DNA of 44,058 nt from an uncultured Planctomycetales bacterium (GTDB lineage: Bacteria > Planctomycetota > Planctomycetia > Isosphaerales > Isosphaeraceae), in NCBI GenBank assembly GCA_903926465.1, contig CAIYJE010000015.1:1-44058 (forward strand), in the 5' to 3' direction. Made by a program: the position numbers and the translations under genes. This document shows, piece after piece, positions 1-44,058 of the stretch. The number at the start of each line of letters is the position of its first letter. The stretch's first letter is position 1. The notes under the pieces were generated by a model, which was given only the letters and a program-made list of their open reading frames with translations, searched no databases and was not told where the DNA came from.

Positions 1-2862
1 CCCAGCGGCGCGCAGGCAAAAGAGCACTCCGGGCGGGATACCATGTTCGCCCTCAATACGGGCGGATGTCACGGCCATGGTGCCCAGTGGGTAGCGGTCA
101 AGTGTGCCGGGGTGCTCTTTGAGGTAGCCGGCCAGGTCGATGCGGAAATCGTTGAGCGTGAGGTCGGCAATGGAAACGCCGCTCGATAGGTCTTCCAGAT
201 CAATAACGGCCTCTTGCAGCCTGAGCAGTTGCTTCCGGCGATATTCAAGGTCGTTCATCTGATTGCCGGCGGGCTGCTCGATGATGTTTTCCTCGCCGGT
301 GGCCGAGATATCCAGCAAGACCATGCGGCCGCTGACGCGCTGTTCGAGGTTGATGTATTCTTCGAGCTCGATGTTGGGCCAGAAGTTGACGAGCTGAATT
401 TGGCTGTTGGGGGAGCCAATGCGGTCGATCCGGCCGAACCGCTGGATGATGCGGACGGGGTTCCAGTGAATATCGTAGTTGACCAGGTAATCACAATCCT
501 GGAGGTTCTGACCTTCAGAAATGCAATCGGTGGCGATCAGCAGATCGAGTTCCCCTTCGCTGGCTAGTTCGGCAGGTCGTTCCTTGGAACGTGGCGAGAA
601 CGCGGAAAGAATGCTGGCCAGATCTCGCCTGAGTTTGGGGAGCGTGGTCTGGTTCTGGCCGGTGCCGGTGACCAGGGCCGCGTGCAGGCCATGCTTCTTG
701 AGCGCCCAGGGGGCCAGTTCGTCGTACAGGTAACGGGCGGTATCGGCGAAGGCCGTGAACACGATCACCTTGCGGTTGCCCGGGTTGAGTGGGTTCTGGA
801 GTTTGGTTTCAATCACCTGTCGGAGCGCATCGAGCTTGGCGTCACGTGCGGCGCTCACCTGGTGGGCGGCTGAATACAGCGTGGCCAGGCGGTTACGATC
901 TTCGATCAGGTCTTGCCGCCACCGCACCAGATCGGCATCTTGTAGCAACACCTTGACCTTCTTGCCCACAAGCAGGCTCTCGAAGCTGGGGTCATCCAGA
1001 TCAACGTCTTCGATCTCGATCTCTTCGACCGACTCGGCCTGGGACTCGACCCGGGCCAAAATTTGTTCGACGTCGGCAAGCTGACGCCGCAACGTGAGCG
1101 CGAACGATGGCACCGCACTTTCCATGCGCTTGAGCAGGTTGACCCGCAGCAAGTGAACCAGGCTTTCTTCACGGTCGGCCTGGCGAAAATACCCTTCGCC
1201 GCCACGGATCTGGGTGCTGTACTTCTGGTCGTAGGCGGCTTGCTTGTGGGGGAGCACGTACCGCAGTGGAGCATAGGCGCTCAGGTTGATCCGGCGAATC
1301 TCGTCATTGATCTGACGGATGGTTTGAAAATTGCCTGAAAGATCCACGTCAGGCTTGATGTTGATGGGTTTTAGGCGATCGGGGAATCGGCCGGTTTCCT
1401 CGGTACCGTAATATTTTTCGACATGCTTGCGCGACCGGGCGATGGTCAGCAGGTCCAGCAGCTTGAAGTAATCAAACCCCAGCATATCCATGAGCCGACC
1501 GGACGTGCGGTCGACGTCTTCCTGACCAAGCCAGCGGTTGAACTGGGCCTGCGCCTGGCGTACGGTGGCGTCGATGCTGGGGATGCCGTGCCCGGCCAAG
1601 GCGGTTTCGTCTCCCTCGGTCACGAAGGCGATCTGGTTCTTGAGGTCGGCCAGCCGATTATTGACGGGCGTGGCGGACAGCATGAGCACCCGGGTTTTAA
1701 CCCCTTCCTTGATAATCCTGCGCATCAGGCGGTCGTACCGGGTTTCACCATCCTTGCGTGGGGTTTTCTTGTTACGGAAGTTGTGCGATTCGTCAATCAC
1801 CACCAGGTCATAGTTACCCCAATTCACGTGCGAAAGCTCGATATCGCCCGAGAGGCCGCCATCGCGTGAGAGGTCGGTGTGGTTCAGCACATCGTAATGG
1901 AACCGGTCGGAAGCCAGAATGTTGCGGCGGTCGTTTGACTTGTAGAGGGTCCAGTTGTCACGGAGCCGCTTGGGACAAAGCACCAGCACGCGATCATTGC
2001 GCAGCTCGTGATACTTGATCACGGCCAGGGCCTCAAAGGTTTTGCCCAGGCCCACGCTATCGGCAATGATGCAGCCGCCCAGGCGTTCGAGCTTGTCGAT
2101 GGCTCCGATCACGCCATCTCGCTGAAATTTAAAGAGTTTCTTCCAGACGGTCGTGTTGCGGATACCAGTGGCCGATTTGATGATCCGCTCTTCGTCCAGT
2201 TCTTCGCCCAGGTTCTTGAATAGGTGGAGCAGTGTGAGGTGATAGATCAGGGCCGGCGGCTGGTGCGAGGTGAGCGCCTGGAGCCGGGCAACAAGGTCAC
2301 GTTTCGGTTGTTTGGTGGCGGGCAAATTGTTCCAGAGGCCCGTGAACCAGGCACCCAGAAGCGCCGCTTCTTCGGGGGTTTCGGAACTCTGGATCAGCGA
2401 GTAGGGGTTGCCGGGCGTAATTCCCAGCCCCTCGGTGGTAAACGGGGCGGTTCCGCTGATGACCCGGGTGAAGCCCTGACCTTCTTTTCCCAGGACCACC
2501 GTCGACTGGGGAACCGGTCCTGCCAAGGTGCGAACCTCGGCCTTCTTTTCCAGCCATTCCAGGCACTGGCTGGCCAGCCAGCGGGCGTGCAAGCGGTTCC
2601 GGAAGGGCCGATCGGACTCTGTTCCCAGCAGAGAAAGCTCTGTGGATGCCGGATCTGGCACCACGAGACGACATTGAGAAACGTGTTTCAGCAGGTCTTG
2701 CAGCTCGGCAAAGGCAAACAGGCCGAATTCCGGCGTGGCCAGGTCGAGTGTGGCCTGGGGCTCCAGGCTTCGCCTGAGTTCATCGATCACACGATCATTA
2801 CCGGCATTGCGAATCAGTTTCATGTGATCGTTTGCAAAATCAAGCGGAGGGACAGAAAACAT
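1..2862 (-). CDS. PLD-like/SNF2-family DNA helicase, C-terminus cut by window edge
   Basis: The minus-strand frame from the ATG at 2860-2862 is open to base 1 (954 codons), so the 3' end lies outside the window. It is an ATP-dependent superfamily 2 helicase/translocase of the SNF2/RapA type. Motif I reads SVGLGKT near residue 270, motif II is DESH near 357, motif III is LSATP near 395, and motifs V/VI read TDCISEGQNLQD and QRFGRIDRIG near 770-815. The first 200 or so residues resemble the PLD-like domain often found in front of such helicases, but I see no clear HxK catalytic motif. Helicases of this build commonly sit beside methyltransferases or other defence genes (family knowledge); the neighbours that would show this are beyond the left edge. 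No good Shine-Dalgarno precedes the ATG. Helicase class is confident, biological role is inference. Confidence 0.9.
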   Translation of the reverse strand, partial: MFSVPPLDFANDHMKLIRNAGNDRVIDELRRSLEPQATLDLATPEFGLFAFAELQDLLKHVSQCRLVVPDPASTELSLLGTESDRPFRNRLHARWLASQCLEWLEKKAEVRTLAGPVPQSTVVLGKEGQGFTRVISGTAPFTTEGLGITPGNPYSLIQSSETPEEAALLGAWFTGLWNNLPATKQPKRDLVARLQALTSHQPPALIYHLTLLHLFKNLGEELDEERIIKSATGIRNTTVWKKLFKFQRDGVIGAIDKLERLGGCIIADSVGLGKTFEALAVIKYHELRNDRVLVLCPKRLRDNWTLYKSNDRRNILASDRFHYDVLNHTDLSRDGGLSGDIELSHVNWGNYDLVVIDESHNFRNKKTPRKDGETRYDRLMRRIIKEGVKTRVLMLSATPVNNRLADLKNQIAFVTEGDETALAGHGIPSIDATVRQAQAQFNRWLGQEDVDRTSGRLMDMLGFDYFKLLDLLTIARSRKHVEKYYGTEETGRFPDRLKPINIKPDVDLSGNFQTIRQINDEIRRINLSAYAPLRYVLPHKQAAYDQKYSTQIRGGEGYFRQADREESLVHLLRVNLLKRMESAVPSFALTLRRQLADVEQILARVESQAESVEEIEIEDVDLDDPSFESLLVGKKVKVLLQDADLVRWRQDLIEDRNRLATLYSAAHQVSAARDAKLDALRQVIETKLQNPLNPGNRKVIVFTAFADTARYLYDELAPWALKKHGLHAALVTGTGQNQTTLPKLRRDLASILSAFSPRSKERPAELASEGELDLLIATDCISEGQNLQDCDYLVNYDIHWNPVRIIQRFGRIDRIGSPNSQIQLVNFWPNIELEEYINLEQRVSGRMVLLDISATGEENIIEQPAGNQMNDLEYRRKQLLRLQEAVIDLEDLSSGVSIADLTLNDFRIDLAGYLKEHPGTLDRYPLGTMAVTSARIEGEHGIPPGVLFCLRAAG

Positions 2863-3068
2863 AGGAAGGTCACGGACCGAGATTGCCGAGCATCCGAACC
2901 AATTTCAACAGTCAGGAACCGATGAGTCAAGCGGCTCAACCATGCTCAGCTAACTGCGACCCCACGCTATTAAACAGGCTCCCATTGCGATAGGCTTCCA
3001 ACGACTGTTACAGTCCATTGAAATGAGATCGACGCGGTTCCACGGGCGTGGCGCGGAAGAGGCTCGCC

Positions 3069-3479
3069 ATGATGGTTGTCACCTCACGAGCTGAGTTTGA
3101 AAAACTGGTCGAGGTGCGGATGCGGCAAGCCCGGCTCCTCATCAACGCCAATGACTGGGACGGAGCTTACTACCTGGCTGGGTATGCGGTCGAGTTCGCG
3201 CTCAAGGTTCTGATCATCGCCGAGGTGATGAAGTCTGACGGATTCCCAGGAAAGAAGCAGGCCGAAAACTTCTACAAGCATGATTTGACAATCCTCCGCA
3301 AAGAGGCTGGTCTGGCCGAGGCGATGAACCGTGATCCTGCGGTGAGCGACCTGTGAGAGATCGTCAAGGACTGGAGTGAACAGAGTCGCTACAAGATCGG
3401 CACTTCTGAGCGGCAAGCCAAGGATCTTTACGAGGCGATTGAAAAAGGAGTCCTCCCATGGATCCAAGCACGCTGGTAG
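3069..3479 (+). pseudogene. HEPN-domain protein interrupted by in-frame TGA
   Basis: The reading frame from ATG 3069 (preceded by GAAGAGG) gives a HEPN-type helical domain with the segment YYLAGYAVEFALKVLI and then YKHDLTILRKEAGL, typical of small HEPN proteins. It stops at TGA 3354-3356 after 95 residues. The same frame then continues without interruption for 40 more codons (EIVKDWSEQSRYKIGTSER and on to PWIQARW) and ends at TAG 3477-3479. That tail looks like the normal C-terminus of this family, and the stop falls where a Trp would fit, so a single TGG to TGA change would explain it. The downstream gene overlaps its last 22 bases, as in an operon. HEPN proteins are often RNases in toxin or defence systems; whether the truncated form works is unknown. 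Sequencing error or suppression of the stop is also possible. Confidence 0.75.
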
Positions 3480-4087
3480 AGAATCAGATCGACGAAGGGC
3501 GACGGTTTGTCGAGCGATTCGCCGTCGATGGCAACCCACTCCAGGCCGCTTTCTGGGTCGAAACGGCCGAGGACGGGCTATGGTTTCTGTATGTTGTGAC
3601 CGACCTGATCGACCGTGAAGGGCCCGCTTCTGCCTACCGGGCCGTAAATGCATCACTGAGGAAGCTTGGCGAACTGTGGCTCACCGGTTCTGAAATCAAG
3701 GTGATCAGCCCTGGAGACTCCGTTGCAAAAGATGTCCTCTCCCTCATGAGTCGAAACACGGGGCGGCTTGCCACTCGATTTGAAGGCCAGACGCTCGGCT
3801 CTATTGGCGTGGAACAGGTCTACATTTACCCGGCGCATCTGTTCACACTCACACGACCCAACCCGATGACCACGGAAGAGATTGGCCAGAATATCGTCCG
3901 GCTCATGAACCGCGGACCAGGTCTGCTCCACTCCTCCCGTGTTGACCTGAAAGACGGAACACGCTTCAACGGTGTCCCATTTTCGCTCCAACTGGGAACC
4001 AAGAATGCCGTTGTTGTTCAGTTTATCGTGGATGGCGAGGCGGCCCCCCGCGTGACTCGCCTCGACGAGATCTCTTCGATCTTGTGA
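3458..4087 (+). CDS. Protein of unknown function coupled to the HEPN gene
   Basis: A 209-residue soluble protein starts at ATG 3458 with AGGAG a few bases upstream, and this Shine-Dalgarno lies inside the end of the HEPN reading frame. The 22-base overlap suggests the two genes are translated as a pair. I do not recognise the family. There is no signal peptide or membrane segment. The first 80 residues are rich in aromatic and acidic residues (FWVETAEDGLWFLYVV) and the end is a beta-rich stretch (FSLQLGTKNAVVVQFIVDG). Partnering with a HEPN gene suggests an antitoxin, sensor or effector partner, but that is inference from position only. The ORF itself is well supported by the ribosome binding site and codon use. 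Confidence 0.7.
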   Translation: MDPSTLVENQIDEGRRFVERFAVDGNPLQAAFWVETAEDGLWFLYVVTDLIDREGPASAYRAVNASLRKLGELWLTGSEIKVISPGDSVAKDVLSLMSRNTGRLATRFEGQTLGSIGVEQVYIYPAHLFTLTRPNPMTTEEIGQNIVRLMNRGPGLLHSSRVDLKDGTRFNGVPFSLQLGTKNAVVVQFIVDGEAAPRVTRLDEISSIL

Positions 4088-4198
4088 ACGGGATACCGCC
4101 TGGCAAAGCAAGAGCACGCCACCCATCAATTGCCAAACTTTGTTCCACCGGCGGCATTCCACGAATCCCGTGGTGGCGCACAAAATACAAAGACCGGG

Positions 4199-5386
4199 TC
4201 ACATCATCAGGTGGGCCAGTTTGCCCAGAATCTCGGAGATTGGCAGGGCCGTCCACAGCAGAGGAACCAGGGGGAACAGGGCCGCGGCCACCAGCATTTT
4301 CAATGATTTCTTGTCAAATAGAATGACCTGCATCTCTTGGATATGGTCATAAACCTGGGCGAGCATGGCTACCGAGGTGGCGTCTGGATTCCCGAGCAGC
4401 TTGCCGGGATCGGTACCCGGGTCACGCACCCAGCGCTCATCGAACGCACGATCGTGCCCTCCCACCAGCCTGGCAAACTCATAAAGCCCACTCACCCGAC
4501 ATTTCCGCAACTGGTTGGCAAAGACCAGCAACGGAGCGTGCAAAACCAGCAGGCAGACCGCCACCAGCACCACCACGTGATACTTCAACGAATTCAGAGA
4601 TGTGTCATGATGCAAGATCTCATACGCAAAGCCTCCAGAGATCACGGCAGAGACGGCCATCACAATGGGGGCGTAACCAACCAGCCCCGACGCCAGGAAA
4701 CCAAGCCCACCAGCTTGATCAGGATGTGTGGGGGTGAGTTCCAGTTTCAAACTGGAAATTTGCGCCAGGAAGCTGGCCCAGAGTAAATAGACCCAAAGCC
4801 ATCGCAGCAAGAAAAAGAACAGGATTGGTAAGCTGACCAGAATGTACCACCAGCCGGCCGGGGTGATTGTCATCTGCGTGGTCCGACTCCAGCTCGCCTC
4901 CCGGGACCCCAGACCCACTCCCACCTGCATGACCAGCGGAAGCACGCACGCCAGGACCAGAATCACCGCTTCCCCCAGGTTGGAATTCCGCCAGCCAAGA
5001 ACGGTGGCCTGGGCGTTGGCAAACGCCTCTTGATCTTGCTCCCGCACCAGCCCTGCCCTCAGAAACTGGCGGGTTTGCCGGGCCATGCTCTTCTCAACCA
5101 AACGCCTGGCCAGCTCAAGCAGGGGAAGCACAAACAAGAACCGGCTGTAAATCACCGGATATTCGAGCAGCGGTACCCGCACCAGTTCACGGCCCCACGC
5201 CTCACCCCTGAGCAGCGACAAACACAGCAGCGGGACCCAGGTCACCAGAATCAAAAGCAAGATCTTCAGCGCCCGCCGCTTGCCATGGGCCTCGCCCAGC
5301 CCCACCAGACATGCCAACCGGTAGGCTGGTCCATTGCGAACCAGTGAGAGATCTCCGAGCTTCATATCCTGGGAGTGGATCGCCAT
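4199..5386 (-). CDS. Polytopic inner-membrane protein of unknown function
   Basis: This protein of about 395 residues has six or more hydrophobic segments, including KILLLILVTWVPLLCLSLL near the N-terminus and LVSLPILFFFLLRWLWVYLL and VVVLVAVCLLVLHAPLLVF further on. The pattern of an N-terminal NGPAYRLACLVGL segment followed by the first membrane span resembles a family of uncharacterised bacterial membrane proteins. I chose ATG 5386; a second ATG at 5365, just after AGGAT, is equally possible. The frame is open upstream to a TTG at 5503, but that extension lacks a credible start. It stands alone, convergent with the gene ending at 4087. Substrate and function cannot be read from the sequence. 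Confidence 0.75.
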   Translation of the reverse strand: MAIHSQDMKLGDLSLVRNGPAYRLACLVGLGEAHGKRRALKILLLILVTWVPLLCLSLLRGEAWGRELVRVPLLEYPVIYSRFLFVLPLLELARRLVEKSMARQTRQFLRAGLVREQDQEAFANAQATVLGWRNSNLGEAVILVLACVLPLVMQVGVGLGSREASWSRTTQMTITPAGWWYILVSLPILFFFLLRWLWVYLLWASFLAQISSLKLELTPTHPDQAGGLGFLASGLVGYAPIVMAVSAVISGGFAYEILHHDTSLNSLKYHVVVLVAVCLLVLHAPLLVFANQLRKCRVSGLYEFARLVGGHDRAFDERWVRDPGTDPGKLLGNPDATSVAMLAQVYDHIQEMQVILFDKKSLKMLVAAALFPLVPLLWTALPISEILGKLAHLMM

Positions 5387-5851
5387 GGTCGTTGTCAGCT
5401 TCCCAAAAAAGGGGGCCAAGAATTGCAGCCACGGCCAGGGGTCTTGAAGCAGAGCCCCTCGCTCACGCAGCGAGGCCGTGAGGAGTGGGCCGGCCAAACG
5501 CAACGCCAGTCACGGGCACCCGCCACTCTTGACCCTGATCCTGGCTTGGACCGGGAAGCACCAGCCCCCTGTTTAGGTGTATCCTTACACCCAGGTCCGC
5601 GTCACGCAATCCATATTCTGGCCATTACTTTCGCTCAATCGACCAGTCGGACACGGCAGGACGGGCCCTGCCAATTATTTGGTTTGGACGGAAGGTTCTC
5701 CCAGATTTGGACTGTTCCTCCTGGAAAAGCTGGTATGCTCTAGACATTGGAATACAATTGTTGGAAGTTGATCGTGATGGCCGCAGGACGGATCTGCCTG
5801 CCGGGGGTTTCCCTTGGTTTCGCAACAACCATCGAACGATTGCCGCGGTGA
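5387..5851. other. Intergenic region with a small hairpin, no gene seen
   Basis: This 465-base stretch separates two divergent genes and should hold both promoters. A 6-bp perfect inverted repeat (GGTGTA TCCT TACACC) lies near 5574-5589. A TATGCT box at 5734-5739 could be a -10 element for the carotenoid operon, but no good -35 element sits 16-18 bases upstream of it. I see no RNA gene or credible coding frame. Confidence 0.4.
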
Positions 5852-7057
5852 GTGAGATTTGCCTCGCTTTCCTCCCGGGAACCATCCGTGCCGCACGCTT
5901 CGTACCCTCCGCTGACTGTTGAGCAACTCTCGCCCGCATCTGACCGACATCATGTTGATCAGGTGCTGGCTCAGTTTTTGGATGAAGCGCGCTGCCGCTT
6001 CGCCAGTAACCCCCATGCTCAGCCCCTGTTTGACCAGGCGGCCGAGTTCGTGCTGGAGGGGGGTAAGCGGATCAGGCCCCGGCTCTGCCTGGCCAGCTAT
6101 CGGATTTTGACTCATCGCCAAGAGCCGCCGCACCCGGCGCTCAATGCCGCCTCGTGTTTTGAACTGTTCCATGCCTTCATGCTGGTGCATGACGACCTGA
6201 TTGACGGTAGCACCCTGCGGCGAGACGGCCTGGCCCTGCACGAACAGATCCGGCTTTCGGCCATTGCCCCCGAAACGGGTACGGGCCGGAAACGGGCGGC
6301 CGACCTGGGCTTGGTGGCCGGCGACCTGCTGTGCGCCCTGGGCATGAGACTGCTGGCCCAGGCCGGCCTTTCCGATGCCGTTTATGGGCGGGCCAGCCGG
6401 TTGATGTCGGAAATTTTGCTGGAAACGGGGGTCGGCCAGACCCTGGACATTGCCTTTGACATTGCCGACCTGGAGACCCTGACCGAGCCCCAGATTCTGG
6501 ATGCCTACCTCCGAAAAACCTCGCGATATAGCGTGTCTGGGCCGCTGGTGCTGGGCGGCATTCTGGCAGGTGCCAGCGAACGAGTGATTCAGGCACTCAG
6601 CCAGTTTGGCGACCTGCTGGGGCTGGGCTACCAGCTCCAGAACGATCTCGACGCCTTGGAACACGACCCCACCAGTGGTGGCGATTATCCAGACCTGGAC
6701 GGTGGCAAACGGACATGGGTACTTTGGACTGCCTATCAGCGCCTGGACGATGCCGGCAAACGGGCCTTACAAGATGCCCTGGCCGACCCCGTGAGCCTGG
6801 CCAGACGCATTCGCCTTTTCCGCCTGATCCAGGCCAGCGGCGCCATTGCCGCCGGCCGTGTGCGGCTTCAGAACTGGCGAAACGAGGCCGCGGCCAGCAT
6901 CCGAGACGCCACCCTCACTCCCAACCAGGAATGTTCGCTGCTCACGCTCATTGAGTTATTGCCTGGTCGGCATGCCACCCCCAGCGGGGCCGCGGCCAGC
7001 ATGGAGTCTGCGTATATTGGCCCCTTGGTGGAACTGGCCGAAAAGGCCACCGCCTGA
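5852..7057 (+). CDS. crtE: Polyprenyl (geranylgeranyl-type) diphosphate synthase
   Basis: This enzyme makes a long-chain isoprenyl diphosphate from IPP and an allylic primer, the first committed step feeding the crt genes downstream. The GGKRIRPRLCL segment near residue 70 is the usual start of the fold. The first aspartate-rich motif is HDDLIDGSTLRR near residue 113 and the second is YQLQNDLDALEHD near 262; both Mg-binding sites look intact. At 401 residues it is longer than the usual 290-340, with extra C-terminal sequence past residue 330. The GTG at 5852 gives the longest frame; a GTG at 5888 is also possible. It is followed 114 bases later by crtI. Product chain length (C15, C20 or longer) cannot be fixed by eye, so crtE is assigned from context. 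Confidence 0.85.
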   Translation: MRFASLSSREPSVPHASYPPLTVEQLSPASDRHHVDQVLAQFLDEARCRFASNPHAQPLFDQAAEFVLEGGKRIRPRLCLASYRILTHRQEPPHPALNAASCFELFHAFMLVHDDLIDGSTLRRDGLALHEQIRLSAIAPETGTGRKRAADLGLVAGDLLCALGMRLLAQAGLSDAVYGRASRLMSEILLETGVGQTLDIAFDIADLETLTEPQILDAYLRKTSRYSVSGPLVLGGILAGASERVIQALSQFGDLLGLGYQLQNDLDALEHDPTSGGDYPDLDGGKRTWVLWTAYQRLDDAGKRALQDALADPVSLARRIRLFRLIQASGAIAAGRVRLQNWRNEAAASIRDATLTPNQECSLLTLIELLPGRHATPSGAAASMESAYIGPLVELAEKATA

Positions 7058-7171
7058 GGTCTGGCACGGGCAACCCACTCTGATCCCATTCCCAAGGCCG
7101 GTACCGCCTGTTCCAAGCCAACCCGGCTTTCAGGGGCGTGGCCAGCCCTTGATCCTGTCCCACTGTTATTC

Positions 7172-8716
7172 ATGGATGTTGATGATCTGATGAGCGTACT
7201 GCGTTCGGCGTCCAGCAACCAGACTTCGCCAGGCTCGAAATCACCCAGGCTGGGCCGGACGGCGGTGGTGATTGGCAGTGGATTCGGCGGCCTGGCGGCG
7301 GCCATCCGGCTCCAGGCCAAAGGGTACCAGACTACCATCCTGGAAATGCGTGACCAACCCGGCGGCCGGGCGTACGTGTACCGAGATCAGGGGTTCACCT
7401 ATGATGCAGGCCCCACCATCATCACCGTTCCGTTCATCCTGGATGAACTGGCTGAGATTGCCGGCAAATCGCTGGATTCCTACATTAAAATTGTCCCCTG
7501 CGACCCGTTTTACCGGATCTTTTTTGACGACGGCGAAACCTTTGATTATGTGGGCGATCCGGCTCGCTTCGAGGCCGAGATCCTGCGTTTGAACCCCGGT
7601 GATCTGGAAGGCTATCGCCAGTACGCCGCCTACACCAAGCGGGTATTTGACCGTGCGTTCACAGACCTGGCCGCCCATTCGTTCGACTCGTTCTGGGAGA
7701 TGATCAAGGTGGCCCCAGACCTGATGCGTCTGCGGGCCGAACAGCCGGTCTTTCAGCGGGTTTCGCGTTTCATCCGTGACCCCAGGCTTCGGGTCGCCCT
7801 TTCGTTTGAGCCGCTCCTGATCGGTGGCAACCCGCTCCAGTCGTCGTCCATTTACGCGATGATCCATTACCTGGAGAAAACCTGGGGGGTCCACTTTGCG
7901 ATGGGGGGCACAGGCGCGCTGGTGAACGGCCTGGTGCGGATGTTTGAAGATATTGGAGGGACCCTGAAACTGGATGCCCGCGTGGCTGAGATTGAGGTGG
8001 AGGGGGGCAAAGTTCGCGGCTGCAGGCTGGGCAGTGGCGAGTTTTATCCCGCCGATGTGGTGGTGGCCAATGGTGATGTGGCCAATACCTACCGCAAGCT
8101 GATCAAGCCCGAACACCGCCGCAAGTGGACCGATCGCCGCCTGGAACGGATGCGGTACGCCATGAGCCTTTTCGTGATCTACTTCGGCACCAACCGCACG
8201 TATGAACACCTGCCCCACCATGCGATTGTGCTGGGGCCCCGGTATGAGGGCCTGCTGGGCGATATTTTTGACCGCAAGGTGCTGGCCAAGGACTTCTCTT
8301 TGTACCTGCACACCCCCACCCGGACCGACCCCAGCCTGGCCCCGCCCGGTTGCGAGTGCTTTTACGTGCTTTCGCCGGTTCCCCACCTGGGCGGCGGTCA
8401 AGACTGGGAAGCCATCAAGGACGAGTACGCCGACCGGATCCTGGCCTCACTGGAAAAAGAGCACCTGGTTCCCGACCTCCGCAAGCATCTGGTCTCCCAA
8501 CGGATCTTCACGCCTAATGACTTTGAGACCGAGCTGGATGCCTACATGGGGTCGGCCTTTCAGTTTGAGCCGGTGCTCACCCAAAGCGCCTGGTTCCGCC
8601 CGCACAATAAAAGCGAAGACGTTGAGAATCTGTTCTTTGTGGGGGCGGGTACCCATCCAGGGGCCGGCCTTCCGGGCGTGATCAGCAGCGCCAAGGTGCT
8701 GGAGAAGTTCATCTGA
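7172..8716 (+). CDS. crtI: CrtI-type carotenoid desaturase
   Basis: This FAD-dependent enzyme introduces double bonds into phytoene or a C30 analogue to make coloured polyenes. The N-terminal dinucleotide fold VIGSGFGGLAAAIRL starts near residue 34 and is followed by PGGRAYVYRDQGFTYDAGPT, a hallmark of CrtI/CrtN proteins. The C-terminal family signature NLFFVGAGTHPGAGLPGV lies near residue 485. The length of 514 residues is normal for the family. It lies between the prenyl synthase and crtB on the same strand. Whether the substrate is C40 phytoene or a C30 precursor made through squalene, as reported for some planctomycetes, cannot be told from the sequence. An alternative start is the ATG a few codons downstream, at MSVLRSA. 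Confidence 0.93.
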   Translation: MDVDDLMSVLRSASSNQTSPGSKSPRLGRTAVVIGSGFGGLAAAIRLQAKGYQTTILEMRDQPGGRAYVYRDQGFTYDAGPTIITVPFILDELAEIAGKSLDSYIKIVPCDPFYRIFFDDGETFDYVGDPARFEAEILRLNPGDLEGYRQYAAYTKRVFDRAFTDLAAHSFDSFWEMIKVAPDLMRLRAEQPVFQRVSRFIRDPRLRVALSFEPLLIGGNPLQSSSIYAMIHYLEKTWGVHFAMGGTGALVNGLVRMFEDIGGTLKLDARVAEIEVEGGKVRGCRLGSGEFYPADVVVANGDVANTYRKLIKPEHRRKWTDRRLERMRYAMSLFVIYFGTNRTYEHLPHHAIVLGPRYEGLLGDIFDRKVLAKDFSLYLHTPTRTDPSLAPPGCECFYVLSPVPHLGGGQDWEAIKDEYADRILASLEKEHLVPDLRKHLVSQRIFTPNDFETELDAYMGSAFQFEPVLTQSAWFRPHNKSEDVENLFFVGAGTHPGAGLPGVISSAKVLEKFI

Positions 8717-8802
8717 CGGCAGTTTGGCCCGCCGCAAAAACTGCCCAGGTTTCCCCTGAGACGCAACCGCTACATCCGGCCGAAACCGCCACTGGGGTTT
8801 TC

Positions 8803-8826
8803 TTGACATTCTTTCCCCAGGCCGCA
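8803..8826 (+). promoter_or_regulatory. Possible promoter before the small exported protein and crtB
   Basis: A perfect TTGACA box at 8803-8808 is followed after 16 bases by CATTGT, a weak -10 match. It sits about 90 bases before the ATG at 8918 and could drive the small exported protein and crtB separately from crtI. The -10 match is poor, so this is tentative. Confidence 0.3.
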
Positions 8827-8917
8827 TTGTGGACTGTATCTCACCTCGAACCCCCAGTCTGCACAATACCGAAGGTCGCCTGTTGGGTCCTTCGTTTTTT
8901 CTCCAGTGAGTCTTCCC

Positions 8918-9343
8918 ATGAAAATCCATAGCCTCAGCCTTGCTGCCGCCCTGCTCCTTGGGGTTTCTGTCACAGCCCAGGCTGACGACTGGTACGGGCA
9001 GCCGGGCGGTGACTGCACCACCTGCGGCGGCTCCATTGCCAACGGACTTCACGCTCACGGCCGCAACATCAAACGCAATTACAATGAGTGGGTGGCCGGA
9101 CGCAAGCTGGTGTACTACTACAACCTGCCCGACAAAAACGGTTACATTGCCAGCCCCGCGCCCGTCCTGACCGGGCCCGCGTTTGACCCCGTCTACAAGA
9201 CCCCCAAGGTGATCAACCCCGGCTACCCCATCAACCAGTCTTATGGTGGCGGTTACCCAGTGGGCCAGCCGATGGGCGGTACCATTGTGGGTGATCCGCT
9301 GCCGACCGCTTTCACCTCACCCACCACCCAGATCATCCCTTGA
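8918..9343 (+). CDS. Small exported protein with CTTCGG motif, coupled to crtB
   Basis: A 141-residue protein starts at ATG 8918 with a classical signal peptide (MKIHSLSLAAALLLGVSVTA, cleavage probably after QA near residue 22). The mature part carries DCTTCGGSIANGLHAHG, with two cysteines two residues apart, then a Tyr-rich segment and a Gly/Pro-rich tail (SYGGGYPVGQPMGG). I do not recognise the family. A GTG at 8906 in the same frame is a less likely start. Its TGA overlaps the TTG start of crtB, so crtB translation probably depends on this gene. The CxxC could bind metal or form a disulfide; it is not a CxxCH haem site. An exported protein inside a carotenoid operon is unexpected. Confidence 0.75.
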   Translation: MKIHSLSLAAALLLGVSVTAQADDWYGQPGGDCTTCGGSIANGLHAHGRNIKRNYNEWVAGRKLVYYYNLPDKNGYIASPAPVLTGPAFDPVYKTPKVINPGYPINQSYGGGYPVGQPMGGTIVGDPLPTAFTSPTTQIIP

Positions 9344-10308
9344 GTCGATCCAACCCCGGTTCAACGCCGACCGATCCCTTGGACCGGTCGGCCTCCGAAC
9401 TTGTTCGCCGCGAATCTGAAGACTTACCAGGCCCCGGAGATCACGCATCAAGCCTTGTGCTTGGTGACCAGATCTGCCGGGGCCTCACCAGGCGCTATGC
9501 TCGCACGTTTTACTTTGCCAGCCATTGCCTGCCGGGCTCGGTTCGGCCTCATGCGTATGCCATCTACGCGTTTTGCCGCTCGGCCGATAATGCGGTGGAT
9601 GAGGCCCAGTCTCTGCCAGACGCCCGGCAGCAGATTGCCCAGACCCGGCTTGACCTAAATCGGGTGTATGCCGGAGCCCCGGTTCCACCCCTGTACCAGG
9701 CGTTCCGTCGCACCGTCCAAGAGAAAGCGATTCCCCGTGACCTCTTCGAGGCCCTGCTCGACGGCATGGAGATGGATCTGACGATCAGCCGGTATGCCAC
9801 GTTCGCCGATCTGGACCTGTACTGCTACCGGGTGGCCGGTGTGGTGGGGCTGATGATGACCCACCTGTTTGGCTACCGCTCCGAGCGCTGCTTTCCCAGT
9901 GCGGTGGCCCTGGGCCAGGCCATGCAGCTCACCAATATCTTGCGTGATATCCAGGAAGACCTGGAGCGGGACCGGATCTATCTCCCGCAAGACGAACTCG
10001 CCCAGTTTGGCGTGACCGAAGCCGCGCTGGCAGCCAGACAGGTTGATGAACCGTTCCACGAGCTGATGCGATTCCAGATTGCCCGCGCACGGGCCGCGTA
10101 TACCGAGGCTGAAGCCGGCATCCCAGACCTGATCGGTCATTCCAGCCGGTTGACCGTGCGTGTGATGGGGCGGCTATACGGTGGCATCCTGAACGCCATT
10201 GAGCGGCAAGATTATGATGTGTTCCGTTCTCGGGCCAGGGTCTCAACGCCCCGCAAACTCGTGGGCCTGGGCCAGTGCCTGGCCAGGGAGTTTGCGGGGA
10301 AGCCGTGA
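9340..10308 (+). CDS. crtB: Phytoene/squalene synthase family protein
   Basis: This enzyme condenses two prenyl diphosphates head to head to give phytoene or a C30 analogue, the step before CrtI. The two aspartate motifs are present: SADNAVDE near residue 80 and LRDIQEDLERDRIYLP near residue 202, together with the family segment YCYRVAGVVGLMM near 160. The length of 322 residues is typical. Translation appears to begin at a TTG (9340) that overlaps the stop of the preceding gene (TTGA) and has no Shine-Dalgarno of its own, which points to translational coupling. The gene is convergent with the next block. The CrtB, CrtM and HpnC/D subfamilies look alike by eye, so substrate length is open. 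Confidence 0.9.
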   Translation: MSRSNPGSTPTDPLDRSASELVRRESEDLPGPGDHASSLVLGDQICRGLTRRYARTFYFASHCLPGSVRPHAYAIYAFCRSADNAVDEAQSLPDARQQIAQTRLDLNRVYAGAPVPPLYQAFRRTVQEKAIPRDLFEALLDGMEMDLTISRYATFADLDLYCYRVAGVVGLMMTHLFGYRSERCFPSAVALGQAMQLTNILRDIQEDLERDRIYLPQDELAQFGVTEAALAARQVDEPFHELMRFQIARARAAYTEAEAGIPDLIGHSSRLTVRVMGRLYGGILNAIERQDYDVFRSRARVSTPRKLVGLGQCLAREFAGKP

Positions 10309-10343
10309 ACTGCGATCGAATCCAGGATCTGAACAGACCCAAC

Positions 10344-11663
10344 TCAGGATCTTGATGCTTTGAAAATTGCGTACTGATTCTCAAACAGCGAAATCGCCCG
10401 GTGGAACTGGGCAAAGTTCAATACCAGATTCATGGCGATCAGCACGGTTGCCAACCCCAGTACAGACCAGCGGTAGCGTGTCTGGCTACCTAGAGAGGCA
10501 ACGACCACCAGCAGCGGCAGATAATTTGCCGAGTACAAAAAGACTTCCGCGCCATACACCAGGTGAAGCGCGTAGCCACCCAGAATTGTCACAAGCAAGG
10601 TAATCTTCAGAGTTTTATCGGCCCCAGACACAACCATACCGGCAAGGCCTAGCAGGCAGAGAGAGATCCAGATTACCGAGGCAAACCCCTGAGGGATATT
10701 GCGATGGCCACCCGGTGGAACCTGGACCGTCAAGCGGTGGGCTTTTTCGAGAGGGTTCCAATCATTGGGCGTGGTACCGATCGCGGGCAAGGTCATCCCA
10801 TGCAGGAAAAAGGCCTGGCTGGCCGCTGCAAGTCGCGCCACGTTCGGCCGTGTCATATAGGTCACTTCTCCTCGCTGAGATACCAGGAAGAACCCGGCTG
10901 AGGGGCAGATCGGTTTTTGGAAACTCCAAAGCACTACCACAACGCAGAGCGCGTTGGCACTGATCTGGATGGCCCGTTTGGGCCCCTGCCCGACTACGGC
11001 GGCAACAAGTCCCAGCATCCAGTTGGTCACCGTCATGCTCAGAGAAAGTGCACTCGCAACCGTGTACCGAACGCCACTCAAGCGCCCGTCGCTTCCTGCG
11101 GCAATCAGCAGAAGAGCCAGGATCAGGCTGATCGATCCGATGAAATGATACTCGGGTAGTCCAATCCAGAAGATCACGCTGGCACTAGAAAGCGCCAGCA
11201 GTGAGAACACGACAGCATCCAGACGTTTGTTGCCCAGCACGCGTAATAACGCATAAAAACTGCAACCCCACACGGCGGCCGCCAGACCCAGCACAATCCG
11301 CACCTCGGACAGACGATTGCTTACTCCCAACCGCCGCAGGATCTGAACTGGAACGGTGCTCACCAGCGGATACAGGGGATGCACGCTTGTACGGTTCATA
11401 TAGGGTGAGTACCTGTTCGTAAAATTCTGAAACAGGTAGGGAGAGTCTCCATCAAACCAGATATCCATCGCCGGAATGTCATAGATTTCCAGAGGAAACT
11501 GGCGAGAGCACCAGACGCAAAGGGTGCAGCCCAGTAACCCGATGAATAGGCTAACCGTCAATTCTACAAGCCACGTCCTCCAACGCGTGTGTTCTGAAAT
11601 TGATAAGGACAAGGCTCTTCTCCGGGCGCTTGGGGTTCTCAAAAATGAGCAAAACTGAGTCAA
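10344..11663 (-). CDS. Polytopic membrane protein, possibly GT-C-type glycosyltransferase
   Basis: A hydrophobic protein of about 439 residues with roughly nine membrane segments. The first (LVELTVSLFIGLLGCTLCV) is followed by a large polar loop with DIPAMDIWFDGDSPYLFQNF, where acidic residues just after the first span recall GT-C glycosyltransferases that use polyprenyl-phosphate sugars. Later spans include SLILALLLIAAG and VLGLATVLIAMNLVL. I cannot assign a named family. The best upstream start in frame is a TTG at 11663, so the true start may be a little further in. It is the last of three minus-strand genes after the UbiA-type and dehydrogenase genes; a lipid-linked sugar role would fit that context but is inference. 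Confidence 0.65.
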   Translation of the reverse strand: MTQFCSFLRTPSARRRALSLSISEHTRWRTWLVELTVSLFIGLLGCTLCVWCSRQFPLEIYDIPAMDIWFDGDSPYLFQNFTNRYSPYMNRTSVHPLYPLVSTVPVQILRRLGVSNRLSEVRIVLGLAAAVWGCSFYALLRVLGNKRLDAVVFSLLALSSASVIFWIGLPEYHFIGSISLILALLLIAAGSDGRLSGVRYTVASALSLSMTVTNWMLGLVAAVVGQGPKRAIQISANALCVVVVLWSFQKPICPSAGFFLVSQRGEVTYMTRPNVARLAAASQAFFLHGMTLPAIGTTPNDWNPLEKAHRLTVQVPPGGHRNIPQGFASVIWISLCLLGLAGMVVSGADKTLKITLLVTILGGYALHLVYGAEVFLYSANYLPLLVVVASLGSQTRYRWSVLGLATVLIAMNLVLNFAQFHRAISLFENQYAIFKASRS

Positions 11664-11759
11664 TTGCCGGAATCTTCGGAATCCATTTCTGAACTCACCT
11701 GATCTGGAAACGACGCTGAAAAATAGGTTCTCACCAGGTCAGACGCATGAAGACGCTTT

Positions 11760-13571
11760 TCAAGGCTTGGAGCTGGTGGGTAGTGAGATGAGAAACGCGA
11801 TCAAGTCGCCAATCTGGTCGGATTCCAGTGCACCCTGGAAAGAAGGCATCTTCGAGAATGGGTGATCGAACCTGGGTACCTCGATGTGGTGCTTCAGCCA
11901 GACTCGGACTCGGTCGCGTGACTGAGCCTGCTGGACACTACGCAGCCGGTCGCGTTGCGCGATGTAGAACTCTTGCTCGCTGGCGAGCAGTTTCTGGAGC
12001 TGCGACTCATAGCCGGGCGAACTGAGCCGTCTGGGAAGTTCATCCATCAGATATGTCAGGTTGGGTCCTTCGTGCCCACCAAAACCCTGAAGCGTGTGAC
12101 ACTGGGCACAGTTGGCGTAGAAGAGCCGCTCTCCGCGTGGGATGGGATCCAAGCGGGCCCATTCCAGGTCGGGTGGCGATTCCAGGTACAGGGTCGATTC
12201 CGAGGGAAAGACACGCCAGATCGAAGCGACCGACGTTTCTGGGGTTCCGTCAGATTCGCCGAAGAAGTCCGTGAAATACAGACCATCGGGCCCTTCGGCC
12301 AGCCCCAGCACCGTGGCTTGCTTCTGGCCCGTGTACTTGACGATTTCGGTGGGCGCTTGACTTAACAGGCCGGTTTTCGGGTCGATCAGAAACTCATTGA
12401 GCGATTTACCGACCCCGGTGCCCAGTTCGCCGGGGCGGCCATAACAGGCCACATAGCATCGCCCCACGGTTCCAGGGCCCAAGGCGGGAGCTCGCAAAAT
12501 TGCGAGCCCAACCGGGGCCGTATTATGAATGGGCCCCCAGGTCCAGAGCGCGTTCAAACGCGTGCTCTCATAATCTCCATCCCAGCCATACTGGGCCCCG
12601 CTGATGATGTTCATGAACCGATCAATATTCTTACCGTTATCCACTCCGTACATGCGGCCCTTGGCGTCGAAATCAAAGTCAAACACGTTGCGCAGGCCGG
12701 CCGCGTACACGAACTGGCTTGGCGCCTGATCAAGGTCGGGGTGGTACCAGGGGTTATCGGCACAGGGCTCGCCGGTGATGGTCATCCTGAGCAACTTACC
12801 GCCATACTTGCTCAAATCCAGGCTCAACTGATGGTTCTCTGCGTCTCCCACCGAGACGTACAGCATACCATCGGGGCCGATCTGGACCTGCTGGATCTGG
12901 TTGGACGCGGAGGTGAATTCGTGCAGGTCGCGAATCACCTCGATCCGATCCAGGTGACGGCCATCGGCACTGAGCTTGAGGCGAATGATCTGGTTATAAA
13001 GCAACCCAGACACCTCATCGAGCGCGGCCCGGGTCAGAATCAAATCTGGAGAACCAGGTACCGTGGTCAGGCCACTCAGGCCGGTTTCACTACTCTTTTT
13101 GGCCAGGTTGGGCGTGAAGTTCAGTAACCCCGTGGCCAGCGTTTGAACTGCGCCACGCTGTGTCACGTAGCGAACCGAGCCATTCAACTCCGCCACGTAA
13201 AACGGCGGGGCATCGGGGCCTGCGCCGGGCGTCTTTGCAAAGGCAAGATTCACGGGGTACTGCAAGCCGGTTGCAACTTGCTCAATTTCCAGACCTCGAC
13301 GTACCGACCACTGGGGTGAAAGCCGAGACGGTACCAGATGGGTTGCCGAGCGTGGCAGGTTGTAGTCATGTCCGTACGCATAGCGCAGATCTTGCGGATC
13401 TTTTGGAGGGGACAGACGATTTACGGTCGCACCCACGCGCCTGGCAATTCCATCTCTGATCCGGCTGACTACGTGAGAACCCGTTCGACGATAAAGAAAT
13501 GCGCCCGCAAGCAGACTTCCCAGCAGCAAACCGGCCAGCAGGAATACCAACTCTCTGCGATAATTCTTCAT
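11760..13571 (-). CDS. Membrane-anchored beta-propeller dehydrogenase (Gdh/sorbosone type) with C-terminal cytochrome c
   Basis: This 603-residue protein starts at ATG 13571. Residues about 8-26 (LVFLLAGLLLGSLLAGAFLY) form an N-terminal anchor or signal, placing the rest outside the cytoplasmic membrane. Residues about 85-460 form a glucose/sorbosone dehydrogenase-type beta-propeller (GLQYPVNLAFAK, YVSVGDAENH, FVYAAGLRNVFDFDFD, NGKNIDRF). The C-terminus is a class I cytochrome c with CAQCH near residue 487 and a likely Met ligand in SKMPSF near 575. Such fusions oxidise a sugar or aldehyde, often with PQQ, and pass electrons to the haem (family knowledge); the substrate here is unknown. The frame is open upstream to 13811, but that part overlaps the UbiA gene and lacks a protein-like sequence, so I excluded it. 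Confidence 0.85.
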   Translation of the reverse strand: MKNYRRELVFLLAGLLLGSLLAGAFLYRRTGSHVVSRIRDGIARRVGATVNRLSPPKDPQDLRYAYGHDYNLPRSATHLVPSRLSPQWSVRRGLEIEQVATGLQYPVNLAFAKTPGAGPDAPPFYVAELNGSVRYVTQRGAVQTLATGLLNFTPNLAKKSSETGLSGLTTVPGSPDLILTRAALDEVSGLLYNQIIRLKLSADGRHLDRIEVIRDLHEFTSASNQIQQVQIGPDGMLYVSVGDAENHQLSLDLSKYGGKLLRMTITGEPCADNPWYHPDLDQAPSQFVYAAGLRNVFDFDFDAKGRMYGVDNGKNIDRFMNIISGAQYGWDGDYESTRLNALWTWGPIHNTAPVGLAILRAPALGPGTVGRCYVACYGRPGELGTGVGKSLNEFLIDPKTGLLSQAPTEIVKYTGQKQATVLGLAEGPDGLYFTDFFGESDGTPETSVASIWRVFPSESTLYLESPPDLEWARLDPIPRGERLFYANCAQCHTLQGFGGHEGPNLTYLMDELPRRLSSPGYESQLQKLLASEQEFYIAQRDRLRSVQQAQSRDRVRVWLKHHIEVPRFDHPFSKMPSFQGALESDQIGDLIAFLISLPTSSKP

Positions 13572-13642
13572 GGAAGCACCCAACTCGGCGGTTCTTTCAC
13601 AATCCAACGGAATCCGGCTTGGCCCAGGGAGGGAACAGGCTA

Positions 13643-14662
13643 TCACAACTGGGCGGCGATAATCGTGACCAGGGCCAGCGCCGCCGCACCTAAACTCCAG
13701 GGATCTCGCAGCAAGAACACCAGCGGGTCGTGGTGCATTTCTCCCCGGATCGCCATGCGCCAGATCCAGGTGATCCAGAAGCCGGTGATTGGCGCCAGCG
13801 CCCAAAGCCATTGAGGATGGCCGTCGAGTGACGTCCGCCCAGGGTCATGGATGTAGCCACCAATCATCAAGACCGCAAGGTAACCGCTCAGAGGACCGAC
13901 GACCCGGAGCCAGGGAAGATCCGCACGCGTGTAAGCCCGACCGGGGAGCGGACTGGGCGCGTGGCTGGAATCCTCAAGAAGTTCGGTGTACCGCTTTAAA
14001 AAGGCCAGACTCGAGAAAAACAAGCCAGAAAAGCCCAGGATCCAGTTTGAGACCGCAATTCCAGTGGCTGCACTTCCGGCATAGATACGCAGCGCAAAGA
14101 GACCCGACAGGATCAAGACATCGACCAGATAGCTCCGTTTCAGGCCCAGGGTGTAGGTGAGCGTGATAAGGAGATAGGCGAGTAAGCAAAAGAGATAAGC
14201 ACGCGGGAGGTACAACCCGAGTCCGAGCGAAAGACTGACCAGCACCAGCGAGACCACCAGGCCGGTGGTTACCGATACCGTGCCCCTGGCAAGAGGCCGG
14301 TTCCGCTTGTAAACGTGCGCGCGGTCGAACGGGAGATCGATCAGATCATTGAAGACGTAGATTCCGGAGGCCGCCAGGCTGAACGAAAGGAACGCCAGAA
14401 CCGAGGCTACAATCATCGAGCCTGGGATTTGCGTGACTGACAATAGAATTGGCAGAAACAGTAATAAATTCTTGGCCCATTGGTGAATTCGAAGCAGTCT
14501 TAACCCGGTCAGGAACCGCTGCCTTGCCTGTGAAGCATTCCGCGGTAGAGTTTCGGGAAAGCTTGGACTAAACGGCATCTGAATCAAATTCCAATTGGTC
14601 CCCAGTTTCCTGGCCGCCGTTCTAGCATGTGTCCGAGTTACCGCCGAGTTTGGTGCATTCAT
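13643..14662 (-). CDS. UbiA-family prenyltransferase, DPPR-synthase-like
   Basis: An integral membrane prenyltransferase of 339 residues. The opening RLLRIHQWAKNLLLFLPILL is characteristic of the decaprenyl-phosphate phosphoribosyltransferase branch of the UbiA family, and the first aspartate motif NDLIDLPFDRAHVYKRNRPLA lies near residue 110. About eight hydrophobic segments follow. Known relatives transfer phosphoribose to polyprenyl phosphate to start arabinan-type sugar donors; other UbiA branches prenylate quinones or carotenoids. Given the carotenoid genes on both sides, a carotenoid or lipid-sugar role are both possible. The ATG at 14662 is used here, but MPFSPSF at 14578 is a good alternative. 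It is 71 bases ahead of the dehydrogenase gene on the same strand, suggesting one transcript. Confidence 0.85.
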   Translation of the reverse strand: MNAPNSAVTRTHARTAARKLGTNWNLIQMPFSPSFPETLPRNASQARQRFLTGLRLLRIHQWAKNLLLFLPILLSVTQIPGSMIVASVLAFLSFSLAASGIYVFNDLIDLPFDRAHVYKRNRPLARGTVSVTTGLVVSLVLVSLSLGLGLYLPRAYLFCLLAYLLITLTYTLGLKRSYLVDVLILSGLFALRIYAGSAATGIAVSNWILGFSGLFFSSLAFLKRYTELLEDSSHAPSPLPGRAYTRADLPWLRVVGPLSGYLAVLMIGGYIHDPGRTSLDGHPQWLWALAPITGFWITWIWRMAIRGEMHHDPLVFLLRDPWSLGAAALALVTIIAAQL

Positions 14663-14792
14663 CGGGCTCTTGGCTGATCATAACCGCGTGCAGAATTTCT
14701 TGCAGCAGTTTACGATGAAGCAGCGATGTGACACCAGTGACTGTGGCCCGCCGAGGGCTCAATCTTGCCCTCCAAAGAACCGTGCTTGAATC

Positions 14793-15887
14793 ATGCCCTT
14801 TGAAGCCTCCCCATCAACGGCTCTCGATCCCGATCGCTTCATCAACTTCGGCACGCCGGGATCTCAGGAGTGGTGGTACTTCGATGCGATCAGCGACGAT
14901 GGCCGGGATGCCCTGGTGGCCGTGTGGTATGCCGGCTTGCCGTTTGATCCTGCCTACGGGGTGGCCGCGCTCAAGCATGGCCGGGCCCCGCACCGGCACC
15001 AAGCGCCCCACCCGCTGGACCATTGCGCTTTGGGCCTGAGCTGGTACCACGAGGGCAAACCCGTTGCCTACGCGCTGAATGCCTACAAACGGGATCGGTT
15101 CAACCACCGGTCTGAGCCTTTTGGCGTCTCGGTGGCCGGCAACCACCTGACCAGACACGCAGACGGACAGTACCGCCTGGAGTTCGAAACCCCGGCCGTG
15201 GATGGCCGGCGGAAGATCCAAGGCGAGCTCACCTTCACGCCGGCGGCCGGCACCCGGCCGATTGAGCGTGACCTGGGGCATGCCGGCTCGCCCCACCTCT
15301 GGATGCTGGCCGCGCCGGATTGCCGGGTGGCAGGCACCCTCTCGATTGGCCGGGGTAAGGGGGACCGCTCGTTAACGTTTCAGGGGCGGGGATACCATGA
15401 CCACAACGCCGGCTCGGAGGAGATTAGCCTGGCCATGCGCCGTTGGCACTGGGGCCGCGTACACATGGGGCCGGCCACCCACGTTTACTATCATGCCACC
15501 ACCCAGCAAGGCGAATCGCAATCGCTCTGGATCACGCTCGATCAGGTCAAACCGCCCTGCATCCGCGAAACTCCCTTCTTTCTGGAACGGCCCGGCAAAC
15601 CGAACCGGTTCGGGGTACCCTCGGACCTGTCACTGGCCCTCAACGAACAGCCAGCGCACCAACCGGGCCCGCTTTTGATGCGAATCCCGGGAACCTGCGT
15701 GGATGATGGCCCATTCTATCGCCGGTTCCTGTCCACCTTCATCCTGGGTGAAGGCCCGTTTGATAACGGCCCGCCCCAACCCACGGCCAAGGCCACCGGA
15801 ATCAGCGAACTGCTGGACACCAGGAACCTCAATTCCCCCTGGTACAACTGGATGATTCCGTTCCGTCTCAAACGCCCGCGCTCGTAA
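14793..15887 (+). CDS. crtC: CrtC-like carotenoid 1,2-hydratase
   Basis: CrtC-type enzymes add water across the terminal double bond of an acyclic carotenoid to give the tertiary alcohol. The 364-residue protein opens with DPDRFINFGTPGSQEWWYFDA, the usual start of this family, and carries the signature FQGRGYHDHNAGSEE near residue 196-210 within a lipocalin-like fold. It lacks a signal peptide. It sits apart from crtE-crtI-crtB, past an opposing three-gene block, and diverges from the UbiA gene with only 130 bases between them. A hydratase implies the end product is an acyclic hydroxylated carotenoid. Related hydroxysqualene or AttH-type lipocalins share the fold, so exact chemistry is less certain than the family. 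Confidence 0.85.
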   Translation: MPFEASPSTALDPDRFINFGTPGSQEWWYFDAISDDGRDALVAVWYAGLPFDPAYGVAALKHGRAPHRHQAPHPLDHCALGLSWYHEGKPVAYALNAYKRDRFNHRSEPFGVSVAGNHLTRHADGQYRLEFETPAVDGRRKIQGELTFTPAAGTRPIERDLGHAGSPHLWMLAAPDCRVAGTLSIGRGKGDRSLTFQGRGYHDHNAGSEEISLAMRRWHWGRVHMGPATHVYYHATTQQGESQSLWITLDQVKPPCIRETPFFLERPGKPNRFGVPSDLSLALNEQPAHQPGPLLMRIPGTCVDDGPFYRRFLSTFILGEGPFDNGPPQPTAKATGISELLDTRNLNSPWYNWMIPFRLKRPRS

Positions 15888-15942
15888 GCAAGCCGCCCGT
15901 ATCGGCCAGCCGCAACCGACGTCTGAAACTTTTCAAGAAAAT

Positions 15943-15965
15943 ATTTCGTTTTTTCTGAACGAAAT
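15943..15965. promoter_or_regulatory. 8-bp perfect inverted repeat upstream of csrA
   Basis: ATTTCGTT at 15943-15950 and AACGAAAT at 15958-15965 form a perfect inverted repeat with a 7-base loop. It lies between the end of crtC and the csrA -10 box and covers where a -35 box would be. It could be an operator or activator site for csrA, or less likely a weak crtC terminator, since no T-tract follows. Confidence 0.5.
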
Positions 15966-15981
15966 CCCGTCGGGCTGCGTC

Positions 15982-15987
15982 TATACT
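15982..15987 (+). promoter_or_regulatory. Likely -10 box of the csrA promoter
   Basis: TATACT matches the sigma-70 -10 consensus in five of six positions and lies about 87 bases before the csrA ATG. No good -35 box is found 16-18 bases upstream; that position is occupied by the right arm of the inverted repeat at 15943-15965, so activation by a protein bound there is plausible. Confidence 0.45.
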
Positions 15988-16073
15988 AATGTCAGTCCTG
16001 AAAAACTGGCCGAGGAATGGCCGTTGCCCCATGGCAATCGTTTCGATGATGGACCACCAGGGAGGGTTTGACA

Positions 16074-16310
16074 ATGCTTGTTTTGAGTCGTAAGCAGCAC
16101 GATGTCATCCTGATCGGCGACGAGGTCCGGATTACCGTCGTTCGCATCGACCGCAATCAGGTTCGCCTCGGAATCGAGGCACCTCAGCACATCACCGTGC
16201 TGCGTGAAGAATTACAACTCGACGCCGAAGAGCGGGCCGCACGCGAAGCGTGGACCGCATCCGACACCCACGAACATCCGCCTGTTTCTGGTGGCCCCCA
16301 GCGGGGCTAA
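16074..16310 (+). CDS. csrA: CsrA carbon storage regulator, RNA-binding
   Basis: CsrA dimers bind GGA-containing hairpins in mRNA leaders and change translation or stability. The 78-residue protein starts at ATG 16074 with a strong GGGAGGG upstream; the frame is open back to a TTG at 16068, which is less likely. MLVLSRKQHDVILIGDEVRI and VRLGIEAPQHITVLREEL are the family's beta-strand core; the conserved Arg near residue 6 and the IEAP segment are both present. A polar C-terminal tail of about 20 residues extends past the usual end. It has its own -10 box upstream and an intrinsic terminator after it, so it appears to be a single-gene unit. Its own leader contains GGA (GAGGAATGG near 16012), which would allow autoregulation; that is inference. 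Confidence 0.93.
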   Translation: MLVLSRKQHDVILIGDEVRITVVRIDRNQVRLGIEAPQHITVLREELQLDAEERAAREAWTASDTHEHPPVSGGPQRG

Positions 16311-16348
16311 GCCGGAAACCACGCGACGAGCGCAACTCCCAATCAATC

Positions 16349-16388
16349 AAGCCCTGGATTTCCCCTTGCGGGATTCCAGGGCTTTTTT
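16349..16388 (+). terminator. Intrinsic terminator after csrA
   Basis: AAGCCCTGGA at 16349-16358 pairs with TCCAGGGCTT at 16375-16384, followed by a run of T to 16388. The stem is perfect over 10 bp and the T-tract makes it a good Rho-independent terminator 38 bases after the csrA stop. Confidence 0.9.
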
Positions 16389-16538
16389 CATGGGCTTGCA
16401 ACCTGGTTGCACCCAGCACGGCCGATCCACCTGGGCGCAAGCCCATGTGGCGACGGGTCTGGGCCGGGGCCACCAGATTCCACCACCATCCGCTCTTGAA
16501 AGATCCACACGCCTCGCGGCGCGGACCGCCAAGCCCTC

Positions 16539-16567
16539 TTGTCCATTGCACGCATTCACGCTATCAT
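16539..16567 (+). promoter_or_regulatory. Likely sigma-70 promoter of the large surface protein gene
   Basis: TTGTCC at 16539-16544 and TATCAT at 16562-16567 are separated by exactly 17 bases. The start of transcription would be near 16575, leaving a leader of about 190 bases before the ATG at 16767. The rest of the gap between the csrA terminator and this gene (16389-16766) shows no coding frame or RNA gene that I can support. Confidence 0.45.
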
Positions 16568-16766
16568 GCTCTCCAACAATCCAGTGGAGCAGGCTTTTGA
16601 CACAGGATAGGAATGCTCGCTAGATTGGGAACCCTCAATCTCTTCCATGTTTTCTGATTTTACGCATTACGCGGATTTAACCAGGATACGACCAGAACCC
16701 GGCGACCGGTTCTGAATTGCGCCCACATCGCTTGAAGCTTTGCAGATTGCACCATGAGGAATACCA

Positions 16767-19700
16767 ATGGCGGCATGGAATGACCGGAGGGGACGGCGTA
16801 CCCGGAACTTGGCAACTCGGCGGCCTGTTCTGGAATGCCTTGAATCACGGCTGGTGCTTTCCACCTTTACGGTGACCAACGTCAATGACTCCGGGGCGGG
16901 TTCGTTCCGTCAGGCGATTACCGACGCCAACAGCACGCCCAATGCGGCCGGTACCACCGACATGATCAACTTCAATATCGCGGGCACGGGGCTGCACACC
17001 ATCACCGCCAGTTCGGCTCTGCCCGATATTGGCGAAACAGTGACGATCAACGGCTATAGCCAGCCCGGTTCCAAGGCCAACACCCAGGCCACCGGCGCTT
17101 TGAATTCGGTGTTGTTGATCAGCGTGCCCGGGTTCACGGTCACTTCTGGGCATGTGGTGCTGCAGGGCCTGGACTTTCCCACCGGTGGGCTGGTGATCAA
17201 AGGGGACACCAACCGGGTGGAAGGCTGCTACATAGGCACCAATAATCTGGGTACGGTGGCTCCTGGGCTGGCCCCTGGCGCGGCCACCCAGACCGGAATC
17301 TTGGTTCTGGGGAGCAGCAACTTGATTGGTGGCACCGATCCTGGGACCCGGAATCTGATCTCGGGCAATAACAGCGCCGGGGTGTTGATCCAGGGGGGGG
17401 CCAGTGGCAATACCCTGGAGGGGAACCTGATCGGCACCCAGGCCAATGGAGCTACCGCCCTGGGGAACGCCGTGGGGGTTCGGTTTGAGAGCAGCACCAG
17501 CAACAAGGTGGGCGGCACCGACACCGGGGCCGGTAACGTGATTGCCGGCAATTCGTACGCCGGCGTCTGGCTGTTCAACGCCTCGAATTCCGTGATCGAG
17601 GGGAACCTGATCGGCACCACCGCCACCGGCCAGACCGCGCTGGCGAACCAGAACTTTGGCGTGGCCGTGGATGGCACCACCGGCTCGGCCATGATTGGCG
17701 GCACCACGGCGGCGGCCCGGAACATCATTTCCGGCAACAATGGGCCGGGCGTGCTGGTGGCCACCAGCGAGACCGGCAACGACGTGCTGGGCAATTACAT
17801 TGGCGTGGCCGCCGATGGCACCACCGCCCTGGGAAATGTTGGGCCTGGCATCCGCGTGGCCCGCGCGGATAAGGGGATGTACATTGGCGGCACCATTGCG
17901 GCGGCGGCCAACCTGATCAGCCACAACCTGGGGGCCGGGGTCACCGTTGACCCTGCGTCCAGTTCCAGCTCTGCCCCCGCCCCCACCGCCGTCTCAATTC
18001 GCACCAATCAGATCTACAATAACCAGTCCATTGGCATTGATCTGGGTTCGGATGGCACCACCAACAACCACAACGGCGGCCCAGTGAGCGGCCAGCCCAA
18101 CGGCCAGCTCAATACCCCGGTTCTGAGCGCGGTCACCAGCGATGGCAGTACCACCTCCATCACCGGCAGCTACAACGGCGCCCCCAGCACCACCTACACC
18201 CTGCAGTTCTTCAGCAGCCCGTTTGCCAGTTTCACCAGCAGAGGCGATGGCCTGACCTACCTGGGCCAGACCACGGTCACCACCGATAGCGCGGGCAATG
18301 CCTCGTACCTGGCCGGCATGCCGGTCCCGGTGGGGGCTGGTAAGCCGGTCTCGGCCATCGCCATCGACCCGACCGGCAATACCTCGGAGTTCTCTGCCGA
18401 CTCGGCGTTTGCGTTCAGCAGTCCGGTGAATCTGGCAGTGGTGCTCTCACAGGTTGCCAGCCCGATTGGAACCGGTCAACCGTTCACGTACACGGCCACC
18501 GTGACCAACAACGGCACCAACACGGCCAACAATATCTCGCTTGTGTGCGCAGCCTTTGGCGGGGGCGTTCAGGTGGATGCCGCAAAAACCACCATCAACC
18601 AGGGGACGATCTCGGTAGAGACCGGTGGAATTTATGCCACCATTGGCTCACTGGCTCCTGGAATTTCGGCCAAGGCCACCATCACGGCCACAGCCACCCA
18701 GTCTGGGCAGATCAACCTGACCGGGCTGACCTACAGCTCCGAGCCTGAAACCACCACCACCGACAACTCGACACATGAAGTGGTCACCGTGGCTGCCGCC
18801 CCTGACCTGGTCGTGCAGGGTTCGGGCCCCAGCAGCGTGGCCATCAACCAGCCGGCCACCTTCACCTTCACGGTGCGGAACTCGGGCTCGGGTGCGGCCT
18901 CCGGCGTCAAGCTCACCATCCCCTTGCCCACCGGCTCTTCCTACAGCAACGGCACCACCAGCCAGGGTTCGATCGGCCAGACCGGCACCTCGGTGCTGGT
19001 CGATATTGGCACCATGGCCGCCAACGCCGTGATTACGGTAAAGGTCCCGGTTGCCGCCTCGGCGCAGGGAACCCTGAGCCTGACCGCAACCGCCACCCTC
19101 ACGGAAACGGACCCCACTCCGGCCAACAATTCCACCACGGTCAGCGTGACGGTGCTCAGCGCCCCCAATATGCAGACGGTGGTGACCTCACCGGGCCCCA
19201 ACATCTACCTGGGCCAGATTGCCACCTACCTGATCACCATTACCAACCACGGCCAGACCACCGCCAACAACGTGGTGGTGAATGCCAACCTGTCACCGGC
19301 CGGCGAGTTTATCAACACCTTCGCCACCCAGGGGACTTCCACCAGCCACCCGGGGACCGTTCAGGCCGCGCTGGGCTCGATCAAACCGGGTGAATCGGCC
19401 GTCGTCACCGTCAACGTTCGGCCGATCCAGGCCGGCGTGGCCACGCTGGGGGCCACCACCACCAGCACCGAGCCCGACGCCGACCCCCAAGACAACACCG
19501 GCGCCGCCAGCGTGACGGTGGTGGCCCAGCCCACCCCGACCCACGTCACCCGTATCAAGCCGGTGGTTCAGAACGGCAGAATTCGCAGCTACGAGATCAC
19601 CTTCTCCGACGCTCTCGATTCCGACTCGGCCTCCCGAATTGGTGCCTACCGGGTGATTGCCCCTGGCCCTTCGGGCGTGCTGGGCGCGCCTGGATCGCGG

Positions 19701-20168
19701 AATTTGCCACTCAGTTATGCCACCTATGATGACTCGCTGCATAAGGTCACGCTGGTGCTGAAGCAACTGGCCCCCATGAACCAGTTCATCGGCATTGTGG
19801 CTTATGGCACCGGTGGCCACGCCATTCATGACAGCCACGGCCAGCCGATCGACGGTGACAACCGGGGCGTGGTGGGGACCGACCTGATGACCATGGTCGG
19901 CCGTGGCAACCGGCTGGCATACTCGGATGCCGATGGCGACCGGGTGCTGTTGCAGATCCAGGGGCCTGGCGGGCTGGTGATCTTCCGCACCCTCGGCCAG
20001 AACGCGATTGTGCTGACGGCCGGAACCTCGCCCTACAAGAGCAAGCTCATTGGCGGCGTCAAGCGGACCGGTTCGGCCGGCAACGGCGTCACCTATATCA
20101 GCCAGTTCTATGGCCTGGAGAACGTGATCAACCGTCTGCCCTCCAACAAGTTCGTGATCCAGAACTGA
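16767..20168 (+). CDS. Large secreted beta-helix protein with DUF11-type repeats
   Basis: A 1133-residue secreted or surface protein. It opens with an Arg-rich stretch and LECLESRLVLS near residue 24, the planctomycete LExLExR-type N-terminal motif seen on exported giant proteins. Residues about 40-430 form a right-handed beta-helix with recurring turns of the form GNxIGTxAxGxTALGN (at least four copies, around residues 152-360). Residues about 550-920 hold three DUF11/CARDB-like Ig modules, each with a NNGTNTANN or NSGSGAASG type turn. The C-terminal 200 residues form a further domain starting THVTRIKPVVQNGRI. Thr, Gly, Asn and Ala are very frequent and cysteine is nearly absent (one Cys at residue 154-ish of the helix and one in the first DUF11 module). 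Adhesion or envelope structure is likely; binding partner unknown. Confidence 0.85.
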   Translation: MAAWNDRRGRRTRNLATRRPVLECLESRLVLSTFTVTNVNDSGAGSFRQAITDANSTPNAAGTTDMINFNIAGTGLHTITASSALPDIGETVTINGYSQPGSKANTQATGALNSVLLISVPGFTVTSGHVVLQGLDFPTGGLVIKGDTNRVEGCYIGTNNLGTVAPGLAPGAATQTGILVLGSSNLIGGTDPGTRNLISGNNSAGVLIQGGASGNTLEGNLIGTQANGATALGNAVGVRFESSTSNKVGGTDTGAGNVIAGNSYAGVWLFNASNSVIEGNLIGTTATGQTALANQNFGVAVDGTTGSAMIGGTTAAARNIISGNNGPGVLVATSETGNDVLGNYIGVAADGTTALGNVGPGIRVARADKGMYIGGTIAAAANLISHNLGAGVTVDPASSSSSAPAPTAVSIRTNQIYNNQSIGIDLGSDGTTNNHNGGPVSGQPNGQLNTPVLSAVTSDGSTTSITGSYNGAPSTTYTLQFFSSPFASFTSRGDGLTYLGQTTVTTDSAGNASYLAGMPVPVGAGKPVSAIAIDPTGNTSEFSADSAFAFSSPVNLAVVLSQVASPIGTGQPFTYTATVTNNGTNTANNISLVCAAFGGGVQVDAAKTTINQGTISVETGGIYATIGSLAPGISAKATITATATQSGQINLTGLTYSSEPETTTTDNSTHEVVTVAAAPDLVVQGSGPSSVAINQPATFTFTVRNSGSGAASGVKLTIPLPTGSSYSNGTTSQGSIGQTGTSVLVDIGTMAANAVITVKVPVAASAQGTLSLTATATLTETDPTPANNSTTVSVTVLSAPNMQTVVTSPGPNIYLGQIATYLITITNHGQTTANNVVVNANLSPAGEFINTFATQGTSTSHPGTVQAALGSIKPGESAVVTVNVRPIQAGVATLGATTTSTEPDADPQDNTGAASVTVVAQPTPTHVTRIKPVVQNGRIRSYEITFSDALDSDSASRIGAYRVIAPGPSGVLGAPGSRNLPLSYATYDDSLHKVTLVLKQLAPMNQFIGIVAYGTGGHAIHDSHGQPIDGDNRGVVGTDLMTMVGRGNRLAYSDADGDRVLLQIQGPGGLVIFRTLGQNAIVLTAGTSPYKSKLIGGVKRTGSAGNGVTYISQFYGLENVINRLPSNKFVIQN

Positions 20169-20205
20169 AGCAGGCTGGCTGACCCGTGCCGATGATTGAA
20201 AACCG

Positions 20206-20240
20206 CCAGGCCCGGAGCGAGACGAACGCCCCGGGCCTGG
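20206..20240 (+). terminator. Strong hairpin after the surface protein gene
   Basis: CCAGGCCCGG at 20206-20215 pairs perfectly with CCGGGCCTGG at 20231-20240 around a 15-base loop, 38 bases past the stop codon. There is no T-tract, so it is either a Rho-independent-like 3' end stabiliser or a palindromic repeat. The remainder of the gap to 20496 holds a TATGCT box at 20401-20406 that may belong to the aroF promoter, but I found no matching -35. Confidence 0.5.
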
Positions 20241-20496
20241 GCTACGGACGCCAGATTCCATTCCACAGGCGGCCGGCCCCAGAACCGGAAATCCGAGGTT
20301 TCCGTTCCACCCGCAATCTGGAATCTGCAACCCAATAGGCGCAGAACCTTTACGCAATTTTCGCGTAGAATTGACCTTCCCCAGGCCCACCGGTCCGTGC
20401 TATGCTTTTCGATTCGAAGCTACCGAGCCAGGGCGATCAGCGTGCGCCCACCGGTTTTGAACCGTTCCTGCGCCGCCAGTCTCTTTGAGGGCCGCG

Positions 20497-21534
20497 ATGA
20501 TCATCGTCCTGAAACCGCACAGCACTCCTGAACAGATTCAGCATGTGCTCGAGCGGATCGAAGCACTCGGATTCATGCCCCACGTCTCCCAGGGGGTGGC
20601 CCGGACCATTATTGGCGTGATTGGCGACGAGGATCAGCTCAGAGCCGAACCGCTGCAGGCGATCGACGGCGTTGAGACCGTGTTGCCAATCCTCAAGCCG
20701 TTCAAGCTGGCCAGCCGCGAGTTCCACCAGGCCGACACCGTGGTTGAAGTCAAGGGGATCCGGATCGGTGGCGGACATCTGGCCATGATTGCCGGCCCCT
20801 GCGCCATCGAGGGCGAGGCGATCTTGATGGAGATTGCCGAGCAGGTCCAGAAAGCCGGCGCCAACATCCTTCGCGGCGGAGCCTTCAAGCCCCGCACCAG
20901 CCCCTACAGCTTTCAGGGGATGGGCGAAGACGGGCTCAAGATCCTCAAGGCCACCGGCGAACGGTTTGGCATGCCGGTCGTGACCGAGGTCATGGACCCT
21001 CGCCAGATTGATCTGGTAGTGCGGTACACCGACATGATCCAGATCGGTGCCCGCAATATGCAGAACTTTGATCTGCTCAAGGAGATCGGGCGAACCCGCA
21101 CTCCCGTGCTGCTCAAGCGCGGTCTGAGCGCCACCGTTAAAGACCTGCTGATGTCGGCCGAATACGTGCTGTCTCAGGGGAATCGCCAGGTGATCTTGTG
21201 CGAGCGTGGCGTCAAGAGCTTTGAAGACTCGACCCGCAACATGCTCGACCTGGCCAGCGTGCCCAACGTCAAGGCTCAGAGCCACCTGCCGATGATTGTC
21301 GACCCCAGCCACGCCACCGGGCGGCGGGACCTGATTCCAGCCATGGCCCTGGCCTCGGTGGCCGCCGGCGCTGACGGCGTGCACATCGAAGTGCATTCCT
21401 GCCCCGAGCAGGCCCGGTCTGATGGCCCGCAAGCGCTCTTGCCCGATCAGTATGCCCGTCTCATGGACCAGATCCGGCCGCTCGCCGAGCTGCTGGGCCG
21501 AAAGATTGATGTCTGCGAAGGAGTTTCTGTCTGA
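20497..21534 (+). CDS. aroF: 3-deoxy-7-phosphoheptulonate (DAHP) synthase
   Basis: This cytoplasmic enzyme joins phosphoenolpyruvate and erythrose 4-phosphate, the first step of the shikimate pathway. From ATG 20497 (GAGGG just upstream) the protein is 345 residues. Residues 1-70 ([20 protein letters not shown]) form the ferredoxin-like regulatory domain of the Thermotoga-type enzyme. The KDO8PS-like barrel follows with [50 protein letters not shown] and [15 protein letters not shown], covering the metal- and PEP-binding residues. The N-terminal domain in relatives carries feedback inhibition by aromatic amino acids. Its TGA overlaps the tpiA ATG by one base, so the two genes are likely co-transcribed. 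Confident assignment. Confidence 0.95.
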
Positions 21535-22328
21535 TGTCGCATCGCACCCTGTTCATTGCCGGTAACTGGAAGATGAACCCGGCCAGCCGGGCCTCCGCCG
21601 TGGCGCTGGCCGAAGCCGTCAAGGCCGGCGTTGGGGCCGATACCAGCGTGCATGTGGCTGTGGCTCCCCCTGCTCTGTTCCTGGAAGCGATCGACAAAGC
21701 CATCGACAGCTCACCGCTGGGCCTGGCGGCTCAGAACATGCACTGGAAGGCCGATGGTGCCTACACCGGCGAACATTCGGCGGCCATGCTGCTCGACGCC
21801 GGCTGCACCCACGTGATTCTGGGCCACAGCGAACGCCGACACGGCATGGGTGAGACCGACGCCCAGGTGAACCTCAAGCTGCACGCGGCCCTGGCCGCCG
21901 GCCTGATCCCAATTGTCTGCCTGGGTGAACTGCTGGCCGAGCGTGAAGCCGGTCAGACCGAGAGCGTGCTTCAGACCCAGCTCAGCGGCTCACTGGCCGG
22001 GCTCACCCCCGAACAGATGGGCGGCGTGGTGCTGGCCTATGAGCCGGTTTGGGCCATTGGCACCGGCAAGGTGGCCAGCCCTGAGCAGGCTCAAGACGCT
22101 CATGCGTTCATCCGCCGGACCCTGGCCACCCAGTTCTCGCCGGCGATCGCCGCCCGAGTGGTTGTCCAGTACGGAGGGAGCGTGAAGGCCGACAACGCCC
22201 ACGGCCTGCTCAGTTGCCCCGATATCGATGGCGCCCTGGTGGGCGGAGCCAGCCTCAAGGCTGACGACTTCCTGGGAATCATTCAGGCCGCGCAAGCCGT
22301 GACCACCCACGAAAAAGCCAGAGCCTGA
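21534..22328 (+). CDS. tpiA: Triosephosphate isomerase
   Basis: This glycolytic enzyme interconverts dihydroxyacetone phosphate and glyceraldehyde 3-phosphate. The 264-residue protein is slightly longer than the usual 250. The start FIAGNWKMN holds the substrate-binding Asn and Lys; the catalytic His is in HVILGHSERR and the catalytic Glu in LAYEPVWAIGTGKVA, which continues into the mobile loop 6. The phosphate-binding VQYGGSVKADN and GALVGGASL segments are intact. Unusually, the residue after HSERR is HGMGE instead of RxxFGE, a mild variant. The ATG shares a base with the aroF stop (TGATG), indicating translational coupling. A terminator-like hairpin follows. Confidence 0.96.
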   Translation: MSHRTLFIAGNWKMNPASRASAVALAEAVKAGVGADTSVHVAVAPPALFLEAIDKAIDSSPLGLAAQNMHWKADGAYTGEHSAAMLLDAGCTHVILGHSERRHGMGETDAQVNLKLHAALAAGLIPIVCLGELLAEREAGQTESVLQTQLSGSLAGLTPEQMGGVVLAYEPVWAIGTGKVASPEQAQDAHAFIRRTLATQFSPAIAARVVVQYGGSVKADNAHGLLSCPDIDGALVGGASLKADDFLGIIQAAQAVTTHEKARA

Positions 22329-22360
22329 CCACCGGCCCGGCAATCCAGACTCTTCCAAAG

Positions 22361-22393
22361 GGGGTCAGGCTGTACTCGGCCTCACCCCATTTT
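22361..22393 (+). terminator. Terminator-like hairpin between tpiA and secG
   Basis: GGGGT-c-AGGC at 22361-22370 pairs with GCCT-c-ACCCC at 22379-22388 with one C/C mismatch and an 8-base loop, followed by ATTTTC. It lies 33 bases after tpiA. The short T-tract makes it a plausible but not strong intrinsic terminator. Confidence 0.5.
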
Positions 22394-22469
22394 CTTGAAT
22401 CATGCGACGCCGCAGCGGTCCACGTCGCCAGGTCTCCCCCTCTTGATCGCATAGCACAGGACACTTGCC

Positions 22470-22985
22470 GTGGCTGGTTTCCTCATTGGTCTGCTCAACG
22501 TTCTGCTGGTGATCAGCTCCCTGTTCCTGATCTGCCTGGTCTTGATCCAGCGCGGCAAGGGAGGTGGGCTGGCAGGTGCTTTTGGTGGACCGGGCGGCTC
22601 CAGCGCCTTCGGCACCAAGGCCGGCGACATCTTCACCAAGATCACCATCATCACCGCCGGCATCTGGTTCTTGCTCACCATGTTACAGGTCATCCTGATC
22701 AACAAGGGGGGCTCGGGCTCAGCGTTCCAGGGTGGCCCCTCGGCCATCTCCGAACTGCCCGTTTCCGACGACGTGACCGGCGCGGCCCCCAATCCGTTTG
22801 CCAATAACCCCAGCGGTACCACCGGCCTGGCTCCGGAAACCGGAACCGCCCCCTCGGCCGAAAAGGGACTCGAAGGGCTGCCTTCCGCCATTGGCACCGA
22901 GCCAGCCGCGGCACCCGCACCTGCCACCACCCCGGCTCCAGACGCCGGTGGGGCCACCAACACCACCCCCACGCCGACGCCCTGA
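22470..22985 (+). CDS. secG: SecG subunit of the Sec translocon
   Basis: SecG is the small inner-membrane partner of SecY and SecE in protein export. It starts at GTG 22470. The first membrane span ([21 protein letters not shown]) runs into [28 protein letters not shown], the conserved cytoplasmic Gly-rich loop, and a second span ([20 protein letters not shown]) follows. That core is normal. The protein is 171 residues against about 75-110 in most bacteria: from residue 85 onward it is a disordered Pro/Ala/Thr tail ending NTTPTPTP. Such tails occur in some planctomycetes and I know of no function for them. Confidence 0.93.
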
Positions 22986-23137
22986 TTCGTGAATTCCAGG
23001 GAACGCCCAGGGGGGAATCGGGTTGGTGCCCGGCCCTACGGTTTTCCAGTCCCACGAATTGCGAGGCTGAGTGCACCCTGTTGACCAGGGTGCCAGTGTT
23101 CCTTTCCGCATTTGGCTCGTCCGTTGAGGTTCCTTTG

Positions 23138-24013
23138 TTGCTCAGCATGACCGGCTTTGGTGAGGCACGGTACCAGGACGATCGCTTGATCGTGCTGGCG
23201 GAAGTTCGCGCGGTGAATAACCGGAACTTCCGGCTCTCATGCCGGCTGAGTGCGCCGTATGACACGGTGGAACCGGAAGTGGAACGGCTGGTGCGGCAGA
23301 TCGCGCGTCGGGGATCGGTCCAGGTTACGATCAGGGTCGAGCGGCCCAAGCGGGCCGAGGATTATCAGCTGAACCTGGTGGCCCTGCAGAGCTATCAGAA
23401 GCAGCTTGAGTCATTACGGCCACCGGGTGAGCCGGCCGTGGATCCTTCGCTGCTGCTGGGCTTGCCCGGCGTGGTGGAGGACCGGCGGAACCAGAATGCC
23501 GAGAACCCTCATGATGACTGGCCGTTGATTTCAACGGTGCTGGAACGGGCCCTTGAGCAGTTCCAGGCCAGCCGGGCCACTGAGGGGCAGGCCATGGCCG
23601 ATGAGCTGAAAGCGCTGGGACGGGGCATTGAGCAGGAACTGGACCGGGTGGTGGCACGAACCCCCGAGGTGGTCTCGCTCTACCAGCAGCGGCTCCAGGA
23701 ACGGGTGCAAACTCTGGTTCAGGAGCGGGTGGCCATTCGCCCTGAAGACCTGATTCGCGAGGTGGCGATTCTGGCCGAACGGGCCGACGTCAGCGAAGAG
23801 ATCATTCGACTCCGGGCCCACCTGGTGCAGTATCAGGAAGTGATAGACGCCACGGAAAGCGCCGGTCGAAAGCTGGAATTCGTGGTTCAAGAGATGGGCC
23901 GAGAAACCAACACCATCGGCTCCAAAGCCAACGACGTGACCATTAGCCGGTCGGTGGTGGAAATGAAGGGGAATCTCGAGAAGATCCGGGAACTGATTCA
24001 GAACGTTGAGTGA
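23138..24013 (+). CDS. yicC: YicC-family endoribonuclease
   Basis: YicC proteins are stress-related RNases that degrade certain small RNAs and often sit next to gmk, as here. The N-terminal domain starts LSMTGFGEARYQDDRLIVLAEVRAVNNRNF, the family hallmark, and the C-terminal DUF1732 part ends with ESAGRKLEFVVQEMGRETNTIGSKA, including the conserved Glu-rich metal site. The length of about 292 residues is standard. I placed the start at TTG 23138 with GAGG nine bases upstream, because family members usually begin two to four residues before SMTGFG; ATG 23147 is the alternative. The frame is open further upstream to 23081 without a family match. Confidence 0.92.
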   Translation: MLSMTGFGEARYQDDRLIVLAEVRAVNNRNFRLSCRLSAPYDTVEPEVERLVRQIARRGSVQVTIRVERPKRAEDYQLNLVALQSYQKQLESLRPPGEPAVDPSLLLGLPGVVEDRRNQNAENPHDDWPLISTVLERALEQFQASRATEGQAMADELKALGRGIEQELDRVVARTPEVVSLYQQRLQERVQTLVQERVAIRPEDLIREVAILAERADVSEEIIRLRAHLVQYQEVIDATESAGRKLEFVVQEMGRETNTIGSKANDVTISRSVVEMKGNLEKIRELIQNVE

Positions 24014-24121
24014 GAACCGATCAGGATTGGGGCTCGATGGATGGCCAGCCTTGGCTGGCCGTATTCGGGTCTCTTTGCAACCAACCAATCGCGGGAACGC
24101 AGGCAACCAGGAACCGTGTGG

Positions 24122-24712
24122 ATGTGGATTCAGGGCTGGGGAGAAGTACCGGGCCAGCTTGTGGTGATCTCTGGCCCGTCGGGCTCGGGAAAGAGTACGG
24201 TCATTCGCCGGCTCCTGGAGCGGTCCGACGTGCGTGCCGAACTCTCGGTCTCTGCCACGTCTCGCGTGCCGAGGCCCGGTGAAGTCGACGGCGTGGACTA
24301 CTTCTTCCGCACCGCCGACGCCTTCAAGCGGGGCTGTACCGACGGCGAGTTCCTGGAATGGGCCGAGTACAACGGCAACTTTTACGGAACCCCCGCGCGG
24401 CCGGTGTTTGAGGCCCTAGCGGACGGGCGAACCGTGATCCTGGAAATTGAGACCAAGGGAGCCATGCAGGTCCGGGAGCAAGCCCCGACCGCCCTTTTCG
24501 TGTTCATCGACGTTCCCAACTTCGGTGAACTGGCCCGCCGCCTGCGTGCCAGGGGCACCGAGACCGACTTGCAAATTCACCAGCGCCTGGTCATTGCCCG
24601 CAAAGAGCGAGACCTGGCCCATTGCTATGACGTGCGGATCATCAACGACAACCTGGATCAGGCCGTGGCCGAACTGGCCAACGTGCTTTGTACCCAGACC
24701 TCAGGAGGCTGA
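24122..24712 (+). CDS. gmk: Guanylate kinase
   Basis: This enzyme phosphorylates GMP to GDP with ATP. The P-loop reads GPSGSGKST about 18 residues from the chosen start, followed by SVSATSRVPRPGEVDGVDYFF, which holds the GMP-binding Ser and Arg residues, then EFLEWAEYNGNFYGTP and VILEIETKGAMQVR. The usual lid Arg residues are present in RLRARGTET and HQRLVIARKE. ILEIETKGA replaces the common LEID(V/W)QGA, a small variation. The ORF is open from ATG 24041, but the family normally has 5-15 residues before the P-loop strand, so ATG 24122 is preferred. It lies between yicC and rpoZ in the classical order. Confidence 0.93.
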   Translation: MWIQGWGEVPGQLVVISGPSGSGKSTVIRRLLERSDVRAELSVSATSRVPRPGEVDGVDYFFRTADAFKRGCTDGEFLEWAEYNGNFYGTPARPVFEALADGRTVILEIETKGAMQVREQAPTALFVFIDVPNFGELARRLRARGTETDLQIHQRLVIARKERDLAHCYDVRIINDNLDQAVAELANVLCTQTSGG

Positions 24713-24718
24713 CGAGCC

Positions 24719-24988
24719 ATGCACGAGCAGTTGAAAGAAGACGAGATCGTGAACAAGGTGGGCGGCCGGTTCAAGCTGGCCACCCTGATCCAGAAGCGGC
24801 TGATCGCGCTCAACCAGGGCTCTCGCCCACTGGTGGACATGCGCACGCCAGACAAGATGGCCGTGGTCATTGCCGAGATCATGCAGGACAAGATCTACCT
24901 GGACATCACCGGCCGGGTGATGACAGTGGCCGGCGACTCGGCCGACGAGATTGAAGGCGGCACGGTGGACCTGACCCAGGCGAATTAA
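24719..24988 (+). CDS. rpoZ: RNA polymerase omega subunit
   Basis: Omega is the small RNA polymerase subunit that helps fold and hold beta-prime. The 89-residue protein begins six bases after gmk with a perfect AGGAGG Shine-Dalgarno at 24703-24708. The family core is [28 protein letters not shown], followed by a segment rich in charged residues, [17 protein letters not shown]. This core, with the position directly behind gmk, makes the call secure despite low sequence conservation of omega. A large hairpin lies 44 bases after the stop, suggesting the yicC-gmk-rpoZ transcript ends there. Confidence 0.9.
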
Positions 24989-25031
24989 CCGGCCCCACCC
25001 AAGGCCACCTCGCCAACATAACCGTCACACC

Positions 25032-25090
25032 CGGTCTTTTCGTTCCTGGTCTGGCTGGGATCACCCCAAGCCAGACCCCGGAACGGACCG
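25032..25090 (+). terminator. Long multi-part hairpin between rpoZ and ftsK
   Basis: Three nested stems line up: CGGTC 25032-25036 with GACCG 25086-25090, CGTTCC 25041-25046 with GGAACG 25080-25085, and GGTCTGGCT 25048-25056 with AGCCAGACC 25069-25077 around a 12-base loop. That is 20 paired bases with small bulges (TTTT, T, CC). No T-tract follows, so it is either a terminator of unusual type, a processing signal or a structured RNA. Confidence 0.55.
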
Positions 25091-25204
25091 ATCTCTCAAG
25101 AATGATTGCTGTGGCGGGGCGGGACCATCCACCAGCCGGCCCCACCTTGGCAATTGTGGCTTGACCGCTTGCGTTCGACCTGGTGACACGGGGGCCTGTG
25201 GCGG

Positions 25205-27472
25205 ATGCTCGACCGACCGCGCTGGACTCACCACGGCCAGGGGCTCGCTCTGCTGTTTGGCAGCCTGTTCCTGGCGTTAAGCCTTGTGGGATATGACCCG
25301 GCCGACCCGCCGGGCCTGGCGGTTTGGAACGCGCAGCCACAACCACCCCATAACCCGTGCGGGCCTGTGGGGGCCAGCTTGGCCCACGTCCTCACCCAGA
25401 GCGTGGGTTGGGGGGCCTGGCTCGTGCTCTGGGGTTTGCTCGTACTCACCGGCCTGGTCTTCCGTCGCAGGGCGGTTCCCGAGCCTGGGTCCCGCCTGCT
25501 CGGCTTTGTTCTGTTGCTGGTTTCCCTGGCCGCCCTGATCCAGACCTTTATTCCGGGGCTTCAGCCCAGTCCACCGGTGGGCAGCGGCGGCTACGTGGGT
25601 GGGTTTGCATCCGCGTTTCTGGGTGCCCAGTTTGGCACCGTGGGTCGGTTGCTCATCCTGGGTGCCGCCAGCCTGATTGGTATTGCCCTCTGCCATGAAA
25701 CGGTAGTTGGTTGGCCGATCCGTGAACTGCTGAGATCGACCGGCTTCGCCCAGAAGTTCCGCCGCAGCCGGCCCCTTGAGCCCCAGATGGCGGCGGTGGC
25801 CACCTGGCCGGTTCGGGCCGAACAGCCGGAACGGGTGCCCGTGGCCATTGAATCTCAGGCTGCGGTTGCCCCCACACGTCTGCTCCCAGCCCCCGCGCGG
25901 GGAACGAGCTTGGCCCCCGAAGCGCGTCGGGTTGAGCATCGCCCCACGGCCCCCATTCCCTACGATGGCTCGTTTGCCACGCCCCCGCTGGAGATGCTCG
26001 ATCCGCCGGTGGTGGTCGCCTTTGGCGACCATGAAACCAAGATCCAGGAGCGGGCCCTGCTGCTGGAAAAGATTTTGCGCGAGCATGGCTGCTTGGTGCG
26101 CGTGGTTCAAATTGATACCGGCCCGGTGGTGACCCAGTTCGAGATTGAACTTGAGGCCGGCCTGCGGATCTCCAAGGTGGCCGGGCTCTCCAATGACCTG
26201 GCCATTGCCCTGGCTGTGCCCAGCGTGCGCATTGTGGCCCCCATTCCGGGCAAGACCACGGTGGGGATTGAGGTGCCCAATGACCGCCGCGCCATGGTCA
26301 AGCTGGCCGAGGTTATCACCGATATCTCCGACCGCCTGAACAAGATGCGGATCCCGCTGTTCCTGGGCAAAGACGTCAAGGGACAGCCGCTGGCCTATGA
26401 CCTGGCCGATATGCCCCACCTGCTGATTGCCGGTCGAACGGGTACCGGGAAATCGGTCTGCTTGAACGCCATGATCTTGTCCATTCTCATGACCAAGCGG
26501 CCCGATGAGGTGAAGCTGATCCTGTTCGACCCCAAGATGGTGGAACTGTCTCAGTTCAAGCGGATTCCCCACCTGATGAATCCGCCGGTCACCGACATGA
26601 AGAAGGCCGAGTCGATCCTTTCCTGGGCCTGTGACAAGATGGATGAGCGGTACGCCATTCTGGCCCAGGCCGGCGTCCGGAACATTCAGTCGTACAATGC
26701 GCTGGGGGCCGACGAAATTTATGCCCGGCTGAACCTGGAAAGCGATGAAGAGCGGGACAAGATTCCCACCTTCATGCCGTACATCGTGATCATTGCCGAC
26801 GAGTTCGCCGACCTGATCATGCAGGCGCCCAAGGAAGTGGAATCGTACATTGTGCGCATTGCCCAGAAAGCCCGCGCCGTGGGCATGCACCTGATCATTG
26901 CCACCCAGAAGCCAACCGTGGATGTGATCACCGGCCTGATCAAGGGCAACCTGCCGGCCCGCATCGCGTTCCAGGTTTCCAGCCGCGGTGATAGCCGCGT
27001 GGTGCTCGACGAGATGGGGGCCGACAAGCTGCTGGGCAACGGCGACATGCTGTTCCTCATCCCCGGTACCTCGCACATCATCCGGGCCCAGGGCACCTAC
27101 GTTTCCGATGGCGAAATCAACCGCGTGTGCGCCTACCTGGAGCAGTACCCGGTTGAGTTCAGCAAGGAACTGACCCAGATCAACGTGGGCGGCGGCAAGA
27201 TGGGCAAGGACGGCGGAGCCGGCCTCAAAGATCGAGACGAGATGTACGAGGCCGCCATCGAGGTCGTCATCCGCGAACAACGTGGCTCCACCTCGCTCCT
27301 TCAGCGCGCCCTGGGCATTGGCTACGGCCGGGCCGCCCGGCTTATTGACTACATGGCTGAAGACGGAATTGTGGGCGAATTCAAGAGCGGCTCCGCCCGA
27401 GAAGTGCTCTACTCCTGGGAAGAATGGGAAGGGTTCAAGAACGGCGGCAGTGAATCAGGCGCGGCCGCCTGA
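25205..27472 (+). CDS. ftsK: FtsK/SpoIIIE DNA translocase
   Basis: A membrane-anchored ATPase that pumps chromosome ends through the closing septum. The 755-residue protein starts at ATG 25205. Residues about 12-185 contain four hydrophobic segments (such as LVLWGLLVLTGLVF and GFVLLLVSLAALIQTF). A linker of about 80 residues is short compared with many FtsKs. The alpha domain at 270-390 leads to the Walker A GRTGTGKSVCLN near 412, Walker B IVIIADEFADLIM near 527 and IATQKPTVDVITGLIKGN. The C-terminal gamma winged helix (EVVIREQRGSTSLLQRALGI to AREVL) is complete, so KOPS-type DNA reading should be retained. Planctomycetes lack FtsZ in general, so its septal role there is open. Confident family call. 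Confidence 0.95.
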   Translation: MLDRPRWTHHGQGLALLFGSLFLALSLVGYDPADPPGLAVWNAQPQPPHNPCGPVGASLAHVLTQSVGWGAWLVLWGLLVLTGLVFRRRAVPEPGSRLLGFVLLLVSLAALIQTFIPGLQPSPPVGSGGYVGGFASAFLGAQFGTVGRLLILGAASLIGIALCHETVVGWPIRELLRSTGFAQKFRRSRPLEPQMAAVATWPVRAEQPERVPVAIESQAAVAPTRLLPAPARGTSLAPEARRVEHRPTAPIPYDGSFATPPLEMLDPPVVVAFGDHETKIQERALLLEKILREHGCLVRVVQIDTGPVVTQFEIELEAGLRISKVAGLSNDLAIALAVPSVRIVAPIPGKTTVGIEVPNDRRAMVKLAEVITDISDRLNKMRIPLFLGKDVKGQPLAYDLADMPHLLIAGRTGTGKSVCLNAMILSILMTKRPDEVKLILFDPKMVELSQFKRIPHLMNPPVTDMKKAESILSWACDKMDERYAILAQAGVRNIQSYNALGADEIYARLNLESDEERDKIPTFMPYIVIIADEFADLIMQAPKEVESYIVRIAQKARAVGMHLIIATQKPTVDVITGLIKGNLPARIAFQVSSRGDSRVVLDEMGADKLLGNGDMLFLIPGTSHIIRAQGTYVSDGEINRVCAYLEQYPVEFSKELTQINVGGGKMGKDGGAGLKDRDEMYEAAIEVVIREQRGSTSLLQRALGIGYGRAARLIDYMAEDGIVGEFKSGSAREVLYSWEEWEGFKNGGSESGAAA

Positions 27473-27580
27473 TTCCCCCCCCAGATCGGTTATGCTTGAC
27501 GCTGATCAAGTCTCCCGTGGAAGTTGAGCTTGAGGCCACCGCGGTCTCGCTCTCATCTCTTGAAACTGGACGCGTGAGCC

Positions 27581-28378
27581 ATGTCCTGGATTTTTGAGCT
27601 ACCCAACTGGTTCCAGTGTCTCCTGGTCATGAGCCTGATCGTGGGTGGCTCGCTGGTGGGCCAGGTCCTCCTTCAGAAGCCGATCCGCCGATTTTTCTCT
27701 CAGACGCTGGATGACCATAACGAAGCGGTGGGAGCTTTCATCCAGGCCTATGGCGTCTTCTACGGAATTACGCTTGGCCTGGTGGCCGTGGCCGCCTGGG
27801 AAAACTACGAAAAATGCTGCGATCTTGTTGAGTATGAGGCCACCGCGTTTGGGGCCTTCGCCCGCGATATCTCTGTGCTGCCCAAGCCGCTGTCTGGCGA
27901 AATTGCCATCGAACTTGAAAAATACTTGGATCATCTGATCGAACACGCCTGGTCGGAATCACAGGCGGGAATCAACCCACCCGAGACCGTGTTCCGCCTC
28001 CGCACCATTCATCATCGCCTGGCCCAGTTCCAGCCCCGCGATGCCCGGGAAACCGTGTTGTTTCATGAGGCGCTTGACCAGCTCAACTCCTGGACCGAAA
28101 AACGCAGTATCCGAATTGCCAGCCTGGACACCGGGCTGCCGGCCATCCTCTGGTGGATTCTCATCCTGGGGGCCGTGCTCAACATCCTCATGCTCTACAC
28201 CGTTCGCATTGAACCCCTGCGATCTCACCTGATCCTCACCTCGATGATTGCCTGCTTTATCGGCCTGATGATCTTCCTGATCCTGATCATGGATCATCCC
28301 TACGTCGGTGATTTCCGGGTCGAACCCGATGCCTTCAAAATGCTCAAATCGTTCTGGAAGGCCAGCCAGGCGGGGTAA
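27581..28378 (+). CDS. DUF4239 (bestrophin-like) membrane protein
   Basis: A 265-residue membrane protein with two spans near the N-terminus (FQCLLVMSLIVGGSLVGQVLL and FYGITLGLVAVAAWENY) and two near the C-terminus (LWWILILGAVLNILML and LTSMIACFIGLMIFLILI). The middle carries EYEATAFGAFARDISVLP, and the C-terminus ends with MDHPYVGDFRVEPDAF, the best marker of the DUF4239 family. Members resemble bestrophin channels in topology, but no transported ion has been shown that I know of. It stands alone between ftsK and the DUF1080 gene. A TATGCT box at 27491-27496 could be its -10. Confidence 0.8.
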   Translation: MSWIFELPNWFQCLLVMSLIVGGSLVGQVLLQKPIRRFFSQTLDDHNEAVGAFIQAYGVFYGITLGLVAVAAWENYEKCCDLVEYEATAFGAFARDISVLPKPLSGEIAIELEKYLDHLIEHAWSESQAGINPPETVFRLRTIHHRLAQFQPRDARETVLFHEALDQLNSWTEKRSIRIASLDTGLPAILWWILILGAVLNILMLYTVRIEPLRSHLILTSMIACFIGLMIFLILIMDHPYVGDFRVEPDAFKMLKSFWKASQAG

Positions 28379-28600
28379 CACCAAACTCCCTCGACCTCTC
28401 GAAATTCCTCACGCGACTGAATGCCCCCTGCGCGGTATTCTTAAAGCAGCGGTTTCCCAAGGGGCTGGCTCCCTAGTTCGCCAGGTGCCTGTCTCCAGGT
28501 CCGGAAACCGTGTGCATGATCAACGGCCCACGCGGGTCGTTGGACCCCCTGCCCACCGTTGAACGGTTACTCCTGCGGAAACTCTCCGGAGCCAATCCTC

Positions 28601-29440
28601 ATGCCTGTTCGTCCATTATTCCCTCGGATCGCCTGGGCCGTGTCGGGCTTGGGGTTGGTGCTGGTGCTGATTGCGGCCGGCCAGGTGATGTTGCGTCAGG
28701 CGAACGCAAACGCCAGCGAGGAACGCTGGATCCCTTTGTTCAATGGCAAGAACCTGGAGGGCTGGACCCCCAAGATCACGGGTTATGATCTGGGCGTGAA
28801 CGCCCATGACACGTTCAGGGTTGAGAATGGGATCTTGCGGGTGGCCTATGACAAATATGACAAGTTCAATGGCCAGTTCGGCCACCTCTTCTACAAGCAG
28901 CCTTACGGCAACTACCGGCTGCGGGTGGAGTACCGCTTTGTAGGCGATCAGTGCCCAGAGGGACCCGGCTGGGCGTTCCGCAACAGCGGCGTGATGATCC
29001 ACGGCCAGAGCCCGGAAACCATGCGCAAAGACCAGGACTTCCCGGTCTCGATCGAGGTCCAGTTTCTGGGTGGGCCCGGCAGCGGCGAACGCCACACCGC
29101 CAATCTTTGCACCCCAGGCACCGTGGTGGTACGCGAAGGGGTACTCATGCAGCCCCACTGCGTGGATTCGTCGTCCAAGACTTACCACGGCGATCAGTGG
29201 GTCACCGTGGAGGTTGAAGTGCATGGCGACCAGGTAATCAACCACAAGATCGACGGCGAAGTGGTGCTCACCTATGAAAAGGCCCAGCTTGACCCCAATG
29301 ATGCCGACGCCAAGAAGCTGATCGAAGCCCAGAAGGGCGAGGTCATGCTCAAAGGGGGCACCCTCTCGCTTCAGGCCGAAAGCCATCCGGTTGAGTTCCG
29401 CAAGGTCGAGATCTTGCCGCTCGACCAAGCCAGCAAGTAA
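28601..29440 (+). CDS. Secreted DUF1080 (3-keto-disaccharide hydrolase) protein
   Basis: A 279-residue protein from ATG 28601. Residues about 9-29 (RIAWAVSGLGLVLVLIAAGQ) form a signal or anchor, so the enzyme acts outside the cytoplasm. WIPLFNGKNLEGWTPK is the family start; GWAFRNSGVMIHGQ and FPVSIEVQFLGG mark the jelly-roll fold, and VEFRKVEILPL closes it. DUF1080 proteins are lectin-like glycosidases, some shown to cleave 3-keto sugars, and are very numerous in planctomycetes. The mature protein has two cysteines (near NLCTPG and PHCVD) that may pair. The frame is open to a TTG at 28559 that lacks a signal-like start. Confidence 0.88.
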   Translation: MPVRPLFPRIAWAVSGLGLVLVLIAAGQVMLRQANANASEERWIPLFNGKNLEGWTPKITGYDLGVNAHDTFRVENGILRVAYDKYDKFNGQFGHLFYKQPYGNYRLRVEYRFVGDQCPEGPGWAFRNSGVMIHGQSPETMRKDQDFPVSIEVQFLGGPGSGERHTANLCTPGTVVVREGVLMQPHCVDSSSKTYHGDQWVTVEVEVHGDQVINHKIDGEVVLTYEKAQLDPNDADAKKLIEAQKGEVMLKGGTLSLQAESHPVEFRKVEILPLDQASK

Positions 29441-29650
29441 TACCAAGAGAGTTCACCCAGAGAGGACAGTAAGACCGCAGAGAGAAAGGAAAGGGTAAGA
29501 AACGAGAACACGAGCAACCATTCAGCCGAGGGCAGCAACCATACGCCGGTGCTTCGTGGTCGCCCCCGCACGTACTTGTCGTTTGCACCCGTTCACGGAT
29601 GACCCGAAGACGGCATCATCCATGCCATTAGAGCACGCACTCGTCGTTTG

Positions 29651-29752
29651 ATACGGATTCCAGCCAGAAATAGCGCGTTAGCGAACTGGCATGTAACCTT
29701 TGGTTCGACTGTCTGGAGCCAAGTGCGCGCTATTTACGGCTGGAATCCGTAT
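29651..29752. repeat. MITE-like element with 27-bp terminal inverted repeats
   Basis: The arm at 29651-29677 (ATACGGATTCCAGCCAGAAA and on to TAGCGCG) and its reverse complement at 29726-29752 match at 25 of 27 positions, around a 48-base centre. At 102 bases there is no room for a transposase, so it fits a miniature inverted-repeat element or a large hairpin RNA repeat. It sits directly upstream of a truncated DUF1559 gene. Just before it, 29449-29480 resembles one arm of the repeat at 31003-31033. Confidence 0.7.
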
Positions 29753-29929
29753 GAGTCGTGGAATAAGCCAGCCTCGGCAAGACTAGGGTGGTACGACAAG
29801 CCCTTTGGGCTGGGCTGTTAGAATCGGCCTTTCAGTCCGAAGACCAAATGTTCGGCAGGCTGCGTCGAAGTACGCTCGTTTTTTCAAGACTCGTTGTGCA
29901 TTCGGCTGAATGGTTACGAATTTTCTTTG

Positions 29930-30384
29930 TCAACAGTTCTGTTCGTATTTCCCAAATACGAGATGGAATGAGTAATACTCTCCTGCTAGGCGAGCGTGCG
30001 CATGGACGGCTTGGTGCGTATGAACAGCAAGTGTCTCACTGGTGGTTCGATGGCTATTTCGGCGATACGCTTTTTTGGACTATTCGGCCACCCAATGCTC
30101 AGTTTCCATCTGATCGCACAACGCAGAGCGAGTCAAGCGCGTCACCAACCGCAGGTGCCGGAAGTTTCCATTCGGGTGGATCTCCGTTCGCTTTTTGCGA
30201 CGGCTCGGTTCGATTTCTCAAGGATTCCATCAATTCCTGGGCGATGAATCCTGAAAATGGAATGCCTGTTGGTGTTAGTGGATCGGCTAGTTCATGGTTC
30301 ACGATTGCGAGAACTACCAAACCAGGTATTTATCAGGCTCTTTCAACCTGTGCCGGAAGTGAACTTATTAATTCAACCGATTAA
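29930..30384 (+). pseudogene. C-terminal fragment of a DUF1559 pseudopilin-like protein
   Basis: From about 29930 the frame encodes the C-terminal part of a DUF1559 protein: NSSVRISQIRDGMSNTLLLGERAHG, WWFDGYFGDTLFWT, the H-X9-DG signature in FHSGGSPFAFCDGSVRFLKDS, and the usual ending GIYQALSTCAGSELI. Whole family members have about 300 or more residues and start with a type IV pilin-like N-methylation segment; that part and the first 150 or so residues are missing. The frame is open back to 29788 but that sequence is not family-like. The region is AT-richer than its neighbours and lies beside the MITE-like element, so this is probably a remnant left by deletion or transfer. The 171 bases after it (30385-30555) show nothing I can support. 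Confidence 0.75.
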
Positions 30385-30555
30385 TGAATCATAATCTTGC
30401 TCTGTTAAGCGACAAGTTCATGGCAGATCTCTTCCAAGCGATTGGTATAAGTTGGCTTTCCCCTGTTGACTTTGGAAAAGATACAACAGGTTGCCACTCA
30501 ACTCGAATCGTCGATTCCCGCGAATCATTATCAAACCCCGCAGATGAATATCGAC

Positions 30556-30960
30556 TCACCCGAATAACTCAGCCAGAATCTTGGGCACGGGAACCGGCCG
30601 ACGGGTCTGAACGTCAATCGTTACCATGGTCACGGTTGCATCGGCCGCCAGCTCACCACTGGCGGCCTTTTTGATTTCCTGCCGCACCACAAAGCTGGTC
30701 CGACCCAGCCGCTCTGGGCGTGTGCTAATGGTCAACACTTCGCCCTGACAACACTCACGGCGGTAATTGAGGGTCAGATTCACGGTGACGGTGATCACCC
30801 CCTGCCCTTCCAGCGTGGCGTAGTCTGCGCCCGCCTGCTCGTAGAACGCTTCACGCCCCCACTCCAGGTATTCTACATATTTGGCGTTGTTTACGTGACC
30901 GTTGACGTCGATCTCGGTCGAACGCACCACGATTTCCAGAATTGATTCCAGCTGTGACAT
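30556..30960 (-). CDS. Hotdog-fold acyl-CoA thioesterase (4HBT family)
   Basis: A 134-residue single-hotdog protein starting at ATG 30960. It carries the family core TEIDVNGHVNNAKYVEYLEWGREAF, including the Asp/Asn and Tyr positions of 4-hydroxybenzoyl-CoA thioesterase relatives, followed by VNLTLNYRRECCQGEVLTI and a typical TMVTIDVQTRRPVPVP end. Such enzymes hydrolyse acyl-CoA thioesters; the acyl group is not predictable. The frame is open upstream to 31080 through the inverted-repeat region, which is clearly not coding. No tight neighbours on its strand, so it is likely transcribed alone. Confidence 0.88.
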   Translation of the reverse strand: MSQLESILEIVVRSTEIDVNGHVNNAKYVEYLEWGREAFYEQAGADYATLEGQGVITVTVNLTLNYRRECCQGEVLTISTRPERLGRTSFVVRQEIKKAASGELAADATVTMVTIDVQTRRPVPVPKILAELFG

Positions 30961-31002
30961 CAGGCACACCGTTCCTTTGCCAACAAGCCAAAAAAGACTT
31001 CT

Positions 31003-31165
31003 TGCTACAGATTTCACCGAGGACACAGAGGGAAGACCATTCCAACATCTGTCAATCGGTAACGGTTCAAGGATGATCAAACTGGACTCAAAAGAGCAGC
31101 GATCGGTAGTTCACGACCATGGATCTCTCTTATCTTTCTCGGTGTCCTCGGTGAACTCTGTGGCA
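31003..31165. repeat. Inverted repeat of the TTCACCGAGGACACAGAG type
   Basis: Arms at 31003-31033 and 31135-31165 are inverted copies matching at about 26 of 31 positions, with a perfect 14-base core (31013-31026 and 31142-31155). The 101-base centre has no coding frame. Repeats of this ACAGATTTCACCGAGGACACAGAG kind are scattered between genes in many bacterial genomes; here two face each other and a degenerate third lies at 29449-29480. Confidence 0.65.
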
Positions 31166-31204
31166 AATCTCTTATCCGGAAAATAGAACTACTCGGCGGA
31201 CCGC

Positions 31205-32188
31205 TCACTTCTGCCGCAACCGCTCCGCGGTCTGGGCATCCACCGCCACGATGGTGCCATGTCGGATCCCCGCGGGCAATGAGACTTCAATCCGCGCAAA
31301 CGATTGGAAATCGCGGGTTTCCAGCGCCCCATAGCCACCTTTGTTGTACTGGTCAAAATACACCAGCCAGCGATCGTTCACCCGGATCACCGCAGGCCCT
31401 TCCGCCCAGGCGTCCTGGTTATTCGTGAACGCCGGGCCCACCTTCTCCCAGGGGCCGTCGACCCCCTTCAGCGACCAGACAATATGCAAATCCTTGGCGG
31501 GCGTTGGCTCAACCGTCTCGTCTTTGACCACCAACCCGTACCGGCCTTCGTGTCGAAACAAGAAGGCATCAATCACATTGAAGCCGCCGTTATAGAATAA
31601 CTTCCTCGGACTCCAGGCCTGGAAATCCCGAGTGGTCACAGCATAGATGCGATGATTGTAGCCTTTGTCCGCCTTCACCTGAGTCTCTGGAAACGCCCCT
31701 TCCATGGTGGTGGCCCAGATCACCCAATACAGCCCGCTGGCATCATCGTAGAAGATCTCGGGTGCCCAGGTATTCTTGGCCCTGGGTTCATCCTGATTCA
31801 CCGCGACGAATTCTTGTGCCGACCAATCCAGCAGGTCCTTGGAATGGGCTAATCCAAAACCCTGATCGGTCCACGAGCTTGTCCACACCATGTGATAGCG
31901 GCCATCGCCGCCCTTGCAAATGCTGGGGTCACGTGCCAGCTTGCCACCGACCTTGGGAACCAGCACCGGCTTGCCGCCATTCAACTCGCGCCACTGAACC
32001 GCGTCGTCACTGAGCGCCAGATACACCCCCGCCTGACCATTGTCGCGGAAAAAGCTGAAAACATACGCCGGTTGGGAGACCGGTGCCGCCCCTTCCTGGT
32101 CGGCGGCACCTTGCGCAAGGCCACAAGAAGCTACGCCAAGCCCCCAGGCCAACCCCAGCATCCCTACCTTCAGTGCACGGAAACTCAT
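31205..32188 (-). CDS. Secreted GH43/GH32-like five-bladed propeller glycosidase
   Basis: A 327-residue protein from ATG 32188, with GGAGAGG nine bases upstream. The N-terminus (LKVGMLGLAWGLGVASCGLA) is a signal peptide with a possible lipobox-like SCG. The mature part shows repeated propeller blades: YVFSFFRDNG, KLARDPSICKGGDGRYHMVWTSS, NTWAPEIFYDDASGLYWVIWAT and WAEGPAVIRVNDRWLVYFDQYN. The Asp in RDPS, the acid in WAPE and the Glu in WAEGPAV match the acidic positions of the GH43/GH117-like superfamily. The substrate, probably a plant or algal polysaccharide fragment, cannot be told. The frame is open upstream to 32257 without a signal-like start. Confidence 0.82.
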   Translation of the reverse strand: MSFRALKVGMLGLAWGLGVASCGLAQGAADQEGAAPVSQPAYVFSFFRDNGQAGVYLALSDDAVQWRELNGGKPVLVPKVGGKLARDPSICKGGDGRYHMVWTSSWTDQGFGLAHSKDLLDWSAQEFVAVNQDEPRAKNTWAPEIFYDDASGLYWVIWATTMEGAFPETQVKADKGYNHRIYAVTTRDFQAWSPRKLFYNGGFNVIDAFLFRHEGRYGLVVKDETVEPTPAKDLHIVWSLKGVDGPWEKVGPAFTNNQDAWAEGPAVIRVNDRWLVYFDQYNKGGYGALETRDFQSFARIEVSLPAGIRHGTIVAVDAQTAERLRQK

Positions 32189-32309
32189 TGAGACCTCTCC
32201 GAACGTAACACGCCTGGGAATGGTGCCCCCCCCCTCCCCAGACTCAATCACTCGCACCCTCGTTGAAACACCACGGAGCTTCTGCTGGATTTGAACCGGT
32301 TCCAGGACC

Positions 32310-33836
32310 TCAGGGACGGGTGGTCAGCCGGTACCCAATCTCGGTCCGGGCCTGATGATCAATTCGCCCGCCCGTGATCTCAACGCCCCCCTCACGCACT
32401 TCAAAGGTAAATGGCGCACCCGTGGTGGGATCCAAGGGCACCGGCACCACGCTGACGCCAGCCCAAGATTCCGGCAATTTACCACCAACGGCCGCAGCCT
32501 GCATGCGAACCGCTTCCTCGGCCCGGAGCGCAGCAATCCTGCGGTCAAGCCTGAGACTGGCATTCCGGGCCGACGAAATGGCGGGCGCCATCTCCGCCAG
32601 AATGGCGAGGGGACCCGTTTTCAGGTTTGCAAGCTTGGCCTGGGCCTGGGCGTTCATCACACTCGTGGCCGGTTCCAGATCGGGCAGATAGGCCGGCGCA
32701 AACACCTCATCCATCAGTTCAGCAGAGGTGCTGCGGATGTAACGCACCACGGCCTCATCATCGCTCATGGCACTCACCTGCTCGGCCGTCCAGCCACGCC
32801 CTTCGGACAACTCCTGACGAGCCCTGGCCAGCAGCTTCGCCTTCAACGAACCCTTGGCCCAGGCCTCCAGAAATCCCTTCAGCCCCCCCGATTGAGGTTC
32901 ATTGCTCCCCTTGATCTTACGTGCCAGACGGTCGAGTCCATCCTCCAGCCGCCGGAACGCCACCGACCATTCGGCCGCTGTTGGCTCTTCCTGGGGTTCT
33001 CTCAGTTCTGGAATCATGAGTTCCAGCATCTGTCGTTCGGTCTCGATCGCCGTGCGCATCGCAATCAACGGCCTGGGCAAAACCGTGAGCGCCCAGTAAA
33101 GGTTGGGGCAACCGGGTTGCTGGACCAGTTCCTCCACCCGCTCCAGCATCATCTGGCAGATGGCCACACCCACCAACCGGTTGATCAGAAACGGGCCTTC
33201 ACCCACGTGCCGGCCAAACGCCAGGCCGGTTTCCAACGTGGCAATCGCAGCTTCCGGCTTCCCCTGGGCGATCTCCACCCGGGCCTTCAATGCCAGCAAC
33301 CGGCCCCAGGTCCGCATCGCCTGGGCATCGGGCAGCAAGATTTCAATGGCATCCAGATGTTGCTCAGGTAGCGTGTAGTTCCAGTTGCAATCGGCCCGCC
33401 TGGAGCCAAATCGGATTTGATTAAGCGTAGTACTCCAGTTCTCGATAAACCGAACCGCCTCGGCCAGCGGAAGCTCGCTCAGGGGCAATTCCGACCAGGC
33501 GGTGAACTTCTCAGTGATGGCTTTCCAGGGCTCTTCCGGGAGTTCATGGCGGAGCCGCAGGTAAATGGGCGCGGCATCGCCGGAAGTCAGCTCGGCGTCG
33601 CTGGGTAGCAACCGGTACTTGAGCATCGGTTGCGGCTGGCCGGCCGGCTGAATGGCCAGCGGTTTGGGCTGCCACGGCTCTTCGGGCTGTGGATTGAGCG
33701 GTTGAATGGCCGTAACCTGCGCCTGGGCCTGCTGAATCCCAGGTGTTATGAGCAAGACCTGAAAGAACGCCAAGAGCAGCAACCCACGGGCCCGCATTCG
33801 CCGTGCATCGGTCGACCTCGCGCAAACAGTACGCAT
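32310..33836 (-). CDS. Secreted protein of unknown function
   Basis: A 508-residue protein from ATG 33836 (or ATG 33797). The N-terminus RARGLLLLAFFQVLLITPGI is a signal peptide ending near AQAQ. The mature protein is mostly alpha-helical, with segments such as AIATLETGLAFGRHVGEGPFLINRLVGVAICQ and ETERQMLELMIPELREPQEE. It ends with a beta-rich part around TGAPFTFEVREGGVEITGG, similar to the closing pattern of many planctomycete exported proteins that describe a Gly/Pro-rich PLDPTTGAPF turn. I do not recognise the family. It is followed, on the same strand, by the GH43-like gene after 121 bases. Confidence 0.7.
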   Translation of the reverse strand: MRTVCARSTDARRMRARGLLLLAFFQVLLITPGIQQAQAQVTAIQPLNPQPEEPWQPKPLAIQPAGQPQPMLKYRLLPSDAELTSGDAAPIYLRLRHELPEEPWKAITEKFTAWSELPLSELPLAEAVRFIENWSTTLNQIRFGSRRADCNWNYTLPEQHLDAIEILLPDAQAMRTWGRLLALKARVEIAQGKPEAAIATLETGLAFGRHVGEGPFLINRLVGVAICQMMLERVEELVQQPGCPNLYWALTVLPRPLIAMRTAIETERQMLELMIPELREPQEEPTAAEWSVAFRRLEDGLDRLARKIKGSNEPQSGGLKGFLEAWAKGSLKAKLLARARQELSEGRGWTAEQVSAMSDDEAVVRYIRSTSAELMDEVFAPAYLPDLEPATSVMNAQAQAKLANLKTGPLAILAEMAPAISSARNASLRLDRRIAALRAEEAVRMQAAAVGGKLPESWAGVSVVPVPLDPTTGAPFTFEVREGGVEITGGRIDHQARTEIGYRLTTRP

Positions 33837-34159
33837 CTCGGGCTCCTGGGAGGCTTGTCGTCCTGGTTTCGATCTTCGACATCACATCCAGCACCATACT
33901 ACGCCTGTCATAGGCAAACCAGATCAAAATTTTACATTTGTCAGAGGAAGGGCCAATCGAAGCTGGGCCCAGAGGGTTTCATCAGGGCTGGGAAAGCGGA
34001 CTGTGAGCTCACCTCAATCGAAACAGGGGCGGACCGAACTGGCAGAGGTTGCGTGGAATTGCCTGCAATCTTTGGGGCTCTGAGAGCCCCGCAAAAGCTG
34101 ATTCTCCGTGGCACCAAGAGGAATAACCACCTGAAAGATGAGAATCTCGGCTCACGTTT
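33837..34159. other. Intergenic region, no gene seen
   Basis: These 323 bases separate two minus-strand genes. Overlapping plus-strand frames exist but have no protein-like features. An AT-rich segment near 33925-33945 (ATCAAAATTTTACATTTG) may contribute to the promoter of the gene starting at 33836; I could not define clear -35 and -10 boxes. Confidence 0.4.
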
Positions 34160-34528
34160 TTATGTGGTCAATGGCAAGAGCCGGACGGCAATTCGCTGTT
34201 CGGTCACACTCACAACCGCACCCGCCTTGAGTTCATGAGCGACTGATCCCTGCACTCTCTCGATGATTGACGCGATCAGGTTACCCTTCAGTTGCTCGAT
34301 TCGAATCCTGATCACCGAAAGAGAAACCGCTCGGGTGAGTGCCAGAATTGCATGAAAATCCGCATCGAGAGTGACCACGACCGCTTGTTCCTTACGGGCT
34401 TCGGCCAAGATTTCTAAGTCTGTTGCTGTTGCCATTCCTCGATCGCCAACATGGTCGGCCCAGAATCCACTCGCACGAAGATGATGTACTGTCGATCGCG
34501 GTAATCCTTGATCCAGCAAGTACCTCAT
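34160..34528 (-). CDS. DUF5615 PIN-like toxin
   Basis: A 122-residue protein of the DUF5615 (Mut7-C/PIN-like) family. It starts MRYLLDQGLPRSTVHHLRASG, where the first conserved Asp follows the opening strand, and continues with GMATATDLEILAEARKEQAVVVTLDADFHAIL, holding the second acidic pair. These acids would bind metal in a PIN-type RNase site. The last part (VSVTEQRIAVRLLPLTT) is the usual closing strand. The ATG overlaps the stop of the DUF433 gene by four bases (ATGA), the standard antitoxin-first arrangement. RNase activity has been proposed for the family but I cannot show it here. Confidence 0.85.
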   Translation of the reverse strand: MRYLLDQGLPRSTVHHLRASGFWADHVGDRGMATATDLEILAEARKEQAVVVTLDADFHAILALTRAVSLSVIRIRIEQLKGNLIASIIERVQGSVAHELKAGAVVSVTEQRIAVRLLPLTT

Positions 34529-34758
34529 CCAACGCCTCTGAATTCCAAAATTCTGTCCTCAAGGCACGAGGACGCATAGGCCAGCGCCTGGCGGATATCT
34601 TCTTCCTCCAGCTCTGGAAACTCCTGAGCAAGCTCTTGACGATCTGGATACATCGCCAACGCTTCAAGGACCCGACGCACCGTGAGTCGCATTCCGCGAA
34701 TGCATGGTTGCCCATCCATCCGTTGAGGATCAATGGTGATTCGATCCAGGACTTTCAT
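34525..34758 (-). CDS. DUF433 antitoxin
   Basis: A 77-residue protein from ATG 34758, preceded by AAGGAGATGCG, a strong Shine-Dalgarno. The sequence RITIDPQRMDGQPCIRGMRLTVRRVLEALA is the DUF433 helix-turn-helix hallmark, followed by LAQEFPELEEEDIRQALAYASS. DUF433 proteins pair with DUF5615 proteins as presumed type II antitoxins and may repress their own promoter. The frame is open six codons upstream to 34776, but the ribosome binding site supports 34758. Confidence 0.87.
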   Translation of the reverse strand: MKVLDRITIDPQRMDGQPCIRGMRLTVRRVLEALAMYPDRQELAQEFPELEEEDIRQALAYASSCLEDRILEFRGVG

Positions 34759-34873
34759 CGCATCTCCTTGAATCAAGGTCTCTCGTGGTTCACGATGCCT
34801 TACCCCATTGAAAAACCGCGCTCTATTGTAACGTCTTCGCCATCGGCTTTCCTAGGATGACTATCCCTCCCCT

Positions 34874-36010
34874 TCACCTGGGCAGCAACTGCAAAATGCA
34901 CTGGGCATAAAGCCGATGCCCAAAGTCATTGGGGTGGTTCAGTCCATTGCCCGTCAGATCCAGAAAATGCTTGTGACGATTCATCCAGGTCCAGACCTCC
35001 GTCACGTCTGCCAGCGCAACCCTTGGCCCCACGAACGACTGCATCACATCGCGATACTTGGGAAACATCTCGGGCGGTGTGTGAATCCACTCCGCGTTGC
35101 CCAGCATCGGTGAAACCAGAATCAGCTCGGCGTCTGGACACCGGTTCTGAATCTTCTGGATCAGCTCTTGGAGCCGGTCATGAAACCACTGCGGGTCACG
35201 CCGACCGACATCGTTCATGCCGTAGGCAATAATCACCAGATCCGGTTCGGATTCCAGCAGCTTGTGGGCGTCTTCAACACCATTGGCCACGCTCCAGCCT
35301 GCAACCGAACGGTTGGTCACCTGGACTTTGCTTGCAAAATCATGCTCAAGCTGCGCCGCCAGTAACTCGACATAGCCGCCTTGGTCGGGGGCTGCGCTGG
35401 CGGTATGCGACGCATCCAGACCTGTGGAAATACTGTCTCCACTCACGCCCAGCTTGAGTGGTTCACCCGCGGCCAGCTTCTTCCGGGTCTTGGGAAGCTC
35501 TCCGTGAATGGAGACCACCTGAGGTTCATCCTGGCCCCGGGCGGCTCGATACGTGATTTCGATGTTGCGATCATGAAACCAGCGCCCGGGGGCATAAAGC
35601 AACCACTGGTTTTCATCGCCAACCCGGTGCCGGTAACTCTGGGGCGCGTTCGGCTCTTTATACAACTCGGATTTTCGAACGATCGGCGCGGGCTGCGGGG
35701 CTTGAAGCGTTAGACCTAGGCCCGATGCTTCGACCTTGAGATCTTTGGCAGGGTCAAACTCCTGAGTCCGATTCGCGGCCCGGACGGCAAGAATCTCCGC
35801 TACTTTACGGGCCAGCCGAGCCCGCGGTGGACCGCCATCGTCTGCATCCAGCAGCACGCTGCTCTCCCAGTACACCACGTCCGATTGCCAGGCGGGAGCC
35901 CGCAAATGCATGGCCTCCAGCTCATCACCGGTAATCATGGCAAATGCGCGGCCGGTGACCAGCAGCAATAGACCGAACAGCCGAGCGATTCGGAAGACGT
36001 CGTAACTCAT
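34874..36010 (-). CDS. Secreted SGNH/GDSL-type esterase
   Basis: A 378-residue exported hydrolase with an N-terminal signal (ARLFGLLLLVTGRAFA). Residues about 25-185 form an N-terminal beta-rich domain. The SGNH domain begins LKLGVSGDSISTGLDA (block I, nucleophile Ser), has TNRSVAGWSVANG (block II Gly), VIIAYGMNDVGRRD (block III Asn) and ends with GLNHPNDFGHRLY (block V Asp and His). All catalytic positions are visible. Such enzymes remove acetyl or other acyl groups from polysaccharides; the substrate is not predictable. It runs alone on the minus strand. Confidence 0.87.
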   Translation of the reverse strand: MSYDVFRIARLFGLLLLVTGRAFAMITGDELEAMHLRAPAWQSDVVYWESSVLLDADDGGPPRARLARKVAEILAVRAANRTQEFDPAKDLKVEASGLGLTLQAPQPAPIVRKSELYKEPNAPQSYRHRVGDENQWLLYAPGRWFHDRNIEITYRAARGQDEPQVVSIHGELPKTRKKLAAGEPLKLGVSGDSISTGLDASHTASAAPDQGGYVELLAAQLEHDFASKVQVTNRSVAGWSVANGVEDAHKLLESEPDLVIIAYGMNDVGRRDPQWFHDRLQELIQKIQNRCPDAELILVSPMLGNAEWIHTPPEMFPKYRDVMQSFVGPRVALADVTEVWTWMNRHKHFLDLTGNGLNHPNDFGHRLYAQCILQLLPR

Positions 36011-36449
36011 GGTCTGTTCGCCTTCAGTGATGAGCGGGAGGACGACACACGCATCTGGCCGGCACCCAGCGCCGCGCGATGGAAGGAACGGATGGCCTCC
36101 ATTTTACACCAGCCAAGTCGTTCCGTAACTATTCCACCGAACTCCGCGATCCGTAGCTGGTCATCGCCAAGTTCCGATGCAGACTCAACCACGCGGTTCT
36201 CAGAAAGCTGATACCCATGGCTGGGGTCTGACTCGTACCCAGCAGCCCGAAGCTCAGCACACGCGGTAGAACCCGGAGCGTGACCGAGCCACGGATGGCA
36301 AAGACCTCAGTCGTGAACGATTTTGGCTCAACCCAGAGATACCATGATCTTGGTTCCTCGTTCCAGACATCTGAATTCTCAACCTGACTTGGTCCCCGGC
36401 ATAGCACCGCTTGCCGGGGGATTCGATCTTGGGGCTGATCCACCAGAGA
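36011..36449. other. Intergenic region with a hairpin after dabA
   Basis: A 439-base gap. CCCCGGC at 36394-36400 and GCCGGGG at 36413-36419 form a perfect 7-bp hairpin 31 bases past the dabA stop; on the dabA strand no U-tract follows, so it may stabilise the 3' end. Minus-strand frames of about 100 codons cross this region, but they have no recognisable domain and differ in composition from real genes here. Confidence 0.4.
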
Positions 36450-38975
36450 TCACGCGGCTTGCTTTTCCCAGGTTCCATCCGTGGTCCACAGGTAGAACTG
36501 AGTCTCTTCCCATGCCACCAGATAGACCCAGCCGTTGCTGACGAGCTGGCGCACATGGGCGTGCTTCTCCACAATCGTTTGCAGCGCAGATCGTGGAGCG
36601 TCAATCACCACCAGCAGCCGCAACGGTTCATGCTGCAGCATGTGACCATCGTGCACCGACTGCCAGGGCAGCCCGGTCATAAGATCGCCGCCGTTGCCTT
36701 GCAGAATGCCAAACTGACCCACCACGTTGTGAATGACCTTGTTCCCGCTGCCAAACGCAACCGGATCTACGGTGGACGCGTAATACTGCATGTTGATCCA
36801 GTTTGTCACAACCATCGGCGCGGTCATGATCAATTCGAGAACCTTGAGTTCAAGGTCACGCTGGTGATCATAACTATGCATGAAGGTTCGACCGCCGAGA
36901 TCCAGCCCCACCGTGCGTGAGCGCGGGGCGACGATGAACGCGGCATTGCCGGCAAGTCCCCATTCCGGCCGAATCTCGGCCCAGTCTCGACTGCGCCGCA
37001 AAACATCGTCGGCAAGCTCCGAACCAAGCCGTGGGCTGCGCTCTATTCGAGTTAACCGGCCAGCCTCAAGCAGCCATTGCTCGATTTTCGACAATTGTTC
37101 AACGTGCGAACGCGGAACCAGATGGACATCACAGAGGGTGATGGCATCGGTGGTCGTGTGATGGACGGCTGCCAGGAACCAGGTATCGTTGGGAATTGTG
37201 ATCCCTCGGGAAGCCAGGCCAATCCGTACATCCACATCATTGAGCAGCGCGGCGGCCACCCGCGCGTTGGGCTCGCCAGAGTGACCTCCGCAGGCACCAC
37301 AATCCAAAGCCGCCCGATAGGGGTTGTTCCGGACGTCGGACGCGTGCCCGCACAGGGCCACAATTCGGGCAAAGCCCGTTATCAGGCCAAGGTTGCTGAG
37401 CATTCCCTCGGCCAGGTCAATCCGGCGGCTGGCATCCAGGCCTCGGTTATCCTGCGCATGAATGTCTGGCCCAAGCTGCGGAATCTGGGTCGCCGCCAGA
37501 CCAGCGGTATCGGCCGTAACGGACGCGGTTTCTCCATGCAGTGAGTCTGTCATAAGCTTGACAACGTACGACAACCCCAGTGATTCAACAAACGAGAAGC
37601 AGGACGTTGCCGAGCCTTGGAACGATTTCCAGAGCTTGCGACCGGCCCGAACGCCGAGCCGGCTCCGCGTGATCCGCTCTTGAACCGCTTGACTGCTGCC
37701 CCGCACTGTCTCATGCACCTGAAAACTCGGTTGCAAGAGCACGGGACACTGCGGAGTTCCTTTGGTCGATCCTATCGACACATATTCCAGCGGCATCCCG
37801 AAGAAGCCGGCAAACCCGAACGTCTCGATGGACGGGTCGACCGATTCCAGGTTTCGCCGCATCAGTTCGGATCGGACGTCGATGCAGAAGACCATCTGCA
37901 ACGCCTTGCGTGCCGAGGTTGGCGGCGTGGCTGAGGGTGCGCCGAGCTTCCGAAACAGTTCCCGGCGATAGGTCTGCTCGGTTGCCACCTGCAGGGCATA
38001 GCGCGCCAGAATCTCGGCACTGGGCCTTGGCGAACCGGCAACGCCGGCTTCACCGTCTGCATCAGTCGACCATAAGCAGAGCGGCCCGGGAATGTCCAGT
38101 GTTTGGGCCACGGCCACGTCACAGGCCAATCGCATGGCCAGCAGACCGACCAGGTCTTCATCCGTTGCGCCAGCAAACTCGGCTTCGCGAACCCGATACC
38201 GAATGTAAGACGCCCAGCCCGCCACCGAGAACGCCTGACAGAGCAAGAACGGCCGCCAGTGCGCAGGTGGCACCTCCAGCCTGACCAGAAGCTCTTGTAC
38301 GGCCTGTTCAGGATTCAGCGGCAAGCGTGCGACCAAAGCGCGAAAGCCACGCAGACCGAGCTGGTCCATGCGGTAACTGACTTGTGCGGCTGCTCGCCAG
38401 GCTTCGTAAAGCGTGGCATCTTTCCAGGGGCTAGCCCAGGCGGCCTGCCCTTCATCAAAGTGACTGGCGCAATGCCGGGTAACCTCGTTGATGATGTGAC
38501 TGGACCAGGAACTTCCCTGCCGTTGATCCACGGCTTGGGCAACCGTTCGGAAGCGGACCTCGCCTTCGGGTGCCGTTGGTCGAGGGTGGATCACCCAGTC
38601 TGTCAATTCTGCCAGATCGAAGCGGCCGTACCACTCGGGGTACTCGGAAAGGCACTGAGCATGAGCCGCCTTGAGATCCTCCAGCGAAAGTCTTCCCTTG
38701 GCGAACAGCGTTTGGAAGGATTCGCCGGACATCAGCAGATCACAGTCCCGCACGTGGCTCAACACCTGCTGAGCACCCAGAAACGGTTGGTCGGTCAGCC
38801 CCACACAGGGGTTCACGGCCACGTAATCCGCAAGGGGCCACAGCGGCGGGACGATCTCATGGACATGCTTCAGCGCCTGGCTGAGCACCTCGTCAATCGG
38901 ATCACTGGGCCCTGCCTTATCGTTGATGACGACACCTTTTGCGAGGGAACTGGTCAGGATTGAAGCTGCGGACAT
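36450..38975 (-). CDS. dabA: DabA, zinc subunit of the DAB inorganic carbon pump
   Basis: DabA (DUF2309) is the cytoplasmic beta-carbonic-anhydrase-like partner of DabB; together they are thought to hydrate CO2 to bicarbonate in a reaction driven by the cation gradient. From ATG 38975 the protein is 841 residues. The zinc site is visible: Cys and Asp in VFCIDVRSE near residue 364, His in ALCGHASDVRNNPYRAALDCGACGGHSGEPN near 542, and the last Cys in the same segment near 558. The spacing is close to that known for Halothiobacillus DabA. WPLADYVAVNPCVGL near residue 45 is another family landmark. The frame is open upstream through the dabB end, so the ATG with AGAAGAG before it is preferred. 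It follows dabB after 56 bases. Confidence 0.94.
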   Translation of the reverse strand: MSAASILTSSLAKGVVINDKAGPSDPIDEVLSQALKHVHEIVPPLWPLADYVAVNPCVGLTDQPFLGAQQVLSHVRDCDLLMSGESFQTLFAKGRLSLEDLKAAHAQCLSEYPEWYGRFDLAELTDWVIHPRPTAPEGEVRFRTVAQAVDQRQGSSWSSHIINEVTRHCASHFDEGQAAWASPWKDATLYEAWRAAAQVSYRMDQLGLRGFRALVARLPLNPEQAVQELLVRLEVPPAHWRPFLLCQAFSVAGWASYIRYRVREAEFAGATDEDLVGLLAMRLACDVAVAQTLDIPGPLCLWSTDADGEAGVAGSPRPSAEILARYALQVATEQTYRRELFRKLGAPSATPPTSARKALQMVFCIDVRSELMRRNLESVDPSIETFGFAGFFGMPLEYVSIGSTKGTPQCPVLLQPSFQVHETVRGSSQAVQERITRSRLGVRAGRKLWKSFQGSATSCFSFVESLGLSYVVKLMTDSLHGETASVTADTAGLAATQIPQLGPDIHAQDNRGLDASRRIDLAEGMLSNLGLITGFARIVALCGHASDVRNNPYRAALDCGACGGHSGEPNARVAAALLNDVDVRIGLASRGITIPNDTWFLAAVHHTTTDAITLCDVHLVPRSHVEQLSKIEQWLLEAGRLTRIERSPRLGSELADDVLRRSRDWAEIRPEWGLAGNAAFIVAPRSRTVGLDLGGRTFMHSYDHQRDLELKVLELIMTAPMVVTNWINMQYYASTVDPVAFGSGNKVIHNVVGQFGILQGNGGDLMTGLPWQSVHDGHMLQHEPLRLLVVIDAPRSALQTIVEKHAHVRQLVSNGWVYLVAWEETQFYLWTTDGTWEKQAA

Positions 38976-39031
38976 TGGTTTCTCTTCTATCTTCTGAGGA
39001 TGGACGGTGAACTGGTAGAGTTGGGACGTGA

Positions 39032-40639
39032 CTACTGAACCGGCGCGGTTTGCCGGTAGAACCAGGCGGTGAGGCGTCGCGCGGGAATGTCCATGTAGAA
39101 ACCGTTCATCGCATGGACATACAGCGCTCGGATCCAGCCGCGGTTCGCGAGCGGTCCCAGCAGAGCCTGGAGCAAGAAGACAGCGATGAAACCGAGTGCC
39201 ACCAGCCCCTGCACCACAAAGCTGAGGATCGACGGGGCAATCATGTGATGCGATATCGAACTGGCGACCAGGCGATCCATCGCCCAGTAGGCAACCGAGT
39301 ACATCAACGCGACCAGAAAGGCGCTGGCGATACTGCGAAGCGCCAGCCCCACGGGGCCGGCCGCGAGGCCCTTCCACAAAAGCTGAGTGAGTGCCAGCGT
39401 CAGGATCAGGCCAAGGACCACACCGCCAGGCTTGGCAAGGATACTGATCCCAACCGCCTGAAACGTTCCGAAGACGATCGCCACGCCCAGTGCCATCGCA
39501 CCAGCAAACGCCAGAGCCAAGCGACTGGTGGACGGACCAGGCAGCGTGGGAACTTTCAGCCGCGCGGCGGTGTCGAGCACGGATCCGCAGCTCAGGAAGG
39601 CGTGTGCTTTGTACGCCGAGTGAGCCACGATGTGTAACAGGGCGGCGGAGAATGCCCCCAATCCGCATTGCAACATCATGAACCCCATCTGCGCAATTGT
39701 GGAGTAGGCCAGCGATCGCTTGAGGCTCGTCTGCGTCAGCATCACCACGCTTCCCAGAATTGCAGTGGCGGCCCCCACCACGGCGAGCAGGTCGAGGGCG
39801 ATTGGCGAAAGCGAGACAAGCGGACTCAGGCGAATGACCAGGAACCCACCGGCATTGATCACACCGGCATGCATCAAGGCCGAGACCGGGGTTGGCGTCT
39901 CCATCGTGTCTGGCAACCAGCTATGGAAGGGAACCTGCGCAGACTTGGTCATGGCTCCAAGCACAAGCAGGATGCCAATCCAGGCGGTCCCGGCCCCCCC
40001 AACGGCCGCTCCTTCCTGAATGGCAGTTGCCGCTGCCATGATCTCTCGATATTCCGTGGTCCCGAAGCCGCGGTAGGCAAGAATCAGCGCGGCGATTAGC
40101 ATCACATCACCGAGACGGCTGATGAGAAACTTTTTTCGGGCCGCCCAAACCGCCCAGGTTCGCTCTGGATAGTACATGAGAAGCTGATGGAGCCCGAAGC
40201 TAGTGAGCATCCATGCGGCGGTGAACATCACCAGATTACAAGACATCACCAAGAGCAAGGTCGCCCCAAGCGTGAAGGACATCCAGCGGAAGAATCGGCC
40301 CTGACCCGAGTCGCCCTGAAGGTACCGGATCGCATAACGGGCAATGATCCAGCCAATGAAACTGATGAGCACCATCATCACCACCGCCAGGGCATCTACG
40401 TAGACCCCCAGGCAGAAGGGAACCGGCGAACCCGAGCGCAGAAAGGCGGCGTCGATCGGCCCCCCCGTCACTACCCGCACGGCCGCGGCCAGGGATCCCA
40501 GAAGCATCAAGCCGGTCAAGAGCATCGTCAACCTGCCGAGTGGTTGTGCGGCGGCATTCGCCCGGCGACTGGGTATCAGACCAACCGCCAGCAGTAGTAC
40601 AACCGGAGCCGCAAGCAAACCCGCAGTCAGCTCATTCAT
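39032..40639 (-). CDS. dabB: DabB, proton-translocating membrane subunit of the DAB system
   Basis: DabB resembles the NuoL/MrpA antiporter-type subunits and supplies ion flow to DabA. From ATG 40639 the protein is 535 residues with about 13 membrane spans. TAAWMLTSFGLHQLLMYYPERTWAVWAARKKF and ILLVLGAMTKSAQVPFHSWLPDTMETPTPVSALMHAGVINAGGFLVIRL carry the conserved Glu/Lys/His channel residues, and IAQMGFMMLQCGLGAFSAALLHIVAHSAYKAHAFLSCG is the second half of the antiporter fold. No other complex I genes are nearby, and dabA follows, so this is not NuoL. The frame is open to 40699 but that upstream piece overlaps the promoter. Confidence 0.92.
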   Translation of the reverse strand: MNELTAGLLAAPVVLLLAVGLIPSRRANAAAQPLGRLTMLLTGLMLLGSLAAAVRVVTGGPIDAAFLRSGSPVPFCLGVYVDALAVVMMVLISFIGWIIARYAIRYLQGDSGQGRFFRWMSFTLGATLLLVMSCNLVMFTAAWMLTSFGLHQLLMYYPERTWAVWAARKKFLISRLGDVMLIAALILAYRGFGTTEYREIMAAATAIQEGAAVGGAGTAWIGILLVLGAMTKSAQVPFHSWLPDTMETPTPVSALMHAGVINAGGFLVIRLSPLVSLSPIALDLLAVVGAATAILGSVVMLTQTSLKRSLAYSTIAQMGFMMLQCGLGAFSAALLHIVAHSAYKAHAFLSCGSVLDTAARLKVPTLPGPSTSRLALAFAGAMALGVAIVFGTFQAVGISILAKPGGVVLGLILTLALTQLLWKGLAAGPVGLALRSIASAFLVALMYSVAYWAMDRLVASSISHHMIAPSILSFVVQGLVALGFIAVFLLQALLGPLANRGWIRALYVHAMNGFYMDIPARRLTAWFYRQTAPVQ

Positions 40640-40687
40640 GGAAATCTCTTGTGCCGGGGGCAGTGAGACACGAACACCGTATGGCGA

Positions 40688-40716
40688 ATCATAATACACG
40701 ACTTTACTGTCGTCAA
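40688..40716 (-). promoter_or_regulatory. Sigma-70-like promoter of dabBA with internal operator
   Basis: On the minus strand TTGACG (40711-40716) and TATGAT (40688-40693) are separated by exactly 17 bases, the best promoter in the window. The start of transcription would be near 40681, about 40 bases before dabB. Inside the spacer is the inverted repeat ACGAC-TTTACT-GTCGT (40698-40713), well placed for a repressor to block polymerase. Confidence 0.75.
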
Positions 40717-40780
40717 TTAAGTGTCGCCATTATTCGGAGACTTTCCTGCAAACGGCGAAGCGATCTTGGACCTCAAGTCA

Positions 40781-40794
40781 CGAATTTCTATTCG
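40781..40794. promoter_or_regulatory. Inverted repeat in the dabB-regulator intergenic region
   Basis: CGAAT-TTCT-ATTCG is a 5-bp perfect inverted repeat about 90 bases before the winged-helix gene. It could be a second operator for the divergent regulator. A weak TTTCAT-16-TAGACT pair (40799-40826) follows and may be that gene's promoter. Confidence 0.35.
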
Positions 40795-40880
40795 CTATTT
40801 TCATATCGTCTTTTAAGTGCTAGACTTGGGATATTCCGTCCTGCGGACTCTTGGATTCCGCCAGCCCCTGAGACGCCGCG

Positions 40881-41306
40881 ATGAAACCCGCGAAACCCGC
40901 CGCCCCAAAATCCCAGCTTGGCTCCCGCAAACTGGCAAGCGCGGCTGGACCCATAGATGCACTGAAACCCCGGGGCCGTTCCACGGCCATGACGCCAGCG
41001 GTGGCCCTGGCCAAAGAGTCGACTGGTGTGCAGTGGACGTTTCTGACGAACCATGCGCACGTGCTTGTGCTACTCTCGCGGAACCCTTCACTGGTGCTCC
41101 GTGAAGTGGCGCTGCAGGTCGGGATCACAGAACGCGCGGTTCAGCGGATCATCGCCGATCTGGAAGCGGGCGGAGTGATTGAACGCGAGAAGATTGGCCG
41201 TCAGAACCACTACCGGATTCGGACCCACCCGCCGCTCCGGCATCCCATCGAATCTCACCGAACCATTGGCGACTTGCTGGCACTCTTTGGCGAAGCCCGA
41301 GCCTGA
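40881..41306 (+). CDS. Winged helix-turn-helix regulator divergent from dabBA
   Basis: A 141-residue protein. Residues 1-50 are basic and low in complexity ([15 protein letters not shown]). Residues about 52-115 form a winged helix: [61 protein letters not shown], where [22 protein letters not shown] is the helix-turn-helix and GRQNHYRI the wing. The rest is a short tail. It resembles MarR/ArsR-like small regulators, although no metal or ligand site is visible. Divergent from dabBA with two inverted repeats between, it is a strong candidate for the regulator of carbon uptake. That link is inference from position. ATG 40881 has no strong Shine-Dalgarno. Confidence 0.8.
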
Positions 41307-41830
41307 TTTCACCAATCCGAGGCATAGGAATCCCCGTCTGTCCACGCTTTCCAGCACCAGTGAGGGCTTTCACTGGACCTGAAGGGATGCCCAGCCTGAA
41401 GCCAACCGCTCAGGCCGATGCAGTCATATTCAAGGCGTTGATCCGAGATTGGCCGCTTTTCAAGATCGTCAGCGCTTCGAGTTCCCTGGCAATGGCCCAG
41501 TTACTGGTGCAAGACCATGCCGACCCACTCGATTCAGGTGGAGGAGCAACGGCCCGACGATCAGCCTGCTCAGGGGATCGCTCAGGCAGGGGCCAACGGA
41601 ACTGGCCTCGGATTTCCGGAGCTTGGCAGTTCCGTTGCCACCGCAACCGGTGGGCAAAGACCGTTCCAAGCGACGATCCCAGACCCAGAACATCGTACAG
41701 CACTTTGAAACCCATGATGGAGTTCCCGTGGAGGGTTCGGTTCCCTACGTCGTGGCCCCTTCAGCCAATGCGACTCTCGCAATTCACTGGATTCCCATCG
41801 ACCTGAAATCGCAACGACCGATTCTTGACC
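41307..41830. other. No gene recognised
   Basis: A 524-base stretch between the regulator and the interrupted gene. Several overlapping frames of 60-150 codons exist on both strands, but none has a ribosome binding site, a known motif or a consistent composition. It may contain decayed coding sequence belonging to the pseudogene that follows. Confidence 0.35.
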
Positions 41831-42227
41831 ATGGGCCTGAGCGAATCAACGCTGGACCGAGTCGAACGGATGGTCGGCTTGCCCCTCACCTGGACGACCA
41901 TCGCCGGCGCTCTGCGATCCGCGGAGACGGCGTGGCCCGTCCGAGGAATGTTCCGGATCGCCGCCCATCTCATCGAGAATCCCGGCGGCTTGCCTCAGGA
42001 TTGGGAGGTCAGCGACACCAAATCTCCATCAAGAGTGTTGGCGGCGGGCGTTCCCTTGACCGGTTGGGGCTATGCGGCGGGGCGAAGCGATCAGGATCAA
42101 TCGAAAGCAAGAGCTGGTTCGAATCTGGGAGATGTGCACGCTATACCCAGAAGAACAGGCATTCGACTCGCACCACGATTATCTCAAATTGTTTCGGAGT
42201 TGGGAAACGATGGAGGTTACGGACTTA
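41831..42227 (+). pseudogene. Frameshifted gene of unknown family, interrupted by IS630 element
   Basis: From ATG 41831 one frame reads MGLSESTLDRVERMVGLPLT, then WTTIAGALRSAETAWPVRG to TGWGYAAGRSDQDQSKARA. Near 42105-42115 the protein-like signal moves to another frame, reading ELVRIWEMCTLYPEEQAFDS and then HHDYLKLFRSWETMEVTDL, which runs exactly into the IS end at 42227. The two parts join smoothly (SKARA-ELVRIWEMC), which suggests a one-base indel. If the insertion is removed, the second frame goes on for ten codons and stops at 43355-43357. I do not recognise the family. Both lesions make a functional product unlikely. Confidence 0.55.
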
Positions 42228-43322
42228 CTGAGCGTCGCGCAATGAAGTAAACAGAAGAGGTGGGTGGCGTACAATGAAGTATGGCAACCACAGGAGCTTC
42301 TGGCAGCGACTGGCGACAATGGCGAAGACTCCGCGCCTGGGAACTCGCCCAAGAAGGCTGGGGCATCCGTTCTATTGCTGCGGCTCTGGATGCTATTCCT
42401 GCCGCCGTCAGCCACTGGCTGGCGACCGCTCGGCGGGGCGGCCCCCAGGAGTTGTACGCTCACCCGCATCCGGGGGCGCCCCCCAAGTTGACCATCTACC
42501 AGAAGCGTCTCATCGCCGATTTTCTCTGGCACGGTCCCGAGGCTTATGGCTTCCGCGGCGAGATCTGGACATGCGGCCGGGTGGCGCGTGTTTTGCGCGA
42601 AGAGTTTGGTGTCGTCTACCACCGAGGCCACGTCGCACGCATCCTCAAGACCTTGGGCTGGACGCCCCAACTACCGATCGTCATGGCCATTCAACGCGAC
42701 GAGGTCGCCATAGCACGTTGGGCCAACGCGGACTGGCCGACGCTGAAAGCGCGAGCCGAGAACGAGGGCCGCACACTGGTTTTCGTGGACGAATCGGGAT
42801 TCTATCTGCTGCCCAGCCGGGTGCGGACCTACGGTCTCAAGGGACGAACGTCGGTCGTCCCCGAGTGGCAAACGCACGATCACCTATCGGTTATGGGTGG
42901 CCTGACTCCTGACGGCCGGGTGCTCACCTGGGTTCGACGGAAACCGCTGACTGGTCTGGACACCATTGCGTTCCTGGAGCACATTGGCCGGGAGATCGGT
43001 GGGCCAGCACTGGTGGTGTGGGACAGGTCACCGATCCACCGGCGGGCGGAGGTGGGAGCGTTCGTTGTGGCGGTGGGTACAGACGGGCTGGCGGTGGAGT
43101 CGCTACCGACGTATGCACCGGATCTGAACCCGGTGGAATGGCTGTGGGGGAGACTGAAGCGAATGGAAATGAAAAATCTGGTCTGCCTGGATCTGGAAGA
43201 ATTGCACGAGGAGTTCCATCTGGCAGTCAGCCGGGTCCGGAGGAAGCATCGCCTCATCCCGACCTTCTTCAAGTGCGCGGGTTTGGCGATCTGAACTGTT
43301 TACTTCATTGCGCGACGCTCAG
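42228..43322 (+). mobile_element. Complete IS630-family insertion sequence
   Basis: The ends are perfect 27-bp inverted repeats: CTGAGCGTCGCGCAATGAAG and on to TAAACAG at 42228-42254, and the reverse complement at 43296-43322. They are flanked by TA on both sides (42226-42227 and 43323-43324), the target duplication typical of IS630/Tc1. The 1095-base element has one transposase gene and looks intact, so the insertion is probably recent. Confidence 0.95.
42281..43294 (+). CDS. IS630-family transposase
   Basis: A 337-residue DDE transposase. Residues 10-60 form a helix-turn-helix (WELAQEGWGIRSIAAALDAIPAAVSHWL) that binds the element ends, with a second one near 75-125 (YGFRGEIWTCGRVARVLREEFG). 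The catalytic acids are Asp in LVFVDESGFYLLPS near 168, Asp in LVVWDRSPIH near 247 and Glu in YAPDLNPVEWLWGRLK near 284, with 37 residues between the last two. The usual HxxH-like position after DRSPIH is conserved as IH. Start and stop lie inside the terminal repeats and no frameshift is present, so it should be active. Confidence 0.95.
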   Translation: MATTGASGSDWRQWRRLRAWELAQEGWGIRSIAAALDAIPAAVSHWLATARRGGPQELYAHPHPGAPPKLTIYQKRLIADFLWHGPEAYGFRGEIWTCGRVARVLREEFGVVYHRGHVARILKTLGWTPQLPIVMAIQRDEVAIARWANADWPTLKARAENEGRTLVFVDESGFYLLPSRVRTYGLKGRTSVVPEWQTHDHLSVMGGLTPDGRVLTWVRRKPLTGLDTIAFLEHIGREIGGPALVVWDRSPIHRRAEVGAFVVAVGTDGLAVESLPTYAPDLNPVEWLWGRLKRMEMKNLVCLDLEELHEEFHLAVSRVRRKHRLIPTFFKCAGLAI

Positions 43323-43324
43323 TA

Positions 43325-43916
43325 ATTGCCCCGACTCGCCCCAATGCGGGTCTGTGAACAGGCCATATTCCATAGCCAAGAGAAAAGTCACCCTGCAGCT
43401 GGGACTTCGACAGCAATCCGTAAGTTCCCACGGCTGCATGCAGGCTTGGGAAGTGGAGCAATGCTTGTCGCCCTGCCCGTTACAGGAGAGAGGACGAGAG
43501 ACGGAGCATCGGGGTGCCAGGGAGAATCGCTTGGGGCCAGAGGCCGGGAAGTGGACAAGGTCGGGGAAAGGTAAGAGCGAGAGCCGAGAATGACTACCCA
43601 ACGCCCCCTGAGAGCTACCCAACCGCAGGAGAAAATAGAAACCAGAAACAGGGGCCGCGAGTTCGAGTGGGCCAGAAAGCGACTATCGAATCCATTGAGA
43701 ATACAGACGACCGACCACAAACAGAAATGCCGTTGGAGGTTGTTGCCCTGAATAAACCAAGCGCGGCTCGTAATCACGGGAACAAAGCCCAGTCCGGTAT
43801 CCCCGGATTGCCAATAAGAGAGGAACCAGAGTGCCAGACCTTACCGAACCGTGCCTGGGTCAATCAGTCGGGTACGTAACCAGTTTTCAGACGCTTACGA
43901 ATGGTTCTGAGCGCGT
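43325..43916. other. No gene recognised between IS630 and the 5S terminator
   Basis: These 592 bases are purine-rich on the plus strand with several short overlapping frames (up to about 190 codons) that lack known motifs and ribosome binding sites. The first 33 bases may be the displaced end of the interrupted gene. I see no tRNA or other RNA gene. Confidence 0.4.
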
Positions 43917-43956
43917 AAAAAAACCGCTCCCACTGACTTGCATCAGAGGGAGCGGT
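43917..43956 (-). terminator. Intrinsic terminator of the 5S/rRNA transcript
   Basis: On the minus strand ACCGCTCCC (43948-43956) pairs perfectly with GGGAGCGGT (43923-43931) around a 16-base loop, followed by a run of T (43917-43922). It lies a few bases past the 3' end of the 5S gene and is a textbook Rho-independent terminator. Confidence 0.9.
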
Positions 43957-43963
43957 TCTTGAA

Positions 43964-44058
43964 GGATCCCGGCGATAACCGACTTTCGCGCCGAAGCACT
44001 ATCATGGGCCGGGCGGGCTTAACGACTGTGTTCGGAATGGGAACAGGTGGGACCCCGC
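43964..44058 (-). rRNA. rrf: 5S ribosomal RNA, 5' end cut by window edge
   Basis: Read on the minus strand the sequence starts GCGGGGTCCCACCTGTTCCC and continues ATTCCGAACACAG, the conserved 5S segment that pairs with tRNA-like loops, then the loop and helix sequence ending GGTTATCGCCGGGATCC. About 95 bases are visible; the first 18-20 bases of the 5' strand lie beyond 44058. The 3' end is set by eye near 43964, just before the terminator. The rest of the rRNA operon should be to the right. Confidence 0.88.

Follow-up and report, generated by a model that had tools for sequence, protein, structure and literature searches.

An apparent insertion of putative pentofuranose-transfer genes between crtB and crtC in a carotenoid operon of an uncultured Isosphaeraceae bacterium

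The window, which is the whole stretch of DNA that was analysed (44,058 nt, from an uncultured Planctomycetales bacterium of the family Isosphaeraceae), contains a set of carotenoid (crt) genes in which crtE, crtI and crtB are separated from crtC by three genes on the minus strand (Table 1). This arrangement had been pointed out in the initial annotation and is borne out by the coordinates of the open reading frames, with the block extending from 10344 to 14662. Judged by sequence comparison, the three frames are not chance open frames, because each has homologues elsewhere and the block is missing from the crt loci of relatives. For crtB, the top NCBIfam score is to HpnD, although under the HpnD cut-off, and crtC gives a distant match only (44.7 bits to NF045922 vs a cut-off of 400). 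The Y-x-D motif of CrtC is kept in 17/17 loci; its Tyr and Asp are described as required for hydration in the Rubrivivax enzyme (PMC4717167). As to the propeller-cytochrome gene, the longest open frame would overlap the UbiA gene, while the ATG chosen here gives the protein a hydrophobic N-terminus and fits its orthologues.

Table 1. Genes and intergenic regions of the crt locus, in window coordinates.
Feature	Position	Strand	Basis or remark
crtE, polyprenyl diphosphate synthase, GGPP-synthase-like	5852-7057	+	PF00348, 8.9e-39
crtI, phytoene desaturase family, CrtI-type oxidoreductase	7172-8716	+	TIGR02734, 4e-185
crtB, phytoene/squalene synthase family (SQS_PSY)	9340-10308	+	PF00494, 9.9e-83
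Convergent junction crtB/GT-C gene, 35 nt, one edge of the apparent insertion	10309-10343		coordinates
GT-C-like membrane protein gene	10344-11663	-	open reading frame
Propeller-cytochrome gene	11760-13571	-	start at ATG 13571; longest ORF reads from 13811
UbiA gene	13643-14662	-	PF01040
Divergent intergenic region UbiA gene/crtC, 130 nt	14663-14792		promoters in both directions would be expected
crtC, carotenoid 1,2-hydratase-like	14793-15887	+	NF045922, 1e-11

Forty-five genomes of the family were examined, among which the genus of the window is without any other species. In 14 other genomes of the family, crtI is 73-82% identical and the crt genes keep the same order and direction, uninterrupted. 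Such a comparison of gene order had been proposed in the initial annotation as a check on its idea that the block serves to make a glycosylated carotenoid, and the outcome goes against that idea: in 14/14 relatives' loci having both crtB and crtC, the gap between the two is 45-144 nt and the three-gene block is absent. Because crtB and crtC adjoin in these loci, the three minus-strand genes are, on the evidence of gene order, an insertion in the lineage of the window.

Two origins for this insertion were considered, without support being found for either. For a mobile element, no repeat pairing both edges stood out, and none of the three genes encodes a transposase. For a foreign source, codon use is unusual in the GT-C gene (z 6.3) and the UbiA gene (z 5.8), but other genes of the window are equally unusual (36450-39668, z 10.0; 16767-20168, z 6.1). 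In a scan of 9300-16000, no sigma-70-like promoter was found where 2.5 would be expected by chance, and 7 terminators were found vs 6.1 by chance.

The UbiA protein matches PF01040 (76.2 bits, cut-off 34.2), and its NCBIfam matches are headed by NF006088 and DPPR models. The score to NF006088 (327 bits, 1.3e-97) is under the cut-off of 351 of a model that spans the HAD half too, and PRK12324 models also match below cut-off. In the PDB, only two entries, both of DPPR synthase, are related to it at E<=0.01, the best being 8j8j (E 4.9e-22). Comparison was made with the 13 positions that are named for PRPP, Mg or lipid-phosphate binding in the part of PMC10994848 that describes the mycobacterial DPPR synthase Rv3806c. 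Ten are identical (R22, K28, Y70, N73, D77, K87, R90, Y138, K143 and K191), and three differ: Q135 is Thr, as in 8/12 aligned rows with the window included; Y157 is Phe, which according to the same account occurs in some mycobacteria; and K208 is Leu, in a variable column. Four of these identical residues, numbered K64, Y102, K119 and K223 in the window protein, are different in each of the genome's three other UbiA proteins. Since its sole solved relatives are DPPR synthases and the residues for PRPP and lipid phosphate are kept, the protein looks like a polyprenyl-phosphate phosphoribosyltransferase of the DPPR-synthase type.

In a tree, the window protein nests in a clade of HAD-fused proteins, joined to two proteins from its own family (99/98), a placement in favour of descent within that family. 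Its branch is long (1.3 vs a median of 0.25), and thus its activity may have drifted. The nearest relatives carry an N-terminal HAD phosphatase domain, and L009, L010 and L015 in the tree carry HAD too; none was found in the UbiA gene or elsewhere in the window. The UbiA superfamily includes carotenoid elongases. A protein with this long branch and HAD loss, placed in a crt operon, might be thought to have turned into a carotenoid prenyltransferase of the lycopene-elongase kind, producing C45 or C50 pigments. C40 and C45 carotenoids have in fact been reported for two marine Pirellulaceae strains (PMC12078418). Nevertheless, such a change of function is given very little credence here, given the ten kept positions, the four of them that the other UbiA proteins of the genome do not share, and the lead of NF006088 and DPPR models among the NCBIfam matches, on a comparison of positions with Rv3806c, the aligned rows and the other UbiA proteins of the genome.

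Another gene of the block encodes a membrane protein with about 10 hydrophobic segments and no Pfam or NCBIfam match. Its structure model (pLDDT 83.9, pTM 0.87) was compared by VIA-align, giving Z scores of 11.5-21.5 over the first 49 rows (45 glycosyltransferases and 4 GPI transamidase chains) and then 4.1. Foldseek by itself found nothing at E<=0.001 (top rows ALG9, DPY19 and ALG12), and the assignment is due to VIA-align. As modelled, the protein has a GT-C-like fold and is a predicted glycosyltransferase.

The third protein combines a GSDH propeller (PF07995, 79.8 bits, cut-off 25) with a C-terminal haem-c domain of the cytochrome c type (PF00034; CAQCH, distal KMP), having both the CxxCH and the distal Met of c-type cytochromes. 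C488, C491, H492 and M575 are invariant in an alignment of 4/4 orthologues, and the protein is probably exported. In alignments read by eye, a His of 2ism, which we take to be the catalytic His of soluble glucose dehydrogenase, aligns with Asn in the window protein, L135 and L136, and with His in L074. Because Asn occupies this position in 3/4 orthologues, even the oxidation of a sugar by the propeller is uncertain.

Genes of these kinds also occur together elsewhere. A DPPR-type UbiA gene lies within 10 kb of a relative of the window GT-C in 15/26 loci outside the window. In a collection of genome contigs, 12/21 loci with the GT-C relative are paired in this way, 11/12 of them with an SMR-like gene too, and the other 9 have no DPPR-type UbiA in the stretch available. 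Five further genomes of the class have the GT-C, with 3 paired and 2 not; one of these 3 rests on a weak GT-C match (E 3e-6), and a search for the SMR-like gene in the 3 paired loci gave no match. The same pairing is seen, apart from crt clusters, in cyanobacteria, in Proteobacteria and in relatives, and none of the 15 paired loci outside the window has a crt cluster near it.

The propeller is rare, with full-length orthologues in 3/396 other genomes examined, yet in all 3, and in 4/4 with the window, it is no more than one gene away from a GT-C-like gene. In genome G206, the propeller-cytochrome, a GT-C-like gene, a HAD-UbiA and an SMR-like gene form one cluster without crt genes. The initial annotation would have been refuted by the occurrence of its three genes together away from carotenoid genes, and this cluster comes close: the propeller and the UbiA are present with no crt gene, but the GT-C-like gene is of a different family from that of the window. 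The exact three families are thus together in the window only, among the loci examined. In G004 and G327, there is no DPPR-type UbiA in the stretch around the propeller, although the G327 contig ends beside the GT-C; the window GT-C and that of G004 show no homology by BLAST. These two genomes, and the suitability of a GSDH domain with cytochrome c for extracytoplasmic oxidation, would fit a sugar or alcohol dehydrogenase of general respiration, present as a bystander to the pentose pathway. By contrast, the closeness of so rare a protein to GT-C-like genes in every case, and its clustering in one genome with HAD-UbiA and an SMR-like gene, make a bystander rather doubtful, and this propeller probably belongs to such clusters as an exported redox protein.

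The glycosylated carotenoid can now be weighed. According to this proposal, a polyprenyl-linked sugar supplied by the block is added by the GT-C to hydroxyls produced by CrtC, as might be expected from a block between crtB and crtC, a CrtC that keeps its Y-x-D motif and the presence of both a GT-C and a donor synthase. However, the same crt operon runs without the block in relatives, and the other genomes and loci that were surveyed show neither this UbiA nor the GT-C linked to a crt cluster. Of 397 genomes searched in the class, 8 have both crtC and DPPR-type UbiA (E<=1e-20), and the two are together in that of the window only; in the other 7, they are on different contigs in 6, which are drafts, and about 183 kb apart in 1. 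At this threshold, 9/17 genomes with crtC have no DPPR-type UbiA, and 47/55 with DPPR-type UbiA have no crtC. Moreover, to our knowledge, the familiar carotenoid glycosyltransferases (CrtX, CruC) are nucleotide-sugar enzymes, not GT-C. A sugar-coated pigment is thus very improbable, since genes of these kinds are found elsewhere apart from pigment genes. About as slight is the chance that the insertion is functional in place, with a polyprenyl-phosphate-dependent GT-C pentofuranosylating CrtC-made carotenoid hydroxyls on the outward-facing side of the membrane and the propeller oxidising the sugar; if true, this would be a carotenoid glycoside route unlike the familiar nucleotide-sugar enzymes. 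A literature search found no paper joining Isosphaeraceae, carotenoid and crtC.

Family membership, active-site residues, the GT-C-like fold, the recurrent pairing and the absence of the block from relatives' crt loci, each taken from sequence or structure, favour another reading, to which we give a probability of roughly 0.7: the three genes would be a cassette that has been relocated and belongs to a system for extracytoplasmic pentofuranose transfer, outside carotenoid synthesis. UbiA would move 5-phosphoribose from PRPP onto polyprenyl phosphate. A phosphatase encoded elsewhere would strip the 5′-phosphate, the usual fused HAD of UbiA being absent, and a flippase encoded elsewhere would turn the lipid donor over. 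The GT-C would then transfer the pentofuranose, probably ribofuranose, to a glycan or protein of the surface, outside the membrane, and the haem-c propeller might tailor the sugar or its acceptor. Thus, the lipid-linked sugar pathway of the initial annotation, here taken to be one for a pentose, gains support from a DPPR-synthase-type UbiA with a GT-C, even as its glycosylated carotenoid loses it to the 14 uninterrupted loci and to UbiA/GT-C pairs away from crt genes.

The window lacks both a HAD domain and an SMR-like gene (best E 0.27 for the latter), which leaves the cassette incomplete on its own. One HAD query, run without a positive control, gave no match in the genome of the window, where a phosphatase of an unrelated kind might serve. 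An arabinose branch was considered and rejected. The DprE1 model matches 45/45 genomes of the family and at least 10/14 controls, in most cases through a generic FAD domain; the best among the matches listed is that of G012 (470 bits, cut-off 500), followed by one of 90 bits. In the genome of the window, the best among the matches listed reaches 50 bits over less than 1/3 of the model. As this is not a strong match, ribose would be expected rather than arabinose.

Several known systems resemble the one proposed here. For instance, a three-component pentofuranose side-chain system with a MATE-type flippase is described for Citrobacter youngae O1/O2 (Kelly et al. 2024, PMC11127046). As far as that description goes, the window shares with it a UbiA-type polyprenyl phosphoribose synthase and a GT-C in one cluster, with the GT-C likened to that of C. 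youngae (CAZy GT136, ORF12) by fold class, not sequence; in homologous loci, the HAD fusion occurs too, as does a small SMR-like protein. The mycobacterial system is approached through the active-site positions shared with Rv3806c (PMC10994848) and through matches of the GT-C model to AftA, AftB, AftD and Emb (EmbA/B/C) arabinosyltransferase entries (Z 12.6-18.6), but ribose in place of arabinose would be expected in the window, whose genome gave no strong DprE1 match among those listed. In Pseudomonas paraeruginosa, D-Araf glycosylation of pilin is reported to involve a ubiA island and TfpW (PMC12369383). That system likewise has a UbiA, a GT-C-family pentosyltransferase (TfpW being likened by description) and an extracytoplasmic acceptor, although its sugar is arabinofuranose and its acceptor is pilin, while ribofuranose would be expected in the window.

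Judged from its genes, the block looks like a rearrangement of the three-component system, as far as PMC11127046 describes it. Unlike that of C. youngae, it has no HAD domain and no adjacent flippase, and has an extra haem-c propeller and a site in a carotenoid operon. Such a pathway would pair a synthase without its phosphatase domain with a travelling haem-c propeller, which may be a new part of pentofuranose machinery; if it takes part, the pathway gains an extracellular redox tailoring step. This reading also keeps a pigment hypothesis drawn from gene position alone from being filed. The block may, for its part, have stayed within the crt operon because this is beneficial, a point that counts against a relocated cassette.

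The plus strand of the window carries crtE, crtI, a 145-aa ORF, crtB and crtC, and the ORFs between crtB and crtC confirm the three minus-strand genes described in the initial annotation: a UbiA-family prenyltransferase, a propeller-cytochrome (a GSDH-family propeller with a C-terminal haem-c domain) and a GT-C-like membrane protein. The gaps inside this block are only 71 and 96 nt, which suggests that its genes form one operon, and the block diverges from crtC across 130 nt. Judging by its gene content, the DNA probably derives from a planctomycete.

Positions of the inserted genes and of the flanking crt genes in the window
Feature	Position	Strand	Remark
crtB	ends 10308	+	ORF coordinates
Membrane protein (GT-C) gene	10344-11663	-	between crtB and crtC
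Propeller-cytochrome gene	11760-13571	-	start moved from 13811; between crtB and crtC
UbiA gene	13643-14662	-	between crtB and crtC
crtC	starts 14793	+	ORF coordinates

The block is an insertion in the crt cluster. Searches for crtC and crtI covered 45 same-family genomes, none from another species of the window's genus; 17 of the 45 have crtC (window counted), and 16 crt regions were fetched for comparison. In the 14 loci with both crtB and crtC, these genes are always adjacent and codirectional, at a distance of 45-144 nt by aligned ends versus 4484 nt in the window. The complete crtE-I-B-C order is found in 13 of these; the exception, L091, has only crtC plus a crtB that looks broken. In L079 (genome G004), crtI adjoins crtC with no crtB between them, while in L094 crtC lies near the contig start and no other crt gene is matched. 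The three block genes are absent from all 16 relatives' crt regions. These loci also have no match to the 145-aa ORF (8906-9343, plus strand), which is Gly/Tyr-rich, has a signal-like start and shares its last 4 nt with the beginning of crtB.

The closest NCBIfam models to UbiA are NF006088 (327 bits versus a cut-off of 351) and those for decaprenyl-phosphate phosphoribosyltransferase, likewise under their cut-offs; the only two PDB relatives at E<=0.01 are both structures of this enzyme. Mapped onto 8j8j, the protein is identical at R22, K28, Y70, N73, D77, K87, R90, Y138, K143 and K191, and changed at Y157 (Phe), Q135 (Thr) and K208 (Leu). According to PMC10994848, these positions bind PRPP, Mg or decaprenyl phosphate, and other UbiA proteins do not conserve the phosphoribose-binding sites. 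Three further UbiA proteins found in the genome, whose sequences read as a putative haem O synthase, a protein of the quinone type and one resembling EboC, all differ from the window UbiA at K64, Y102, K119 and K223. In a 33-row tree, the window UbiA falls on a long branch (1.3) within the clade of HAD-UbiA fusions, beside the same-family sequences L006 and L007 (99/98). The HAD phosphatase part is absent from its gene and was not detected elsewhere in the window, nor in the rest of the genome with one query and no positive control. In G012, another genome of the window's bacterial family, genes resembling DprE1 (471 bits) and DprE2 come after a HAD-UbiA gene (L069, 646-4466), apparently as an arabinofuranose branch.

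The membrane protein matches no Pfam or NCBIfam family. Its AlphaFold model (16 aligned rows; pLDDT 83.9, pTM 0.87) gives VIA-align Z scores of 21.5 with ALG12, 18.7 with ArnT, 18.6 with AftB and 17.4 with AftD. Rows 1-49 range from 11.5 to 21.5, before a drop to 4.1 at row 50; among these 49, 45 are chains of GT-C glycosyltransferases and four are chains of GPI transamidase. The lower rows weigh less, because helical models may, according to a note from the tool itself, score Z 13-14 without a clear match. Foldseek alone returned nothing at E<=0.001. Alignment A3 of this protein shows no variation at W69, F70, H95 and P96 and almost none at D73; by analogy, this region would be a candidate active-site loop.

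Relatives of the GT-C protein, sought in genome_contigs with a three-row alignment, gave 21 loci. A DPPR-type (polyprenyl-phosphate phosphoribosyltransferase-like) UbiA lies within 10 kb in 12 of them and was not seen in nine, flanks being incomplete in eight of the 21. In eight paired loci, the spacing runs from a 70-nt overlap (longest reading) to 369 nt; in L098, the genes are divergent, 503 nt apart, and in three other paired loci, all cyanobacterial, about 1.3-1.8 kb with an SMR-like (small flippase-like) gene separates them. An SMR/EamA-like gene is present in 11 of the 12 paired loci. In the class, six of 397 genomes have the GT-C protein, paired with UbiA in the window, G027, G029 and G192 (weak GT-C match, E 3e-6) and unpaired in G179 and G334; the G027, G029 and G192 loci have no SMR-like match. 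In the cyanobacterial loci L099 and L101, two GT-C copies stand side by side next to UbiA/SMR-like genes, which suggests duplicated transferases for one lipid donor. In L100, L104, L108 and L118, the GT-C match lies in longer open frames (about 1100-1465 aa), the L104 protein having no Pfam family.

The initial annotation proposed that a lipid-linked sugar pathway yields a glycosylated carotenoid. The donor pathway is borne out by the UbiA and GT-C assignments; the carotenoid as sugar acceptor is not supported. A DPPR-type UbiA (E<=1e-20) occurs in 55 of 397 genomes and crtC in 17; of the eight genomes with both, only the window's has them as neighbours, and relatives' crt loci lack the block. 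At the 26 GT-C loci outside the window, crtE, crtB and crtC have no match; L138 (G192) has a weak crtI-family match (23% identity) about 3 kb from UbiA and no further crt genes. Hydroxylated carotenoids are plausible with or without the block, because the crtC motif residues are kept (Y-x-D in 17 of 17 loci; H-x-W present, by eye) and their alanine mutants are inactive in Rubrivivax (PMC4717167).

The propeller is matched at 1e-40 in 13 of 397 genomes. The match extends through the cytochrome part in only four (window, G327, G206 and G004), the others covering at most residues 76-454. The CxxCH motif and a distal Met are invariant in the orthologues. The dehydrogenase label is uncertain, since Asn stands at the position aligned to the catalytic His of 2ism in three of the four. 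A stop is marked in the match listing for G004, yet a 595-aa frame is open there; 32 nt downstream lies a gene with PMT_2 over the cut-off and GT87 just under it. In G327, a related gene (PMT_2 under the cut-off), cut by the contig start, precedes the propeller. The order in G206 is propeller, a 486-aa multi-pass membrane protein without a Pfam family (L135, 7113-8573), a PMT_2-like relative, HAD-UbiA and an SMR/EamA-like protein. The third gene is 50% identical to a PMT_2-like gene adjoining UbiA in G017, and sugar-isomerase-like and GT2-like genes are close by (translations read by eye). No crt match occurs in the propeller stretches of G004, G327 and G206, and the 17 crtC genomes do not include G206.

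The homologous UbiA/GT-C loci match the description by Kelly et al. 2024 (PMC11127046) of a three-component system that adds pentofuranose side chains outside the membrane. Its polyprenyl phosphoribose synthase carries a HAD phosphatase domain; the other two components are a GT-C enzyme and a MATE flippase, the latter assigned on bioinformatic grounds. That report terms the route widespread and describes separate phosphatases in Mycobacterium and Pseudomonas. The window cassette resembles this system, but two parts are missing locally, and thus it is not counted as a complete member. Its interest lies in a phosphatase-less synthase and a haem-c propeller accompanying GT-C-like genes.

Elsewhere, an arabinosidase-like GH43 family protein (PF04616; 31205-32257, minus strand) shares the window with the pentose genes, and a DDE_3 transposase-like gene (42281-43294, plus strand) is close to its end. 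A DabA gene of unusual codon use (PF10070, 883 bits) adjoins one for a Proton_antipo_M protein (36450-40699, minus strand); the two resemble a pair encoding a DAB-type pump for inorganic carbon.
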